This document shows, in pieces, positions 1 through 64,000 of a DNA stretch of 64,000 nt (position 1 is its first letter; each line of letters opens with the position of its first letter). The position numbers and the translations under genes were made by a program. The DNA is from Parabacteroides goldsteinii DSM 19448 = WAL 12034 (GTDB lineage Bacteria; Bacteroidota; Bacteroidia; Bacteroidales; Tannerellaceae). The notes under the pieces were generated by a model, which was not told the origin of the DNA, searched no databases, and saw only the letters and a list, made by a program, of their open reading frames with translations. Where the stretch lies: the NCBI RefSeq assembly GCF_000969835.1, contig NZ_KQ033913.1, positions 2,062,807 through 2,126,806 on the forward strand, read 5' to 3'.

Positions 1-2079
1 ATCCTTACCGACGGTGAAGTTATTGTATAACTGATACGGATCGAGGTCGTTACCGACTTCGGCATAGGAAGCTCTCACCTTGGCAAAGGTAAACCATTCA
101 GGCATCTGTCCGCCCAGTTTAGGCACCATGTCGGAGATCACTCCGGACAGGCTGACCGAGGGATAGAAATAAGAACGGTTGGCTTTCGACATGGTAGACG
201 ACCAGTCGTTACGTGCCGTAATATCCAGGAACAGATAGCCGTCCCAGTTCAATTGCAACGATCCGTAAAGCGAATTCATCTTCCGGCGGATCAGTTCAGA
301 GGTTACCGTCGGTTTATTAATACCATTGTTCAGGGAGAAGAGGTTTGGCACGAGCAATTCACCGGCCGAGGCATTCATCTTCGTTCGCCTCTGTATCATC
401 AGGTTACCACCGAAAGTAACGAAACCACCCAGGCGGTCGATCAGGTTATCTTTATTGGCGGTAGCCAGGAAGCTGTAATTGTTTTCGTAAAATGTCTCGG
501 AACCTTCGCTGTATAAACCGCTGGGGGTTGTATTACCTCCGGCATATACTTTTTCGTTCTTAGTCGTTGTATAATAGTCTGTACCGCCTCTCAATTCGAT
601 ATTGAACCAGTTGGTGGGAGCGTATTTCAATGCGATGTTACCCAGCAAACGGTTACGGGTATCGTTGTTCTGGCGGTATTTCGTCACCCAGTATGGGTTT
701 TCCTGCGGGTTCTTCGAAGCGTCCCACCAGATCATGTTTCCATCTTCGTCCACACTATTCTTAAAGTCAGCCACATTCAGCGAACGGGGCAGGTTGTAGA
801 TCGTGTTGAAAGCATTGGAAGGGTTGACACCCTGGATCGGGCGGTTGTGGGCATTCAGATTGATATAGTTCACTTTGGCATCTACCTTCCACTTTTCGGC
901 TTCGTCGAGGAAAGTGGTGGCACGCAAGGTGATATTCGTTTTGTTCAGCTTCGACTCCGGAGTAATACCTGCATCATCCGAACGGTTGATGGAAGAAAAG
1001 ACCGACGTCCCTTTTATATTCTGCTGGAAGCTGATACCTTCATTAAAAGAAGTACCGGTATTAAAGAAAGCATCTATATTATCGTACGTCCTCAAAGGAA
1101 CCTGGCGTCCCATCCAGTCGGTAACCGTCTGTCCTTCCGCCTTCGGTCCCCAGCTCAATCGTGACTGGTTATCGTAAGCACCGACCGATCCTTGTCCGAA
1201 ACTGTTCTGCATATCCGGTTTCAGGAAAATCGACTCGGTTGTGATACCGGCATTGACCGTAATACCCAGCCCTTCATTCTTCTTTCCCGACTTGGTCGTA
1301 ATAAGTATCACCCCGTTACCGGCCCTTGAACCGTATAAAGCCGCAGCCGAAGCACCTTTCAGCACAGTCATCGACTCGATATCTTCGGGATTGATGTCGG
1401 AAAGACCGTTACCCATATCGGCACCGGAGTTACCCCATACATCATCGACCCCGCCTGTGAAGTTATCCATCGGCGTACCGTCTACAACGATCAATGGCTG
1501 GTTACTACCGGTCAGCGAGTTATTACCACGGAGCACAATCTTCGAAGACCCTCCCACTCCATTGCTGGAGCGTACGATCTGTAAGCCGGAGACTTTACCC
1601 GACAAAGAGTTGGCCAGGTTAGGTTCGCGTGAAGAAAGCAGTTCGTCACCTTTTAGTTCCTGCATGGCGTAACCCAGTGCTTTCTTGTCACGTTTCATAC
1701 CTAAGGCAGTAACAACGACTTCGTCCAGTTTCTGAGCATCTTCTTCGAGTTTAACATTGAGAGCGGTTTGTCCGGTGTAAGGAATATCTTGTGTGGCAAA
1801 GCCAATGAAGGATATTTGGATAATGTCTCCCTTCTTTACACCTTCCAGCGTGAAATGGCCGTCCATATCGGTCATCGTCCCGTTTGTGGTACCTTTAATT
1901 ACAACAGAAGCCCCTGCGACGGGTCCGAACTCGTCTTCCACTGTTCCCGTAATCTTCGTATCCTGTTGGGAAATGTCAATAGCAGGATTCCCGGTATTCG
2001 GATTGGCAACGGCGTTTCCGGTAAAGCCCAACGCGCCCGCCAGGAGAATCATGCTGACAGATTTGAATCTTTTCAACAT
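1..2079 (-). CDS. SusC/RagA-like TonB-dependent outer membrane receptor, partial (C-terminus beyond window)
   Basis: Reading in from the ATG at 2079, 693 codons run open to the window edge, so the rest of the beta-barrel and the stop are missing. Seen: a signal peptide starting MLKRFKSVSMILLAGALGF, a carboxypeptidase-like regulatory domain (about residues 40-125, with GASVVIKGTTNG and ISFIGFATQ), the KLDEVVVTALGMKR linker, a plug domain (about 130-250, with QPLIVVDGTPMDN and AALYGSRAGNGVILITTKSG), then barrel. In this family the receptor works with a SusD lipoprotein to import oligomers with TonB energy; a SusD partner would be expected to lie left of position 1. It is a paralogue of the genes at 5493-8858 and 9555-12935. 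The substrate cannot be told from sequence. Confidence 0.95.
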   Translation of the reverse strand, partial: MLKRFKSVSMILLAGALGFTGNAVANPNTGNPAIDISQQDTKITGTVEDEFGPVAGASVVIKGTTNGTMTDMDGHFTLEGVKKGDIIQISFIGFATQDIPYTGQTALNVKLEEDAQKLDEVVVTALGMKRDKKALGYAMQELKGDELLSSREPNLANSLSGKVSGLQIVRSSNGVGGSSKIVLRGNNSLTGSNQPLIVVDGTPMDNFTGGVDDVWGNSGADMGNGLSDINPEDIESMTVLKGASAAALYGSRAGNGVILITTKSGKKNEGLGITVNAGITTESIFLKPDMQNSFGQGSVGAYDNQSRLSWGPKAEGQTVTDWMGRQVPLRTYDNIDAFFNTGTSFNEGISFQQNIKGTSVFSSINRSDDAGITPESKLNKTNITLRATTFLDEAEKWKVDAKVNYINLNAHNRPIQGVNPSNAFNTIYNLPRSLNVADFKNSVDEDGNMIWWDASKNPQENPYWVTKYRQNNDTRNRLLGNIALKYAPTNWFNIELRGGTDYYTTTKNEKVYAGGNTTPSGLYSEGSETFYENNYSFLATANKDNLIDRLGGFVTFGGNLMIQRRTKMNASAGELLVPNLFSLNNGINKPTVTSELIRRKMNSLYGSLQLNWDGYLFLDITARNDWSSTMSKANRSYFYPSVSLSGVISDMVPKLGGQMPEWFTFAKVRASYAEVGNDLDPYQLYNNFTVGKD

Positions 2080-2114
2080 ACTGATGTTTTTTGTTTAATT
2101 TATTAGATCTATGC

Positions 2115-2123
2115 ATTTGGCGT
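2115..2123 (-). promoter_or_regulatory. conserved SusC leader motif ACGCCAAAT
   Basis: On the minus strand the motif reads ACGCCAAAT and ends 36 nt before the ATG at 2079. Nearly the same motif occurs 30-37 nt before the starts of the two paralogous SusC genes (8895-8904 and 9517-9525). A second ATTTGG lies just upstream near 2134. It could be an operator or a site in the 5' UTR; function unknown. Confidence 0.4.
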
Positions 2124-2301
2124 CAACCAATGTCATTTGGTAATATAAACAGAAAGAAACAAGAGTTGTTGCAAGATTAACATTGGGGAACAACGGGATT
2201 TGTTCCCTCTAAAAGCCTTCCCGACGAAAGGCATAAGCTATAAATCAAATGGAGGACAAAAACTCTTTTTTATTTGTTTTTAAATCAGAACATAACTTTT
2301 T

Positions 2302-2350
2302 TTTATTTTTAATCACAAATACTTGTAATGGATTTGTGATTAAAAATAAA
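2302..2350. terminator. 19-bp AT-rich perfect inverted repeat, possible terminator
   Basis: Positions 2302-2320 and 2332-2350 are perfect inverted repeats of 19 bp with an 11-nt loop. The hairpin lies just past the stop of the minus-strand gene 2368-3039 and 223 nt before the next SusC start. The 3' arm is A-rich on either strand rather than followed by a U tract, so it is not a classic intrinsic terminator; it may instead end or stabilise the transcript. Confidence 0.45.
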
Positions 2351-2367
2351 GAAGAAAAAACTTTTAC

Positions 2368-3039
2368 CTAAATAGTCTGGCAAAGAACTATCAATTTAGC
2401 TACTTGCCATGGATCATCAAAACTAATGGATTGCTCTTTTACCAGTTGACGGATGACTTTCCGATGAGTGTCGGGATAGAGCTTCAAGAATGATTTAAGG
2501 TTGCTGAAAGAGACTTGCTGTCCATCCAGACAGGTCCGATAGGTATTTCTGTTGTCCTTTTTATATACACTGTTGTCCGGATTACTAATTCCCCTATTCC
2601 GCATCAATTCCATATCCACCGAAGCCTGCCCTCCTGCTTGAGAGACTACGCCCATCGCGCCACGTTTACCTTTATAGTATAACTTTATTTTCCAATCGAC
2701 CAGCAATGTTCCGTCTCCAACGGGAATACATTCAAAGAAACGGACACCTTCATGAGCCGGGACAAACTTCCGGTTTCCGATCCAGAGAGTATCAATGTTC
2801 GAAGTGTTATATATCATTTGATATTCATTACCGTCTTTGTAGTATAATTCTTGTTTTTCACAGTTGTAATTGAATTGGGTTTCGATATAGCGTTTATCAG
2901 TCAATAATATTTTTCCTTTGGTAAACCGATCAAATAGAAAAACATCAGATGATATATTCAATGCTTCCTGCGCACCCAAAATACAAGGAAATGCAAACAA
3001 GGCAAAGAGTTCTTTCAATAAAATATGTATTATCTTCAT
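2368..3039 (-). CDS. secreted protein of unknown function, 223-residue SusC/D-associated family
   Basis: The ATG at 3039 is preferred over an upstream TTG at 3048 because it gives a clean signal peptide (MKIIHILLKELFALFAFP, cleavage near GAQ-EA) and exactly 223 codons, the same length as its paralogue at 14984-15655. Shared signatures are FLFDxFxK near the mature N-terminus, RK(L/F)VPA in the middle, and a C-terminal LKLYP segment followed by a charged helix. I recognise the pattern as a widespread Bacteroidetes secreted family without a known role. Both copies here follow a SusC/SusD pair, which suggests an accessory role in that transport system, but nothing in the sequence shows an activity. 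It begins about 46 nt after a strong terminator (3085-3132). Confidence 0.85.
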   Translation of the reverse strand: MKIIHILLKELFALFAFPCILGAQEALNISSDVFLFDRFTKGKILLTDKRYIETQFNYNCEKQELYYKDGNEYQMIYNTSNIDTLWIGNRKFVPAHEGVRFFECIPVGDGTLLVDWKIKLYYKGKRGAMGVVSQAGGQASVDMELMRNRGISNPDNSVYKKDNRNTYRTCLDGQQVSFSNLKSFLKLYPDTHRKVIRQLVKEQSISFDDPWQVAKLIVLCQTI

Positions 3040-3084
3040 TGTATACAAAATAAAGCTATAATAGTTACCGATACTTTAGAAACT

Positions 3085-3132
3085 TAAAAAAACAGGAACA
3101 GCTAATTCCATACCTGTTAGTCGTTCCTGTTT
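3085..3132 (-). terminator. intrinsic terminator of the 3156-3560 gene
   Basis: On the minus strand a 10-bp perfect stem (arms 3123-3132 and 3090-3099, AAACAGGAAC against GTTCCTGTTT) is followed by a U-rich run. It sits 24 nt past the stop of the gene at 3156-3560 and 46 nt before the start of the next gene. Confidence 0.75.
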
Positions 3133-3155
3133 GTGTCAATAAATATCAGAAGATG

Positions 3156-3560
3156 TTATCGAGTAATACCTCCATCTGATCCATTTACTTCAATCCGATA
3201 ATAGACTTCACGATCTACTTTAATTTTGTATTCCTTTGAGCCTACTTTTGAACCATAAGGAGCAGAATCCAAAAAGCTAGTCACCACAGATGTCCCATCA
3301 TATACATACACCATATAAGCAATTTGCGATGGGTTTGGACGATTTCCTACATATTCCCAATGCACCTTATAACTAAAATAAGGTCCACCTGCACCATAAT
3401 CCATATGCATATCAGTCACCCAATAATTTACCCCATCTACATAATCTACTGCTACATTGACCTGTTCCATCGATGCATTCACATTCTCTACTTCGGAAGC
3501 AAATATACTACTTGTACCGAATAAGCCTAAGAAGGCTCCTAAAATTAATAACTTTTTCAT
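3156..3560 (-). CDS. small secreted protein of unknown function
   Basis: This 134-residue protein has a clear N-terminal signal peptide (MKKLLILGAFLGLFGTSSIFA, cleavage likely before SEVEN) and a mature part of about 110 residues rich in Tyr, Val and Asp (YWVTDMHMDYGAGG, YRIEVNGSDGG), suggesting a compact beta-sandwich in the periplasm or on the surface. I do not recognise the family. It is flanked on both sides by minus-strand terminators (3636-3666 and 3085-3132), so it appears to be its own transcription unit between a SusD gene and the 223-residue protein gene. No paralogue of it is seen at the divergent locus. Confidence 0.75.
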   Translation of the reverse strand: MKKLLILGAFLGLFGTSSIFASEVENVNASMEQVNVAVDYVDGVNYWVTDMHMDYGAGGPYFSYKVHWEYVGNRPNPSQIAYMVYVYDGTSVVTSFLDSAPYGSKVGSKEYKIKVDREVYYRIEVNGSDGGITR

Positions 3561-3635
3561 GGCCCTTTACTTTTTTATTAGTACGCGTAAGTTAAATATT
3601 TACCTTGACATTTACAACCGTTTTTACTCTTTTAA

Positions 3636-3666
3636 TAAAAAAAGCGTCCCGAATAATCGGAACGCC
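3636..3666 (-). terminator. intrinsic terminator after the SusC/SusD operon
   Basis: Read on the minus strand, GCGTTCCGA pairs with TCGGGACGC (one G-U pair, 4-nt loop) and is followed by seven Ts. It lies 30 nt past the stop of the SusD gene at 3695, marking the end of the operon that starts at 8858. Confidence 0.85.
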
Positions 3667-3694
3667 TTTCAATAAGGGTTAAGTCACAACTTAT

Positions 3695-5476
3695 TTAGTT
3701 CATCGCATTACCATTATGGTTTTCAGCAGCCTTTGTACGGCCAGTCCACCAAACCGGATAGTCGTATGAATTCTTGTATGCAACCTTTTCAAAGTTTTCA
3801 GCATTTCCACTCAACTCACTCTTCGGATAATACAAACGTTCCATAAACACGATGTTCGGTGTAGCAACAAATGGTAGTTCACCATCCAAATCTTTCACTA
3901 AACGACGAGCCTCGTTGTAGATCTCATACGGATTCATGATATTCATGTGACAGAACTTCTGACCGAAGATGAATTTCAACTTACCTTTATAATCCAAACC
4001 GGCAAACTTGTTGGCAGCGAATTCTTCGTAGTCTGCCAAGTGGTCTTGGATTTCAGACCAATTTGGAGCTTTTGCCTTTTCATATACATACAAAATACTT
4101 GGCAGTGAAGATTCGTTATAGGCCATACTATTATTGGTGTCATAATAGAACTTGGTAGATGCATAGATCGCTTTCTTGATACACTCTTTCGGATCGATAT
4201 TGCCAAATTCACCCGGCCAACGAACAGCAGCTTCCGCCAAAATCAGATTCACTTCGGTAGAACCCATTACCGGAAACTTCATGTCGAAATTGAAATAAGT
4301 ACGACGGTTATAGATTGCCGGAATACGTGTATCTTCCCAAATGCTATTTTCATAGTCGTCAAAGTGAAGCATATCATAGATTTCATCTTCCGTATAATAT
4401 TTCGGAAGAATCGTTTCTACCTCTTCCTGTCTCAATGGAATACCGATGTAACGTCCGTGAACATCTGGCTGGAACATAGCATATACACGTGGGTCGAAGT
4501 CATGACGAGTGATACCGTTTTCATCGCCTGGTTGGTATTCATAGTTCATGATATCATGGATAATCGTGTAAGGAGCTCCACACTCATAACCACGTTCATC
4601 AATACCACGGAAGAAAGTTACCTCAAAGGCATGGGTCTTGTCCATCTCTTCGAAACCGATATCGTGAGAAGCCTCTGTTAACAAACGATCTTCAGCTACC
4701 AATTCCTTAATAGTGGCAACAGCTACATCCGGTTTTACGTGGCATAAACGCATGGCCATACGCAGACGGATTGAGTTAGCAAAACGAACCCAACGATCCA
4801 AATCACCATCACACAACAGGTCATTGGCAGCAAACTTAATCTTACTACCTTCAGTATCGAATTCAAAATTAGACAAATCGGCAGCTGCCGTTTTCAGGCG
4901 TGCCATGATGTCATCGTAAATAAACTCCTGCGTATCATACTTCGGATAAAACTGTTCTTGATAAGCCCCCCCGGCTTCAGAATAAGGCATATCGTCATAC
5001 AGGTCTGTAGCACGCTGAAATGCATAACATTGGATAATGTCGCAACAACGCATATAAACAGCGTTCTTTGCCTTGTCTTCGTCACTCATGGCATTGTAGA
5101 GCAATTTCATACCATTGATGTTACGGCTGTAATTGTTACAAGTCTGGTTAAACAAGAAGTTATTCAGATTATCACCTGACCAGTCATTCCAAAGCTGAAT
5201 AATGGTGTTATACTGCGAAATGTCTATATAAATCGGACTTACGGCAATACCCAACATCTTACCAAACGTACGCATATAGTGGTAAGTTGCACCGTAATCA
5301 TAACGGAACAAATGGCCCGGCGTTTGCGCACCGGCAAACAGCAGGGTGAAGTCTGCGTCTGTTTGCCTATCCGGATTATAGAATTTTTCTTCCAATGTGT
5401 CGGAACACGACATCATAGCCCCCGATGCCACTACACCCAAAGCTAAACCGGCAATATATTTTTTAATTGTCTTCAT
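3695..5476 (-). CDS. SusD/RagB-like surface lipoprotein (SusD-like_2 type)
   Basis: The protein has 593 residues with an SPII signal and lipobox MMSC (Cys24), so it should be a lipid-anchored outer membrane protein. The family hallmark RATDLYDDMPYSEA at about residue 155 and the following helical repeats match the SusD-like_2 branch. It lies 16 nt downstream of its SusC partner (5493-8858) in the same operon, the usual layout for a receptor lid that binds substrate on the cell surface. Many aromatic residues fit a binding role. There is no enzyme gene in the operon, so a glycan cannot be inferred; members of this branch may take other substrates. A strong terminator follows. Confidence 0.93.
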   Translation of the reverse strand: MKTIKKYIAGLALGVVASGAMMSCSDTLEEKFYNPDRQTDADFTLLFAGAQTPGHLFRYDYGATYHYMRTFGKMLGIAVSPIYIDISQYNTIIQLWNDWSGDNLNNFLFNQTCNNYSRNINGMKLLYNAMSDEDKAKNAVYMRCCDIIQCYAFQRATDLYDDMPYSEAGGAYQEQFYPKYDTQEFIYDDIMARLKTAAADLSNFEFDTEGSKIKFAANDLLCDGDLDRWVRFANSIRLRMAMRLCHVKPDVAVATIKELVAEDRLLTEASHDIGFEEMDKTHAFEVTFFRGIDERGYECGAPYTIIHDIMNYEYQPGDENGITRHDFDPRVYAMFQPDVHGRYIGIPLRQEEVETILPKYYTEDEIYDMLHFDDYENSIWEDTRIPAIYNRRTYFNFDMKFPVMGSTEVNLILAEAAVRWPGEFGNIDPKECIKKAIYASTKFYYDTNNSMAYNESSLPSILYVYEKAKAPNWSEIQDHLADYEEFAANKFAGLDYKGKLKFIFGQKFCHMNIMNPYEIYNEARRLVKDLDGELPFVATPNIVFMERLYYPKSELSGNAENFEKVAYKNSYDYPVWWTGRTKAAENHNGNAMN

Positions 5477-5492
5477 GAATTATACGATTCTA

Positions 5493-8400
5493 TTAGAATG
5501 AAACATTAATACCTAAACCGAAGCTACGGATACCCGGCTGGTTGGTAGATTCAGAAAATGAGTTTGTACCAAGCGTAGATTCCGGAGTTACGTTCGGAAT
5601 AGCCTTATAGATGTAACATAAGTTGTTGGCAAATGCACTCAGACGTGCGTTCTGGATCTTAAACTTCTGTACAAAGCTTTTCGGCAAGTTGTAGCTGAAA
5701 GACAACGAACGCAAAGCGATGTAGTCGCTCTTATAGATCAAGTCTTCACTCATAGACATATCACTCTGCCAATACAGTTTGCTATAATATTGTTCGGCCG
5801 GGATAACCATTTGGTTAGGCTGTCCGTCAGGAGTCACACCCGGAGTGATCACACCGTCGTGCAAGATAAACGGATAGAATGAGTCAGCAGGAACGGCTGC
5901 TGAGTGGCTATCCAACAAGACACGAGTTTTACCGTCGTTCTTCAAATAATAAGGCAGACCGCCGTGTTCTTCGTCACGATATTTCAATGATTTCTCACCG
6001 GTACCGTTACCCAACAGATACATATTGGTCTGAGAGATCATGGTTGCACCGAACTGGAAGTCGAATACGGCATTCAACGAGAAATCTTTATAAGTCAAAC
6101 CGGTTGTCAAACCACCGACTACGTCCGGCGTGATCTTACCCACCTTAATCTGTTGGTTTCTGTCATATTCCCAAACACCGGAACCTTGATTTACGATACG
6201 ATTGCCTTGTTCATCGCGCTGGTACGGATAGATGTAGATTTCACCATATTCACCGCCAGGGAAGCATAAAACATCTGCACCCTTAACACCCCACATTTTA
6301 AGTTTATCGATACCCTTACCCAACTCTTTTACCTTTGTTGAGTAACGAGCCAAGTTCAAACCCAAATCCCAAGTGAAGTCTTTCGTTACGATCGGTTTCG
6401 TATTAATTGAGAATTCTAAACCGTTCTGGGCGATATCACCAGCATTCATACGAACTTTCTTAAGACCTGAACCTTCCGGAACCTCCAATTCTGTAATCTG
6501 GTCGTAAGTGTTGTTATGAAAATAAGAAAAGTCCAGATTGATACGGTTACCCGGCAAGAATGCGCCTTCCAAACCGATTTCATATTCACGTTTCCGTTCC
6601 GGCTTCAAGTTCGGAACCGGGAAACCGCCATTGGCTCCTGCGAAATCTGCCGGTGGCAAATAGTCAGGCATACCCATGGTCGGGCTACCGCCGTATGAAC
6701 CCAACGAGAAGTCCAAGTTACCATAGTAAACCGGACCCGGACGACCTACGTCAGCCCAAGATCCACGGATCTTACCATAGTTCAACCAATCGATATCGAA
6801 TGTTTCAGTGAAGATCCATGACAAGCTGGCACCCGGATAGAAATAGTGGTTATTTTCGGGAGGCAAGATAGACGACCAGTCGTTACGAGCCTGTACTTCC
6901 AAAAATACCTGGTTAGCGTAAGCCAACTGGGCAGAAGCAAACACACTCAACAACAAGTCATTAGCACGACCTCTACTAGAACGAGGACCAAAGTCTTCAC
7001 GGGTATTGTTCAATGAGAACCAGTTTTCGATAGAAAACGTTTCGCCCACCCATTGTCTCTGATCTTCATACTTGGTATACTTAACGGCACCACCGACCAT
7101 GGCTGACACATTCCAAACATCGTTAAATGTCTGGTTGTAATTGAATGAAGACTGGCCATACATGATCATGTCGCGACGGCTGCCTACTTCATACCAACCC
7201 TGCTTATTTTCCATAGACAACGGTTTACTTACATGTTGCTTCACTTCCTGATCCGTTACCGTCCAGTCCATACCACCCAAGGTTGTCCAAGAGAACTTGT
7301 CGTTGAAAGTAACATCCAAATTCAAAGACTGGATCAAGTGGTTACGCTCTACCATGTTGGAGTTGACTTCCTGAGACCAGTAGTAACTTCCGAAACGACC
7401 TACATATGGTGCTTTCTGTCCGATAGACTGATCCATAGAGAACAGATTGTAACCATCAGGAGTTAAATAATTCTGCTTGATCAGGTTTAAATCCATATTT
7501 CTCGGGAAACCATACGTAGCAAAACTCTGCATAGCATAGGGCGCATTGTGGTCGCGGGTATTCGAATAGTTGGTATTCCATTTCACCTTTACCCAATCGT
7601 TTGCCTTCAAATCAGCAGAGAATGCAAACTGATGCGCTTTGTTGTCGGCATTTAAGGTAATGGCATCGTAATCGCGGTAGTTGTAAGACAGACGGAATGA
7701 ACCCAGTTCGCCACTGTTACTTAAAGCGAAGTTTACGTTGGTCTGTCCACCGGTGCGATACATATCGCGCTGGTTATTTTCGTAAGCCTGGTAGGGATGA
7801 TACTGTCCGTCCCAATCCAACAACATACGACCGTCCATTCTCGGACCGAAGCTACCGTCACCACCACGCCAGATTGACTGAACGGTCTGACCGGTATTTG
7901 GGTCGGTCATGGTCCAAAAACCATCCTTGTCGACTTCCTTTACACCAGCATTACCAGGGCTGGAACCTGCACCGTAGATATTTTGCATTTTCGGCAGGTA
8001 AGCGGCAACATTCCAAGAGTGGTTGACACCGAAGTCGATACCCAACCCTTTCTTACTACCAGATTTTGTAGTTATCAACATAACACCGTTGGCACCTTCC
8101 GATCCATACAATACGGCAGCTTTAGCTCCTTTCAGGATTTCGATAGAAGCAATATCTTCGGGGTTGATATCATTCAAACCCGTACCGTGGTCACTACCCG
8201 TACGGCTATTATCGCTCTGTCCGGTATTGGCATCATGGATAGGAATTCCATCAACCACGATCAACGGACGAGTAGAAGATTCCTGTGTCAAAGAGATTGC
8301 ATTACGAACCTTGATGTTCATACCTCCTGAAGGACCGGCAGCTGTAGATTGTAACTGCAAACCGGAAGTCTTACCATACAATGCTTGCATAGCATTCATC

Positions 8401-8858
8401 GGCGTACCGGCTTCCAACAGTTCCTCCCCTTTCACACTACTTACCGAATAACCCAGTGCTTTCTTTTCGCGCTTGATACCTAGAGCCGTTACAACAACTT
8501 CGTCCAACTTCTGAGTGTCCTCAACCAGCTTTACTTGTACAGAAGCTTGTCCGGTATACTTGATTTCCTGAGTGGCATACCCAATAAAAGAGATCTGGAT
8601 AATGTCACCGTTTTTCACTCCTTCCAACGTAAAGTTACCGTCCATATCGGTAATCGATCCATTGGTTGTTCCTTTCACTACGACAGAAGCACCGGTTACA
8701 GGGCCAAACTCGTCTTCTACCACTCCTGTCACTTTCCCACTTTGCTGGGAAATACTTGATTTAGGCATTGCCACATCTGGGTTTACAGATGCATAGCTGG
8801 GAACCGCCAGGGTACCAGCTAATAGCAATAAGCCTACAGGCTTAAAGTTTTTCAACAT
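5493..8858 (-). CDS. SusC/RagA-like TonB-dependent outer membrane receptor
   Basis: Full-length receptor of 1121 residues: signal peptide (1-23), carboxypeptidase-like regulatory domain (about 40-125, GASVVVKGTTNG and ISFIGYATQ), the KLDEVVVTALGIKR linker, plug domain (about 130-270, with RPLIVVDGIPIHD and AAVLYGSEGANGVMLITTKSG), then a 22-strand-type barrel ending in the C-terminal Phe typical of outer membrane proteins (GLGINVSF). It is followed after 16 nt by its SusD partner. The first 120 residues are very close to the divergent receptor at 9555, while plug and barrel differ widely, so the two likely take different substrates. No STN domain is present, hence no sign of FecR signalling. 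The leader carries the motif at 8895-8904. Confidence 0.97.
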   Translation of the reverse strand: MLKNFKPVGLLLLAGTLAVPSYASVNPDVAMPKSSISQQSGKVTGVVEDEFGPVTGASVVVKGTTNGSITDMDGNFTLEGVKNGDIIQISFIGYATQEIKYTGQASVQVKLVEDTQKLDEVVVTALGIKREKKALGYSVSSVKGEELLEAGTPMNAMQALYGKTSGLQLQSTAAGPSGGMNIKVRNAISLTQESSTRPLIVVDGIPIHDANTGQSDNSRTGSDHGTGLNDINPEDIASIEILKGAKAAVLYGSEGANGVMLITTKSGSKKGLGIDFGVNHSWNVAAYLPKMQNIYGAGSSPGNAGVKEVDKDGFWTMTDPNTGQTVQSIWRGGDGSFGPRMDGRMLLDWDGQYHPYQAYENNQRDMYRTGGQTNVNFALSNSGELGSFRLSYNYRDYDAITLNADNKAHQFAFSADLKANDWVKVKWNTNYSNTRDHNAPYAMQSFATYGFPRNMDLNLIKQNYLTPDGYNLFSMDQSIGQKAPYVGRFGSYYWSQEVNSNMVERNHLIQSLNLDVTFNDKFSWTTLGGMDWTVTDQEVKQHVSKPLSMENKQGWYEVGSRRDMIMYGQSSFNYNQTFNDVWNVSAMVGGAVKYTKYEDQRQWVGETFSIENWFSLNNTREDFGPRSSRGRANDLLLSVFASAQLAYANQVFLEVQARNDWSSILPPENNHYFYPGASLSWIFTETFDIDWLNYGKIRGSWADVGRPGPVYYGNLDFSLGSYGGSPTMGMPDYLPPADFAGANGGFPVPNLKPERKREYEIGLEGAFLPGNRINLDFSYFHNNTYDQITELEVPEGSGLKKVRMNAGDIAQNGLEFSINTKPIVTKDFTWDLGLNLARYSTKVKELGKGIDKLKMWGVKGADVLCFPGGEYGEIYIYPYQRDEQGNRIVNQGSGVWEYDRNQQIKVGKITPDVVGGLTTGLTYKDFSLNAVFDFQFGATMISQTNMYLLGNGTGEKSLKYRDEEHGGLPYYLKNDGKTRVLLDSHSAAVPADSFYPFILHDGVITPGVTPDGQPNQMVIPAEQYYSKLYWQSDMSMSEDLIYKSDYIALRSLSFSYNLPKSFVQKFKIQNARLSAFANNLCYIYKAIPNVTPESTLGTNSFSESTNQPGIRSFGLGINVSF

Positions 8859-8894
8859 AATTGATGGTTTTATTTTAACATAAAATAGACACTG

Positions 8895-8904
8895 TTTTGG
8901 CGAA
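8895..8904 (-). promoter_or_regulatory. conserved SusC leader motif TTCGCCAAAA
   Basis: This minus-strand copy of the CGCCAAA motif ends 37 nt before the ATG at 8858. It is followed by an AT-rich stretch and ACCATCAATT just before the start codon; the same ACCATCAATT precedes the ATG at 9555 on the other strand. Confidence 0.4.
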
Positions 8905-9382
8905 ACAATGGTCTGTTCTAATTCTTAATAGATATAAATTTCCATAATTCTTTAACACTAAGTGTTTTTTAGTTGGCGTTGTTACCTTAGTACTAAAAGA
9001 ACTCTGGTGATTTTTGTGTTTTAAAAAAGATGAGTAGAAATACTAATGAAACCTAAGGAGTGATTGTAACATATTTGATAATATGTGTATTATGTGTTGA
9101 GTTGTTTGAATACTAGGTGAGCAACTCATATGTATAGTCTGCCTTTTAAGTAGAATTATTTATTGTTCGTTTTTGGGGTAAAATATAATATCTGTATAAA
9201 TGTTAATGAAAAAACAAGGGTATGTTTTGTAAAGGAAAAATCATAAAGCTTTTTAACAAAAGAGATGAGTATTGATTGTTGAATTAACTTAATTACGATT
9301 GAATATTGTTTGCCAATGTGTTAAAAACAAAATTTTGTAATATTTTTTTGACGAAAAATAACATGGGGTAATAATTATTTTA

Positions 9383-9390
9383 TATATTTG
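9383..9390 (+). promoter_or_regulatory. Bacteroides-type -7 element TATATTTG
   Basis: The sequence matches TAnnTTTG, the -7 box of the Bacteroides primary sigma factor. It implies a leader of about 155 nt before the SusC start at 9555. No TTTG is seen at the preferred 19-21 nt upstream; the nearest (9347-9350) is too far, so an activator may be needed. Confidence 0.45.
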
Positions 9391-9516
9391 TCGCGGATAT
9401 AAAATGTACAGAGTTCTTTTAGTACTATGAACGCTTTAAAACGCCAAATCACCAAAGCGCCAAGGAACAAAGTCTCTATACATTATATATCAATAAAGAG
9501 TTCAAAAGTGCTTTTT

Positions 9517-9525
9517 ACGCCAAAT
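9517..9525 (+). promoter_or_regulatory. conserved SusC leader motif ACGCCAAAT
   Basis: The motif ends 30 nt before the ATG at 9555 and is identical to the copy before the gene at 2079. An identical ACGCCAAAT also lies at 9441-9449, followed by GCGCCAAGG at 9457, so this leader has two to three copies. All lie within the predicted 5' UTR, which leaves open a role at the RNA level. Confidence 0.4.
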
Positions 9526-9554
9526 AGCACTAGTGTATTAAAAAACCATCAATT

Positions 9555-12500
9555 ATGTTAAAGAAATTCAGACCGGTTAGCTTAATTTTGTTTGCTGGAG
9601 TATTATGTTTTCCAAAAACATATGCTGAGACAGAAACAGTTAAGCCAGAAGTGAAATTTTCTCAGCAAAGTGGGAAAATCACAGGAACAGTTGAGGATGA
9701 TTTCGGCCCCGTAGCCGGAGCATCCGTAGTTGTAAAAGGAACAACCAACGGTAATATTACCGATATGGACGGTAAATTCACGTTGGAGGGTGTAAAGAAT
9801 GGAGATATCATCCAGATATCTTTTATTGGGTACGCAACTCAGGAAATCCAGTACACAGGGCAAGCCTCTTTACAAATCAAATTAACAGAGGACACACAAA
9901 AATTGAACGAAGTAGTTGTAACTGCATTAGGCATGAAACGTGCAACGAAAGCTTTGGGATATGCCGTAACTGAGATTAAAAGTGACGAATTAAACGCTAA
10001 TGTCATAAACCCAGTCGCTGCTTTACAAGGTAAAGTAGCAGGTGTGGAAATCTCAGGTTCAGATGGTGGTCTCTTCGGTTCTAGTAAAATTCAAATTCGT
10101 GGTGCTTCAACACTAGGCTCCAACAACCAACCAATTTATGTTGTAGACGGTGTTATTCTTGATAATGCAGTTAAGAATGGTGATGCCGACTGGAGCGCTA
10201 GTGATACAGACTGGGGTAATGAACTAAAAAACTTGAACCCTGATGATTTTGAATCTGTTTCCGTATTAAAAGGTGCTGCTGCTACAGCACTATATGGTTC
10301 ACGTGGTTTGAACGGTGCAGTCGTTATTACAACAAAGAGCGGTAAAAGTAAAAAAGGTCTTGGCATCAACTTCTCACAGACGTTTGGTATTGACCATGTA
10401 TATGGAGGACCTGATTTTCAGAACGTACGAGGAGACGGTTACATGTCCGGATACAATAATTACAAATCATCCGGTAATATGCAGGACACAAACTCATTCT
10501 ATTTGAATAGTAATGGAGACCGTTCCGTTGCATGGGGTGGCGGTGTATCTTATGGTCCTAAATTTGATGGTCAACCGATTGAATTCTATGACTATTCGAC
10601 GGTTAATTATTCTCCGTATAAGAACAACTTTACAGATTCATACGATAATGGTTTCAATTCCAATACAAACATATCTGTTCAAGGTTCGAATGATAATTCA
10701 TCATTTTATACGTCGTTATCTTATAAACATGCCGATGGTAATACGCCCAACAACTCATTCAAACGTATTTCCTTCTTAGGCAAAGCGACTCATAAGATCA
10801 CAAAAGATGTAGAGATTGAAGCCGGCATCTCTTTCGCTAATTCAACACCCAAGCAGGGTGGTAATACAAACCTTGGGGAGTATTTTATTGATGGAACTTT
10901 CAGTCGTATGTATGATACCCGTTATTGGAGAACTCGCTATAAAGGTTCTCATGGAGGTTTGGCTAGTACTGATTACAATGATGAATACGGTAATGCTCCA
11001 GGTAAAAATATTTGGTGGAGTATCTATGAGAATGAGTATACCCAAAAAGAAACATCAGTACGTCCCAGCCTAAAATTAACAGCCGATTTAAACAGTTGGT
11101 TGAAGTTTACAGCTGAAGGTAATTACAATTACTACTATAAACGTAACGAATCCAAGGAATTAGGTAGTGGTTACGCGAATGAAGGCGGTTACTACAAATT
11201 GGGACAATACACCAAAGAACAAACCAATTTAAATGCAAACTTCTCTTGGAATAAAGAGGTAAGCGATTTTAATATCAGCGGTTTCATTCGTGGTGAATAT
11301 TATCACAACTATCAACAAGAATTACAGTTGAACACCAACGGAGGATTGGTTATCCCTGGTCAATTCTTTATCGGGAACTCAAAGAATACCATTGGCACTT
11401 CAGGCAATATTTCCGGTGAAAAAACAATTTTATCTGTAGCTGGTCAGCTTGCTTTCAGCTGGAAAGATCAAGTATTCTTAGATGTAACTGGACGTAACGA
11501 CTGGTCTTCATCTTTGGTTTATGCAGACAAGCATGGTAACTATTCATATTTTTATCCGTCTGTATCTGCTTCTTGGTTAATACATGAAACATTCCGTGAT
11601 AAATTGCCGGAATGGATATCATTTGCTAAAGTGCGTGGATCATGGGCACAAGTAGGTAATGATACGGATGCTTATACTATCAACTCTGCTTACTCATTAT
11701 ATGGCATCGACAATACATACGGTTTGACAGTTCCGTCAACATCTTATTCCAATAATTTGAAACCAGAACGTAAAAACTCTTGGGAGTTGGGTCTTGATTG
11801 GCGTGTGCTGAACAATCGTATCGGCGTAGATTTGACTTATTATAAGGAAAATACCAAAAATCAAATCATGTCTATCAGTGTTCCTTCTGAATCAGGATTG
11901 TCTAAGCAGTTGATTAATGCGGGTAATATCCAAAACCAAGGTGTGGAAATCTCATTAAATACAACTCCGTTTGAAAATAAGGATTGGACTTGGGATTTGA
12001 ATTTTACTTATACAAAAAATAATTCTAAGATTGTTGAACTACATGAAAATGTAGCCAATTATATCACATTGGTCGGTGATGCCGCTTATGGTAACTTCCG
12101 TATCGCGTCTGTTGCTGAAGTGGGAGGCGAATATGGTTTGTTGAAATCTGATGCGACTCCTTTCTACGATGAAAAGACAGGATTGCCAATTCTTGAATTA
12201 GCATCTTATAACAGTCGTCATTCTGTTTACTATTCTCGTTCTGGAGAAGTGAAAACTGTCGGTAAAATCCAACCGAACTTCTTAGGTTCTGTAAACACAA
12301 GTTTAAGATATAAGAACTGGACATTACGTGCTTCTTTCGATATGCGTTTTGGTGGTATGGTGGCAATTTATGGTTCTCACTATGGTACTGCTTATGGTTA
12401 TTTGAAAAATTCTCTGAATGGAACAGATGCCGAGCATGGAGGTATTACTTATACTTCAATTTGGGATGGCTTAACTTACGATGATGGTATTATTCCGAAT

Positions 12501-12935
12501 GCAATCATGCCAGGTGGAAAAACGATTGACACTCCGAACGGATCTTATACAATTGCAGAAGGTGGTGAATTGTATGCTGATTTGGTAAACCGTGGTATTG
12601 TTGACCCACAACATGCTTCTTCTTGGAATTATTGGAACAATTCATGGGGACGTGCAGCCGTATGGAAAAACAACGATTGGTTCCATGAGCTGAATTATAT
12701 CGCTTTACGTGAAGTATCTTTAAACTATCGTATGCCAAACAGTATAGCGAATAAGATCGGCGCAGCAGGTATCAATCTGACATTGACAGGACGTAATTTG
12801 GGTTATTTATTAAACTCCCTACCGAATAACTTCAATCCGGAATCACTCCGTGGTACTCAATCCGGACAGTTCCTTATTCGTTCTGTAAGTCCGTATACAG
12901 CTAGCTATATGTTAACAATTAATGCTACATTCTAA
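9555..12935 (+). CDS. SusC/RagA-like TonB-dependent outer membrane receptor
   Basis: Full-length receptor of 1126 residues with signal peptide (MLKKFRPVSLILFAGVL...), carboxypeptidase-like regulatory domain (about 40-125), KLNEVVVTALGMKR linker, plug (QPIYVVDGVILDN, ALYGSRGLNGAVVITTKSG) and a barrel ending in a terminal Phe (LTINATF). The first 130 residues nearly repeat those of the divergent receptor at 5493-8858 and of the partial one at 1-2079; the rest diverges. Its SusD partner starts 22 nt downstream. There is no STN domain. The barrel is rich in Asn, Ser and Tyr with aromatic girdles, as in the family. Substrate unknown. Confidence 0.97.
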   Translation: MLKKFRPVSLILFAGVLCFPKTYAETETVKPEVKFSQQSGKITGTVEDDFGPVAGASVVVKGTTNGNITDMDGKFTLEGVKNGDIIQISFIGYATQEIQYTGQASLQIKLTEDTQKLNEVVVTALGMKRATKALGYAVTEIKSDELNANVINPVAALQGKVAGVEISGSDGGLFGSSKIQIRGASTLGSNNQPIYVVDGVILDNAVKNGDADWSASDTDWGNELKNLNPDDFESVSVLKGAAATALYGSRGLNGAVVITTKSGKSKKGLGINFSQTFGIDHVYGGPDFQNVRGDGYMSGYNNYKSSGNMQDTNSFYLNSNGDRSVAWGGGVSYGPKFDGQPIEFYDYSTVNYSPYKNNFTDSYDNGFNSNTNISVQGSNDNSSFYTSLSYKHADGNTPNNSFKRISFLGKATHKITKDVEIEAGISFANSTPKQGGNTNLGEYFIDGTFSRMYDTRYWRTRYKGSHGGLASTDYNDEYGNAPGKNIWWSIYENEYTQKETSVRPSLKLTADLNSWLKFTAEGNYNYYYKRNESKELGSGYANEGGYYKLGQYTKEQTNLNANFSWNKEVSDFNISGFIRGEYYHNYQQELQLNTNGGLVIPGQFFIGNSKNTIGTSGNISGEKTILSVAGQLAFSWKDQVFLDVTGRNDWSSSLVYADKHGNYSYFYPSVSASWLIHETFRDKLPEWISFAKVRGSWAQVGNDTDAYTINSAYSLYGIDNTYGLTVPSTSYSNNLKPERKNSWELGLDWRVLNNRIGVDLTYYKENTKNQIMSISVPSESGLSKQLINAGNIQNQGVEISLNTTPFENKDWTWDLNFTYTKNNSKIVELHENVANYITLVGDAAYGNFRIASVAEVGGEYGLLKSDATPFYDEKTGLPILELASYNSRHSVYYSRSGEVKTVGKIQPNFLGSVNTSLRYKNWTLRASFDMRFGGMVAIYGSHYGTAYGYLKNSLNGTDAEHGGITYTSIWDGLTYDDGIIPNAIMPGGKTIDTPNGSYTIAEGGELYADLVNRGIVDPQHASSWNYWNNSWGRAAVWKNNDWFHELNYIALREVSLNYRMPNSIANKIGAAGINLTLTGRNLGYLLNSLPNNFNPESLRGTQSGQFLIRSVSPYTASYMLTINATF

Positions 12936-12957
12936 ATAATAGGAAAAATTGATATTT

Positions 12958-14895
12958 ATGAAATCATATAAATCTCTTTTGGCAGCACTTGCCTTTACTT
13001 CCGTTATAACAACAACGACTGGGTGTCGTGAAGATTTTTCAGAAATAAATCAAGACCCTTCAGCAGTTGTAACGGCGCGAATATCCTACCTGTTTGCTGA
13101 TGTCATCAACAAATTTGAACCGCAAGGATATTTGGAATATTATTATAATGCCCCGATGAAATATGCATGGGCCGGTATGGGCTTATCAACTTCCGGTGCT
13201 TCTGACAATATTTTGACATTGACTATTGATGGCGAACAAAGTCGACAATATATTAATGTACTACGTGTGATCCGTGCCATGGAACATGAAATGGAAATGT
13301 TGGATGAAGCAGGACGTACAACCAACGCCGCTTATCTGGCAGCCGCTAATGTGATGAGTATCTATCTTGGTATCTTCGCAACCGATATGTATGGCTCTAT
13401 TCCTTACGTAGAAGCCTGTTCTGCGGCCTATGGAGGAACATTGATTCCGGCTTATGATGATGTCGAATCGCTCTATGATTTGTGGTTGAACGAACTGGAT
13501 GCCTCTATTACAACACTGACATCCGCATCGGCAATTATGCAATCCAGTCAGGATGTTGTTTATAAAGGTGATACAAATAAATGGGCGAAATTTGCCAATT
13601 CTTTAAAATTGCGTATCGCTGTTCGCTTATTGGCTCAAAACGAAAACAAAGCTAAACAGGTTGCTTCAGCTGTAGTAAATGCATCATGTGGTTATATTGA
13701 TGCATTAGACGAAGACGTGAGATTCAATAAAGGAGCTGTTGCTTTGACAGGTAGTGTAGATGATTATATTTACCACTGGAGTAACGGGTTTACAGGTTGT
13801 GCCGGAACAGAAACAGTTATCAACTTCTTGGTTGAAAACCAGGATCCGCGCGTTCGCTTTTTCTATCAGAAAAACAATTGGAACTCTAAAATTGTACAGG
13901 GGTATTATGATGCAGGTTTGAAAATTCCTGATTTCATAGAAAAGAATGTTGTTTCTGAGGTCGGAGCTGACGGTAAGAAGAAGTTTGTGAAATGGGGTGG
14001 CCTAGGTGAACCATGGGTGCGTTATTACGGTATAACCGAAGACTGGTTAGCAGGTAATGACAATACCGGTAAATACAGGTGGTATTTCCCTGCTACTTAT
14101 CCCGAAGCTGACAAAGAACTGTATCTGCATAATAAAGAAGGTAACAATCCGACCAGTTATACAGCCTATTCTATATTGAACCGCATGATGATCAATGGTC
14201 GAACTTACACATCCGCTTCACAAGTAGAAGCTGCAACATTGCCTGATGATTCTTATACATTTACAACACAGAACCGTCCTTGGTATGGCATGTATCTAAG
14301 TGCTGCGGAAGTGAACCTTTATTTGGCAGAGTTTGCTATGTTGAATAATCAAGAATCACAAGCAAAGACTTATTATGACAAAGCACTTGCTTTCTCTGTT
14401 CAATCTTATAATGAATTGGCAAAAGATAACCAAGTAGCTTATTACAGCAATGTACAGGGATGTTTCGGTTATGATTCTAACGAAGGTTCTATTGATCTGA
14501 AAGACGGTGAAATTGCAACCATGATGAGCAATGATAAATACGCATTTACTGGTACTGCTGCCGAAAAATTGGAAAAGATCTACTTGCAGGAACTAATTCA
14601 TTTTACGTTATATCCGAACGAAGTGTATGTTACTGCTCGTCGTTCCGGCTATCCGAGCTACAACTCGACAATTTTACCACGTAAGAGTTATGCAAATGTT
14701 CCGGCTTCTAGCATTCCGCGTCGTTTCCCAACAGGTGCTATCACAGATGATGATCTTGCCGCAGATGTGAAAAAAGCTGCTTATGCAGCACAAGGGTTAA
14801 CAGTTACCTCTTCAGGTATGTATAACTCCGTTCTTGCAACAGAACGTTTGTGGCCTGATAAAAATGCTCCAGAATGGGGTAGCGGCCGTAAATAA
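12958..14895 (+). CDS. SusD/RagB-like surface lipoprotein (SusD-like_2 type)
   Basis: The ATG at 12958 is chosen over an in-frame TTG at 12949, because AGGAAAAA at 12941 then sits upstream and the protein begins with an ordinary SPII signal (MKSYKSLLAALAFTSVITTT, lipobox TTGC, Cys23). It has 645 residues. FATDMYGSIPYVEA matches the family signature (ATDxYxxxPYxEA) also found in the paralogue at 3695-5476. It would cap the receptor encoded just upstream and bind substrate at the cell surface. A strong terminator hairpin follows 18 nt after the stop. Confidence 0.93.
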   Translation: MKSYKSLLAALAFTSVITTTTGCREDFSEINQDPSAVVTARISYLFADVINKFEPQGYLEYYYNAPMKYAWAGMGLSTSGASDNILTLTIDGEQSRQYINVLRVIRAMEHEMEMLDEAGRTTNAAYLAAANVMSIYLGIFATDMYGSIPYVEACSAAYGGTLIPAYDDVESLYDLWLNELDASITTLTSASAIMQSSQDVVYKGDTNKWAKFANSLKLRIAVRLLAQNENKAKQVASAVVNASCGYIDALDEDVRFNKGAVALTGSVDDYIYHWSNGFTGCAGTETVINFLVENQDPRVRFFYQKNNWNSKIVQGYYDAGLKIPDFIEKNVVSEVGADGKKKFVKWGGLGEPWVRYYGITEDWLAGNDNTGKYRWYFPATYPEADKELYLHNKEGNNPTSYTAYSILNRMMINGRTYTSASQVEAATLPDDSYTFTTQNRPWYGMYLSAAEVNLYLAEFAMLNNQESQAKTYYDKALAFSVQSYNELAKDNQVAYYSNVQGCFGYDSNEGSIDLKDGEIATMMSNDKYAFTGTAAEKLEKIYLQELIHFTLYPNEVYVTARRSGYPSYNSTILPRKSYANVPASSIPRRFPTGAITDDDLAADVKKAAYAAQGLTVTSSGMYNSVLATERLWPDKNAPEWGSGRK

Positions 14896-14913
14896 TATTT
14901 ACCAATAAACATC

Positions 14914-14968
14914 AAAGGAAGTGTGTCAAAACGATTTTGTTTCCATATCTGACACACTTCCTTTTTAT
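14914..14968 (+). terminator. intrinsic terminator of the plus-strand SusC/SusD operon
   Basis: A 15-bp perfect stem (14914-14928 with 14950-14964, core AAGGAAGTGTGTCA) and a T-rich tail. It ends only about 16 nt before the ATG at 14984, leaving no room for a separate promoter after it, so the next gene probably depends on read-through or the hairpin acts as an attenuator or processing site. Confidence 0.85.
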
Positions 14969-14983
14969 TTTTAATATCTCAAT

Positions 14984-15655
14984 ATGAAAACACATATACT
15001 CTTGATTTGTTTATGTTTGGGTTCAATATTACCACTTTCGGCACAACAATTTAAACGGATTTTCCTATTTGATGATTTTATGAAGGCACAAATAGCGTTC
15101 CGCAATAAAGCGATCTCATTTGTTACTCTTAATTATGACGCATCAAATAAAATAATGCTTTTTCAACAAGAAGAGGATATGATGGAAATAACTAATACGG
15201 CCTTGATTGACACGATAACAGTTGGCAGACGTAAATTAGTCCCTGCCACAAAAGGGTTTCACGAAGTTGTACACTTGGATAACGGAATAGTTTATATAGA
15301 TTGGTTATTGAAAGATGTAAATATCGGTTCAAAAGGAGCTTTAGGATCTGTAACCCAAGGAAGCGTTCATAATCTACAAATGAGCGATTTGGGATTGAAC
15401 GGAACGGAAATGTACACACCCTATGCTTCACAGAAAATAGGTAGTACGGATGTCTATCGACGGAAAAACGACAATACATATTATATAAAAATAGATAATA
15501 AATCGGTAAAGATAAAATCAATTAAACAATTGATAAAACTTTATCCTAACCATAAAGATAAAATCGAGGCTTATATCAAACAAGAAGATATTCAGATGAA
15601 AGATGTATCGAAAGTGCTTATGTTGTTAAACTATTGTTTAGGATTACAACCTTGA
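14984..15655 (+). CDS. secreted protein of unknown function, 223-residue SusC/D-associated family
   Basis: Signal peptide MKTHILLICLCLGSILPLSA, cleaved before QQFKR. The mature part carries FLFDDFMKAQI, RRKLVPATKGF, a glycine-containing middle (GSKGALGSV) and a C-terminal IKLYPNHKDKIEAYIK segment; all align with the protein at 2368-3039, which also has 223 residues. Both members sit directly after a SusC/SusD locus and after a strong terminator. No catalytic motif is visible. The family is known to me only as conserved secreted Bacteroidetes proteins; a role beside the transporter is inference. Confidence 0.85.
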   Translation: MKTHILLICLCLGSILPLSAQQFKRIFLFDDFMKAQIAFRNKAISFVTLNYDASNKIMLFQQEEDMMEITNTALIDTITVGRRKLVPATKGFHEVVHLDNGIVYIDWLLKDVNIGSKGALGSVTQGSVHNLQMSDLGLNGTEMYTPYASQKIGSTDVYRRKNDNTYYIKIDNKSVKIKSIKQLIKLYPNHKDKIEAYIKQEDIQMKDVSKVLMLLNYCLGLQP

Positions 15656-15730
15656 TTTCTTTTTCCATAAAAACAGCTTCACACATCACCAATGCACTAT
15701 GCCGCATTGATTAACAAAGAGGAACCGGTT

Positions 15731-15755
15731 GACGCCGCTTATTCGAAACGGCGTC
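15731..15755 (-). terminator. hairpin overlapping the stop of the HU-like gene
   Basis: GACGCCG (15731-15737) pairs with CGGCGTC (15749-15755), and the 3' arm overlaps the stop codon of the minus-strand gene. No strong U tract follows, so its role as terminator is uncertain. The sequence GGCGTCACC at 15750-15758 recurs inverted at 18809-18817, on the far side of the HU/VapE module. Confidence 0.45.
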
Positions 15756-16407
15756 ACCTACATACCTTCCCAATATTCGAATCCACCACCAGGCTATCCG
15801 GCAATTCCGCCGGTTCCGGACGCTTCACATAAATGCACATTCTTCGCGTCCCGTCTTCCACCAGTATGCCATCGGCCACAAATTGTTTGAGCTCTTTGCG
15901 TGCCAGATATTGGGTACAACCGTTCAACCCCTGATAAGCCAGGGTTGTAATATATGCATGTCGCTCCAGATACCGCAACAACCGGCTTTCTTTTTCTTCC
16001 TGTGAAAAATCAGTTACTTTTGGCTCCTTATAACGTTCCACCGACATTGTTTTCAGTTCATGCTTCAGTCTGGCACAACAACGGAAATTCACATTCTTGA
16101 AATGAACGGATTCACTACGCAACTCCTTCTTGTCTTCTACCGGACGCGATTTCAACGATACACTGAAATAGCCGATTCCGTCGAGATAAACATTATATCC
16201 ATCGCGTAGTTTCTCTTTCAGCATGTCGGAGAGCAGACGGACCGCCCCTTTCAGGTCGCCATCAGTATAAGTGGAACGCGAAGACGCTTCCTCTATTAAA
16301 CGATCGGTACTCACTGTATCCCGGGGAACTATGCGGGGATGCAATACGACTTTCTTACCTGAACCCTTTTTAGGCGGATTCTGCTCCATCTTGTAAATTG
16401 CTGTCAT
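15754..16407 (-). CDS. HU-like DNA-binding protein (Bacteroidetes HU-HIG type)
   Basis: The 217-residue protein has a basic N-terminus (KKGSGKKVVLHPRIV), then an HU/IHF-like fold at about residues 30-125 (SDMLKEKLRDGYNVYLDGIGYFSVSL matches the HU core helix and strand, though split by differences), and an extra C-terminal winged-helix-like part (LLRYLERHAYITTLAYQGLNG...). In Bacteroidales such proteins commonly neighbour VapE/DUF3874 genes, as here on the divergent strand at 16728. It likely binds or bends DNA; the 22-bp array in the shared promoter region (16472-16559) is an obvious candidate site, but that is inference. Confidence 0.85.
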   Translation of the reverse strand: MTAIYKMEQNPPKKGSGKKVVLHPRIVPRDTVSTDRLIEEASSRSTYTDGDLKGAVRLLSDMLKEKLRDGYNVYLDGIGYFSVSLKSRPVEDKKELRSESVHFKNVNFRCCARLKHELKTMSVERYKEPKVTDFSQEEKESRLLRYLERHAYITTLAYQGLNGCTQYLARKELKQFVADGILVEDGTRRMCIYVKRPEPAELPDSLVVDSNIGKVCR

Positions 16408-16471
16408 ACCAGTGTGTTTTTATCATCCGGCCTATAGACTTTTATGACTAAAGACTGGACTTAGTAAGTAT

Positions 16472-16559
16472 TTGACCCAGGTCAACCATATATTCGCCCC
16501 AGGTCGAACTTCAATTTGACCTAGGTCAACTATAAGGTTCACCCAGGTCGAAAGGTTAA
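16472..16559. repeat. four-unit 22-bp tandem array with palindromic 10-bp cores
   Basis: Cores GACCCAGGTC (16474-16483), GCCCCAGGTC (16496-16505), GACCTAGGTC (16518-16527) and CACCCAGGTC (16540-16549) recur at exactly 22-bp steps; the third lies in the perfect palindrome TTGACCTAGGTCAA. Between cores the sequence is AT-rich and not conserved. It fills the space between the divergent HU-like and VapE-like genes, where an operator cluster is expected. A second array with the same degenerate core lies at 31961-32040. Confidence 0.85.
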
Positions 16560-16727
16560 GAATATACGACTAAAGATATAAAATATAAGTGGATAAACAA
16601 TTATTATCTTCTTTATTTTCAATAGATGAAATAGTTGTAGCCTTCCTGATAATGATCGGTCTTTACATGCTGTAAACCGGCATTCAGGTACTTACCTTTG
16701 GAAAAAATCAATTAAAAAAGAAGACAA

Positions 16728-18797
16728 ATGAAAGCAACTTTATTCAGTGCAAATCAGAAAGCACAAAAGACAATCGAGATGGAAAAACTGATCGGACTGA
16801 TCCGTGACGGTTACAAGGAAAAGCAAGTGGCAGCCCTGCGCGAAGAATTGCGCTACACCATTCCCGGGGTTTCGGTAAAAGAGGCGAACCGGTTACCGGT
16901 CGTCTACTTCTGTTCTACCGTAAAAAAACAGGATGGAACGTTTGTCAGAAACCAATATAACGGATTGGTCTTGCTCAAAATAAACAATCTCGCCAACCGC
17001 AACGAGGCAAAAAATGTCCGCCGGCAAGCAGCCGGATCATTACAGACGATGGCAGCTTTTATCGGATCAAGCGGAAAGAGCGTAAAAATTATCATTCCTT
17101 TCACATTGCCGGATCATACTGTCCCACAGAACGATACGCTTATTCGTTTTTTTCATGCCCGGGCCTATGACAGGGCTGCAGCCTATTACCGAGAAGAGTT
17201 GCAACAACAGATCACTGTTGAAGAAAATGAATTGGATGCAGCCTGCCGACTTTCATTCGATCCGGATATTTACTACAATCCGGACGCCCTGCCTGTCCGG
17301 ATCGAACAACCTTGGGAGATGCCGGAAAAGCTACCGGTTTCTGCACCGTCACCAGCCGTGACAGACCCGCTACAACGCCTCGTTCCCGGTTATGAACGAA
17401 GCCGGATCGTTTCGTTACTTTTCGAAAATTCATTACGGCAAGCTATGGATGCGACCGGTTATCGAAAAGAGGATGAAGATATCAAGCCTTTCCTTACTTG
17501 CCTTGCCGAGAACTGCTTCCGCAGTGGTATCCCGGAAGAAGAGGTGGTCAAATGGTTGCCGGTACATACCCATTTCCGGATTTTTGAAGCGGAGATACGG
17601 ACAACCGTACACAATGTCTACCGCCTGTCCTCCGGTTTCGGTCGAAAACCGTGTATCCGGCCGGAGCAGGTACTCGCTTTTCAAGCCGACGAATTTATGA
17701 AACGCCGGTATGAATTCAGATATAATAATATGAAGGGAGATGCGGAATACCGCGAACGCAAATCGTACTATTTCAATTTCTTTCCTGTTAACGAACAGGT
17801 CCTCAACAGTATCAGTCTGAATGCGCAGGAAGAAGGTATTCCGCTATGGGACAGGGACGTGAAACGTTATATCTATTCCAACCGTGTGATGCATTATTCG
17901 CCTATCGAGGAATATATGCTGGAGTTGCCAGACTGGGACGGGATAGACCATATCCGCCGGCTGGCCGATACATTGCCCTGCAACAATCCGGAATGGAGAA
18001 ACCAGTTCTACCGCTGGTTCCTGAGCATGGTGGCCCATTGGAACGGGCTGGACCGGATGCATGCCAACAGTGTCTCCCCTCTTTTGATCGGCAGGCAAGG
18101 ATGTGGCAAGTCCACTTGGTGCCGGAATCTGCTTCCGCCCGAATTACTGGAATATTACACCGACAGTATCGATTTCAGCAATAAACGTGATGCAGAATTG
18201 TTACTGAACCGTTTTGCCTTGATCAATATTGATGAGTTCGATTCGGTATCGCCTTCCCATCAGGCATTCCTGAAACATATCCTCCAGAAACCGGTCATTA
18301 ATGCCCGCCAGCCTTATAAACGCAGTATCCAGCCGCTGAAAAGGTATGCATCTTTCGTTGCGACCTCCAACAATGCCGATTTGTTGAACGACCCGACAGG
18401 AAGCCGGCGTTTCATCTGCATCGAACTGACCGGTAACATCAACCATGCTATCGGGTTAAACCATAAGCAATTGTATGCCCAAGCTGCCGCCGCACTACGT
18501 AACAACGAACGCTATTGGTTCACCTCCGAAGAAGAAACTGCGATCATCCGGAACAACCACCAGTTCCAACAGATTCCGGTTGAAGAGCAACTTTTCTTCC
18601 AATATTTCCGCTTGCCAGAGACAGGAGAACAAGGCGAACTGCTCCCTGCCGCCGAAATATTGAGACGGATCGAACAACGGAGCAAGATAAAATCCGGTAT
18701 CCGCAACATGGCTCTGTTCGGACGACTGCTGCTAAAGAATAATGTAATCAAAAAACATACAAAAACAGGCAATTACTACCATGTAATCGAAATCTGA
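16728..18797 (+). CDS. VapE-type P-loop helicase/ATPase with BT4734-like N-terminus and DUF3874
   Basis: The 689-residue protein has three parts: an N-terminal BT4734/BF3469-like domain (about 1-190), a linker, a virulence-associated E type ATPase domain (about 340-610) with P-loop GRQGCGKST near residue 454 and Walker B NIDEFD near residue 502 plus a sensor-like VATSNNADLLNDPTGSRRF, and a C-terminal DUF3874-like wing (about 620-689). VapE proteins are superfamily 3-like helicases tied to phage satellites and mobile islands, but this Bacteroidales form is often found in chromosomal modules beside HU-like genes, including near capsule loci. It diverges from the HU-like gene across the 22-bp array. 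No primase or integrase is near, so any replication role is unproven. Confidence 0.88.
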   Translation: MKATLFSANQKAQKTIEMEKLIGLIRDGYKEKQVAALREELRYTIPGVSVKEANRLPVVYFCSTVKKQDGTFVRNQYNGLVLLKINNLANRNEAKNVRRQAAGSLQTMAAFIGSSGKSVKIIIPFTLPDHTVPQNDTLIRFFHARAYDRAAAYYREELQQQITVEENELDAACRLSFDPDIYYNPDALPVRIEQPWEMPEKLPVSAPSPAVTDPLQRLVPGYERSRIVSLLFENSLRQAMDATGYRKEDEDIKPFLTCLAENCFRSGIPEEEVVKWLPVHTHFRIFEAEIRTTVHNVYRLSSGFGRKPCIRPEQVLAFQADEFMKRRYEFRYNNMKGDAEYRERKSYYFNFFPVNEQVLNSISLNAQEEGIPLWDRDVKRYIYSNRVMHYSPIEEYMLELPDWDGIDHIRRLADTLPCNNPEWRNQFYRWFLSMVAHWNGLDRMHANSVSPLLIGRQGCGKSTWCRNLLPPELLEYYTDSIDFSNKRDAELLLNRFALINIDEFDSVSPSHQAFLKHILQKPVINARQPYKRSIQPLKRYASFVATSNNADLLNDPTGSRRFICIELTGNINHAIGLNHKQLYAQAAAALRNNERYWFTSEEETAIIRNNHQFQQIPVEEQLFFQYFRLPETGEQGELLPAAEILRRIEQRSKIKSGIRNMALFGRLLLKNNVIKKHTKTGNYYHVIEI

Positions 18798-18808
18798 TAA
18801 AACAACGA

Positions 18809-18839
18809 GGTGACGCCATCCTCCTATCATGACGTCACC
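18809..18839 (+). terminator. hairpin after the VapE-like gene
   Basis: GGTGACG (18809-18815) pairs with CGTCACC (18833-18839), 12 nt past the stop codon. The tail is C-rich rather than U-rich, so termination may be weak. GGTGACGCC at 18809-18817 is the inverted match of GGCGTCACC at 15750-15758. Confidence 0.45.
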
Positions 18840-18945
18840 CCCCAAACACCTATGGTACAACTTATTAAAATGCCTCTCCGAAATATGACGCCGGATGTAC
18901 TAAAATCTAGGTGATATTCGTCGCAAACGCCGCCCAAACAAGAAA

Positions 18946-19488
18946 TTACTTAAACTCTTTCACTGTAATAGTAAATTGCAACGTCGAGCACAAAGGAATA
19001 TACGGATAAGGATAACTCTGATCTCCATAACCTAACTGGTATGGGATAATTGCTTCCAGCCTCTCCCCTTTATGAGTTTGCAGCAAAAGAGCAGAAAGTC
19101 CTTTGATCAGATCGGGACTATCCAAATCCAAGGTAGTTTCCACCGGATTCCCTTTGCTATCCCCAACAATCTGATCTTTAGAAACAGGCAATATGCCTAA
19201 CATCGAAACTTTCACATCTGATTTTATCGTCGGAACAGAGTCAACCTCGCCGATTTCCAATATGCGATACAACAAAGTATCATCCTCCACAACTAACTGT
19301 TGATACAACAATTGACCATCATCTTCCACTATCGCCTTCTTTTCCTGGAAATATGCCTGGTTCTGAGCGATCCACAGTTTCTCTGCTTCCGTATAAGCAG
19401 GTATCGTCTTTCCCACATCATCACTACAGGCTACCAAACCGATAATCATCATCACAGCCCAACACAGAGCTACATACATCGACTTCAT
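18946..19488 (-). CDS. FKBP-type peptidyl-prolyl isomerase-like lipoprotein
   Basis: A 180-residue lipoprotein (SPII signal, lipobox LVAC, Cys21). After a helical stretch of about 60 residues rich in Glu and Gln, the C-terminal 110 residues resemble FKBP: VKVSMLGILPV, a flap, SPDLIKGLSALLLQTHKGERLEAIIPYQLGYG and a final LQFTITVKEF strand. Family members catalyse prolyl isomerisation and help fold envelope proteins. The G-E-R...IP..LGYG portion fits, but several active-site aromatic positions are not obvious, so activity may be reduced. It lies 19 nt downstream of the M28 peptidase gene on the same strand, likely co-transcribed. Confidence 0.82.
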   Translation of the reverse strand: MKSMYVALCWAVMMIIGLVACSDDVGKTIPAYTEAEKLWIAQNQAYFQEKKAIVEDDGQLLYQQLVVEDDTLLYRILEIGEVDSVPTIKSDVKVSMLGILPVSKDQIVGDSKGNPVETTLDLDSPDLIKGLSALLLQTHKGERLEAIIPYQLGYGDQSYPYPYIPLCSTLQFTITVKEFK

Positions 19489-19507
19489 TTTCTATTTCTA
19501 TTTATGA

Positions 19508-20506
19508 TTAATATTTCTTCTCATTCGCCAGATTCCACATATTCAGGAAAGAGGCTTTCGTGATATCGACTACCTTATTCCAATTCAGCTTTTCCGTATG
19601 GTCGCCCGGCATATGGTAGTCCGGATGACCGTTGGTGTGATACCAGATAATGGGAATACCACGTTTGGCAAAAGAGCCGTTGTCACTCCCTCCTACCGGC
19701 TTGTCCCAGGGGTGATAAACAGGTTTCAGGTTCAGGTCATATTTCTTGATATCATTCTTCAGCCAGTCACCGAAAGCCTTGTTTGCTTCCGTATAGAAAT
19801 AATCGACCTGCTCGGGAACCGCTTCGTTCGAATTGCGGCCGATCATATCATAATTCAAATATCCCTTTATATCTTTCAGGAACGGACAGTTCTGCACAAA
19901 ATATTCAGAACCCAGCAATCCTTTTTCTTCACCGTCCCAGAAAGCAAAAATAACCGTACGTTGCGGTTGCTCACCGGAAGCCAGAAATGCTTTTGCAACC
20001 TGAAGGACAGCCGATACGCCCGAAGCATTATCATCTGCCCCGTTATAGATCTGATCACCGTCCAGCATCGGATCGAAACCCAGGTGGTCGTAGTGTGCTC
20101 CGATGATAACATATTCATTCGGATTCTTCCCTTCTATCTTTCCCAGGATATTGCGCATGGATAACTTCTGATGTACGCCTTGCTTCAGTTGGGCGATCGA
20201 ATCAGGATGCACCTGGAAACGTCCCCTCTTCTGGCGTTCCTTATTATAAGCCTCGAAAGGTTGGTAATAAGACTCATTCAAGGGAGCGATGCCCATTGTC
20301 TTCAGGTTGGAGACGATATACTCGGCAGCAATCCGTCCTCCCTGGAAACCGGCTTCACGCCCTTCCAGTTCGTCACTGGCCAAGAAACCGATATAGGCTT
20401 CCGCGTTTTCCTTATTGATAGTGTTCAGTCCTTTTTCTACAGGCGACTGTGCCCAAAGGGTGGTAGATAGCATGACGGATGCTACAAATAAACCTGTTCT
20501 TTTCAT
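19508..20506 (-). CDS. secreted M28-family zinc aminopeptidase
   Basis: A 332-residue exported enzyme with a signal peptide (MKRTGLFVASVMLSTTLWA). Zinc-site motifs of family M28 are all present: GAHYDHLG, NGADDNASG, WDGEEKGLLGS, YDMIGR and HTNGHPDYHMPGDHTEK, so two metals are expected and the enzyme should be active on peptides or, in some relatives, on N-terminal glutamine. It would act in the periplasm. A Bacteroides-type -7 element lies 35 nt upstream (20541-20548). The FKBP-like lipoprotein gene follows at once, suggesting a two-gene operon for envelope protein turnover and folding. Confidence 0.95.
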   Translation of the reverse strand: MKRTGLFVASVMLSTTLWAQSPVEKGLNTINKENAEAYIGFLASDELEGREAGFQGGRIAAEYIVSNLKTMGIAPLNESYYQPFEAYNKERQKRGRFQVHPDSIAQLKQGVHQKLSMRNILGKIEGKNPNEYVIIGAHYDHLGFDPMLDGDQIYNGADDNASGVSAVLQVAKAFLASGEQPQRTVIFAFWDGEEKGLLGSEYFVQNCPFLKDIKGYLNYDMIGRNSNEAVPEQVDYFYTEANKAFGDWLKNDIKKYDLNLKPVYHPWDKPVGGSDNGSFAKRGIPIIWYHTNGHPDYHMPGDHTEKLNWNKVVDITKASFLNMWNLANEKKY

Positions 20507-20540
20507 TGTATGATTGTGTTTTATAGATTTGTTCCGCGCA

Positions 20541-20548
20541 CAAAGATA
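20541..20548 (-). promoter_or_regulatory. Bacteroides-type -7 element (TATCTTTG) of the M28 gene
   Basis: The minus strand reads TATCTTTG, matching TAnnTTTG, 35 nt before the ATG at 20506. No clear TTTG at -33 was found. Confidence 0.55.
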
Positions 20549-20702
20549 GAAGATAAATTGAAGAATTGTAAGGGATAGAAAATAAAAAAAGGCTAATCTT
20601 CGCTGTTCTGTCAGCGTCGAATGCCCATCTCTCGATCTCTCACCAGTCTTATAAAAGACCCTGGTGAAGAGAATACATCAAAATAATATACTTTCTTTTT
20701 GT

Positions 20703-20861
20703 TTAATTTTTTGCGTTAGCGCCCATTTCTTCCAACAGGCGACGGATTTCAGCATTTACTCGCTGACTCATTGTACCATTTCTCATTGACTGATAACGAT
20801 CAGCCTGATAACGCAACATCGCTAAAGTACGAAGATTTTCTTCATTTCTACTTGTCATCAT
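20703..20861 (-). CDS. 52-residue conserved-looking small protein, unknown function
   Basis: The frame opens with two ATGs (20859-20861 and 20856-20858) and closes at TAA 20703-20705, giving a protein that starts MMTSRNEENLRTLAMLRYQA and ends in RRLLEEMGANAKN. It is strongly charged, Arg- and Met-rich and predicted mostly helical, with no signal peptide or membrane segment. Codon use resembles the neighbouring genes, and a good Bacteroides-type -7 element (TATCTTTG at 20947-20954) lies 86 nt upstream, giving a plausible leader. I do not recognise the family; the composition suggests a small RNA- or protein-binding helical protein. Confidence 0.6.
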   Translation of the reverse strand: MMTSRNEENLRTLAMLRYQADRYQSMRNGTMSQRVNAEIRRLLEEMGANAKN

Positions 20862-20946
20862 AATCTTTACTTTTTTATGTCTTCCACGCTTGGAAGACTC
20901 GTTAATAATTAACCTAAACCTTAATCTTTTCTTTTTGTTTACAGTG

Positions 20947-20954
20947 CAAAGATA
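20947..20954 (-). promoter_or_regulatory. Bacteroides-type -7 element (TATCTTTG) of the 52-residue gene
   Basis: Minus-strand TATCTTTG matches TAnnTTTG. It faces the small gene at 20703-20861 and no other gene lies between, which supports that this ORF is transcribed. Confidence 0.55.
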
Positions 20955-21050
20955 AGCACTTTTTCCAAAACTATGCTATAAAACATATAAATTATTTCTA
21001 TCTTTACATTTATTTAATCTATAGAAATAGATTTTCAGAAGATACCCCCC

Positions 21051-21593
21051 CTACTCCACTTCGGTCAATTCACCTGTAACTGAATTAATTACAAAGCCTC
21101 TAACCGTAATATCGGTAGGAATCAACGGGTGGTTGCGAACTTGTTCGACTGTATCTTTTACTGAGCATTCTGTCGAGTCAAACCCACGAAGCCAGTATTT
21201 AAAATCGATTCCGCAGTAACGGATCATATCGATTCGCTCAGCGGGAATACCCCGTTTCTTCATTGCTTCGATCATCTCGTCGCTGTCCATATGCTGGGCA
21301 CCGCAATCAGAATGACCAATGATCATGATCTCGACCACTCCCAGTTCATAAATAGCGACCATCAGACTGCGTATCACACTGCCGAACGGATGTGAAATGA
21401 TTGCACCGGCATTCTTTATGATTTTCACGTCGCCATTCTTTATGCCCAATGCGGCAGGAAGCAATTCTATCAGACGAGTATCCATACAGGATACGATGGC
21501 AATCTTTTTATCGGGATACTTATTCGTTATAAACTTTTCATATCCTTTCTTATCTACAAATCCCCGGTTGTATTCAAGTAATTCGTCTATCAT
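21051..21593 (-). CDS. beta-class carbonic anhydrase
   Basis: A 180-residue cytoplasmic enzyme that interconverts CO2 and bicarbonate. The zinc ligands and partners are visible: SCMDTR (Cys and the Asp-Arg dyad, about residues 35-39) and GHSDCGA (His and Cys, about residues 93-98). NAGAIISHPFGSVIRSL is the usual helix and loop between them. Length and layout match the short, Gram-positive-like clade of the beta class. A single gene, not in an operon with the HAD gene 53 nt upstream for certain, though both read leftward. Confidence 0.94.
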   Translation of the reverse strand: MIDELLEYNRGFVDKKGYEKFITNKYPDKKIAIVSCMDTRLIELLPAALGIKNGDVKIIKNAGAIISHPFGSVIRSLMVAIYELGVVEIMIIGHSDCGAQHMDSDEMIEAMKKRGIPAERIDMIRYCGIDFKYWLRGFDSTECSVKDTVEQVRNHPLIPTDITVRGFVINSVTGELTEVE

Positions 21594-21646
21594 GAGTCTG
21601 TCTTTCTTTTAATAATAATACTAGCTATATAAATAACAACACTGGT

Positions 21647-22423
21647 TCAAATAATGTTGTGGAATTTCAAGGCTTTGAATATCCCGTCCTCATCGACGGA
21701 ATCGGTTACATAATCCGCATATTGTTTTACGTCGTCGTCAGCATTCCCCATAGCAACCCCGATCCCGGCATGCTGAAGCATGGCTATATCATTACCGCCA
21801 TCACCGAAAGCCATACATTCTTTTAATGGTATCTTAAAGTATTCCAGCATTTTATCAATACCGATCCGCTTGCTGCTCCCGGCAGGTACCACATCGGTAA
21901 ACAACGGATTCCAGCGAGTGGATTCGCAATGGGATAAGATAGACATGATCTTTTTCTCCTGTTCGGCAGTAAAAAATGAGACTAACTGGTAGACCGTCTT
22001 TCCCTTCATTTCACTCAGAGGACGGATAGGCGGCTCCGGAAAATTCAGCATATTAAAGATTTCTTCCACCGTTTCATCCTTATAATTCATAAAGATTTCT
22101 TTTTCCTGGACAAAAGCACAGGGGAAAGACTCTTCAGTTTCCAAATAGCGGATCAATGCATCGATATCCCTGTCGGGAATGCTGTGTTTATAGATCACTT
22201 TGTCTTCTCCGGCAAAACAATATCCACCGTTCAGTGTAACATATCCGTCAAATTTTAAATCTCCCAGATTGTTGATGGAACTGTAATGACGACCTGTTGC
22301 TATAAAAACTTTAATACCTTTCTTCCGTAAGATATCCAATGCGTCAATGGTAGAGCGGGGTACTTCATGTGTCTTAAAACTGACCAACGTCCCGTCTATA
22401 TCGAAGAAAATTGCCTTAACCAT
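21647..22423 (-). CDS. Cof-type HAD-superfamily hydrolase
   Basis: A 258-residue cytoplasmic phosphatase of the Cof/YbiV type (HAD IIB). Motif I is FFDIDGTLVSF at residues 6-16, motif II FIATGR near 40, the conserved Lys of motif III in GSSKRIGID, and motif IV AFGDGGNDIAML near 208. A large cap between motifs II and III gives the IIB subclass. Such enzymes dephosphorylate sugar phosphates or related metabolites; the exact substrate cannot be told. A -7 element TATCTTTG lies 28 nt upstream (22451-22458), back to back with the promoter of the divergent aldo/keto reductase gene. Confidence 0.93.
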   Translation of the reverse strand: MVKAIFFDIDGTLVSFKTHEVPRSTIDALDILRKKGIKVFIATGRHYSSINNLGDLKFDGYVTLNGGYCFAGEDKVIYKHSIPDRDIDALIRYLETEESFPCAFVQEKEIFMNYKDETVEEIFNMLNFPEPPIRPLSEMKGKTVYQLVSFFTAEQEKKIMSILSHCESTRWNPLFTDVVPAGSSKRIGIDKMLEYFKIPLKECMAFGDGGNDIAMLQHAGIGVAMGNADDDVKQYADYVTDSVDEDGIFKALKFHNII

Positions 22424-22450
22424 ACTTTTTCTAATAACCTAAATTTGATA

Positions 22451-22458
22451 CAAAGATA
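22451..22458 (-). promoter_or_regulatory. Bacteroides-type -7 element of the HAD gene
   Basis: Minus-strand TATCTTTG, 28 nt before the ATG at 22423. Confidence 0.55.
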
Positions 22459-22488
22459 AGAATAAATAAACACATGCGGATTTTTATA

Positions 22489-22496
22489 TACCTTTG
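22489..22496 (+). promoter_or_regulatory. Bacteroides-type -7 element of the aldo/keto reductase gene
   Basis: TACCTTTG matches TAnnTTTG and lies 36 nt before the ATG at 22533, diverging from the HAD promoter. Confidence 0.6.
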
Positions 22497-22532
22497 TAAG
22501 TAAGATCTTAATAACAATTTAATAGGTAAGCT

Positions 22533-23567
22533 ATGGAATACAGACAATTAGGAGGATCGGGACTTTATGTACCCGTGCTTTGTTTAGGGACTGCTACTTT
22601 TGGAGGTACAAACGGTTTCGAAGGATGGGGACATACCCAAGTGGACGAAGCCAGACGCATGATAAACCTTTGTCTCGATGCGGGTGTAAACCTGTTCGAC
22701 ACCGCTGACGCATATTCAGACGGACTTTCTGAAACGATATTGGGGAAAGCTGTTGAAGGACTGAGAAATAAACTGTTGATATCGACCAAAGCCACATTCA
22801 ACCTGAATCCGGAAGGACGCAACGCTATGGGTTCTTCCCGCTTCCACCTCATCGAGGCCTGCGAAGCCAGCCTGAAACGGCTGAATACCGATCATATTGA
22901 TATTTATCATATGCATGGATTTGACGCCAATACGCCGGTAGAAGAAACGCTTCGTGCTCTGGATGATCTGATCACTGCCGGAAAAATACGGTATATCGCT
23001 TGCTCTAATTTCTCCGGATGGCATCTGATGAAGGCTTTGTCTGTCTCCGAACGCTATGGCTGGAGTCGTTATGTGGCACAGCAGGTTCATTATTCTTTGC
23101 TCAACAGGGAGTTTGAATGGGAATTAATGCCGCTCGGAATCGATCAGAAGGTAGGTTCCATCATCTGGAGTCCTCTTTCAGCAGGACGTCTGGGCGGAAG
23201 ATACCGGCGCAACAATCCGATACCGGCCGACGGACGTGTGGCTCGCGGCGGAAGTCCTATCCCCGATGAAGCTACTTCCTACGAACGTTTATATAATATA
23301 ATGGATGTATTGGATGAAATAGCAGAAGAGACAGGACATTCGGTAGCACAATGTGCGCTGAATTGGTTACTGCAACGCCCAACTGTTTCCAGCCTGATAA
23401 TCGGGGCCAGCACAGAAGAACAATTAAAACAGAATCTGGAGGCTGTCGGCTGGAACCTGACACCGGAACAGGTAAAAAGACTGGATAATGCCAGCCAGGT
23501 CACCCCTATTTATCCATATTGGCACCAGGCACAATTCCCGTTTTTGAATGCACAGATTCAATTTTAG
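22533..23567 (+). CDS. aldo/keto reductase
   Basis: A 344-residue NADPH-dependent oxidoreductase with a TIM barrel. The catalytic tetrad is visible: Asp in LFDTADAYSDG (about residue 56), Tyr in the same motif, Lys in LLISTKATF (about 87) and His in DIYHMHGFD (about 129). The C-terminal cofactor site has SSLIIGASTEEQLKQNLEAV, as in the voltage-gated channel beta subunit-like and YajO-type families. It probably reduces aldehydes or ketones in the cytoplasm. Its own promoter lies at 22489-22496. No neighbour hints at the substrate. The structured element at 23580 begins just after the stop. Confidence 0.93.
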   Translation: MEYRQLGGSGLYVPVLCLGTATFGGTNGFEGWGHTQVDEARRMINLCLDAGVNLFDTADAYSDGLSETILGKAVEGLRNKLLISTKATFNLNPEGRNAMGSSRFHLIEACEASLKRLNTDHIDIYHMHGFDANTPVEETLRALDDLITAGKIRYIACSNFSGWHLMKALSVSERYGWSRYVAQQVHYSLLNREFEWELMPLGIDQKVGSIIWSPLSAGRLGGRYRRNNPIPADGRVARGGSPIPDEATSYERLYNIMDVLDEIAEETGHSVAQCALNWLLQRPTVSSLIIGASTEEQLKQNLEAVGWNLTPEQVKRLDNASQVTPIYPYWHQAQFPFLNAQIQF

Positions 23568-23579
23568 AAATAATTGAAC

Positions 23580-24032
23580 CTACTTTTCCCTTGATGGAAA
23601 AGTAGGCAAAAGATCAAGGCTGCACCTGCCTCGCTACTGCGCATCCTCCGTTCGCTGTCGTCTGTGAACTCGCTGCGCTCAAACAGCACAGCCTCTGGAC
23701 GCTCTCTGCGGATGCTTCGCTTAACGCTCATCAGCTGAGGCCTTTCATAGAACGCTTTGCGTTCTCCTGGGATGGCCGATACCGACTGTTGAAAAAGAAA
23801 GGATCTGTTATTATTATATAGGTGTCGGTATCGGCCATCCTAAGAGGAAGCATAGCTTCCTGGGAAAGGCCTAAGCGGGTGAACGTCCGCGGAGATGAAA
23901 GACGGAACGGTTAAGAAAATCCGTTGTTTGAGCGGAGCGAGTTTCGGATTTTCGAGTGGAGTCTTTCACCGGAGCAGTGAAGCCGGTTGAGCCTTGATCT
24001 TTTGGTTACTTTTCTATCAAGAGAAAAGTAAC
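23580..24032. repeat. 453-bp imperfect palindrome with nested compensatory hairpins (non-coding structured element)
   Basis: The ends (23580-23621 and 23990-24032) are inverted copies sharing CAAAAGATCAAGGCT. Each end is itself a hairpin: CTACTTTTCC with GGAAAAGTAG on the left and GTTACTTTTCT with AGAAAAGTAAC on the right, so the base changes between the copies keep the pairing. The centre has a perfect 17-bp inverted repeat (23770-23786 with 23824-23840). Flanking it are hairpins AGAACGC-ttt-GCGTTCT (23749-23765) and GGAAGC-ata-GCTTCC (23846-23860). GAACTCGCTGCGCTCAAAC (23666-23684) mirrors 23926-23945. No ORF of note. It lies between convergent genes and could be a repeat-family element, a structured RNA or a strong bidirectional terminator. 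Confidence 0.8.
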
Positions 24033-24087
24033 ATTCAAATCTGATAAAAACTGAACCAATTCCCTCTATATTATTATTGTAATATTC

Positions 24088-24744
24088 TTACATTGTCTTA
24101 TTATCCTCATCGTCATATTCATCATCAAATTCGTCATCATCGAATTCGTCGTCGAATTCATCATCATCAAACACATCACAATCTTCCAATATCTCAAGAC
24201 CGAAATCGCCGCCTGTGGATTCTTCCAGTATAGGGATATATTTACTTGCCTCAAGAGAAGTTTCGGCAACCAGGTGAGGGCGGCCACCTCTCCCATATTT
24301 ATATTCAATCAAAGGAATCTCTTCCGTATCCTCTTCCAGTATATATTGCGTCAAGGCAAAACTCTTATCCGGTTTGATCCCGAACTCTTCGGCAAACGCT
24401 ATAGCCCCATAAATAAAATTATGAGCTTCATTATAACTGATTTTAATACCGCAATCAGTTGCCGTTCTTTCAACAAAATCGTCATACTCATCCGGTGGTA
24501 CATTAAACCTATATACAGAATGTTTCACTCCCAGACACAACGTATCTACGACGTAAACTCCGAATGTATAATTTCCACCGGCATGACGACGAACTACGAT
24601 CACTTCCGCTACAGCCCCTCTTTCATCTTTCCAGTCATCGGAAACATAACACACCTCTATCGGTAAATTCCTAGCTTTCAAACGAATATACTTTTCAGGA
24701 GAGAGTAACTGAAACTGATTCTGCTTGTTTTTATTTTTCGCCAT
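24088..24744 (-). CDS. conserved Bacteroidales protein of unknown function with acidic repeat tail
   Basis: A 218-residue protein without a signal peptide, so presumably cytoplasmic. Residues 1-180 form a compact domain (LSPEKYIRLKARNLPIEVCY, IVVRRHAGGNYTFGVYVVDT, NEAHNFIYGAIAFAEEFG, LTQYILEEDTEEIPLIEYKYG) that I recognise as a recurring Bacteroidales family with no assigned activity. The last 25 residues are almost pure Asp/Glu/Phe repeats of the type DDDEFDDE, coded by a repetitive GAT/GAC/GAA tract, and may bind basic partners or divalent metals. It follows the PFOR gene on the same strand after a strong terminator, so it has its own transcription. Confidence 0.85.
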   Translation of the reverse strand: MAKNKNKQNQFQLLSPEKYIRLKARNLPIEVCYVSDDWKDERGAVAEVIVVRRHAGGNYTFGVYVVDTLCLGVKHSVYRFNVPPDEYDDFVERTATDCGIKISYNEAHNFIYGAIAFAEEFGIKPDKSFALTQYILEEDTEEIPLIEYKYGRGGRPHLVAETSLEASKYIPILEESTGGDFGLEILEDCDVFDDDEFDDEFDDDEFDDEYDDEDNKTM

Positions 24745-24792
24745 TTGCTTGTTTGTTTAGTTTCGCTAAAGGTACGATTTATTTGGCTTATA

Positions 24793-24828
24793 CAAAAAAA
24801 CGGAACCCTCTTTCGAAGATTCCGTTTT
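24793..24828 (-). terminator. intrinsic terminator after the PFOR gene
   Basis: Minus-strand stem AAAACGGAA/TTCCGTTTT (24820-24828 with 24797-24805) followed by Ts, 26 nt past the stop at 24854. The loop contains a further small hairpin (TCTTCGAAAGA). Confidence 0.85.
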
Positions 24829-24853
24829 ACTATTTAGATGATCAAATAATCAA

Positions 24854-27800
24854 TTATTCTTCAACACCCCACTGCTGTTTAGCCAAACGCTTGTAGTTGT
24901 TAAGTCTCCACTTAGCGTTGTCTTCGGCAGCCTGGAACAATTGAGCGGCTTCGGCCGGGAATTGTTTTGTCAGAGATGCGAAACGTACTTCACCCTTCAG
25001 GAAGTCCTGGAATTTACTCCAATCCGGTTCTTTGCTATCCAAAGAGAACGGATTCTTGCCTTCTTCTTCCAAAGCCGGGTTGTAACGCCACAAATGCCAG
25101 TAACCACATGCTACTGCATCAGCTTCTTCCTGCTGGCTCTTACCCATACCCTTCTTCAAACCGTGGTTGATACAAGGAGCATAAGCAATGATCAATGAAG
25201 GACCATCATAAGCTTCAGCTTCGCGGATCGCTTTCAATGTCTGAGCCTGGTCGGCACCCATTGCGATCTGAGCAACATAAACATAACCGTAAGTTGTAGC
25301 CATCAGACCCAGGTCTTTCTTGCGGATTCTCTTACCGGAAGCAGCAAACTTAGCGATTGCACCTACCGGAGTAGCTTTAGAAGACTGGCCTCCCGTATTT
25401 GAATAAACTTCAGTATCCAATACCAGGATGTTAACGTTCTTACCTGAAGCAATTACATGGTCAAGACCACCGTAACCGATATCGTAAGAAGCACCGTCAC
25501 CACCGATAATCCACTGTGAACGTTTTACCAGGAAGTGAGAAAGCTCCTTGATCTGTGCGCTAAGTGGACAGCCGTGAGTGATACCTTCTTCAGCAATAGC
25601 CAATACCTGAGGAGCCAGTTCTTTTGTCTTATCGGCATCATTCTGATTTTCAACCCAAGCCTTCAGAACTTCCTTAGCTTCAGCAGGAGCATTGTCGGCA
25701 GCGATAATTTCGTTCATCGCATTTGTCAGGCGTGCACGCATCTTTTCGTTAGCCAATTCCATACCCAGACCGAATTCGCAGAAGTCTTCGAACAATGAGT
25801 TAGCCCAAGCCGGACCCTGACCCTTATCATTTGTTGTATAAGGAGTAGAAGGTACTGAACCTGAATAGATAGAAGAACAACCTGTTGCGTTAGCTACCAT
25901 TTCACGGTCACCGAACAGCTGAGTTACCAACTTCACGTACGGAGTTTCACCACAACCGGAGCAAGCACCGGAGAACTCAAACAACGGAGTTGCAAACTGA
26001 GAGTTCTTCACGTTAGCCTTGATGTCAACCAAATGTTGTTTTGTTGTCACCTTTTCAGCACAGAAATCCCAGTTCGGAGCTTCATCCAATTGAGTTTCCA
26101 AAGCAGCCATCTTAAGCGCTTTACCACCCTTCTTCGGATTACCCGGACAAACATCGGCACAGTTACCACAACCCAGACAGTCAAGAACGTCTACCTGAAT
26201 ACGGAACTGCATTCCTTCGAATTGTTTACCTGTTGCTTTCAATGAGTTATTGAACGGAGCTGCAGCCTGTTCAGCAGCATCCAACACGAACGGACGGATA
26301 GAAGCGTGAGGACAAACATATGCACACTTGTTACACTGGATACAGTTATCCGATTCCCAAACAGGAACGAAAGCGGCTACACCACGTTTTTCATATTTAG
26401 CTGTTCCCTGATGCCATGTACCGTCTTCGATACCTTCGAATGCAGAAACTTTCAGCAAGTCACCATCCTGAGCATTGATAGGACGAACTACTTCGTTGAT
26501 GAAAGCAGGATCGTTGTTTGCTACAACTTCATCGTCCGGCAGGTTAGCCCAGTCCGGATCAACTGTCAGTTGAGTATATTCGCCACCACGATCGACAGCA
26601 GCATAGTTCTTGTTAACTACATCTTCACCCTTCTTTCCGTAAGACTTCACGATGAATTTCTTCATCTGTTCGATAGCCAGATCAACAGGAATTACACCTG
26701 TGATACGGAAGAATGCGGACTGAAGAATTGTGTTGGTACGGTTACCCAAACCAATTTCCAAAGCAATCTGTGTTGCATTGATATAGTAAACAGTAATATT
26801 TTTCTGAGCGAAATAACGTTTTACCTTGTTCGGCAGGTGTTTAGCCAACTCTTCGCCATTCCATACAGTGTTCAGCAGGAATGTACCGTTTTCACGCAAA
26901 CCGCGAGTAACATCGTACATACGCAGATAAGCCTGAACGTGACAAGCAACGAAGTTCGGAGTATTTACCAAATAAGTAGAACGAATCGGATGATCACCGA
27001 AACGCAGGTGAGAACAAGTGAAACCACCGGACTTCTTAGAGTCGTAAGAGAAGTATGCCTGGCAATATTTGTCTGTATTGTCACCAATAATCTTTACAGA
27101 GTTCTTGTTAGCACCCACCGTACCATCAGCACCTAATCCGTAGAACTTAGCTTCGAACATACCTTCGCCGCCCAAAGCGATTTCTTCTTTCTGAGGAAGA
27201 GAAGTGAATGTAACATCGTCTACGATACCCAGTGTGAACTGATTCTTCGGCATCGGCAATGCCAGATTTTCGTAAACGGCAAGAATCTGTGCCGGAGTAG
27301 TATCTTTAGAACCCAGACCATAACGGCCACCCACGATAACCGGAGCGTCAGCCTGTCCGTAGAAACAGTCTTTTACATCCAGATACAAAGGTTCGCCAGT
27401 TGCACCCGGTTCTTTTGTTCTGTCAAGAACTGCGATACGTTTTGCAGTCTTAGGAACAGCTGCCAGGAAGTGCTTAGCAGAGAACGGACGATACAAATGA
27501 ACAGAAACCAAACCTACTTTTTCACCCTGAGCTGTCAGGTGGTCGATAGCTTCACGGGCAGCTTCGGTTACAGAACCCATTGCGATAATCACGCGTTCTG
27601 CATCTTCTGCTCCGTAGTAATCGAACAAACCATATTTACGGCCTGTGAGTTTGGAGATTTCATTCATATATTCTTCTACGATAGCAGGAACTGCTTCATA
27701 GTATTTGTTTGAAGATTCTCTGTGCTGGAAGAAGTGATCCGGGTTTTCAGCCATACCGCGAGCTTCCGGTTTTTCCGGATTCAAAGCACGTGCACGGAAT

Positions 27801-28411
27801 TCAGCCAACGCCTTCTGGTCGATCAGCGGAGCCAGGTCATCATTTTCCAGAGCTTCGATCTTCTGGATTTCGTGAGATGTACGGAAACCGTCGAAGAAGT
27901 TCACGAAAGGAACGCGAGACTTGATAGTTGCCAGGTGAGCTACACCCGCCAAGTCCATAACTTCCTGAACAGAACCTTCTGCCAACATTGCGAAACCAGT
28001 CTGACGAGCAGACATAACATCCTGATGATCGCCGAAGATACACAAGGCATGAGATGCCAGTGTACGGGCAGATACATGGAATACGCAAGGAAGCAACTCA
28101 CCGGCAATCTTGTACATGTTAGGGATCATCAGCAACAATCCCTGAGAAGCCGTGTAAGTTGAAGTCAGGGCACCAGCCTGCAAAGAACCGTGAACTGCAC
28201 CCGCAGCACCACCTTCTGATTGCATTTCCTGTACCAAAACCGTTTCGCCGAAAATATTCTTACGTCCGGCGGCAGCCCATTCGTCTACATATTCTGCCAT
28301 TGTAGACGACGGAGTGATGGGGTAGATAGCGGCTACTTCACTGAACATATATGAAATATGAGCAGCAGCCTGGTTACCATCACAGGTCAAAAATTTCTTC
28401 TGTTTTGTCAT
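24854..28411 (-). CDS. nifJ: pyruvate:ferredoxin (flavodoxin) oxidoreductase
   Basis: A single-chain enzyme of 1185 residues, the usual length for the homodimeric form. Order: pyruvate-binding N-terminal domain (about 1-250), domain II (about 255-390), gamma domain (about 420-610), EKR linker, two 4Fe-4S clusters of the ferredoxin type (CIQCNKCAYVCPHASIRP near 690 and CLGCGNCADVCPGNPKK near 745), and a TPP-binding domain with the GDGASYDIGYGGLDHVIASG motif and NTGGQSSK. The third cluster's cysteines are also in place (CSGCGETPY...). It turns pyruvate and CoA into acetyl-CoA and CO2 while reducing ferredoxin, the central step of anaerobic energy metabolism in Bacteroidales. Transcribed alone, with a strong terminator. 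Confidence 0.97.
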   Translation of the reverse strand: MTKQKKFLTCDGNQAAAHISYMFSEVAAIYPITPSSTMAEYVDEWAAAGRKNIFGETVLVQEMQSEGGAAGAVHGSLQAGALTSTYTASQGLLLMIPNMYKIAGELLPCVFHVSARTLASHALCIFGDHQDVMSARQTGFAMLAEGSVQEVMDLAGVAHLATIKSRVPFVNFFDGFRTSHEIQKIEALENDDLAPLIDQKALAEFRARALNPEKPEARGMAENPDHFFQHRESSNKYYEAVPAIVEEYMNEISKLTGRKYGLFDYYGAEDAERVIIAMGSVTEAAREAIDHLTAQGEKVGLVSVHLYRPFSAKHFLAAVPKTAKRIAVLDRTKEPGATGEPLYLDVKDCFYGQADAPVIVGGRYGLGSKDTTPAQILAVYENLALPMPKNQFTLGIVDDVTFTSLPQKEEIALGGEGMFEAKFYGLGADGTVGANKNSVKIIGDNTDKYCQAYFSYDSKKSGGFTCSHLRFGDHPIRSTYLVNTPNFVACHVQAYLRMYDVTRGLRENGTFLLNTVWNGEELAKHLPNKVKRYFAQKNITVYYINATQIALEIGLGNRTNTILQSAFFRITGVIPVDLAIEQMKKFIVKSYGKKGEDVVNKNYAAVDRGGEYTQLTVDPDWANLPDDEVVANNDPAFINEVVRPINAQDGDLLKVSAFEGIEDGTWHQGTAKYEKRGVAAFVPVWESDNCIQCNKCAYVCPHASIRPFVLDAAEQAAAPFNNSLKATGKQFEGMQFRIQVDVLDCLGCGNCADVCPGNPKKGGKALKMAALETQLDEAPNWDFCAEKVTTKQHLVDIKANVKNSQFATPLFEFSGACSGCGETPYVKLVTQLFGDREMVANATGCSSIYSGSVPSTPYTTNDKGQGPAWANSLFEDFCEFGLGMELANEKMRARLTNAMNEIIAADNAPAEAKEVLKAWVENQNDADKTKELAPQVLAIAEEGITHGCPLSAQIKELSHFLVKRSQWIIGGDGASYDIGYGGLDHVIASGKNVNILVLDTEVYSNTGGQSSKATPVGAIAKFAASGKRIRKKDLGLMATTYGYVYVAQIAMGADQAQTLKAIREAEAYDGPSLIIAYAPCINHGLKKGMGKSQQEEADAVACGYWHLWRYNPALEEEGKNPFSLDSKEPDWSKFQDFLKGEVRFASLTKQFPAEAAQLFQAAEDNAKWRLNNYKRLAKQQWGVEE

Positions 28412-28443
28412 AGACTTTTACTATTAGTATTTAAAAGAATTTC

Positions 28444-29622
28444 TTAGTATAAAAAGCCAAACAGCCAAAGCGGGATCATATTCTCTTCTCCTACTTCGAC
28501 CTTGTCTACAGCATAGTATAAATCAGGATTGTTTTTTACTTTCATATTTTCCTCTATCCTGAAATTATACTTTCCGTTTACCAAAAAGTGTGCGTTCTTC
28601 ATTCCCTCATTTAGCGTATTGTCTTTCAAAAGCTGGTTATAGAAAAAAGATTCGCGCACAGCCTGCACATTTACCTCCATCGGACGGATGGGGTACATCA
28701 GATTCGAATTGTACATATACACGGTAGATGGTTTTTTCGGAAACGATTCGCCTACCGGATATAACATATTCATTAAACGGGCATCGGTCAGATATTTTAT
28801 ATAATTCATCACTGTAGCCCGTGACGTTTCTATTTCTTTGCTCAACTGACTGACATTCGGCGTACACGGTGCGCTGATAGCCAGCAGATACAACAGTTTG
28901 CGGAGTTTGGGCAGATAACTTTGCTCGATTTGCTTGATGTACAAGACATCTACCTCCAGCATCATATTCATTGTCTTCAACAGGTTTTCTGAGAAATTGC
29001 GTTTCTCCAGGAAGAACGGATAAAAACCATGATGCAAATAATCCTGAAAATAAGCCATCGGTTTGGCTACCGAACAAATATTCTTCGCAATCTCCTGATG
29101 GTTCCCGATTATTTCTTCAAACGTATAAGCCGGAAAACTGTTTCCCGACATCAGATTCAAAAACTCGCGGAAAGAAAAACCACGCAGATTATATGAAACA
29201 ACTTTACCTGATAGATCCGGATTTTCCTCTTTCAGCCTCATCACAGACGAACCGGAAAAGATAATCTTCAGATCTTCAAAATTATCATAACAATAACGTA
29301 ACTCTTTCGACCATCCGGAATATTTGAAAACCTGGTCAATCAACAACACCTTCCCTCCTTTTGCCCTGAACTCAGAAGCAAAGTCGACCAGCGTACGTTC
29401 CGTAAAATAAAAGTGATTCAGATTTATATACAGGCACTCTTTATTATCAGCACCAAAATGTTCGCGGGCATAATCCAGCAAAAAAGTAGTTTTCCCTACT
29501 CCACGAGAGCCTTTGATCCCGATCAACCGGTCATTCCAATCAATCTCATCCATCAGCCCCCGGCGTACCGGTGCATGCAAATGTTCTACAAGGTATTTAT
29601 GTGTTTTAAAGAATGCTTCCAC
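28444..29622 (-). CDS. AAA-14 / DUF4143-like P-loop ATPase
   Basis: A 392-residue ATPase. It begins with GTG (29620-29622); no ATG lies nearby and the N-terminus fits the family pattern, where a short helix precedes IDWNDRLIGI. Walker A is GSRGVGKTT (about residues 38-46), Walker B KVLLIDQV (about 91-97) with a Gln where Glu is usual, and sensor GSSVMRL. The C-terminal 180 residues form the winged-helix and nuclease-like part typical of the DUF4143 group. The role of these ATPases is largely unknown; some are linked to defence or DNA transactions. A -7 element lies at 29647-29654. It ends 32 nt before the PFOR gene, so it may be co-transcribed into it. Confidence 0.9.
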   Translation of the reverse strand: MEAFFKTHKYLVEHLHAPVRRGLMDEIDWNDRLIGIKGSRGVGKTTFLLDYAREHFGADNKECLYINLNHFYFTERTLVDFASEFRAKGGKVLLIDQVFKYSGWSKELRYCYDNFEDLKIIFSGSSVMRLKEENPDLSGKVVSYNLRGFSFREFLNLMSGNSFPAYTFEEIIGNHQEIAKNICSVAKPMAYFQDYLHHGFYPFFLEKRNFSENLLKTMNMMLEVDVLYIKQIEQSYLPKLRKLLYLLAISAPCTPNVSQLSKEIETSRATVMNYIKYLTDARLMNMLYPVGESFPKKPSTVYMYNSNLMYPIRPMEVNVQAVRESFFYNQLLKDNTLNEGMKNAHFLVNGKYNFRIEENMKVKNNPDLYYAVDKVEVGEENMIPLWLFGFLY

Positions 29623-29646
29623 CTGACTGTCTTACTATATAGACCG

Positions 29647-29654
29647 CAAAGATA
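29647..29654 (-). promoter_or_regulatory. Bacteroides-type -7 element of the AAA ATPase gene
   Basis: Minus-strand TATCTTTG, 25 nt before the GTG start at 29622. This supports the GTG start and a transcript that may continue into PFOR. Confidence 0.5.
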
Positions 29655-29809
29655 GAAAATATCCTCAACTTTGCAACACCGAGATAGCAATTTTATTTTC
29701 AGTTGGCAATCCAAAGTTGGCAAAGCGTATTGACGTTTGAGAATTTAGAGTTGGCAGTTAACACTCCCGATTTATCCAAAAGCATTAACTGTCAACATCT
29801 TTTATCTGA

Positions 29810-30829
29810 TTATTCAATTATCGTTACCCAACCGTATGTATCAGGTTCGTCACCGTATTGGATGCCACGCAGTTTGTGATATAGTTTTTCACAAACAGGT
29901 CCGGGTTTGCCGTCTTTGGCAATCACGTATGATTTATTTTCATCCAAATCATCAATCTGTGAAATCGGGGCGATTACGGCTGCTGTTCCGCATTCTGCCG
30001 CCTCATCGAATGTAGCTATTTCTTCAAAAGGAACAGGACGACGTTCAACAGTCAGTCCCATATCTTCCGCCAATTGCTGCAAACTCTTGTTTGTAATAGA
30101 AGGCAGGATGGAATGAGATTGCGGAGTGATATAGCTGTTTCCACGAATACCGAAGAAGTTAGCCGGACCACATTCGTCCAGGTATTTCTTTTCTTTCGGG
30201 TCCAGATACAACACGGCTGCATACCCTTTTGAATGAGCGATCTCACCGGCAACCAAACTGGCTGCATAGTTACCACCAACTTTGATCGTACCTGTTCCAT
30301 AAGGTGCTGCACGGTCGAACTCACGCATGATACAAACCTTTGAAAGTTGGAATCCACCTTTGAAGTAAGGTCCTACCGGAGTTACAAACACCATAAACAT
30401 ATATTCGGGAGCCGGCTTCACACCAACCTGTGCACCCAGGCCGATCATCAGCGGGCGAATATATAATGCTGCCCCGCTCTCATAAGGCGGAACAAAGCGT
30501 TCATTCAATTTCACAACTTTACGGACTGCTTCTTCAAACATTTCCACAGGAAGTTCAGCCATCTTGATACCACGGCTGGAAGCTTGCATACGTTTGCCGT
30601 TTTCATCCATACGGAACACACGGATTTTACCGTCTTTTCCCTTGAATGCTTTCAAACCTTCAAACGACTCCTGTCCGTAATGGAGGCAAGTAGCTGCCAT
30701 GTGAATATTAATAATTTCAGAAGAGCTAACTTCCAATTCACCCCACTTACCATCACGATAGTAACACCGTACATTGTAGTCTGTCTTCATATAACCGAAT
30801 GCCAGATCAGACCAATTCATATTTTCCAT
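29810..30829 (-). CDS. ilvE: branched-chain amino acid aminotransferase
   Basis: A 339-residue PLP-dependent class IV aminotransferase. Signature residues: the Schiff-base lysine in GTIKVGGNYAAS (about 190), LYLDPKEKKYLDECGPANFF (about 210-230) with the conserved DE.G..N.F pattern, and the RRPVPFEE..TFDEAAECGTAAVI segment of the C-terminal domain that binds the cofactor phosphate. It transfers amino groups between glutamate and leucine, isoleucine or valine. The length and class resemble the type II (eukaryote-like) enzymes. Its promoter (30856-30863) is back to back with that of metF. Confidence 0.95.
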   Translation of the reverse strand: MENMNWSDLAFGYMKTDYNVRCYYRDGKWGELEVSSSEIINIHMAATCLHYGQESFEGLKAFKGKDGKIRVFRMDENGKRMQASSRGIKMAELPVEMFEEAVRKVVKLNERFVPPYESGAALYIRPLMIGLGAQVGVKPAPEYMFMVFVTPVGPYFKGGFQLSKVCIMREFDRAAPYGTGTIKVGGNYAASLVAGEIAHSKGYAAVLYLDPKEKKYLDECGPANFFGIRGNSYITPQSHSILPSITNKSLQQLAEDMGLTVERRPVPFEEIATFDEAAECGTAAVIAPISQIDDLDENKSYVIAKDGKPGPVCEKLYHKLRGIQYGDEPDTYGWVTIIE

Positions 30830-30855
30830 ATCTTGTCGTAATTAGATTATGAGCG

Positions 30856-30863
30856 CAAAAGTA
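30856..30863 (-). promoter_or_regulatory. Bacteroides-type -7 element of ilvE
   Basis: Minus-strand TACTTTTG, 27 nt before the start at 30829. Confidence 0.6.
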
Positions 30864-30885
30864 AGCTATTTCGGATGATAATTGT

Positions 30886-30893
30886 TACTTTTG
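30886..30893 (+). promoter_or_regulatory. Bacteroides-type -7 element of metF
   Basis: TACTTTTG, 20 nt before the ATG at 30913. The two divergent -7 boxes lie only 22 bp apart, so the promoters overlap and may compete. Confidence 0.6.
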
Positions 30894-30912
30894 CAGCAAA
30901 AATAATTAAAAT

Positions 30913-31863
30913 ATGAAAGTTATTGATCTGATCAACGGCAGTAAAACGACTGCTTTTTCATTTGAAATTCTACCTCCTCTGAAAGGGAACAGCATACAGA
31001 AGGTATATAATGTGATTGATAAACTGAAAGAATTCGACCCTAAATACATTAATATAACTTCTCACCACAGCGAATATATCTATAAGACCTTGCCCGACGG
31101 CAGCTTCCAGAAAGTGAACATCCGCAAGCGTCCGGGTTCGGTTGCCATTGCTTCTGCCATCCAGAACAAATATGGTATTCCGGCAGTTCCACATATTATA
31201 TGTAAGGGATTTACAAAAGATGAAACGGAATATGCATTGATCGATCTTAATTTCCTGGGAGTTTACGACCTGCTGCTGTTGCGTGGTGATGTAAAAACAC
31301 TGGAAGCCGGACAAAATACGGATTTATATCACGAACATGCGACTGACCTTCAGGAACAGGTAAACAATTTCAATAAAGGTATTGCCGTAGACGGTTCCAC
31401 ATTCGAAGCAAACGAAACACCGTTCTCATACGGTATGGCTTGCTATCCGGAAAAACATGAGGAAGCACCGAATATGGAATCGGATATTTTTTATCTGAAA
31501 GAGAAAGTAAAAAACGGTGCCGACTATCTGGTTACCCAGATGTTTTTCGATAATGAAAAATATTATTCATTTGTGGAACGCTGCCGTGCCGAAGGTATTG
31601 ATGTCCCGATCATCCCAGGCATCAAGCCAGTTGTCTTTAAAAACCAGCTGACCGTATTACCTAAAATATTCCGCTCAGACATTCCCGAACCGTTTGCAGC
31701 CGAATTGCGCAAATGCAAAAATGATGATGAAGTAAAAGCGGTTGGCGTGGAATGGTGCATCCAGCAATGCAAAGACCTGATCGCCCACGGTGTCCCCAGC
31801 CTGCATTTTTATACAATGATGGCTACGGATAGTGTTTATAAAGTGGCAAAAGAAGTATATTAA
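30913..31863 (+). CDS. metF: 5,10-methylenetetrahydrofolate reductase
   Basis: A 316-residue FAD enzyme (TIM barrel) that reduces methylene-THF to methyl-THF for methionine synthesis. Signature segments: FSFEILPPLKGNS near the N-terminus (catalytic Glu), YINITSHHSEY, the FAD-binding LLLRGDVKTLEAG, and QMFFDNEKYYSFVERCR with IPGIKPV, all in the usual order. The length matches the bacterial family without a C-terminal regulatory domain. The 22-bp array at 31961 begins about 100 nt after its stop codon. Confidence 0.95.
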   Translation: MKVIDLINGSKTTAFSFEILPPLKGNSIQKVYNVIDKLKEFDPKYINITSHHSEYIYKTLPDGSFQKVNIRKRPGSVAIASAIQNKYGIPAVPHIICKGFTKDETEYALIDLNFLGVYDLLLLRGDVKTLEAGQNTDLYHEHATDLQEQVNNFNKGIAVDGSTFEANETPFSYGMACYPEKHEEAPNMESDIFYLKEKVKNGADYLVTQMFFDNEKYYSFVERCRAEGIDVPIIPGIKPVVFKNQLTVLPKIFRSDIPEPFAAELRKCKNDDEVKAVGVEWCIQQCKDLIAHGVPSLHFYTMMATDSVYKVAKEVY

Positions 31864-31960
31864 AATCGTTGATGGAACTAATCGATTGCCAGGAGACAAC
31901 GGATTGGATAAAAAGCGTAATACTGACTAAATCCGGAGAACATTACTATGTCTTATAAAT

Positions 31961-32040
31961 TAGAGGTAGGTGTAAATAAATTTAGACGTACCTCTAATTC
32001 GATTTACACCTACCTCTAAATTTATTTAGACCTACCTCTG
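31961..32040. repeat. four-unit 22-bp tandem array with SMSSYASSTS cores
   Basis: Cores GAGGTAGGTG (31963-31972), GACGTACCTC (31985-31994), CACCTACCTC (32007-32016) and GACCTACCTC (32029-32038) recur at exactly 22-bp steps, separated by AT-rich TAAATTTATT-like spacers. Differences between cores are almost only G/C swaps. They fit the same degenerate 10-mer as the cores at 16474-16549. Because unit 1 is in the opposite G/C sense, it forms an 18-bp perfect hairpin with unit 3 and alternative pairs with units 2 and 4. The array lies between the convergent ends of metF and the phosphoesterase gene. Confidence 0.85.
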
Positions 32041-32085
32041 TCTGAAAAAACATTAGATTGCTTTACGCAGATCAACTGAATAACT

Positions 32086-32994
32086 TTACACCGTGAAGCG
32101 ATTCAAATCCTTATCTTCACAATTATAGAAACCATCGATATGAATATTATTCTGCGTATCGATCTCCACAACAGCAAAACTGTTGTTATCGGGAAGGTTT
32201 CCTTCTATCATCCCTTTCATTGTCCAGTAGTGGATATTATTACGGAAACTGTAATGTCCCGCATGATGATGTCCCTGGAATACAGCTAGCACATTCCTAT
32301 TTTCTTCTAACAAAGGAACTATTTCGTCCGCATTACTTACACAAAGCGATTTACTGATATCGGAGAAGCGGTCTAACAACTGATGGATAAAAATGATGAC
32401 CGGTTTGTTATTTCCTTTCAATTCTTTTTTCAACCAGTCTATCTGGTCTTTAGGAATATATGCCTTTGTCCAGTCAAAATTACCTTTATCATACGGTGTA
32501 CCGTCCAAATTGTAATTCGCATCCAGGACTATGAATTTTATATTATCAAAGGCAAATGAATAATAAGCTTTCTTGTCGGCATCCCCCTGATTGGAGGTAT
32601 GTTGCAGGAAATCGTCTTTGGAGATGCTATCCATATCATGATTTCCCAGGACATGATAAACCGGTCCCCGGAACGATTGAAAGACGTTTTCTATTTCATC
32701 CAGATAAGTAATTGTCTGTTCCCGCTGGGGGACGTTATCCTGATCTTTCAGATCGCCCATTTCGATCACAAAATCCAGATTGGAAGAGTTGAAGACCTCC
32801 ATGGCCTCTTTCAACTTATCCATTGTCTGAGGGAAATAACGGGTCCCATAAGGTTCCCGCCGCGAATAATGCAGATCGGTAACAACCCCAAACCGGACAG
32901 GCCGTTGTCCGCCACAAGATACAAATGAAGGAGAAGCTGCCAGGACCAACACCCCTCCGCATGCCTTTTTTAAAAATAAGCGTCTGTTCATCAT
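32086..32994 (-). CDS. exported calcineurin-like metallophosphoesterase
   Basis: A 302-residue phosphoesterase. It opens with NRRLFLKKACGG, which resembles a twin-arginine signal, and has a lipobox-like SFVSC (Cys27), so it may be exported folded and lipid-anchored. Metal motifs are in order: VVTDLHYS (about 38), MGDLKDQD (about 82), LGNHDM (about 118), IIFIHQ (about 200) and QGHHHAGH (about 240). The enzyme should hydrolyse phosphomonoesters or diesters in the periplasm; the substrate is unknown. It converges on metF across the 22-bp array. Confidence 0.92.
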   Translation of the reverse strand: MMNRRLFLKKACGGVLVLAASPSFVSCGGQRPVRFGVVTDLHYSRREPYGTRYFPQTMDKLKEAMEVFNSSNLDFVIEMGDLKDQDNVPQREQTITYLDEIENVFQSFRGPVYHVLGNHDMDSISKDDFLQHTSNQGDADKKAYYSFAFDNIKFIVLDANYNLDGTPYDKGNFDWTKAYIPKDQIDWLKKELKGNNKPVIIFIHQLLDRFSDISKSLCVSNADEIVPLLEENRNVLAVFQGHHHAGHYSFRNNIHYWTMKGMIEGNLPDNNSFAVVEIDTQNNIHIDGFYNCEDKDLNRFTV

Positions 32995-33435
32995 CTTAAA
33001 AATTTCATAGGTTATAGAGTCATGCCGGTAACCTGCCGGATGTAGCAGGCTATCAGCATTGGCTTACAATATTAATAATAAAAAGTCAATATATCTACCA
33101 TCCCGGATTTTGGATGAGTTGAGAACAAATTTTCAATCTCCCGAAAAAAGCTTATTTGTTAAATTACACCAATTTCAAACCCAGATGCATCTTTTTAATG
33201 CCTTTACTCATCTTCTTTTCATACAAATACAAAAAAATCTGTCAGGCCGATAGGGGTTTTTGAAATATTTCTGTCTTACAGGTGGAATTTAAAAGAAAAA
33301 AGAAATGAAATACATACTATTCATTACTATGGATCTGGCAGTATATCCTTTTCTGCTACTATTTTATATAGTAAAATGCATCTTTGATAAGATACAACCA
33401 GCTCACTGATTTTCAATACAAAAGAACTTAAAAAC
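32995..33435. other. about 440-bp region with no confident gene
   Basis: AT-rich. A 64-codon frame from a TTG at 33059 has poor coding character and was rejected. A 34-codon frame from the ATG at 33305 is listed separately at low confidence. Otherwise I see nothing beyond AT-rich spacer. Confidence 0.5.
33305..33409 (+). CDS. possible 34-residue membrane peptide
   Basis: An ATG at 33305 after an A/G-rich stretch (AAAAGAAAAAAGAA) opens a frame of 34 codons, starting MKYILFITMDLAVYPFLLLF and ending in DKIQPAH. It has one predicted membrane segment. No homologue is known to me, and chance is a fair explanation. Confidence 0.2.
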   Translation: MKYILFITMDLAVYPFLLLFYIVKCIFDKIQPAH

Positions 33436-33482
33436 AAATTATACCGAATGACCATCCTGACAAAATTCATTCGGTATAATTT
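33436..33482 (-). terminator. intrinsic terminator after the GH106-like gene
   Basis: A 16-bp perfect inverted repeat (33436-33451 with 33467-33482, core TTATACCGAATGA) with a T-rich stretch after it on the minus strand, about 60 nt past the stop at 33543. It marks the end of the polysaccharide-utilisation operon. Confidence 0.8.
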
Positions 33483-33542
33483 ACATGGATTTATAAAAAG
33501 GCCTTTTTAATTGCTTCTTATAATGTGTCTTCGCTGGAAACA

Positions 33543-36500
33543 TTATCTTACAGGGACTTTTGTCTTAAGCGATGGAGTTTCCCAAACCGTCAGCGACACC
33601 GGACCTAACAAACCTGCCACACCGTCACCTCTATAGGGAGTAGGGATAATTTGATAATGATTAGACAATGTGCTGTATACCAGAACTTCTATATGGTTCT
33701 TCCCTGATTTGACCTGTTTGCTGATATCAACCGTGTACAGAGAACCCATAACTATACCTACGTCTTGTCCATTGACTTTTACCTCACACGACGCATTAAC
33801 TTCGCCCAAATCAAGAATTACCTTATTATTCGATTTTATTGAGGGTATAACAACCTCTTTCCTATAATACATCCCCCCCGAATAATGCTTAAGAGCCCCT
33901 GTTTCCGACCAGTTACCAGCTTCCAGTATACCTTTGCCAGTCTTTATCTTTATCGGTTCGCAAATGACAGCTGTTCCTTGGTAACCAGGTTTCCGCCTAA
34001 CCGAGAAAGCAATTAATCCTGCATCCTTCCGAGGAGTGGGAATAATAACCCGGTACTTGCATATACCCGAGCGATCCGTTGAAAGAAGCTGAACATTTTT
34101 TCCTGTTATTTCCTTCCCGTTGTGCCATATTTTCAGGTCCTGCCCTACTACAGTTATCTCTAATTCCTCCGTACCTGGCGCAGAACGAAAACGGTAATTC
34201 CACATAAGGTTATCACCTCCATAAGGATCATACAAAAGATGATCTCCCAAAGCCCAACGCGTAGAAATGACTTTGGCATAAGTAGACGGTTTCTCTGGTG
34301 TAAGAGAAGATGCAGGGAAGAACACTACAGCACTTCTCTCTCGAAAATCCCTATAAGCACCTTTCTGGAATTTAAATTCCGTTTTGGGGGTACCGATATA
34401 GGCGACAACCACCTGATGCCAACCTTGATCTAGTAAAAGATTTTCATTAACAGCTTTCCCATCAACCAATAGAAAATCAGGTTTAATACCACACACTTCC
34501 ACTCGGTAATTATCCTTTGCGGGTGCATAAACCATACTACGGTATATTTGGTGGCCCCCCTGATCCAAGATAAAGAAACCGTCGCTTACTTTTCCTTTTA
34601 GTCCATGCCATCCCTGTGAACCGGGGTTGTCAAAGACTCCGAACTGCCATGAAAATTCCAATATTTTTCCCGGCTTCCTACTTTCAGCCAAAACATCAGA
34701 TATATTGCTCATAGACTCCCCTGCCGATTTGAAATAACTTACAAATTGTTCCCCATAACCATATATACTTTCTTTCCAACCAGAATCATCAAAATAAGGA
34801 TTCATCCAATTATCAGGTGATAGTGCAGCCGCACAATGCTTGAACGAACGAGCCTCAGCACCTATCATATCCGATGCGGGAAAACGATAATCCCCCCATT
34901 TATTATCCATTGTTGGCAATAATTCTGTTTCCCATACCCCAGTAATAGCAGTATGGTAAATCTGTATCGATTCTTTCCGATATTCCGGTAAAAACACCGG
35001 TATTCCCGGTGAAAAAACGAACAAATACGAGTTGTCCGATTCTTTTTCAAGCAAAAGCCATGTTCCCTCTTCTGTCTGACGGACAACAGGATAATCTATA
35101 ATTGTCCCATCAGATGCATTCCACAATTCCACTTTGCCAGTAGCTCTGAAAAAACATTCCGTACCTTTGGGAACATCCATGACCATATATACATTCCTTT
35201 CCCCGATACACCGATGCAAAGCCTTTCCAGCTCCACCAACAGGTTTGAAGTCCGGGGTAATCTGTGACCAGATCTGTTCCACCAGATCATCGCCAGCTAT
35301 ATATATTCCAGTTCCACCAGATGTATTAACCCGCTTGTCCGTTGTTTTGCCCCGAACAACTTCACCTGCAGTCAAGCCAAATATTTCACGAACCATCGCA
35401 TCCACAACAGGATCGTTTTCCCCGATGCGCGTACTAGCCTTTGGCAACTCCCCTGTTGCTATGACAATCCCACCTGCCCGGTAAAATTCCAACACTTTTT
35501 CCATAGATGCATAATGTAATGCTTTCATATTAGCAAGTATGAGTATTTTATATTTCTCACCTGCCACATGTAAACAGCCATCTGCCACTTTTGCCTTCTG
35601 TAATGACCGATAATCCATAAAGTCATAATCCAAACCGGCATTACTCAACTTCATAGCCTGATCGAAAGTAATTTTAGTATTAGCTTCAGGATATGCTTGC
35701 AAAGATTCTGTCGGATACATCAGTGCTATGTCACAAACATGTGTTCCCTGACTCATCAAATAACTCAGCCTTTCGGTGTATTCAAGCCATCTTTTCATAT
35801 GCGGCCAATAGGGCATTCTAAAATGGAAACAAGGAGGTGCCCATTCCCACCAACCTCCATGGGTAGAATAATATAATCCATGCATACATACCAAATTCCC
35901 ACCAGCCATAAAATGGTGATCCATCTGCTTAGTCAACCATGAAGCAGAACTTCCCCATCCCATGCTATGAAAAGCTTCCAACCATGTCCGTTGACGTTCA
36001 TACAGATGAGTAATAGAACTCGACACCTTAGTTTGCAGAAAACTGGAGCCTGTTGATGGAGCATCATTACCGGGAGCTGTATACCAGGAATTTGCCCTAA
36101 AATAATCCACATATGCTAAAGGATCCTTGCCACGGCGCAGATTATCACTACCATAGATCAATCCACGCGAAACATGCCAATCATAAATAGGACGAAAATA
36201 ACGTTCTTCCGCCAAATCCATCAAGACATCACAATAATCCAAACGTATTTTAGGAGTGATATCACCTATAAACTCTTTCAATGCCGGCAGATATAAAGTT
36301 ATATCATACCCTTTCCTTTTTTCAAATTCATCCCGAAAATCTTCTGCCCATGATCCCATTTTAATAGGATATGACAATTCGTCCTGAAAAAAATAATTCA
36401 TTCCGTCAGGAACAGCGTCACTCATACGTCTTTCGAAACGATCGAAATATACACGAACATACTCTTTACCTATATCTGGATGCAGAAGGTGATTTTCTTT

Positions 36501-37190
36501 TGTCGATATGATATAAACTTTATAACTGTTATCACACGGTACTTCCCATAAAAGTTTGTCTCCGGAGATATATTTTGTTAAATCTGTCTTTCCCGGCCAT
36601 ACTACTGCTGTCAAGAATTTATCAGGAATATCATAAGTAAAAGTTGTTCCTCCCTTTACAGTTACCGATTGAATATTCAGTTCCCCCTGATAACCACGAA
36701 ATTTTGCCATTTCCTGTAACTCATCAGAATAATACCCATTACCGATCCAACCAACCGTATAATCATCCAATCCTAATCCGATATTTTTCGATGCACATTC
36801 TTTTGCAAACCAACTCCAGGTATTCCACCAGTCTTCTGAAAAGATTTTTGGCCTTCCTGATTCTGTTTTTCCAAACAAGCCATACCCGTCTTTCATATTT
36901 TCAACATCTACCTTAGGATCCAAATGAATATAACTCACAGCAAAACCATCCGTTGCCGACTCTGACAAAATCTCAAGTTGTTCTTTCATCCGTTCTCTGT
37001 TCAGACTATCACCATTCCACCAATAAAAGGGAACATTTCCATAACCTTTCGGAGGGCAGGAAAATCCGGAAAGAATATCTGCATCCTTTTGCGGATATCC
37101 TCTAAACTTCTGAGATTGGGAAAAAATCATCTGACAGAAAAAAACAAAGAAACAAACTACTATTATCCTTTTCTTATCAAAAATACCCAT
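33543..37190 (-). CDS. GH106-like glycoside hydrolase (probable alpha-L-rhamnosidase family)
   Basis: The ATG at 37190 gives a clean signal peptide (MGIFDKKRIIVVCFFVFF) and a 14-nt overlap with the stop of the upstream gene, so it is preferred over 37208. The protein has 1215 residues. Family signs: CPPKGYGNVPFYWWNGDSL near the N-terminus, a TIM-barrel region (about 60-520), beta-sandwich domains, and a C-terminal carbohydrate-binding-like domain ending VNGQDVGIVMGSLYTVDI and PYRGDGVAGLLGPVSLTVW, all typical of GH106. Known members release L-rhamnose from plant glycans. It is last in the operon with SusC/SusD and a second barrel lipoprotein, so rhamnose-containing glycan use is a reasonable inference. 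Confidence 0.85.
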   Translation of the reverse strand: MGIFDKKRIIVVCFFVFFCQMIFSQSQKFRGYPQKDADILSGFSCPPKGYGNVPFYWWNGDSLNRERMKEQLEILSESATDGFAVSYIHLDPKVDVENMKDGYGLFGKTESGRPKIFSEDWWNTWSWFAKECASKNIGLGLDDYTVGWIGNGYYSDELQEMAKFRGYQGELNIQSVTVKGGTTFTYDIPDKFLTAVVWPGKTDLTKYISGDKLLWEVPCDNSYKVYIISTKENHLLHPDIGKEYVRVYFDRFERRMSDAVPDGMNYFFQDELSYPIKMGSWAEDFRDEFEKRKGYDITLYLPALKEFIGDITPKIRLDYCDVLMDLAEERYFRPIYDWHVSRGLIYGSDNLRRGKDPLAYVDYFRANSWYTAPGNDAPSTGSSFLQTKVSSSITHLYERQRTWLEAFHSMGWGSSASWLTKQMDHHFMAGGNLVCMHGLYYSTHGGWWEWAPPCFHFRMPYWPHMKRWLEYTERLSYLMSQGTHVCDIALMYPTESLQAYPEANTKITFDQAMKLSNAGLDYDFMDYRSLQKAKVADGCLHVAGEKYKILILANMKALHYASMEKVLEFYRAGGIVIATGELPKASTRIGENDPVVDAMVREIFGLTAGEVVRGKTTDKRVNTSGGTGIYIAGDDLVEQIWSQITPDFKPVGGAGKALHRCIGERNVYMVMDVPKGTECFFRATGKVELWNASDGTIIDYPVVRQTEEGTWLLLEKESDNSYLFVFSPGIPVFLPEYRKESIQIYHTAITGVWETELLPTMDNKWGDYRFPASDMIGAEARSFKHCAAALSPDNWMNPYFDDSGWKESIYGYGEQFVSYFKSAGESMSNISDVLAESRKPGKILEFSWQFGVFDNPGSQGWHGLKGKVSDGFFILDQGGHQIYRSMVYAPAKDNYRVEVCGIKPDFLLVDGKAVNENLLLDQGWHQVVVAYIGTPKTEFKFQKGAYRDFRERSAVVFFPASSLTPEKPSTYAKVISTRWALGDHLLYDPYGGDNLMWNYRFRSAPGTEELEITVVGQDLKIWHNGKEITGKNVQLLSTDRSGICKYRVIIPTPRKDAGLIAFSVRRKPGYQGTAVICEPIKIKTGKGILEAGNWSETGALKHYSGGMYYRKEVVIPSIKSNNKVILDLGEVNASCEVKVNGQDVGIVMGSLYTVDISKQVKSGKNHIEVLVYSTLSNHYQIIPTPYRGDGVAGLLGPVSLTVWETPSLKTKVPVR

Positions 37191-38793
37191 GCGTTTCCAC
37201 CTCCCCATATTTTAGTGCCAATTCAATCCTTTTTACAACAAAACCCTCACCTTCAAAACGAATGTTATTATATCCTTTAATCATTTCATTTACCGGAACA
37301 ATAAAGGCATATTCACACTCTTTACCTTTCAGTCCGCGTGCTTTATCGTATAAAGCAACATATTCCGAACGCTGTTCTACTAAAAGGATATCATTGACAA
37401 ATACCTTAAAATCCGTATTCTCATTATTACGGATGAAAAGAATAGCCTCCAATGGCGGATGTTTTTTTACATCATCCCCTATAAAAAATGGAGCTACAGC
37501 ATTTCCTACTACATTCAATGGCAAAGGAGAACCCGGATCAACACGGTATTCCCTTATGCCATCTGATAAAGCATATATTTTATTCCTGTTTTTTAATGTA
37601 TTCAACGAGCCGAGTTCCTGCAACAATTCAGGAATCATCGCCCTGCATACCAAACTACCAGGCTCCAAGGTATATTTTTTTCCGGCATTAGCATATTGAC
37701 CAAAATAGAAATTAAACAAATATAACCCATCGGCTCCCTGAGCCAAAGCATGTGACGCCATCCCCCTATGCATACCATGTGACCATAATTCACGGGCCTT
37801 ATAACCACCATCATCAATACTTGCATAAACGGGAATTTTCAAACCATTTAAATCCTCTTTAAAACGAGCCACCGGCATAGCTGGATTTCCGCGCCAATGC
37901 ACTCCTATACTTAAAAAATCAACCAGTCCTTCCCGTATCCATGTTTTTACGTCCAAAGCTTTATCCAAACAATCCCGAACAGTAGGCGGGACACGTGCCG
38001 ATAATAATATTTTTCTTCCACGCTTTACTGAAATTTGATCTACTTTGCTTCGTATATCCCTTACGAATTGTGTCATAACTTCCACATTTTGTGCATATTC
38101 CTCCGTTTTGAAATTTACAATAAAACGCATAAAATCCAGATCAAAACCGTCTATCATCTCATATTTTTCCAGTTGCTCGGCGATGATAGCCAGTTTATGT
38201 TCCCGCACTTCCTTATGCGAAAAGTCGAGTGCACCGGCACTATTCCATCCTTGTGAAGGATCGTTAGTCCAATATTGCGGATGGTTCATCCAAAAATCAC
38301 TATACCATACAGGACAATTTCCCAAAGTATCTGCAAAATGTAGGTCATTCATCCTGTATGTAATAAAAGCTTCTAAGCCATTTTTCTTAGCACGTGTCAA
38401 TGTTGCCCGAATCAGATCGGTTCCCTCTTTCTCCAGATTCAAATGATTCCGATAATATTTCTTGAAATTTTCATATTCCTTCACATTGTCGCCACAGTTC
38501 AATGTTCCATCCCGATCGTCCCCAAAAACCCGTCCGTATTTGGACCTGTAATACAAGAAATCACTTCCGGAACAAATCATATAGGTCGTAACTTGTGAAT
38601 TGGAAACCATATCCACATATTGATTCAAATCATCCACCGACAAAGGTCGCTGATTAAACCAATAATTACCCAATATTTCAGAACCGTCATTATTATGGAT
38701 AATACGAAAAGAGCCATTATTTTTTGCTTCCAAGCATGAAGTCAAAGACAATATAATAACTATAGAAGAACAAAGATGTTTTCTTATTTTCAT
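37177..38793 (-). CDS. putative TIM-barrel glycoside hydrolase-like lipoprotein
   Basis: A 538-residue lipoprotein (SPII, lipobox LTSC, Cys20). The main domain looks like a (beta/alpha)8 barrel: RATLTRAKKNGLEAFITYR (about 130), PQYWTNDPSQGW, then IDGFDLDFMRFIVNF (about 217) with an Asp pair where GHL10-like and related hydrolase folds have a catalytic acid, and RGMASHALAQGADGLYLFNFYFGQ near 350. The C-terminal 130 residues form a beta-rich domain (AILFIRNNENTDFKVFVND...). I cannot assign a CAZy family with certainty. It overlaps the GH106-like gene by 14 nt, so the two are translationally coupled and likely act on the same glycan. Confidence 0.75.
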   Translation of the reverse strand: MKIRKHLCSSIVIILSLTSCLEAKNNGSFRIIHNNDGSEILGNYWFNQRPLSVDDLNQYVDMVSNSQVTTYMICSGSDFLYYRSKYGRVFGDDRDGTLNCGDNVKEYENFKKYYRNHLNLEKEGTDLIRATLTRAKKNGLEAFITYRMNDLHFADTLGNCPVWYSDFWMNHPQYWTNDPSQGWNSAGALDFSHKEVREHKLAIIAEQLEKYEMIDGFDLDFMRFIVNFKTEEYAQNVEVMTQFVRDIRSKVDQISVKRGRKILLSARVPPTVRDCLDKALDVKTWIREGLVDFLSIGVHWRGNPAMPVARFKEDLNGLKIPVYASIDDGGYKARELWSHGMHRGMASHALAQGADGLYLFNFYFGQYANAGKKYTLEPGSLVCRAMIPELLQELGSLNTLKNRNKIYALSDGIREYRVDPGSPLPLNVVGNAVAPFFIGDDVKKHPPLEAILFIRNNENTDFKVFVNDILLVEQRSEYVALYDKARGLKGKECEYAFIVPVNEMIKGYNNIRFEGEGFVVKRIELALKYGEVETHGYF

Positions 38794-38846
38794 TGATACA
38801 CATTTAATAAATTATTAAACTATTTCAGTAAACAGATCAAATTAAT

Positions 38847-38872
38847 GGTACATCAACCAGTTATGATGTACC
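38847..38872 (-). promoter_or_regulatory. intra-operon hairpin between SusD and hydrolase genes
   Basis: GGTACATCA (38847-38855) pairs with TGATGTACC (38864-38872), in the 110-bp gap after the SusD stop (38904). No U tract follows, so it may be a processing or stability element that sets the ratio of SusC/SusD to the enzymes. Confidence 0.4.
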
Positions 38873-38903
38873 ACCATTAAGTTCTTTATAATTTTTTATT
38901 CAG

Positions 38904-40457
38904 TTAATAACCAGGGGTTTGTTCTACCAGTGGATCGCCTGTTATTAATCCGACATTGATCGGCCACAATACTTTATAACTCTCTTTATTATAATCCAGG
39001 ATAGGCTGTTCCGAACCATAATGAACTATTGGCGAAAAGACTAATGCTCTACCTGATGCATCCTGCATACGACGAATATCATGCCATCTTTTTCCTTCAT
39101 AAACAAACTCTTTATCCCGTTCGAATAATATAGCCAGTTCATTTTCTTCAAAACTTCCGTTTACATGAGCATGTACAGCTGGATCATAATTTACACTATA
39201 AGCACGTTGACGAATCTGATTAATATAAGGAGAAGGATCATTACCCAGTTTATTTTCTATTTCAGCTAACATTAATAATACTTCGGCATAACGATAAATC
39301 ACAACATCCGATACAAAAACACGATTCCCCGACGAATTGACAATTCCTACACCCTTACGAAGCGCCACACCTTTATTGGTGACATTTCCATCTTTATCTT
39401 TCAAATAAAAATCTATGAATGTAGCATTTCGGCGTAAATCCTCCGCATCATAACTTTCAAAAAGTTCATATTTAAAAGCATGAAAATAAAGACCTTTGTT
39501 TAACATTTGTAATGTATCTCCCATCAAAACTCCATTCGAACCATACACCCGGTTTATAAAGGTAGGAGGATAGGCAAATTTAGCTGCAGAGTTCGCTGCT
39601 TCGCCATCCAAAAAACGCATAGCCATAATAATTTCCTTATTTTCTTTATTGGAATATTCAAACACATCACTAAAATTAGGTAATAAAGTAAATTTGTCAA
39701 CAAGCTGAAGCAAAGCATCCTTTGCTATCTGCAAGTCGTTTGTTTCTGGTTGTTGATCCCTATCCGGAACCTTTGCCGACCAAAGATAAGTTTCAGCTTT
39801 GAGCATCAATGTTGCGGACTTTGACCAAATAGAAGTTCCTTTAAAAGTGAAATCAGATCCGAAATATTCTTCCGATTTAGCAATATCGGATTTAATAAAA
39901 TCCAGGGTTTCTTTCGGTGTTGATCTTGCAACATACAAATCCTCAGCAGAAGTAACACCTTCAACTACTTTTGCCTGATCTATCACAGGTACCCCACCAT
40001 AAGCACGATAAAGCATAAAATAATGGTAAGCACGAAGTCCATATGCTTGCCCCAAATAATATCCTCGATCACTAGCAGAAAGGAATGTACATCCTTTTTC
40101 TACTTCCGAAATAAAATGATTCACTCGCATAATATGGGGATATAAATTATACCAATCTGATACACCCGTAGCATCTTTTGTGAAGGTATTATCTTTTATC
40201 GGTGAAGTGTTTTCTATTGAAGTATTAATAATTGTCGTATTTAATAAAGAGGTTCCCCCTCTAGCTTCACCAAAAAAGTATCTGACTTCGTGTGTGCTGC
40301 GCAAGTCATAATGAAGAGCCAACATGTTACTATTAACCAAAGAAGTACTACTCCAATAATTACCAGTAGCAAAATAATCTTCTGGTGACAAATCCAAGCT
40401 ATCGCATGCTGAAAAAAACAGCGAACACAAACTTATAATAACTAATATACGTTTCAT
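38904..40457 (-). CDS. SusD/RagB-like surface glycan-binding lipoprotein
   Basis: A 517-residue lipoprotein (lipobox FFSAC, Cys18) of the classic RagB/SusD type: N-terminal DSLDLSPEDYFATGNYWSS, the tetratricopeptide-like helical bundle with YYLGQAYGLRAYHYFMLYRAYGGVP (about 130-150) and the C-terminal FVYEGKRWHDIRRM motif (about 470). It would bind the glycan at the cell surface and close over its SusC partner. It starts 26 nt after the SusC gene (40484-44134) and is followed by the two hydrolase genes. Confidence 0.95.
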   Translation of the reverse strand: MKRILVIISLCSLFFSACDSLDLSPEDYFATGNYWSSTSLVNSNMLALHYDLRSTHEVRYFFGEARGGTSLLNTTIINTSIENTSPIKDNTFTKDATGVSDWYNLYPHIMRVNHFISEVEKGCTFLSASDRGYYLGQAYGLRAYHYFMLYRAYGGVPVIDQAKVVEGVTSAEDLYVARSTPKETLDFIKSDIAKSEEYFGSDFTFKGTSIWSKSATLMLKAETYLWSAKVPDRDQQPETNDLQIAKDALLQLVDKFTLLPNFSDVFEYSNKENKEIIMAMRFLDGEAANSAAKFAYPPTFINRVYGSNGVLMGDTLQMLNKGLYFHAFKYELFESYDAEDLRRNATFIDFYLKDKDGNVTNKGVALRKGVGIVNSSGNRVFVSDVVIYRYAEVLLMLAEIENKLGNDPSPYINQIRQRAYSVNYDPAVHAHVNGSFEENELAILFERDKEFVYEGKRWHDIRRMQDASGRALVFSPIVHYGSEQPILDYNKESYKVLWPINVGLITGDPLVEQTPGY

Positions 40458-40483
40458 ATCTAATTATTTATTGAGGTTATACA

Positions 40484-43400
40484 TTAAAATGTGACTGATG
40501 CTCCAAATATAACTGTTCTGGGTAATGAGTATCCGGCACCTACATCAGCTGCTTGATTTTGTTCAGGTGTATATGATTTTGTCTTCGTCAAGTATCCCAG
40601 ATTCTGTCCAGTTATTGAAAAACTCAATTTGGAAGCACCGATTTTCTGGATCCATTCACTATCGCAAGCATAGCTTAATGATAATTCACGGAAACAAAGA
40701 TAACTTGCATTATAAACAAACATACTATTACTGGTACGAGCATAGTTTCTCTTCCCATTTTGGTCAGCCCAATAATATTTCGGATATTTTGCATTAGGAT
40801 TTTCAGGCGTCCAAGTATCCTTCGACGTAGTTAACAGGTTAAAAGAACCTTGTTGGCAACCCATAAACCAAGGTAATTGCGTATCATGTTGATAGTGCCC
40901 CAAAGCATAGTCCATTCGTACAGAAAGTGTAATACCTTTCCATGACAGGTTATTACTTATTCCTCCGGTTACTTTAGGCGTATTATTTCCTATATAAACC
41001 TTATCATATACATCAATAACTCCGTCATTATTCACATCTTTCCAGATTACATCCCCTGCCTGGATCGGATGAGCATTCGCTTTTTCAGCATCAGTCAATG
41101 TATCCCATATTTCCGGTCCATACAGTGGTTTACCAGAACCATACGTATTAACAGATTTATCAACACGTGATCCGGCAATACGTCTAACCTCTTCTTCACT
41201 TTTGAAAATGCCTTCCATCTTATAAGCATAAATATCCCCTGGACGTTGTCCTTCCTGATATCCACCAACCCAAATAAGCTCATCACCATTTCCCGAATAT
41301 ACTTGTATCGCATTTTGACGGTTCAATTCCAGTCCGTTATCCGGTAATTTGAGAATTTTGTTTTTGTTGAATCCCATATTTGCACTAAGATCCCATTTCC
41401 AATCCGACTGTTGAAGTATCCTGAAATTCAATTCAAGTTCTACTCCTCTATTCTGCATTGAACCATTGTTTGATCGTATGCTACTTACTCCTGAACTAGC
41501 CGGAAGTGGTATAGAAGCAAATTTGTCGACTGTTTTCCGGTTATACCAGGTTGTATTGACATTAACTCTGTTTTGAAACAAACTAAAATCCAATCCAGCT
41601 TCAAACGTATTAGAGCGTTCCCAACGAAGAGACGGGTTTGATAAAGTGGATAATCTGTAAGCTATTTCACCGTTATATTTGATGTTACTATATGCCCCTT
41701 GCAATTCATATTCACCGACCCCCGACACATTTCCATTTACACCATAACTAGCTCTGAGTTTTGCAAAAGAAACAATATCTGACAAGTCGGCCATAAACTG
41801 TTCTCTTCCGAAAATCCAACCGACAGAAACCCCTGGAAAGACACCCCAGCGATTGTTGATCAGAGTAGAATACCCGTCACGCCTTAAAGTTGCAGAAAAC
41901 AAATATTTATCTTGATAATCATAATTCAACCTTCCCATGAATGATAAAATCCTTTGGCAAGAATGCCAAGAGTCAATACTTCTCTTGTTCGCACTAGTCA
42001 ATGTTAAAGCCAAATCAGCAAAATCATCAGTCGGAGCGCCAGAACCACTGGCTGAAAAACCTTTAACCCGTTGTTCAAAAAATTCCGCACCTGCAAGTAC
42101 ACTAAGTGAATGTTGTCGGAAAGATATATCGTAATTGGCTACTGCATTATACGTCTGACGCCTTAACTCATCGTATTCAGCCTTGGAAGCACGAGTTCTA
42201 ACCCAAGTATTCGCCGTTGTTTGATAATCTTTTGTGAAAGTTTCATCCATTCGCTTTTCATATTGCCAATAACCATTAATTTTTAAAGACAAACCCTTCA
42301 TTATATCAAATTTAAACGTTTGTCCAAAAATAAGTTTATCCATATTTAGATCACTCTTATATCTACCACGATTCTGTTGAACATTGGCAGTACCACCGAC
42401 CCACTCTCCATCGGCATTGACACCTCTTAAGGTGGGAGGTGCACTCAATGCTGATCCAAAATAGGCCGAAACATTTGACCAGCTTGGTAAATTCTGATTA
42501 TTTCTATGAGAAAAGCTGAAATTAGAATAGGAAGTCAACCAAGGTTTAATCTTATAATCTGCATTAATTACAATCGTCATACGTTTATAATAATTATCTA
42601 CTGGCAAACTTTCTGCATCATAATAACCTAAACTAGCATAATAATGTCCTTTATCATTTCCTCCGGAAAGAGAAATATTATAATCTTGAGTAACTGCTGG
42701 ATTTTGAAAAGCTGCAGCTGTATGATCAAATTCCTTATAAATGATTTGATCACCATAAATCGGATCGGTCATCGTTTTCCAGCCTTGCTCTAATAAAAAG
42801 CGATTATCATCACTCAATATCATCGGACTCCACATCGCCCTGATATCTAAATTTCCATCCAAAGGCTTACCCGGATTAGCCGGATCCCAATAAAGATTTC
42901 CAGTTCCGTAAGCACCATTAGCAGTAAGAGAAGACATATTTGTATATCCTTGCCAAACACCTGCCTTATTTTGCCAAACCTGAGAGGCATTCTTAACAGC
43001 CGTTCTCATCCAATGTAGATAATCTCCGCCATTCATAAACTCATACGGATTATTCAAATAACTCAAACTTACTTTAGCATTCACCGTTATCTCTGTCCGT
43101 CCACTCTTACCCGACTTTGTAGTAATTAAAATAATACCATTGTTGGCACGTGCACCATAAAGAGCTGTAGCCCCAGCATCTTTTAAAACTTCCATCGATT
43201 CGATATCTGCCGGATTGATATCTGTCATATTACTTCTTAACTGTCCGTCAACATAAATCATAGGATTGCCTGTTCCATCCAGGTTTGTTCCTCCTCTAAG
43301 GACAACAACCGGTGCAGCACCAGGATCACCTGAATTTTGAATTACTCTTAATCCAGCAACCGCCCCGGATAAAGCCTGAGCCGGATTAGCATATAAACCG

Positions 43401-44134
43401 ATATCGAAAGTCTCTTCCTTTACTGTCGTGATAGAGTTGGTTAATTTCGATCTGGATACAGTACCTCCATAACCGGTAACCACTATCTCATCCAACACTT
43501 TCATGTCTTCTTTCAATATAATAGCCAATGTACTTTCATTACCTATTTTCCGTTCACAGGGGAGATAACCTATATAAGAAACTTCCAATATATCTCCTTT
43601 TTCTGCACTCAATGAAAATTTTCCGTCTATATCGGTAACAGTCCCATTTGTTGTACCTTTTACCATTACATTGGCTCCAACAACAGGTATACCAGTAACA
43701 TCGACTACCGTTCCCGTAATTTTTTTCTCCTTTTGTGCAATAACAGGATTTGAAGATTTTATAGACAATACAATTCGATTTTCAACAACTGAATAGCCGA
43801 CATTGGTCCCCGAAAAAACTGCTTCCAGTATTTTGAATATATCAGTATCATTAACAGACACCGACACTTTACGATTCAAATCAACATGACGATCATTATA
43901 AAAGAAAGAAAAATCACTCTCGGCCTCTATCTGCTCTAACACTTCCTGCACTGTTTGATTTTTAATATCCAAACTAATCCGAGCCGTTTGTGCATAACTA
44001 TCAGAGGCATGTAAAAAGCTAATTGAACTTAACATAAAGACAAAAAACAGTTTCATAACTAATGGAATCTTTTTTAAGGTTAACCCAAGTGACTTTGTCA
44101 CCCATAGAAATTGGGTAATAGATAATTTTTGCAT
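40484..44134 (-). CDS. SusC-like TonB-dependent receptor with N-terminal STN signalling domain
   Basis: A 1216-residue receptor with an extended signal peptide, an STN domain (about 50-125, LDIKNQTVQEVLEQIEAES and GYSVVENRIVLSI), a carboxypeptidase-like regulatory domain (about 137-225), LDEIVVTGYGG linker, plug (MIYVDGQLRSN, TALYGARANNGIILITTKSG) and a barrel ending in terminal Phe (FGASVTF). The STN domain is the part that contacts FecR-type anti-sigma factors, and the fecR gene lies directly upstream on the same strand, so this receptor should signal substrate binding to the ECF sigma factor encoded divergently at 45394. It heads the hydrolase locus. Confidence 0.97.
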   Translation of the reverse strand: MQKLSITQFLWVTKSLGLTLKKIPLVMKLFFVFMLSSISFLHASDSYAQTARISLDIKNQTVQEVLEQIEAESDFSFFYNDRHVDLNRKVSVSVNDTDIFKILEAVFSGTNVGYSVVENRIVLSIKSSNPVIAQKEKKITGTVVDVTGIPVVGANVMVKGTTNGTVTDIDGKFSLSAEKGDILEVSYIGYLPCERKIGNESTLAIILKEDMKVLDEIVVTGYGGTVSRSKLTNSITTVKEETFDIGLYANPAQALSGAVAGLRVIQNSGDPGAAPVVVLRGGTNLDGTGNPMIYVDGQLRSNMTDINPADIESMEVLKDAGATALYGARANNGIILITTKSGKSGRTEITVNAKVSLSYLNNPYEFMNGGDYLHWMRTAVKNASQVWQNKAGVWQGYTNMSSLTANGAYGTGNLYWDPANPGKPLDGNLDIRAMWSPMILSDDNRFLLEQGWKTMTDPIYGDQIIYKEFDHTAAAFQNPAVTQDYNISLSGGNDKGHYYASLGYYDAESLPVDNYYKRMTIVINADYKIKPWLTSYSNFSFSHRNNQNLPSWSNVSAYFGSALSAPPTLRGVNADGEWVGGTANVQQNRGRYKSDLNMDKLIFGQTFKFDIMKGLSLKINGYWQYEKRMDETFTKDYQTTANTWVRTRASKAEYDELRRQTYNAVANYDISFRQHSLSVLAGAEFFEQRVKGFSASGSGAPTDDFADLALTLTSANKRSIDSWHSCQRILSFMGRLNYDYQDKYLFSATLRRDGYSTLINNRWGVFPGVSVGWIFGREQFMADLSDIVSFAKLRASYGVNGNVSGVGEYELQGAYSNIKYNGEIAYRLSTLSNPSLRWERSNTFEAGLDFSLFQNRVNVNTTWYNRKTVDKFASIPLPASSGVSSIRSNNGSMQNRGVELELNFRILQQSDWKWDLSANMGFNKNKILKLPDNGLELNRQNAIQVYSGNGDELIWVGGYQEGQRPGDIYAYKMEGIFKSEEEVRRIAGSRVDKSVNTYGSGKPLYGPEIWDTLTDAEKANAHPIQAGDVIWKDVNNDGVIDVYDKVYIGNNTPKVTGGISNNLSWKGITLSVRMDYALGHYQHDTQLPWFMGCQQGSFNLLTTSKDTWTPENPNAKYPKYYWADQNGKRNYARTSNSMFVYNASYLCFRELSLSYACDSEWIQKIGASKLSFSITGQNLGYLTKTKSYTPEQNQAADVGAGYSLPRTVIFGASVTF

Positions 44135-44174
44135 AACTTTGTGTACTTTTTTAAGGAAAAAATGATTTGATACG

Positions 44175-44247
44175 AACCTGTCGCCAAACAGGTTTCTTTC
44201 AGTTAACTCATTTCATTCGGATAAATGCGCCAATATTTATCCGAATG
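44175..44247 (-). promoter_or_regulatory. two hairpins between fecR and the STN-SusC gene
   Basis: Within 150 bp of leader: a 13-bp perfect stem CATTCGGATAAAT/ATTTATCCGAATG (44214-44226 with 44235-44247), and a 6-bp stem AACCTG/CAGGTT (44175-44193). They follow the fecR stop (44287) and precede the SusC start (44134). They could end the fecR transcript or attenuate read-through into the locus; the sigma-dependent promoter of the operon is probably here too. Confidence 0.45.
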
Positions 44248-44286
44248 TTTTCGTTTCAGGAGGTCCATTTGCCATACGCTTTTGTT

Positions 44287-45285
44287 TTAATAAATTTCTA
44301 CTCTATTTTTACTATCCCCGTCTTCTGTCGGAATATGACGCCATTTTATTCCGGAAGAAGCGTTAAATATTTTCAATATCTGTTCTAGTCGATGATCAGT
44401 AAACGATCCGGTAAAAGTTTCTTTTACATATTTATTATTTGACACTACAAAATCCACATTAAACCTCTTTGTCAACATACGCAATGCTTCTTCAAAAGGA
44501 GTCTTCTTGAAAATAATCATTCCATCCTTCCAGGATATCTCAGCTTCCCCGCTTGTCTGATATATATCCGACCGATTCGTCTGGATATTATAAACCAATT
44601 TTTCACCCGGCTTTATATCCACCTGTCCGGACTTGGAAATGAATGCGACTTTCCCGCTTATCAATGTAGTCGAGACAATAGAATCCCATCTAAAAGCTTC
44701 CATATTAAAAGAAGTTCCCCACACTTCCACGCTGGCATTGTGAGGAGTGGTTACAACAAACCGCTTTTCCGGATTCTTTACGACCTCAAAGAAAGCCTCA
44801 CCTTCCAAGCGGACCGAACGGAATTCCCCTTCGAAACTCTCCGGATATACCAGTGAAGACTCGGAATTCAAATTAACCTTTGTACCATCCGGTAATGTCA
44901 GGCTGGTCGTCATACCCGGATTTGTCCGGACTTCCAACATACGGATATCCTGTTTTTCAGGAATAAGTACTTGCAACAGATAAGCAACCAGCAACGGGAT
45001 GAATAATATGGCAGCCACCCGCTGCCCCCATATAAACAACGCCTTTAGTTGGCTTCTGAAAATACGGTTGTCTACTTTGGATAAAGCATTGTCCGTATTT
45101 ACCCGATCCATGACAGAGATAGTATCCGATGCCAAATAGATCAGTTGTATCTGCCGGGCTATTTTATAATGCTCTTCAGATTGACGGATCCATTTTTCAA
45201 CTTTCTCCCTTTCCTCCGCAGACACATTGCCTTCACAATAACGGGGAAGAAGCTCCTCTACAATATCTATATTCTTTTCGCTCAT
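44287..45285 (-). CDS. FecR-family anti-sigma factor
   Basis: The ATG at 45285 is chosen over a GTG at 45294. The 332-residue protein has a cytoplasmic N-terminus (SEKNIDIVEELLPRYCEGNV, sigma-binding), one membrane helix (about 90-110, IWGQRVAAILFIPLLVAYLL), then the periplasmic FecR domain (LPDGTKVNLNSESSLVYPESF, GEAFFEVVKNPEKRFVV) and a C-terminal DUF4974 domain (about 260-325) that receives the STN domain. It sits just before the STN-containing SusC gene and diverges from the sigma gene, the usual three-part trans-envelope switch but with sigma on the opposite strand. Confidence 0.95.
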   Translation of the reverse strand: MSEKNIDIVEELLPRYCEGNVSAEEREKVEKWIRQSEEHYKIARQIQLIYLASDTISVMDRVNTDNALSKVDNRIFRSQLKALFIWGQRVAAILFIPLLVAYLLQVLIPEKQDIRMLEVRTNPGMTTSLTLPDGTKVNLNSESSLVYPESFEGEFRSVRLEGEAFFEVVKNPEKRFVVTTPHNASVEVWGTSFNMEAFRWDSIVSTTLISGKVAFISKSGQVDIKPGEKLVYNIQTNRSDIYQTSGEAEISWKDGMIIFKKTPFEEALRMLTKRFNVDFVVSNNKYVKETFTGSFTDHRLEQILKIFNASSGIKWRHIPTEDGDSKNRVEIY

Positions 45286-45393
45286 TAAAATCACCTTTTA
45301 TTATTATGACAGGTGGGATCGGATGAGTTCCTAAACAGAAATCGACTTTTTTCAAAAAAAATTATGATATTTGCTCTTAGATAAGAAAAACAT

Positions 45394-45981
45394 ATGAAAG
45401 GGAGTATACATAACGAACAATACCAGAATGAGAATTTTCTTTTGTCAGCATTACGTCAGTCAGACAGAGAAGCATATACCTTCTTGTTTCGGAAATATTA
45501 CCCGATGTTGTGCGCATATTGCCACAAGTTTATTTCATTAGAAGATTCTGAGGAGATTGTCCAGGATGTTCTGTTCTGGTTATGGGAATCCCGCAAAGAG
45601 CTGGTTATCGAAAAATCACTCAGCCAATATCTGTTTAAAATAATATATAATAGAGCAATTAACAAAATAGCCAGTCTACAAGCAAAAAGTAAAGCCGACA
45701 CCGTCTTCTTCGAGCAGATGCAGGAAATGTTACAGGATACCGATTATTACCAGATTACAGAACTAAGGGAATTGCTCAAAAAAGCTATAAATAAATTGCC
45801 GGACAGCTACCGCCAGGCATTTGTCATGCACAGGTTCCAGCACATGAGTTACAAGGATATAGCTGAACAGGCAGGAGTCTCGAGCAAAACCATAGATTAT
45901 CGGATACAGCAGGCTTTAAAGATTTTACGCAAAGAATTAAAAGATTATCTGCCCCTCCTGTATTTTATTCATCTGGTTTAA
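45394..45981 (+). CDS. ECF RNA polymerase sigma factor
   Basis: A 195-residue sigma-70 family factor of the FecI-like ECF type. Region 2 is about residues 25-90 (YTFLFRKYYPMLCAYCHKFI, EEIVQDVLFWLWE) and region 4 about 130-185 (LPDSYRQAFVMHRFQHMSYKDIAEQAGVSSKTIDYRIQQA, a helix-turn-helix). It diverges from the fecR gene at 45285 with a 108-bp gap and is followed after 58 nt by a TonB-receptor gene on its own strand. It should be held by the FecR protein and switched on by the STN-SusC receptor to transcribe the locus. Confidence 0.96.
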   Translation: MKGSIHNEQYQNENFLLSALRQSDREAYTFLFRKYYPMLCAYCHKFISLEDSEEIVQDVLFWLWESRKELVIEKSLSQYLFKIIYNRAINKIASLQAKSKADTVFFEQMQEMLQDTDYYQITELRELLKKAINKLPDSYRQAFVMHRFQHMSYKDIAEQAGVSSKTIDYRIQQALKILRKELKDYLPLLYFIHLV

Positions 45982-46039
45982 CAGAAAAAATATATATTAT
46001 TCTTTATCTTGACACATTAATCATTTATGATGAAATAGA

Positions 46040-48718
46040 ATGAAATTATTTATCCAATTGTTTATCTTGCTGTTGTCACTCAGTATACTGTATCCGGCAA
46101 ATGCTACCGAAGCCGATAAAGCACCTACTATCACATTGAATATCAGCAATCTCCCTCTACCTGATGTTCTTGTGATAATCGAAAAGCAATCGGAGATGTC
46201 CTTTTCTTACGAATCTTCGGTTATCAAAGATATTCCGAAAGTAACATTGCAGGTAAATCAAGTTCCGTTGCGTACCTGTCTTGATATGCTTTTCAGGGAT
46301 CTCTCCGTCACCTATACTATAAAAGGAAAATTTATTATCTTACGAAGAAAAAGCAATCTCGTTACGATCAGCGGCTTTATCCGCGATCAATATACAACCG
46401 AATACCTTATCGGTGCTTCCGTCTACAATCCCAAAACCCAGGAAGGGACAGCAACCAATAACCATGGTTTTTTCAGTCTGACCGTACAACAAGGTGATAT
46501 CCAGCTGGAAACATCTTATATTGGTTACCAGCGCTTCGCATATCATTTGAATGATCTGAAAAAAGATACGGTCATAGAAATACTGCTCAAAAGCGGTAAA
46601 GAACTTCAGGAAATAGTCGTTACCGGAACAAATGCTTCACAAAATCCGGTATACACTCCCCAGATGGGGACATTGAAGATTTCACAGAAAACAGTAAAAT
46701 CAATCCCAACCCTTCTCGGAGAATCGGATGTGATCAAGACTTTGCAGACACAGCCGGGTGTTTCGGCAGGAACGGAAGGTTTGGCTGGTATGTACGTCCG
46801 GGGTGGCAATGGCGATGAGAACCTCTATATGATAGACGGCATTCCCCTTTACCAGGTAAACCACCTGGGAGGACTCTTTTCCGCTTTTAATGCCGAGGCT
46901 CTGAAAGATGTCGATTTTTACAAATCGGCTTTTCCCGCCCGTTACGGAGGAAGACTTTCAAGCGTAGTCGACGTACATACCAAAGATGGAAATATGAAAG
47001 AATATCATGGCAGCGCCATGCTGGGCCTCACTTCCGGAAACATTAATTTTGAAGGTCCGCTCATCAAAGATAAAACATCATTCAATGCATCCCTGCGCCG
47101 CTCCTGGTTCGATGTGCTGACAGCTCCGGCACTTGCCATCTGGAACAGGATAGAGAAAAAGGATGGAAAAAAACGAACGGGCAGATATGCGTTCACCGAC
47201 ATCAACATGAAGGTAAACCATCACTTCAATGACCGCAGCCAAGGATATGTCAACCTTTATTTCGGACAAGATTTTCTAAAAGGAGGAAGTACCGATTATA
47301 AAACGAGTGATGATAATCTCTACTACGAATCGAAAGATATCGGGAAATTACGCTGGGGAAATACCGTTGCCTCCGCCGGATGGTCTTATGTGATGAATCA
47401 TAAAATGTTCAGTAATATTTCGGCTTATTACACACGTTATAATTCCTCCATAAGAAGAATAGAGGAAAACCAGACAGGTAAAAAAGACGATGAGGAGTAT
47501 AAAAAAAGTAAAAGAAATACATCGACTGAAAATGGTATCAACGACCTGGGTTTCCGAATGAATTTCGACTATTTGCCCACTCCCGCCCATCATGTCCGTT
47601 TCGGTAGCAATTACATCTATCATCATTTCCGCCCGGAATATACCCAAAATGAAGTGACCGGCGATTATGAGAAACTGGAAGTCAAAGATGTGAAAGAGAC
47701 TTTATCAGCAAATGAACTGGCTGTTTATGCAGAAGATGACTGGACAGTCAATCATTTTATCCGCCTGAATGCCGGGATACGTTTCAGTCTTTACAATGTC
47801 CGTCAAAAAACGTATACTTCGCTGGAACCCCGCATATCTTCCCGCTTCCTGATCAATCCCCATCTAAGCCTGAAAGCATCCTATGCCCGGATGAGCCAGT
47901 ACATTCACCAGATAAACGAAAGTTATATGAGTCTGCCGACAGATACCTGGATGCCGGTTAGTAAGAAACTCCGCCCACTGGTCAGCGACCAAGTATCGGC
48001 CGGCGCCTATTACAATCTGCACAACGACTATTCTTTCTCAGTAGAAGGTTATTATAAATGGATGAATCATATTCTCGACTATAAAGACGGATATAATTTC
48101 CTCCCGTCATTCATCGGTTGGGAAGATAAACTGGCCCAGGGCAAAGGATGGTCGTACGGGGTAGAACTGATTGCCCGTAAAGAAACCGGACGTGTCACAG
48201 GATGGTTAGGATACGGACTGATGTGGGCAGACCGCCAGTTCGCTGAAATAAATGACGGTAAACGTTACCCTGCCAAATTTGACAACCGTCACAAACTGAA
48301 TGTTGTGGCCAACTGGAAACTAAGCGACAAAGTAGAATTAACCGGCAGCTGGACATTTATGACGGGAAACCGCCTTACCGCTTCTTTCGAAAATTACGAA
48401 GACCTCGGACAGGCACATTTTCCATCCGACGTAGCTCCTATTCCTCCGTTTATGAATACACCGGGAGGACTTGAATATTTCACCGAACGCAATAATTTCC
48501 GCCTGCCGGCTTATCACCGGCTTGATCTGGGTATCAATATTTATCGTCCTAAAAAGAACGGACGCATGGGAATTTGGAATGTCAGTATATATAATGTATA
48601 TTGCCATATGAATGCGATTACCTTAAAAAAGCGTTTCTGGTATAATTATTATTGTTATTTCGAAACGATGAGTATTCTGCCTATCATACCATCAGTTTCA
48701 TACACCTATAAATTCTGA
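46040..48718 (+). CDS. TonB-dependent receptor with carboxypeptidase-like domain (DUF4249-partnered type)
   Basis: An 892-residue outer membrane receptor, shorter than SusC proteins and without a SusD partner. Order: signal peptide, an STN-like domain (about 30-105, LPLPDVLVIIEKQSEMSFSY and IKGKFIILRRK), a regulatory domain (about 108-195), the ELQEIVVTGT linker, plug with TQPGVSAGTEGLAGMYVRGG and ENLYMIDGIPLYQ, and barrel ending in a terminal Phe (SYTYKF). This class commonly travels with a DUF4249 lipoprotein, and here such a gene starts 6 nt after the stop. The STN-like domain leaves open that it too could signal through FecR. Confidence 0.93.
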   Translation: MKLFIQLFILLLSLSILYPANATEADKAPTITLNISNLPLPDVLVIIEKQSEMSFSYESSVIKDIPKVTLQVNQVPLRTCLDMLFRDLSVTYTIKGKFIILRRKSNLVTISGFIRDQYTTEYLIGASVYNPKTQEGTATNNHGFFSLTVQQGDIQLETSYIGYQRFAYHLNDLKKDTVIEILLKSGKELQEIVVTGTNASQNPVYTPQMGTLKISQKTVKSIPTLLGESDVIKTLQTQPGVSAGTEGLAGMYVRGGNGDENLYMIDGIPLYQVNHLGGLFSAFNAEALKDVDFYKSAFPARYGGRLSSVVDVHTKDGNMKEYHGSAMLGLTSGNINFEGPLIKDKTSFNASLRRSWFDVLTAPALAIWNRIEKKDGKKRTGRYAFTDINMKVNHHFNDRSQGYVNLYFGQDFLKGGSTDYKTSDDNLYYESKDIGKLRWGNTVASAGWSYVMNHKMFSNISAYYTRYNSSIRRIEENQTGKKDDEEYKKSKRNTSTENGINDLGFRMNFDYLPTPAHHVRFGSNYIYHHFRPEYTQNEVTGDYEKLEVKDVKETLSANELAVYAEDDWTVNHFIRLNAGIRFSLYNVRQKTYTSLEPRISSRFLINPHLSLKASYARMSQYIHQINESYMSLPTDTWMPVSKKLRPLVSDQVSAGAYYNLHNDYSFSVEGYYKWMNHILDYKDGYNFLPSFIGWEDKLAQGKGWSYGVELIARKETGRVTGWLGYGLMWADRQFAEINDGKRYPAKFDNRHKLNVVANWKLSDKVELTGSWTFMTGNRLTASFENYEDLGQAHFPSDVAPIPPFMNTPGGLEYFTERNNFRLPAYHRLDLGINIYRPKKNGRMGIWNVSIYNVYCHMNAITLKKRFWYNYYCYFETMSILPIIPSVSYTYKF

Positions 48719-48723
48719 ACAAG

Positions 48724-49764
48724 ATGAAAACAAAAATACTTCTGTTATCTGCCCTGTCAGGCTTCATATCTATCCTGACTTCCTGTTACCGCGAAATTGA
48801 CGTGGAGAAATATCGTACTACCCCTAAAATCGTCATTAACTGCCCTATATCCCCCGATACCGTTATCCGGGCGAGCATTACCCGCACCTATTTTTTCTCA
48901 GATCTGGACAATCTCGAACCTGAATACAATGGCTGGAACGGGCAAACAGAAATTTCAAGTATAAAATTAAGAAATGCAAAGGTTGAACTTTACATAAACG
49001 GAACTTACAAAGAAGATATGAAATGGCAGGCTTTGGATAGTGTCGAAGAGCATCAAGCACCGGATACCTTTTTCGTATCGACGGTCATTCCGCAGGCCGG
49101 TGATAAAGTCAAACTAGTGGCTACCACACCCGAGTACGGATCTGCATGGGCAGAAGACGTCGTTCCTCAACGGGTTCCGATCGAAAAGATAGAGGTCAGT
49201 TGCCGGAAAGAAACCGGAGATCCTTACAGCATACAAAATAATACCCCTGGCAATATAACTTATAATAATGAATATTATGCCTTTCAGTATTACATAACCT
49301 TCAGGGACACACCGGGTAAAGCGAATTACTACCAGTTATGGGTGGAAGGAGACATTCAATATATCGACCCCATATTCAACAGTGTAAATTCCACTATCGA
49401 CGGGACGTTAGGCTATGACGGCGTAGACGGACGGGGCGGTCGTGTATTTACCGACGAACTTATTGATGGAAAAGAATATACCATCCAGGTAAAAGAGCTG
49501 ATACAGGCACATTATAGTGTTCAGGATTTGAAAGAAAGAAGTATTAACTTGTATTCTCTCTCCGAATCTTATTATCAATATTTGTTATCATTGGAAAAAA
49601 TCAGTGCCAGCACTTTATCCGGTAGCCTGTCTAACATAGGATTGGCCGAACCGCTTCGTGTTTATACCAATGTAAATAACGGCACCGGCATATTAGGAGC
49701 CTGCCAGCGTACTAACATAAAGATCAACCTGGGAGATTATATTCCAAAGAAAGAAGACAAATAA
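48724..49764 (+). CDS. DUF4249-family surface lipoprotein
   Basis: A 346-residue lipoprotein (SPII signal, lipobox LTSC, Cys21) with YRTTPKIVINCPISPDTVIRASITRTYFFSD at the start of the mature part, the hallmark of DUF4249. The rest looks beta-rich. It lies 6 nt after the TonB-receptor gene, and the two are translationally close-coupled, so it probably works as that receptor's surface partner, much as SusD does for SusC. The ligand is unknown. Confidence 0.92.
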   Translation: MKTKILLLSALSGFISILTSCYREIDVEKYRTTPKIVINCPISPDTVIRASITRTYFFSDLDNLEPEYNGWNGQTEISSIKLRNAKVELYINGTYKEDMKWQALDSVEEHQAPDTFFVSTVIPQAGDKVKLVATTPEYGSAWAEDVVPQRVPIEKIEVSCRKETGDPYSIQNNTPGNITYNNEYYAFQYYITFRDTPGKANYYQLWVEGDIQYIDPIFNSVNSTIDGTLGYDGVDGRGGRVFTDELIDGKEYTIQVKELIQAHYSVQDLKERSINLYSLSESYYQYLLSLEKISASTLSGSLSNIGLAEPLRVYTNVNNGTGILGACQRTNIKINLGDYIPKKEDK

Positions 49765-49820
49765 AAGCCTTCTCCGGATATATACGGAAGCCAGTATTTC
49801 CTATTTCTTCCGATTATTTG

Positions 49821-49828
49821 TACCTTTG
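49821..49828 (+). promoter_or_regulatory. Bacteroides-type -7 element before holB
   Basis: TACCTTTG matches TAnnTTTG, 25 nt before the ATG at 49854. It lies inside the longer frame opened by the TTG at 49818, which is a reason to prefer the ATG at 49854. Confidence 0.55.
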
Positions 49829-49853
49829 TTCTGATAATACAAAAGGAACATTC

Positions 49854-50978
49854 ATGTACTTCAAAGATATAATCGGTCAGGAAGAGATAAAAAAACAGCT
49901 TATCCATTCAGCACAAACAGGTGTTGTGCCTCATGCCCAGCTATTCACGGAACAGGGAGGTGCGGGAGCATTTCCTCTGGCACTGGCTTATGGCCGTTAT
50001 CTGAACTGTACGCACCGGACCGAGACTGATGCCTGCGGGAGATGTCCGTCCTGCCTGAAGTTTAACGAACTGGCGCACCCAGACCTGCATTTTGTATTCC
50101 CTATCGTTGCCAAAAAGGAAAAGAAAAAAGAAGTATGCGACGATTATTTGACCGAATGGCGCGGTTTCCTGAAAGAACGTCCTTATTTCAATATCGATGG
50201 ATGGCTGGATTACATTGATGCCGGCAATTCGCAGGCCATCATCTATTCGAAGGAAAGTGACGAAATCATCCGTAAATTGAATCTGAAAATATACGAGGCG
50301 TCTTATCGTATCCTGTTGGTCTGGCTGCCCGAAAAGCTCCATCCGACCTGTGCGAATAAACTTCTGAAAGTGATAGAAGAACCTCCTTTGAATACCGTCA
50401 TCCTGATGGTATCGGAAATACCGGACCAGATCTTAGGAACGATCCTGTCACGTGCACAGCGAATCAATGTCCGTTCCATCCACCCGGAGGCTATAACAGC
50501 TGCTATGATAACACGATTCGGACTGGCGCCGGACGATGCAAAACATGTGGCTCACCTGGCAAACGGGAGTTATCTGAAAGCCATAGAAGCGATCAGCCTG
50601 AGTGAAGAAAACAGTTTCTATCTGGAGCAGTTCAAGGCGATGATGCGTAACTCCTGGGCACGTAACGTCAAAGGGATGAAAGCGATGGCCGATGTTCTTG
50701 CCGGCATCGGACGCGAACGCCAAAAGAACTTCCTGCAATACTGCCAGCATCTGATCCGTGAAAACTTTATGTACCGTTTCCAGTCACCGGACCTGAATTA
50801 TATGAATATGGACGAATCCGGTTTTGCCGTAAAATTCGCCCCTTTCGTTAACGAACGGAATGTATTCGATATCATGGAAGAGCTGGCAAAAGCAGAACGG
50901 CATATTACCCAGAATGTAAATGCCAAAATGGTCTTTTTCGATCTTTCGTTACGCCTGACGGTTCTGATAAAACGGTAA
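49854..50978 (+). CDS. holB: DNA polymerase III delta-prime subunit
   Basis: The ATG at 49854 (MYFKDIIGQEEIKKQL) is preferred over a TTG 36 nt upstream because the -7 element overlaps the extra part. The 374-residue protein is a clamp-loader component. It has the AAA-like fold with a degenerate P-loop (TEQGGAGAFPLALAYG, no Lys, as usual in delta-prime), a zinc-binding cluster CTHRTETDACGRCPSC (about 47-64), and the SRC-like segment TILSRAQRINV where the conserved Cys is Ala. Bacteroidetes proteins carry a longer C-terminus. It helps load the sliding clamp. Confidence 0.9.
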   Translation: MYFKDIIGQEEIKKQLIHSAQTGVVPHAQLFTEQGGAGAFPLALAYGRYLNCTHRTETDACGRCPSCLKFNELAHPDLHFVFPIVAKKEKKKEVCDDYLTEWRGFLKERPYFNIDGWLDYIDAGNSQAIIYSKESDEIIRKLNLKIYEASYRILLVWLPEKLHPTCANKLLKVIEEPPLNTVILMVSEIPDQILGTILSRAQRINVRSIHPEAITAAMITRFGLAPDDAKHVAHLANGSYLKAIEAISLSEENSFYLEQFKAMMRNSWARNVKGMKAMADVLAGIGRERQKNFLQYCQHLIRENFMYRFQSPDLNYMNMDESGFAVKFAPFVNERNVFDIMEELAKAERHITQNVNAKMVFFDLSLRLTVLIKR

Positions 50979-51004
50979 GCAAAAATTATTCTAAAAAATC
51001 CAGC

Positions 51005-51041
51005 GTCAACAGTAACTAACCGTGAATCAGTTACTGTTGAC
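51005..51041. terminator. bidirectional terminator hairpin between convergent genes
   Basis: A 13-bp perfect stem GTCAACAGTAACT/AGTTACTGTTGAC (51005-51017 with 51029-51041) lies between the ends of holB (50978) and the gene ending at 51062. U tracts are weak on both sides. Confidence 0.7.
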
Positions 51042-51061
51042 TGCCGAATAATAAATAAAGC

Positions 51062-52219
51062 CTAATGAATCAAGCCATCACCAGCCGGAGAATAAGCACC
51101 GATCTCACCGATATAAGCATATGATGAGCGGGAGTTTGATCCTACATAATACATGAAATAGCGTGCTTTAACAACATTAGCCGCCCTTGAAAACTGAGGG
51201 ATATCGACTACATTATCTAAAGAGTAAACGCCATAGTCCTTCCATCCCATATCATTACTGTCTGTCGGATCAGCCAACGATTCGGCATAGAATATCTGAT
51301 GTGTCGGTTGGGCACCACCGGAGTCGTCCATACGACGATATACTTCAAAACTCGATATATCAATCACTTCTCCCATATCCACTATAAAATAATGAGGAAA
51401 AGGAGCCGTTGGATTATGCTCCGTATGCCACGGAGTATTAATATCTCCATCGATAGCATTCGTTGCCGGCCATTCAGGAGAAGCCGAAGCCGAACTAAAA
51501 GCGACAATCTTCCAGCTGGATTTGTCTATCGGGCTTTCATAATAAATCGGTATACTTTTAGAAACAGTCGTGAAAGTATCTATGGCATTCTCTTCCGGCA
51601 GGAAACGTAAATTATAACTCACATTTCCTTTTAATTTATATAAGGTAGTAGTAGAAGCATCAGCCGGAACTTCCATACGGACCGTTTTATCAGAAATATC
51701 GGTATATTGCAACTCCATACCGACAGCCCCTCTGACTGTTCCTCCCCAATAAATCACCATCGAATCACCTTCCATATCATAACGGGTAAATTCAGTTGTA
51801 TAACTTCTGTTAGAAAGTCCGTTCTTATAGTTCTCTCCATAAGAAGATCCGGTAGCTTCAAACTCTAACGAACGATTACCGAATTTATCAAAGCTGACTA
51901 ATTGGAACAGATATCCGCTTTCCGGCATATCATCGAGTATAACAGGAAAAACACCAGTCTTTCCACCGATCTCGACATCGACAGAGTCTTCATAATTATT
52001 CCAATAAACGCGTAAATTCTCTACACGTTGAGCTTTTACATAAATGTCTAATTGAATCCGGTTCTCGCCTGCCCGAACACCTACACTATCCACTTTTGCG
52101 GCATAAACGATCTCTCCTTCGTCAAGATACTTGTCAGTAAGATCATTCATATCCGTACATGACTGGCTGGCGATTGCCAATAGCATCAGTAATGCAAAAC
52201 ATACTTTATTGAATTTCAT
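51062..52219 (-). CDS. surface lipoprotein with DUF4998 and discoidin-like (F5/8 type C) domains
   Basis: A 385-residue lipoprotein (lipobox SQSC, Cys21). The N-terminal half matches DUF4998-type beta domains (IVYAAKVDSVGVRAGENRIQL, LRVYWNNYEDSV). The C-terminal 150 residues are a discoidin-like sandwich: SASASPEWPATNAIDGDINTPWHTEHNPTAPFPHYFIVDMG...ISSFEVYRR, the usual carbohydrate-binding core. It is the last gene of a four-gene operon (58661 to 51062) with SusC, SusD and another discoidin-like lipoprotein; it probably binds glycan on the cell surface, as SGBP proteins do. No catalytic domain is seen. Confidence 0.88.
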   Translation of the reverse strand: MKFNKVCFALLMLLAIASQSCTDMNDLTDKYLDEGEIVYAAKVDSVGVRAGENRIQLDIYVKAQRVENLRVYWNNYEDSVDVEIGGKTGVFPVILDDMPESGYLFQLVSFDKFGNRSLEFEATGSSYGENYKNGLSNRSYTTEFTRYDMEGDSMVIYWGGTVRGAVGMELQYTDISDKTVRMEVPADASTTTLYKLKGNVSYNLRFLPEENAIDTFTTVSKSIPIYYESPIDKSSWKIVAFSSASASPEWPATNAIDGDINTPWHTEHNPTAPFPHYFIVDMGEVIDISSFEVYRRMDDSGGAQPTHQIFYAESLADPTDSNDMGWKDYGVYSLDNVVDIPQFSRAANVVKARYFMYYVGSNSRSSYAYIGEIGAYSPAGDGLIH

Positions 52220-52237
52220 AAACTGTTCTTTTTATAA

Positions 52238-53437
52238 TTATTGATATAATTCAGATCTGTTGTCACCAAACACAAACAGTTCTCCTATCTGGAAATTATC
52301 ACCGCCTGCCCAAGTTCTAAGCACTTTTATACGAATCCATCGAACAGGTGGAACATCCAACGGCATAATAAAATTCTCGCCGGACACAAGAGCAACGTCA
52401 TCATCTTCCGAAGAATGCTGACCTAAAGGAAGCCCTGAAGGTTTTACAGATTCGAAAGTACCCAACAATGTCCAACTATCCCAATTACCTGTAGGATCCA
52501 GATCTGTAGCACCATAAACTTCAAACTGTTTCAGGTTTCCTTCAGAAAAAATATAAGCATCTCCACGTTGATAGAGTAATAAACGACTGATCTTACCTAC
52601 CGCTCCTAAATCAATAGTAATCGATTGAGGCCAAACCCCGGTTCCACCCGGCGAACTAAAACCATTATCACCTGGACCATAAATGCCATCCCATATACGA
52701 GACATCCCCCAACCAGCTCCTTCACCAATATCGTTCGGTAATTTAGCATCGGACCATTTAGTCTTATCGAATGAGGTTTCAAACATAGGTGTCAACTCTT
52801 TATAAAGAGTCGGACTGATATTTCCCCAGCGATCCTTCACGTAGATTCCGAAATCCATTGGAATAGTATCCAAACCACGGGCAGCTCCACTCCCCTCTAT
52901 AACAGTCGTATAAAATGTTTCCAAGGGTTGATAATCTCCATATTCATCTTTACGTACAATATGAACTGTCACCTCATCCCGGTTGTTATTTGTCCACAGT
53001 CCTTGTACCCCCCCAAAATCTTGTACCAAATCAAGTGTCTTACCGATCGTCAACACGGGAGGTTCTTCAGGATTCACCGTTACTTTCACTGGAGCAGATT
53101 CATTACGACTCCGATCCACTGCTATAAGCGAAACCTCACGCGGTTCCATATCGCCAAAACCCACCACCTTGATCGTATCCGTATAAAGAGAACTTTTAGC
53201 TTCAGCCAACCCTTCCTTTAAGTTATAAACGGCTTTAACATAAAGCAAATCTTCATCATCCGGTAAAGTATAACTAAGAATAGCCCCTCCGGGAATATTT
53301 TTTACATTCACATTCGAGACAGCCCCCGGAGCAATGGAATCTATAGGTTGCTGTCCTATTGGAGATTCGCTGCATGACCAAGTGATCAAACCTAGCGTCA
53401 TGACAGACAGTATAATCTTATTTTTCATATTCATCAT
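52238..53437 (-). CDS. surface lipoprotein with DUF4959/DUF5126/DUF5000-type domains
   Basis: A 399-residue lipoprotein (lipobox TWSC, Cys22). The start is the first of two adjacent ATGs. It has an N-terminal Fn3-like DUF4959 domain (IAPGAVSNVNVKNIPGGAIL), a DUF5126-type middle and a C-terminal DUF5000/F5-8 type C-like domain (SITIDLGAVGKISRLLLYQRGDA and PPVRWIRIKVLRTW). It starts 29 nt after the SusD gene and is followed by the second lipoprotein 19 nt later. Proteins of this type act as surface glycan-binding accessories to SusCD. Confidence 0.9.
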   Translation of the reverse strand: MMNMKNKIILSVMTLGLITWSCSESPIGQQPIDSIAPGAVSNVNVKNIPGGAILSYTLPDDEDLLYVKAVYNLKEGLAEAKSSLYTDTIKVVGFGDMEPREVSLIAVDRSRNESAPVKVTVNPEEPPVLTIGKTLDLVQDFGGVQGLWTNNNRDEVTVHIVRKDEYGDYQPLETFYTTVIEGSGAARGLDTIPMDFGIYVKDRWGNISPTLYKELTPMFETSFDKTKWSDAKLPNDIGEGAGWGMSRIWDGIYGPGDNGFSSPGGTGVWPQSITIDLGAVGKISRLLLYQRGDAYIFSEGNLKQFEVYGATDLDPTGNWDSWTLLGTFESVKPSGLPLGQHSSEDDDVALVSGENFIMPLDVPPVRWIRIKVLRTWAGGDNFQIGELFVFGDNRSELYQ

Positions 53438-53465
53438 TATTATAATGTATTAGATATTGAATTTA

Positions 53466-55403
53466 TTACCAACCGTAATTTTGTACAAGATTTTTATTAG
53501 TAATAATATTCGTCTCCCGGATAGGCATAAAATAATCTTTCACCGTAACTTTTACAGGAACTTCAGCCACATTCTGCAACTTATAAAAGTCTTCAGGTGT
53601 CTCACCCATGATATTCCACCCCTGAGGCTGTATATTATAAGTATCGATCTGCTTCCAACGACGAATATCCCAATAACGTTTGGATTCAAAAGCAAACTCA
53701 ACCGTTCTTTCATCATGGATAATATTACGCAAACCTTCTTTTGTCGTCGGTTTAGACGGATCGGTAGAATATTTACTCCATGAATCTATTACCCCCTCCA
53801 ATCCGGCACGTTCACGAATCCGGTCTATATATTCATACACTTCTGCCGAAGGACCGGAATATTCATTCAATGCTTCCGCATAAAGCAAATAAAGATCAGC
53901 CAAACGGATAACAGGAAAAGGGTAATATTCCGGTTCTGCAATAGTACTGTTAGTAACACCGTTTTTATAACTGGCCATTTTCTTCGGAGCGTAACCGGTT
54001 ATAGAATAGGAACTACCCCCTTGGTAACCGGACCACCCCAAATTTAAAAAGTTGGTATAGTTACATGACTCGAAGTCGTTTTTCCCGTTTCCGTAGTAGA
54101 TTCCCTGGTCGAAACCTATGCTGGCATAAAAACGAGGTTCACGGTTATAGTGCATATAACAAGTACGTTGTCCTTCCTTTACAAAATATTTCTCATCTCC
54201 GGAGGAAGGTTCCGAACGTAATTCATAGCGTTTATCATACCATCCCTCTCTGCTCCACTGTTTATCTTCATTCATAGGGACACCATTGGATGTATAAAAA
54301 CGTTCCACTGTTTTAATTGTCGGAGCCCATTGAGCACTGATTGTATTGATTATTCCTGCATCGATACGTACAACACGAGGGGTCGAATGATAGGAACGAT
54401 CCCTGCATTGACTATTCGTACCTCCCCATATCAACTCACAGTTCCAACGTTCGCAAACAACCTGACGCAACATGGTCTGCAATTGGAACACAGGATGTTG
54501 AGTCACTGTGATCGGTTCAATTTCCGTATACAGTTTCTTTCCGGCGCCATGACAAGCTTCTATCGCTTCTTTACAAGCATCTGCAGCAATTTTCCATTTT
54601 TCAGGATCATACGTTTGATTAAACAAGACTGTCCCGCGATTATCTATCAGTCCTGCCATTTCTGTATTACCATTAAACAAAGGGCTGGCAGCCATTACCA
54701 ACATCTCTGCACGAACAGCCAAAGCTATCTGTTTATCAACACGACCGCCTTCAATACTCATAACCATGTCTTTATAATCCGGCAGATCAGGCAAAGCTTC
54801 CAAAATCAGATCATTTACATAAGTCACCACATCATCCACTTTATCACGATAAACCGCAACCTGTTCAGGTGAAGCAGAAACTGGTAGGTTTTCATCTATA
54901 ATAGGTATAGGACCATAGCATTTCAACAGATAATAATGATAATATGCCTTTAAGAATTTCACTTCAGCAACCCAACGAATACGTTCAGATTCTTCCAAAT
55001 CAACCGTACTAGCTATGTTCTCCAAGAAGATATTACAATCACGGATACCAATGAATAAGCCTTTACCACCTTGCAGACCATCCCAAAAATTCAGATAAGG
55101 ATCATCTAGTTTTTGAAAACCACGTTGTAGATAAGAAGATGTAAACGTTGGAAATACATGTGATGCTATCGGATAGAACTGCCATGTCTCGTCACCACCG
55201 TTAATCGCCGGGTCATTAAATAAATCCCCCCACTGCGGGCGATAACTGTAACAAGTATATAAAAACTTTTCGGCTGCAGCTCGATTCGTAAAAGCTGACT
55301 CAACCGTTGCTACGTTATCCGGTACTAAATCCAGATAACCGTCACACGAGGTAAATACCTGTATTAATGCTGTAAACATTAATATTTTATAGAATGCTTT
55401 CAT
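53466..55403 (-). CDS. SusD/RagB-like surface glycan-binding lipoprotein
   Basis: The ATG at 55403 is preferred over a TTG at 55442, giving a signal peptide MKAFYKILMFTALIQVF with lipobox FTSC (Cys20) and 645 residues. Mature N-terminus DGYLDLVPDNVATVESAFTNR, the helical-repeat core with WVAEVKFLKAYYHYYLLKCYGPIPI, and the C-terminal VEFAFESKRYWDIRRWKQ motif all fit RagB/SusD. It follows the SusC gene by 57 nt. The protein has a long insert (about 330-450) rich in Trp and Tyr that may extend the binding face. Confidence 0.94.
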   Translation of the reverse strand: MKAFYKILMFTALIQVFTSCDGYLDLVPDNVATVESAFTNRAAAEKFLYTCYSYRPQWGDLFNDPAINGGDETWQFYPIASHVFPTFTSSYLQRGFQKLDDPYLNFWDGLQGGKGLFIGIRDCNIFLENIASTVDLEESERIRWVAEVKFLKAYYHYYLLKCYGPIPIIDENLPVSASPEQVAVYRDKVDDVVTYVNDLILEALPDLPDYKDMVMSIEGGRVDKQIALAVRAEMLVMAASPLFNGNTEMAGLIDNRGTVLFNQTYDPEKWKIAADACKEAIEACHGAGKKLYTEIEPITVTQHPVFQLQTMLRQVVCERWNCELIWGGTNSQCRDRSYHSTPRVVRIDAGIINTISAQWAPTIKTVERFYTSNGVPMNEDKQWSREGWYDKRYELRSEPSSGDEKYFVKEGQRTCYMHYNREPRFYASIGFDQGIYYGNGKNDFESCNYTNFLNLGWSGYQGGSSYSITGYAPKKMASYKNGVTNSTIAEPEYYPFPVIRLADLYLLYAEALNEYSGPSAEVYEYIDRIRERAGLEGVIDSWSKYSTDPSKPTTKEGLRNIIHDERTVEFAFESKRYWDIRRWKQIDTYNIQPQGWNIMGETPEDFYKLQNVAEVPVKVTVKDYFMPIRETNIITNKNLVQNYGW

Positions 55404-55460
55404 GTAAACTAATTTATTGATTAATAGAATCAAATAAGACAAAACTCGTTACAACTCTCA

Positions 55461-58400
55461 TTAGAAGGAAATCTGAGCTCCCAAATTGAATACACGCTGA
55501 ACCGGATATCCTAAACCATTTCCACCCATTTCAGGATCCCACAATTTGAAAGGACTAAATGTAAGCAGGTTCGTGCCGCTGAAATAGATACGAAAGTTCT
55601 TTACAAAGACTTTTTTAAGTACATTGGTCGGAACTGTATATCCGAACTCCAATGATTTCAAACGCAAGAATGAACCATTGCGCATAAACCAGGTAGACGG
55701 TTTCTGATTATTCTCTACAGCTTCATAAGATAAACGTGGCCACAAAGCATACAGGTTACGATTATCTTCAGACCAGTGATCATCTGCATATGCTTTTAAC
55801 AAAGCATTCTGTCCGTTGAGGAAAGGTAGAGTTCCGTTATCCGTTGATGTGTCGATCCAGAATGATTCCCGAGCCAATCCCTGGAAGAAGAAAGATAAAT
55901 CCCATTGTTTATATCCTCCGGACAGACCGAAACCATACACAATTTCCGGACTGGTTGGATAACCCATCGGTACCATATCCAATTCGGTAATCTTACCATC
56001 GTTATTGATATCTTTATATTTGATATCACCGGCCATATAATTACCAAACTGACTCGGCGAATTACGGATATCTTCTTCATCTGCAAACAAACGTTCAGCC
56101 ACATAACCGAAATTCTGATTCAGGGAAGTCCCCAGTTTCGACTTCCAAGGCGTTGCACTGTAATCCGGCTCTTCATAAGCAGTAAACTCACTGGTTGCAT
56201 AAGTGAAGTTAGCCATCCCCGTCAACCAGGCATCATTATTAATCATATGGTTATAGTTCAACGACAGGTCGATACCACTACTTTTAGCTTTTCCCACATT
56301 AGCCATTACATCAGCCTGAAGCCCCATAGTTGTAGGAATAGAAGCACGTGACATTAAAATATTCCAACGGGATTCCATAAAATAATCCGCCTGCAATTCC
56401 AATTTATCAAATAGTCCTAACTCTACACCCAGGTTTGTTTTCCGGGCAGTCTCCCAGGTTATATCCTCGTTCGGGTAACGAGAGATCGAAACACCATTCA
56501 ACGTACGTCCTCCAAAATTTCCATAAGTACCGAACGACGATTGCTTTCCATCGCTATTCATATTTACTTCCGAAATATAGAAAAAACGATCTTCAGGTCT
56601 GCCAATCGCATCGTTACCGGATAACCCGTGAGTGACTTTCAGTTTCAATTTGTTAATCGTTTTCTTCAAATCGTCATTCCAGAACGCTTCACTAGAAACA
56701 AGCCAACCAAGTCCCATTGAAGGGAAGAAACCAAAACGTTCCTTTCTGGCAAAACGTTCGGAACCGTTATAACCGAAGTTTGCTTCAAGGAAGTAACGCG
56801 AATCATAAGCATAAGTAGCACGACCGGCAAAGTTCACATTACGTGAAGGTAATGAAAGTTGTAATGTATTGGCGTCGGAAGTCAGGGATTGACGAAGTGT
56901 GAAAACCAACATAGCACCGACAGCATGCTTTTCATTATAAGTTTGATTCCAGTTAGCTGCCGTTTCAAAATAAGTTGTAGAACTAACTACTTTATTACCG
57001 GGAACAAAGTCTAATGTTTCACGTCCATCCTGTTCGTTAAGGGGGGCCAAAATATAAGTATCCTCCAACTTATTATAGGAACCTATTCTATAGAAGAATG
57101 GTACATATTGACGAGACACATCAAAATAACCATATCGATTTGTATTGAACATAGCACGAAGAGACAATCCTTCTGTGATAAAATCCAAATTCTGCTTCAA
57201 TTCGAACTGAGCTGCCATCTGAGATGTTTGCGTATCTTTATATCCTTTCAACATATCTGCATACGGGTTATTATACTGTCCCTTGTCTGCATTACCGAAT
57301 AATATATGTTTGGTATACTGATTTGCTTCATCAGCCGGATAAGAAGGGGCGAACAAAACAGGGTTAGTCCGCATTACTTTCGCGAACAGCTGATCGCCAC
57401 CATCTATCGGTCCGGTATAGTCATCAAATGCACCGCTCAAACGAACGACAGCTTCTGTCGTTTTGGTAACATTGATATTTACATTGGCACGAAGCATATA
57501 TCGTTTCAAGTTGATATTATTATTGAAACTGCTCTTTTTATCGACATTCAATACGCCCTTATCCGAAATATAACTGCCGGCAATGTAATAACGAGCGACT
57601 TTACCACCACCACTTACGTTAAAGTTGGCACGGTAGTTGAATGTATTATTCTTGAATAGTTCGTTATACCAGTCCGTAGCCGGATAAACGTACGGATTCA
57701 CACCGGCAATCGTATTATCTATCTTCTGTTGCGAATAAGGTAGTGCCCCCATCGGGTTACGTGTCAAAACGGCTTCATTATGAAGACGCATATAGGTTAT
57801 CGGATCGGCCAGCTCCACCATTTTTGTCGGTTGCGACATAGAACCTTCCAACCGGATACTTACCTGGGCGGCCCCTTCCGCTCCTTCTTTCGTCGTTACC
57901 AAAATAACACCGTTAGCACCACGAGACCCATAAAGGGCTGTTGCTGTGGCATCCTTCATAATAGAAAAAGAAGCGATATCATCCGGCTGAATGCGGGATA
58001 ATTCCGTAGTAGTAACCTCATTGTTATCAATAAGAATGAGAGGATCTTTTTTATAACCGAAAGTAGTCACACCACGAATAAAAAATTCAGCATTGTCTTT
58101 TCCCGGTTCGCCACTTCGTTGATAGGCAATCACTCCGGACAGACGTCCGGCCATTGCCGTAGTCAGGTTGCTGGAAGGAACTTTTAATTCCGATGGATTC
58201 AAGGTTGTAATAGATCCGATAACACTTTCCTTCTTTTGTTTGGCAAAAGCAACGACGGTCACTTCCTCCAATTCATCCGTTTTGGGTTTCATTGTGATTA
58301 CAAGATCCTTCTTATCCTTGACCGTTACAATCTGATCTTCCATACCCAGATAAGAAACAGTCAGTTTCTCACCAACCGAAACACTGATCACAAATGATCC

Positions 58401-58661
58401 GTCGATATCTGTGGCAACACCTCTTGTGCCACCAACGAGAACTATATTTGCACCGGGAAGAGGCTCTCCCATATCATCAATTACTTTTCCTTTTAAATTG
58501 AAGGTTGCCTGACTCTGATTCGGAATAATCCTACTTGAAGCTGATTTACCCCTATCTACTCCTACATTAACCGACGCAAAAGATATTGTATAACTAAAAA
58601 CACATAGAATAGTTAGGGATACAGCTTTTCCTTTTATATTACTGCATATAGATTTATTCAT
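55461..58661 (-). CDS. SusC/RagA-like TonB-dependent receptor
   Basis: A 1066-residue receptor with signal peptide, carboxypeptidase-like regulatory domain (about 50-130, ATFNLKGKVIDDMGEPLPGA and LTVSYLGMED), the ELEEVTVVAF linker, plug (KDPLILIDNNEV, TALYGSRGANGVILVTTKEG) and a barrel that ends in terminal Phe (NLGAQISF). There is no STN domain. It leads a four-gene operon with SusD and two glycan-binding lipoproteins and no hydrolase, so the enzymes for its substrate must be elsewhere. The 19-bp inverted repeats at 58770-59027 lie about 110 nt before the start codon and are a likely switch. Confidence 0.96.
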   Translation of the reverse strand: MNKSICSNIKGKAVSLTILCVFSYTISFASVNVGVDRGKSASSRIIPNQSQATFNLKGKVIDDMGEPLPGANIVLVGGTRGVATDIDGSFVISVSVGEKLTVSYLGMEDQIVTVKDKKDLVITMKPKTDELEEVTVVAFAKQKKESVIGSITTLNPSELKVPSSNLTTAMAGRLSGVIAYQRSGEPGKDNAEFFIRGVTTFGYKKDPLILIDNNEVTTTELSRIQPDDIASFSIMKDATATALYGSRGANGVILVTTKEGAEGAAQVSIRLEGSMSQPTKMVELADPITYMRLHNEAVLTRNPMGALPYSQQKIDNTIAGVNPYVYPATDWYNELFKNNTFNYRANFNVSGGGKVARYYIAGSYISDKGVLNVDKKSSFNNNINLKRYMLRANVNINVTKTTEAVVRLSGAFDDYTGPIDGGDQLFAKVMRTNPVLFAPSYPADEANQYTKHILFGNADKGQYNNPYADMLKGYKDTQTSQMAAQFELKQNLDFITEGLSLRAMFNTNRYGYFDVSRQYVPFFYRIGSYNKLEDTYILAPLNEQDGRETLDFVPGNKVVSSTTYFETAANWNQTYNEKHAVGAMLVFTLRQSLTSDANTLQLSLPSRNVNFAGRATYAYDSRYFLEANFGYNGSERFARKERFGFFPSMGLGWLVSSEAFWNDDLKKTINKLKLKVTHGLSGNDAIGRPEDRFFYISEVNMNSDGKQSSFGTYGNFGGRTLNGVSISRYPNEDITWETARKTNLGVELGLFDKLELQADYFMESRWNILMSRASIPTTMGLQADVMANVGKAKSSGIDLSLNYNHMINNDAWLTGMANFTYATSEFTAYEEPDYSATPWKSKLGTSLNQNFGYVAERLFADEEDIRNSPSQFGNYMAGDIKYKDINNDGKITELDMVPMGYPTSPEIVYGFGLSGGYKQWDLSFFFQGLARESFWIDTSTDNGTLPFLNGQNALLKAYADDHWSEDNRNLYALWPRLSYEAVENNQKPSTWFMRNGSFLRLKSLEFGYTVPTNVLKKVFVKNFRIYFSGTNLLTFSPFKLWDPEMGGNGLGYPVQRVFNLGAQISF

Positions 58662-58769
58662 TATATTGATATTAAGTTTAACAATTAAATATGTTAATTA
58701 CTGATACTATTGAATAGGTTCATTTTATGTCTTCATAAGCTATTTCATTTATGTTACTGACTATTAGTT

Positions 58770-59027
58770 CTTGTGGAACTATGTTAATATCAGAAACACA
58801 AAAAAGAAGACATGCATTGTATATCAATACATTAACAATTTAACACATAGTTAACACAAAAAGATTCCGTGGATTACATATCTGTTTTCAAGATGACTTT
58901 CGAAACTTATTTAGGGATAGTGCCAGTTTTATTATATTAAATATCATTTTTGTAACTTGTGATTTTTATTTAATACGGATATTTGTAACAATTAACAATC
59001 CGGATTAAATTAACATAGTTCCACAAG
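58770..59027. promoter_or_regulatory. candidate invertible promoter segment flanked by 19-bp inverted repeats
   Basis: 58770-58788 (CTTGTGGAACTATGTTAAT) and 59009-59027 are perfect inverted copies; extending outward gives 23 of 25 matches. The left arm also holds GTTC-N5-GAAC. The 220-bp interior contains GATATTTG at 58978-58985, one base off TAnnTTTG, reading to the right, away from the SusC gene at 58661; inversion would turn it toward the gene. This is the layout of phase-variable promoters in Bacteroidales. No recombinase of the usual Tyr or Ser type is in the window. Confidence 0.6.
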
Positions 59028-59342
59028 GACTGAGGATACCTTTAAACAACAAATATGAAATTGTGAAAAAATATGGCAAAAGAGAAACCTGCCATATCTG
59101 TAAATAGATTACATTGTAAAGAGATGAATCTTTCTTTTATAACGGGAGAGTAACTTTTCCCCTCTCGAGAGGGGGAAGGGGGTGAATTCTAAGTCCTCTC
59201 CAAACAATATCTATAAAATCTTACCCAAGTTTACGAACATTAACGTATCCTTGGGTAAGTTCGTATATAGACATAATTACTCTTCAGAAGTGTATAGCTA
59301 CTTCCTAAATCTAAGATGTTTTCGAAATTAAGGGCCTTTTTA
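59028..59342. other. 315-bp non-coding stretch with two hairpins, right-hand flank of the IS110 transposase
   Basis: The palindrome CCCCTCTCGAGAGGGG lies at 59159-59174. A 10-bp stem CTTACCCAAG/CTTGGGTAAG lies at 59220-59259, partly extended by TTACGAAC and GTTCGTA. No ORF. The right end of the IS110 element should lie in this stretch, but IS110 elements lack terminal repeats and I could not fix it. Confidence 0.55.
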
Positions 59343-60338
59343 TTATACGACTAATGTTACAAATGGAGTCTGTCTTCGTATCACAGCAAAAGACCTTGCT
59401 ATGATTTTGGCTCTTACAGCATTGATTACAGATGCTTTATGTTTCCCCTCCGCTATTTTCCTTTTATAATATGCTTTCATCTGCGGATCCCAAGAGATGG
59501 CAGTAATAGCTGCCCGGGTAAGGTACACTTTTACTTCTTTGTTAGCCAATGGAGAAGTCTGCGTTTTTCCCCGTATGGAAATACCTGAAGTATGTTCAAA
59601 GGGAGCAACCCCGCAATAACAAGCAAACTTCCTTGGGTTGTCAAATCTTTGAAAATTGTTAGTAACACACAGTAATACAATGGCATTGATTATCCCTACA
59701 CCTTTTATACTTCTTAATAACAAGTAGTTTGTGCAAAGAGAACAACTAGCGGCTATTAGTTGCTCCATAGCCTCTTCCACCTGCAGGATCTTTTCTTTTA
59801 TCGACTTGAGCTGCTCTTCCAAAAAAGAAATGGAGTCTGTCACATCAGCCAACTTGGCCATCTGGGAGAATGTTTCCAATAACTTTATGCTTGATACTTT
59901 TTGCTTGACCAAATTGTCACGTATAATAATCCATCCCCGCAGTCTCACCAAGTCTTTGTCAGGCAATTTGTATAACTCTAGTTTTCGATAGTGTAATACC
60001 GCATAGTTCGCTATTCTTTTAGCGTCAATGCGGTCATTTTTGCCTCGTTGCAAGCCTATGGACTTCTTGATGGTCAACGGGCAAACCAAAGCTAGGGAAA
60101 AACCCATAGAGGCACTGGAAACAGATAACTCTGTGACATAACTTCCCATGTTTTCAGCACAGAACAAGAGTTTGGATAAAGAGAGATGATAACCTGCTAT
60201 CCAATCTAATAAAGATTGGATCCCTTCTGAAGTGTTATCAAAAGACTTGTGAGACAACTCTTTTTCGTCCGCAGACATTAAGGATGCATCGAAAGTTTTT
60301 TTCCCTACATCAAGACCTACAAAATGAGAATAATTCAT
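59343..60338 (-). CDS. IS110-family DEDD transposase/recombinase
   Basis: The 331-residue protein has an N-terminal RuvC-like DEDD domain with Asp10 in GLDVGKK, Glu62 in CAENMGSY, and Asp102 and Asp105 in GKNDRIDAKR, then a coiled-coil, then the C-terminal Tnp_20 domain with IKGVGIINAIVLL and YCGVAPFEHTSG (Ser251, the expected nucleophile). All key residues look intact and there is no frameshift, so it may be active. IS110 enzymes recombine DNA guided by a bridge RNA; related Piv proteins invert DNA. The upstream leader at 60365-60545 has the right position and structure for such an RNA. Confidence 0.95.
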   Translation of the reverse strand: MNYSHFVGLDVGKKTFDASLMSADEKELSHKSFDNTSEGIQSLLDWIAGYHLSLSKLLFCAENMGSYVTELSVSSASMGFSLALVCPLTIKKSIGLQRGKNDRIDAKRIANYAVLHYRKLELYKLPDKDLVRLRGWIIIRDNLVKQKVSSIKLLETFSQMAKLADVTDSISFLEEQLKSIKEKILQVEEAMEQLIAASCSLCTNYLLLRSIKGVGIINAIVLLCVTNNFQRFDNPRKFACYCGVAPFEHTSGISIRGKTQTSPLANKEVKVYLTRAAITAISWDPQMKAYYKRKIAEGKHKASVINAVRAKIIARSFAVIRRQTPFVTLVV

Positions 60339-60364
60339 AACTTTGTATTTACAGTATTAAACAT

Positions 60365-60545
60365 GAAGGAGAAACAGCTAATACATTTATTAGGTCGTGA
60401 GCCTACAATTCTAACTGGCTAGGTTCTCCAATTAAGAGAGTTGCAGTCTGATTCAGCCCATAGTCATTTAAGACTAGTGTCAAAGTTAGTTCACTGCAAC
60501 TCTTCTTTTCAAATATACACTTATATTTTTATTAGGATATTTAAT
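60365..60545 (-). ncRNA. putative IS110 bridge RNA
   Basis: The leader upstream of the transposase (start 60338) has two stem-loop domains: an 11-bp perfect stem AGAGTTGCAGT/ACTGCAACTCT (60437-60447 with 60493-60503) with a 45-nt loop, and a GGAGAA/TTCTCC stem (60368-60373 with 60424-60429) that encloses CTAATA/TATTAG. A promoter at 60550-60580 would start transcription near 60545, giving about 180 nt, close to the 177 nt reported for the IS621 bridge RNA. Position, size and two-loop layout fit; I could not show guide complementarity. Confidence 0.6.
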
Positions 60546-60549
60546 ACTG

Positions 60550-60580
60550 CAAATGTAAATGTGTTAAAGCAAGTTACAAA
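60550..60580 (-). promoter_or_regulatory. Bacteroides-type promoter of the bridge RNA/transposase
   Basis: On the minus strand TTTG (60577-60580) is followed after 19 nt by TACATTTG (60550-60557), an exact match to TTTG-N19-TAnnTTTG. It faces the structured leader and the transposase. Confidence 0.75.
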
Positions 60581-60623
60581 CTATCGGCAAACTTCCCCAA
60601 AAAGTACCTATCTTTTAAAATGT

Positions 60624-60659
60624 AAAGTCCCTACTTTTGATTACAAAACTAGGGACTTT
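60624..60659 (-). terminator. intrinsic terminator of the MATE gene
   Basis: A 10-bp stem AAAGTCCCTA/TAGGGACTTT (60624-60633 with 60650-60659), about 37 nt past the stop at 60696, with an AT-rich tail on the minus strand. Confidence 0.7.
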
Positions 60660-60695
60660 TGATTTCAAAACATATATGTTTTTACAGAGGATGAA

Positions 60696-62018
60696 CTATA
60701 GCTTCTTATTCCTCCAATTACCTTTCCACAAATAGAAGAATGCAATAAACAGCATCCCATTATAAACATGTTCCGTTGTCCAGCAAACCGCAACATCGGC
60801 ATGTAACCAGACACCGACCAGGAACGTATAGGATACATAGACTAAAATACTTGCCATATCGATCCATAATGCAACCTGTGTATTCCCGGTTCCCGAAACG
60901 CTGAAGAAATAAATAAAAGCAGGAACCGCCAATATATAGGAAGAAAGCATGACCCAAAGGGACGGAACAGAACTTTGTATCAAGTCCGGATTATCCGTAT
61001 AAATACGCAGTACCAAATCCGGAAATAAAGCGATCAATATCCCTAACGGCAACACAAAAAAGTAACAAAGCCTTATCATCCGCCCACACAATCCCATCAC
61101 CTGGTCCGACTTGCCGGAACCGATCAGGTTACTCACCAGTGAACTCGACGTGGAAGCAAACGCATTGACAAACATAAACAGGAAAGACGAAATACTCCGT
61201 ACTACATTCGTGATAGCCAGCGGACGTTCCCCCTGATGCTCCATCACTACAAAAAAGATAAACCAACCGATAAACGCGATACCATGTTGCACCATTATCC
61301 AGATCGATACACTCAATATTTGTTTCAACATCCGGAAATCAATTCCGGTAAAACTAAACACTCCATACTTCTTATAATCGATCTTCTTCCAGGTATAAAT
61401 GATAAAGAACAACACCGACACCGCCTCAGAAATAGAAGAAGCGATCGCCGCTCCGGCAATCCCTAAAGCCGGGAAACCGAACTTACCGAATATCAGGATA
61501 TAATTCAGCACCACATTCGTCAGCACCATCACGACAGAGTTGGCCGTCAGTATCTTAGTCTTGGTGATACCGACATAAAACGCCCTGAACATCACCGCTA
61601 TGAACGAGAAGAAGAACCCGTAGACACGCCAATCGATATAACTCATGGTCGCCTGGTAAACCTCATCCGAGCCGATCAGCTTCCGGAGAATCACCGGTGA
61701 ATAGAAATGGGAAACCGTAAATAAGGTAGCAGCAAGTAATAACAGGAAAAGTGCTCCCTGCATGAAAACCGGTCCGATCCGGGTATAATCCTGTGCTCCG
61801 TTGCGCCGGGCAATCAGGACCTGTGCTCCGACACTAAAACCGAATCCCAGCATATAAATAACCAGATAATAAACTCCCGCCAGTGCCGAAGCTCCCAGCT
61901 CAACCTCTCCTACCCGGCCCAGATAAGCCGTATCGGTCAACCCGATCATATGCTCCATCAGCAAACTGATGAGTACAGGATAGGTAATCTGCCAAATTTG
62001 TTTATTCGTAAATTGCAT
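60696..62018 (-). CDS. MATE-family multidrug/Na+ (H+) efflux transporter
   Basis: A 440-residue inner membrane protein with 12 predicted helices in two homologous halves. N-terminal QIWQITYPVLISLLMEHMIGLTDTAYLGRVG and LGASALAGVYYLV are the standard MATE start; the second half opens with SVSIWIMVQHGIAFIGWFIFFVVM and NAFASTSSSLVSNLIGSGK. Such pumps export cationic drugs or metabolites using a Na+ or H+ gradient; specificity is not predictable. A -7 element is at 62041-62048 and a terminator at 60624-60659, so it is transcribed alone. Confidence 0.94.
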   Translation of the reverse strand: MQFTNKQIWQITYPVLISLLMEHMIGLTDTAYLGRVGEVELGASALAGVYYLVIYMLGFGFSVGAQVLIARRNGAQDYTRIGPVFMQGALFLLLLAATLFTVSHFYSPVILRKLIGSDEVYQATMSYIDWRVYGFFFSFIAVMFRAFYVGITKTKILTANSVVMVLTNVVLNYILIFGKFGFPALGIAGAAIASSISEAVSVLFFIIYTWKKIDYKKYGVFSFTGIDFRMLKQILSVSIWIMVQHGIAFIGWFIFFVVMEHQGERPLAITNVVRSISSFLFMFVNAFASTSSSLVSNLIGSGKSDQVMGLCGRMIRLCYFFVLPLGILIALFPDLVLRIYTDNPDLIQSSVPSLWVMLSSYILAVPAFIYFFSVSGTGNTQVALWIDMASILVYVSYTFLVGVWLHADVAVCWTTEHVYNGMLFIAFFYLWKGNWRNKKL

Positions 62019-62040
62019 AATGGATATTCAAAAAGGGATG

Positions 62041-62048
62041 CAAAGGTA
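62041..62048 (-). promoter_or_regulatory. Bacteroides-type -7 element of the MATE gene
   Basis: Minus-strand TACCTTTG, 22 nt before the start at 62018. Confidence 0.55.
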
Positions 62049-62107
62049 GTAATAAGAAGTTTTCCATACAATATAACCGTTAATTATCCGTTTATCATTT
62101 TGTCACT

Positions 62108-62173
62108 ACTATACCAACTAATTCGGATTACTATACCGGATATTTGAAAATAGTATACCGGGTAATATTTTTT
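62108..62173. repeat. three-unit 22-bp direct repeat (ACTATACC type)
   Basis: ACTATACC (62108-62115), ACTATACC (62130-62137) and AGTATACC (62152-62159) recur at exactly 22-bp steps, upstream of both the MATE and GldB-like genes. The core differs from the arrays at 16472 and 31961 but the spacing is the same. Direct repeats two helical turns apart suit LytTR-type or similar regulators. Confidence 0.65.
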
Positions 62174-62227
62174 AACGTATTAAAAAGACAGAGAAATCAG
62201 TCAATACATAACATAAAGACAAAAACG

Positions 62228-63226
62228 ATGAACTTCAAAATACTTCTGACATTCCTTATGACCATCGGCTTTTGCAGCTGTAACGGACAAAATACAAATG
62301 CAAACAATATCACGACAGCCACTCCGATGCCGATCAACCGGTTCGACAAAGCATTGTTCCAGCTAATAAACTCCGACGATACGACGCTCAACCAACAGCT
62401 ATTGAATCAATATCCGCTGATGACAGAGATTCTGGGTAAAGGTATCCTGAATATGCAATCGCCGGAAATGCCCGGCTTTTTCAATAAACTGGAAAACTTT
62501 TATTCCGAACCAACCCTGAAAAATCTTTATGCGGATGCAATCAAAAAATATGATTCGGTCACAGAGACAGAGCAATCGCTCGGCAACGCATTCGCCTGGA
62601 TACAGGATAAATTCCCGACTATGCAAATTCCGGCTTTGTACATGCACGTTTCCGGATTCAACCAGAACGTATTGGTCGGCGACAGTCTGTTATCACTCTC
62701 CATCGACAAATATATGGGAGAAGATTATCCGTTGTATCAGGACTTTTTCTATGACTATCAACGCCGTAAGATGCAACCCTCACATGTGGTTCCCGATTAC
62801 ATCGCCGGCTGGCTGATGTCCGAATACCCATTTAACGGCAATGAAAATGTATTGCTCGACCGGATGATCTATGAAGGCAAAATAAAATACCTGGTTTTAT
62901 CAGCATTACCGGAGATGACTCCGGCCGCTTTGTTCGGTTATACAGACGAGGCCTGGGAATGGTGCAAAAATAACGAAGCCAATATATGGAAAGCCATTGT
63001 CGAACGGAAACATTTATATACACCGGACCAGATGAACACCATGAAATATTTCGAAGACATGCCTGCCCAATTCCTGACAAGCGATGCTCCCGGAAATATC
63101 GGCAGCTGGGTCGGACTGCAAATCATTGAACAGTACATAAAAGAAACAAATACAACTCCCGAAGCATTGATGAAAAACGATAATGCACAGGAAATACTGG
63201 CTGCATCGAAATACAAGGGAGGATAA
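62228..63226 (+). CDS. GldB-like lipoprotein
   Basis: The ATG at 62228 is preferred over 62144, because it gives an SPII signal (MNFKILLTFLMTIGFCSC, Cys18) and 332 residues. The mature part fits the GldB family: PINRFDKALFQL near the N-terminus, LSLSIDKYMGEDYPLYQDF, the MIYEGKIKYLVL segment, FGYTDEAWEWCKNNEANIWKAIVER and PGNIGSWVGLQIIEQY. GldB is needed for gliding in flavobacteria, but most Bacteroidales that carry homologues do not glide, so the role here is unknown. The 22-bp repeats at 62108-62173 lie just upstream. Confidence 0.85.
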   Translation: MNFKILLTFLMTIGFCSCNGQNTNANNITTATPMPINRFDKALFQLINSDDTTLNQQLLNQYPLMTEILGKGILNMQSPEMPGFFNKLENFYSEPTLKNLYADAIKKYDSVTETEQSLGNAFAWIQDKFPTMQIPALYMHVSGFNQNVLVGDSLLSLSIDKYMGEDYPLYQDFFYDYQRRKMQPSHVVPDYIAGWLMSEYPFNGNENVLLDRMIYEGKIKYLVLSALPEMTPAALFGYTDEAWEWCKNNEANIWKAIVERKHLYTPDQMNTMKYFEDMPAQFLTSDAPGNIGSWVGLQIIEQYIKETNTTPEALMKNDNAQEILAASKYKGG

Positions 63227-63266
63227 ATATATAACCGACGAATCAACTATATTCAACCGAATTACT

Positions 63267-63274
63267 TATATTTG
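63267..63274 (+). promoter_or_regulatory. Bacteroides-type -7 element of the MNT gene
   Basis: TATATTTG, 27 nt before the ATG at 63301. Confidence 0.5.
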
Positions 63275-63300
63275 CACAGAACTGTTAAATACACATCCGG

Positions 63301-63618
63301 ATGAAAAATACGAAAGAACTTGTATTAGCTAAAATTAAAGAGACACTTCTTCAAGTGGCTCCCGGTGCCAAAGTAATTCTTTTCGGTTCACGAGCCAGGA
63401 ATGATGCCCGTTCAGACTCCGATTGGGACATCCTTATATTAGTCGACAAAAACAAATTGGACCCAGACGATTTCGACCGTATCTCTTATCCTTTGTACGA
63501 ACTAGGTTGGAAAATTAACGAAATGATAAGTCCCAAACTTTATACGATTAACGACTGGCTGAAACGCAGCTTCACTCCGTTTTATAAAAATGTAGAAAAA
63601 GAAGGGATTGTGTTATGA
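63301..63618 (+). CDS. MNT-type minimal nucleotidyltransferase (antitoxin-like)
   Basis: A 105-residue protein with the nucleotidyltransferase core VILFGSRARNDARSDSDWDIL (Gly29-Ser30, Asp41 and Asp43 as catalytic pair), followed by a helix and a short C-terminus (LYELGWKINEMIS). Minimal MNT proteins usually form toxin-antitoxin pairs with a HEPN RNase by AMPylating it. Here the stop TGA overlaps an ATG (ATGA at 63615-63618), the typical MNT/HEPN junction, but the HEPN gene is almost gone (63615-63747). The antitoxin thus seems orphaned. Confidence 0.9.
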   Translation: MKNTKELVLAKIKETLLQVAPGAKVILFGSRARNDARSDSDWDILILVDKNKLDPDDFDRISYPLYELGWKINEMISPKLYTINDWLKRSFTPFYKNVEKEGIVL

Positions 63619-63747
63619 CTGTTTGAAATGAGACAATCCGGCGATTATGACGATCTTTATGATCTGACTGCCGACGATGTAGAACGATATATCGAACCAA
63701 CCCGTGAATTTCTGAAGTCACTCGAAAAGCTGATAAAGACTGCCTAA
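63615..63747 (+). pseudogene. decayed HEPN-domain toxin partner of MNT
   Basis: After the overlapping ATG at 63615 the frame stops within three codons (M-T-V-stop). From 63628 a new frame encodes 39 residues, RQSGDYDDLYDLTADDVERY... ending KTA, which is the C-terminus of HEPN proteins (DYDDxY and a closing helix). The N-terminal about 90 residues with the RNase RX4-6H motif are missing, so an internal deletion plus frame change has destroyed the gene. The ATG at 63628 may still be translated as a small remnant. Confidence 0.75.
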
Positions 63748-63780
63748 AAAAAAACCGCCCTATCCTCGCGGACAAGACGG
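63746..63780 (-). terminator. minus-strand intrinsic terminator facing away from the MNT locus
   Basis: Read on the minus strand, CCGTCTTGTCC pairs (with G-U pairs) with GGATAGGGCGG around a 4-nt loop and is followed by nine Ts. No minus-strand gene lies to its right within the window, so it may belong to a gene beyond the edge or one displaced by the IS110 element at 63902. Confidence 0.55.
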
Positions 63781-63901
63781 ATAACCTAATCTAACTTAAT
63801 TCTAATACCATGAAACATCCATGAAATAAATTTCGTCCAAGAGAATGTAAATAGGGGGGTATTGTTTACTTTAGTGTCATTCACTCGAAAAAACGAATGC
63901 A

Positions 63902-64000
63902 ATGAAAACAGTACCTTTTGAACAAGTCATCCTCCGGGGTTGTGGAATAGATGTCCACAAGGACATGGTAGTTGCTACGATAAGTGGCGAAGGTCTCAAA
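63902..64000 (+). CDS. IS110-family transposase, N-terminal fragment (runs off the window)
   Basis: The ATG at 63902 opens 33 codons to the window edge, including CGIDVHKDMVVATI, the first DEDD-domain Asp motif of IS110-family transposases. It is different from the copy at 59343-60338 (GLDVGKKTFDAS), so it is a second element. The gap 63781-63901 shows nothing besides possible leader sequence. Confidence 0.8.
   Translation, partial: MKTVPFEQVILRGCGIDVHKDMVVATISGEGLK

Follow-up and report, generated by a model that had tools for sequence, protein, structure and literature searches.

Sequence analysis of a probable invertible promoter upstream of a susC operon in Parabacteroides goldsteinii

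The window, a 64,000-nucleotide stretch of the Parabacteroides goldsteinii genome, contains a SusC/SusD operon in which a TonB-dependent receptor gene with a CarbopepD_reg_2 domain is followed by a SusD_RagB gene and by two further genes (Table 1). Upstream of this surface-protein gene lies an intergenic element of 266 bp framed by inverted-repeat arms, which pair at 19 of 19 positions (58770-58788 and 59009-59027). A repeat search extended the arms to 58766-58788 and 59009-59031 (22/23 paired, spacer 220 bp), and two more bases per arm give 23/25 paired positions by eye. With up to three mismatches, the 19-mer arm is found at only two places in the 64 kb (0.06 expected), and none of 100 shuffles of the window contained it twice. 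A first-pass annotation of this DNA had described 19-bp perfect arms, 23 of 25 when extended, about 110 nt before the SusC start at 58661. The repeat search and the reading by eye bear out both arm figures; the ATG lies at 58661 and the measured gap is 104 nt. Each arm carries a dyad, AGTTC-TTGTG-GAACT, followed in the inward direction by ATGTTAAT, and the distal palindrome half has one mismatch (AGTCC). A search of viral contigs with a 21-base arm word gave no matches, an Rfam scan of the element region gave none either, and no terminator was found in this region. An IS110-type transposase gene (59343-60338) sits between the element and a MATE gene. Elsewhere, the window holds a 41-nt imperfect inverted repeat of unrelated sequence (23581-23621 and 23990-24030, about 370 nt apart).

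Table 1. Coordinates of the features discussed, in window positions.
Feature	Position	Strand	Basis or remark
susC homologue of 1066 aa, the first gene after the putative switch	55461..58661	-	Pfam CarbopepD_reg_2 and Plug; P. faecis 98% identical
susD homologue	53466..55442	-	SusD_RagB
DUF4959/DUF5126/DUF5000 protein, behind susD	52238..53437	-	Pfam domains
DUF4998 and F5/8 type C protein, the next gene	51062..52219	-	Pfam domains
Proximal arm, core AGTTC-TTGTG-GAACT at 58766-58780	58766..58788	+	Repeat search; 104 nt to ATG, as in P. faecis
Segment of 220 bp, predicted to invert	58789..59008	.	Between the arms; orientation equal in P. faecis and P. pacaensis
Distal arm, minus-strand core AGTCC-TTGTG-GAACT (59017-59031)	59009..59031	-	Repeat search
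Conserved distal half	58918..59031	+	95-100% to P. faecis, 66-89% to P. pacaensis
-7-like box GATATTTG, matching TAnnTTTG at 5/6, located 31 nt from the distal core, directed away from susC	58978..58985	+	
Second class member, 19/19 paired arms at 8988-9006 and 9409-9427	8988..9427	+	Interior reversed in L261 and L262

The closest relative compared, Parabacteroides faecis JCM 18682 (L001), has a SusC 98% identical to that of the window and is 90.8% identical over the 8.1 kb of genes and element, with the same distance of 104 nt between element and ATG. The same element also precedes the same susC in P. pacaensis (G080, a name inferred here; locus L245). Absence of the arms from close relatives had been named beforehand as evidence against a switch; they are present in both species, with the same gene behind them. 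The 5-bp centres of the two arms are TTGTG and TTGTG in the window, TAGTG and TAGTG in P. faecis, and TTGTA and TTGTA in P. pacaensis. They are thus identical within a species and different between species, so the arms change in concert, as expected because a tyrosine recombinase would need identical overlap regions. The interior runs the same way in the window, P. faecis and P. pacaensis (85.2% identity to P. faecis versus 38.4% when reversed, and 56.6% versus 38.2% for P. pacaensis), and a flipped copy of 58789-59008, looked for in the three assemblies, was found in none of them. The proximal half of the element is less conserved than the distal half, with 71-87% identity to P. faecis and 32-50% to P. 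pacaensis. Among the 42 of 79 susC relatives whose upstream DNA was compared (hand-picked, mostly the best-ranked with upstream DNA, with L046-L078, L009, L013, L021 and L034 left out), the element was clear in P. faecis only and marginal in L006 and L042. It was not found upstream of the susC relative in L002-L008, which are 62-69% identical and lie outside Parabacteroides. In Prevotella sp. P5-108 (L036), a 42-bp inverted repeat of different sequence lies 123 nt before a susC homologue and is possibly another switch.

Related arms elsewhere, which the first-pass annotation had suggested looking for, were found in the window itself, in P. pacaensis and in other Tannerellaceae. The second window element (8988-9427) lies between divergent susC genes (5493-8858 on the minus strand and 9555-12935 on the plus strand), and the perfect -7 box TATATTTG (9383-9390) is directed at the right-hand gene (9555-12935). 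Two related loci align with the window in register on both flanks (73.5 and 78.3% identity for L261 of genome G079; 74.2 and 64.1% for L262 of G054), and their interiors match better when reversed (67.7% versus 45.2% and 64.7% versus 47.0%, respectively). Four more loci (L259, L264, L266 and L267) agree with the reversal by the left flank alone, and no judgeable relative matches the state of the window. The interior is reversed in relatives; therefore, at least one inversion is demonstrated at 8988-9427, which does not amount to a rate. On this sequence comparison, the reversal is direct evidence of inversion for the class. The perfect -7 box faces one susC in the window and the other susC in L261 and L262. 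The element is likely to be a two-way selector between the divergent genes. A site pair is present in 8 of the 20 relatives of this second susC locus; 12 are without it, some of them cut by contig ends.

The strict site pattern AGTTCTnnnAGAACT was counted in 123 Tannerellaceae genomes, with the reversed pattern as control. The five richest genomes contain 24, 23, 21, 20 and 14 sites versus 3, 1, 0, 0 and 0 control matches, the sums over all genomes are 230 and 65, and at least one site is present in 40 of the 123. The control exceeds the pattern in some genomes, including G046 (0/5) and G045 (1/4). With a free centre, AGTTC-n5-GAACT is also in excess over its control in the site-rich genomes G080 (31/5), G079 (46/2), G054 (45/2) and G050 (54/2). 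The pattern GTTCnnnnnGAACTT, counted against its control in 12 genomes, reached 36/8 in P. pacaensis; the excess was absent in G045 (20/42) and G056 (23/23) and small in G038 (14/11). Looser descriptions were discarded: a first motif guess, AGTTCnnnnnGAACTATG with at most one mismatch, stayed near control counts in nine more distant genomes, and a loose 16-mer with three mismatches gave 86 matches in P. pacaensis versus 117 for the control, so that close matches alone are meaningful. Genomes G010 and G031 contain 81 and 61 copies of AGTTCnnnnnGAACT (2 and 6 reversed), the highest numbers among the 123 genomes.

The sites are organized in pairs. Over all fetched loci, with sites scoring 9 or 10 of 10 and homologous elements of related species counted separately, 58 neighbouring pairs lie 100-600 bp apart; 47 of these are inverted with matching centres, none is direct and 11 are neither. 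Many loci came from pattern searches, which biases the set toward sites, not toward pairing or orientation. The 47 inverted pairs use 28 different centres, and both centres and interiors vary from locus to locus across the class. P. pacaensis has pairs near SusC/TonB-type receptors at five loci (L247, L249, L250, L252 and L257), near TIG-NHL proteins at three (L248, L253 and L254) and near an outer-membrane efflux gene at L246. The susC relatives L002-L079 (1.09 Mb) contain one site pair, in P. faecis (L010). A perfect TAnnTTTG box lies 5-70 nt from an arm and faces it in 31 of 43 distinct segments, compared with 5.1 expected and no more than 12 in any of 500 first-order random sets. The 12 segments without a perfect box include the element at 58766-59031 and both its orthologues; the second window element is below the score limit of the segment script and is therefore outside the 43. 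Judged by its arms, the element at 58766-59031 is part of this larger Parabacteroides/Tannerellaceae site class. In L247, two sites (positions 5141 and 9524; G080:C3:818141-822536) are separated by 4.4 kb, and one of them falls just within the beginning of a SusC-like gene, an arrangement suggestive of a shufflon.

The earlier reading of the window had placed a near-consensus promoter in the interior, pointing away from susC, and had proposed that the locus may be off. A Bacteroides-type box that matches the consensus at five of six positions, GATATTTG, does point away from the gene; 'near-consensus' is too strong, because a -7 box of 5/6 is at chance level by itself (such a box turned up near an arm in 460 of 500 random sequences composed like the window). 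An E. coli-type consensus scan gave 7 matches versus 4.6 +/- 2.1 in shuffles, which is near chance. GATATTTG has the same sequence, direction and 31-nt distance in the window, P. faecis and P. pacaensis; it lies in the conserved distal half and is the only box of at least 5/6 common to the three species. Boxes of 5/6 that face susC are also present, namely TAACTATG at 65 nt in the window, TGTGTTTG at 13 nt in P. faecis, and GAGATTTG at 30 nt plus two more in P. pacaensis, and they share no position among the three species. Because GATATTTG is conserved in three species, the window orientation is probably OFF, with the putative promoter firing away from susC, in agreement with the earlier proposal. 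By arithmetic, inversion would move GATATTTG to 58812-58819 on the minus strand, facing susC.

We consider 58766-59031 to be an invertible promoter element upstream of the susC operon, with a probability of roughly 0.8, slightly reduced because a perfect -7 box is missing, 5/6 boxes arise by chance and some of them face susC. The phase-variable promoter proposed by the first-pass annotation thus gains support from the orthologous arms, their concerted centres, the site class and the reversed sister element. In the mechanism we envisage, a tyrosine recombinase would bind the palindromic AGTTC-n5-GAACT sites in both arms, use their identical 5-bp centres to pair them, and invert the 220-bp interior reversibly. 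The promoter, predicted near the distal end of the interior, would fire away from susC in the assembly orientation (OFF); in the ON state, after inversion, it would face susC, susD and the two following genes and give a leader of about 145 nt.

It is unlikely, at odds well below those of a working switch, that the element is a locked former switch, one that has stopped inverting or whose promoter has degenerated, leaving transcription of susC to start elsewhere or at a weak promoter that faces it in the present orientation. Such a relic would account for the single orientation in three species, the -7 box that is imperfect here and perfect in 31/43 class members, the 5/6 boxes facing susC and the AGTCC mismatch in the distal palindrome half. 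Against this, the centres of the two arms have stayed matched while the three species diverged, and conservation is uneven, stronger in the distal half than in the proximal, whereas even drift would be expected of a dead element. The susC-facing boxes are not common to the three species. We regard it as very improbable that the palindromes form an operator pair for a DNA-looping dimeric regulator that involves no recombination: each site is a dyad, as operators often are, but an operator pair would not require centres that match within a locus, differ between loci and stand in inverted register (47 inverted pairs, 0 direct, 28 centres), and the reversed interior of 8988-9427 would be left unexplained. 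Just as improbable is a MITE landed upstream of susC, which would fit the short segment, its terminal inverted repeats and the nearby IS110-type gene (59343-60338); against it, the 12-base outer flanks differ and thus show no target-site duplication, three species have the element at one and the same position, loci differ in their arm centres and interiors, and P. faecis (L001) carries the element but lacks the IS110-type stretch.

Invertible susC promoters are already known in Bacteroidales, and the element at 58766-59031 is very probably a new instance of them. The SusC/SusD invertible regions of Tsr0667 were reportedly first described in 2009. According to the accessible part of PMC4747536, the targets of B. 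fragilis Tsr0667 are three SusC/SusD clusters plus nine further regions; Tsr0667 is also named in the available text of PMC11852207. As far as these texts go, the Tsr0667 system resembles the element here in its surface-protein targets and differs in that its clusters in B. fragilis have been termed shufflons, whereas the present element would be a simple two-state promoter. The AGTTC-n5-GAACT class may be the Tsr0667 system in another genus. In the ragA/susC shufflon of B. fragilis NCTC 9343 (region EE), inverted repeats and an invertible promoter precede susC/ragA, as proposed here, but the repeats overlap gene starts and whole genes move, while here only the upstream 266 bp are involved (PMC5729914, available portion).

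The invertible capsule (CPS) promoters of P. distasonis share with the present element the genus and palindromic inverted repeats around a promoter, a putative one in the present case. In the part of PMC12118408 available, they have the inverted repeat GCTACTYRGNRAGTAGC, measure 314-345 bp and serve capsule operons preceded by an integrase; the element here has AGTTC-n5-GAACT, 266 bp, a susC gene and no integrase among the 40 window ORFs scanned. That inverton class, as described there (GCTAC...GTAGC by CPS genes), was ruled out for this element, whose arms read AGTTC...GAACT beside susC. In the B. fragilis IVp-I/IVp-II system (BF2766/Tsr19), as presented in the accessible part of PMC4747536, a single tyrosine recombinase flips both a nearby promoter and a remote one, and the -7 consensus is TAnnTTTG, as in the present class; the system differs in serving EPS and vesicle-related genes, with two targets reported.

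Literature searches by motif letters, with subscription papers mostly outside their coverage, did not find AGTTC-n5-GAACT as a Bacteroidales inverted repeat, and this absence is weak evidence of novelty. The matches obtained were set aside, being, in the text seen, a pneumococcus paper and GAAC in primers (PMC12548429 and PMC10773633). Catalogues of inverted-repeat motifs exist, judging from the available part of PMC11892184, and may already contain AGTTC-n5-GAACT. The present class would extend invertible promoters of SusC-type receptors to a Parabacteroides site class, and the rule of AGTTC-n5-GAACT in both arms with the same centre would detect such switches from sequence alone.

No tyrosine recombinase was found among the 40 ORFs scanned of the 105 listed for the window. 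P. pacaensis (G080) has 27 Phage_integrase matches, one of which, L166 (388 aa, G080:C3:302231-303394, PF17293+PF13102+PF00589), is bracketed by a site-like inverted repeat, AAGTCTTTGCAGAACTT. L166 was picked for this repeat before its distribution was known, and it is the one match of the 27 that was compared across genomes. Close homologues in Tannerellaceae, defined by at least 48% identity (the next matches are at 36% or less), are present in 41 of 123 genomes. They occur in 26 of the 27 genomes with at least two strict sites and in 15 of the 96 others (Fisher 5e-15, uncorrected for phylogeny). Within this group of 26, the match is near full length or starts in the N-terminal part in 23 and is confined to the C-terminal three quarters in three (G010, G029 and G031). 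Among all 41, which include G049 as two fragments, 12 match only from residue 74 or later, and the homologues of G055 (14 sites), G029, G124 and G127 contain an internal stop. No close homologue was found in G063 (10 strict sites) among the 15 of 31 candidates scored, and several bearers of a homologue have free-centre counts at or below control (G012 6/7, G045 14/23, G046 9/25 and G059 6/14). In Bacteroidaceae, homologues at E <= 1e-45 are present in 23 of 151 genomes (34-58% identity), including 4/4 genomes with at least four sites (43-53%); three genomes with three sites have none, and the closest homologues (54-58%; G130, G183, G202, G219 and G277) are in genomes without a strict site.

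The linkage between gene and sites is partial. In 7 of 20 genomes (18 Tannerellaceae and 2 Bacteroidaceae), the 13-17 kb surrounding the gene include a site pair, which in five of the seven is about 5 kb away. In G080, G190 and G208, the recombinase gene is bracketed by a site-like inverted repeat, and in G055 such a repeat lies just past the gene. Outside these 20 genomes, in G012, one site touches the gene match with its partner about 600 bp past the other end, and in G029 one site adjoins the match. The other fetched genomes have no site or site-like repeat at the recombinase gene. These co-occurrences make L166 a good candidate, its link to the sites being correlative. We infer that an orthologue is present in the source genome, and the odds are about even that it would be the invertase, acting from a distance on many loci, including inversion at 58766-59031. 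Somewhat more doubtful is the wider idea that one L166-family recombinase could be the master invertase of surface-receptor promoters across Parabacteroides, with the 5-bp centre as local address. If so, matched centres would let each promoter flip alone, with loci largely barred from recombining with one another, and the named candidate would offer a single handle on the whole set of switches. The reading of the centre as an address is weakened because a few P. pacaensis loci share one (L245/L248 and L249/L254).

NCBIfam models applied to 20 of the 27 P. pacaensis integrases placed L160 above the cut-off as XerD and gave recombinase models below the cut-off for the rest, with no match for L178. 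Five further tyrosine recombinases of this genome (L174, L177, L179, L180 and L182) have a private inverted repeat at or beside one end, unlike AGTTC-n5-GAACT, and were set aside as likely local invertases because their own inverted repeats differ.
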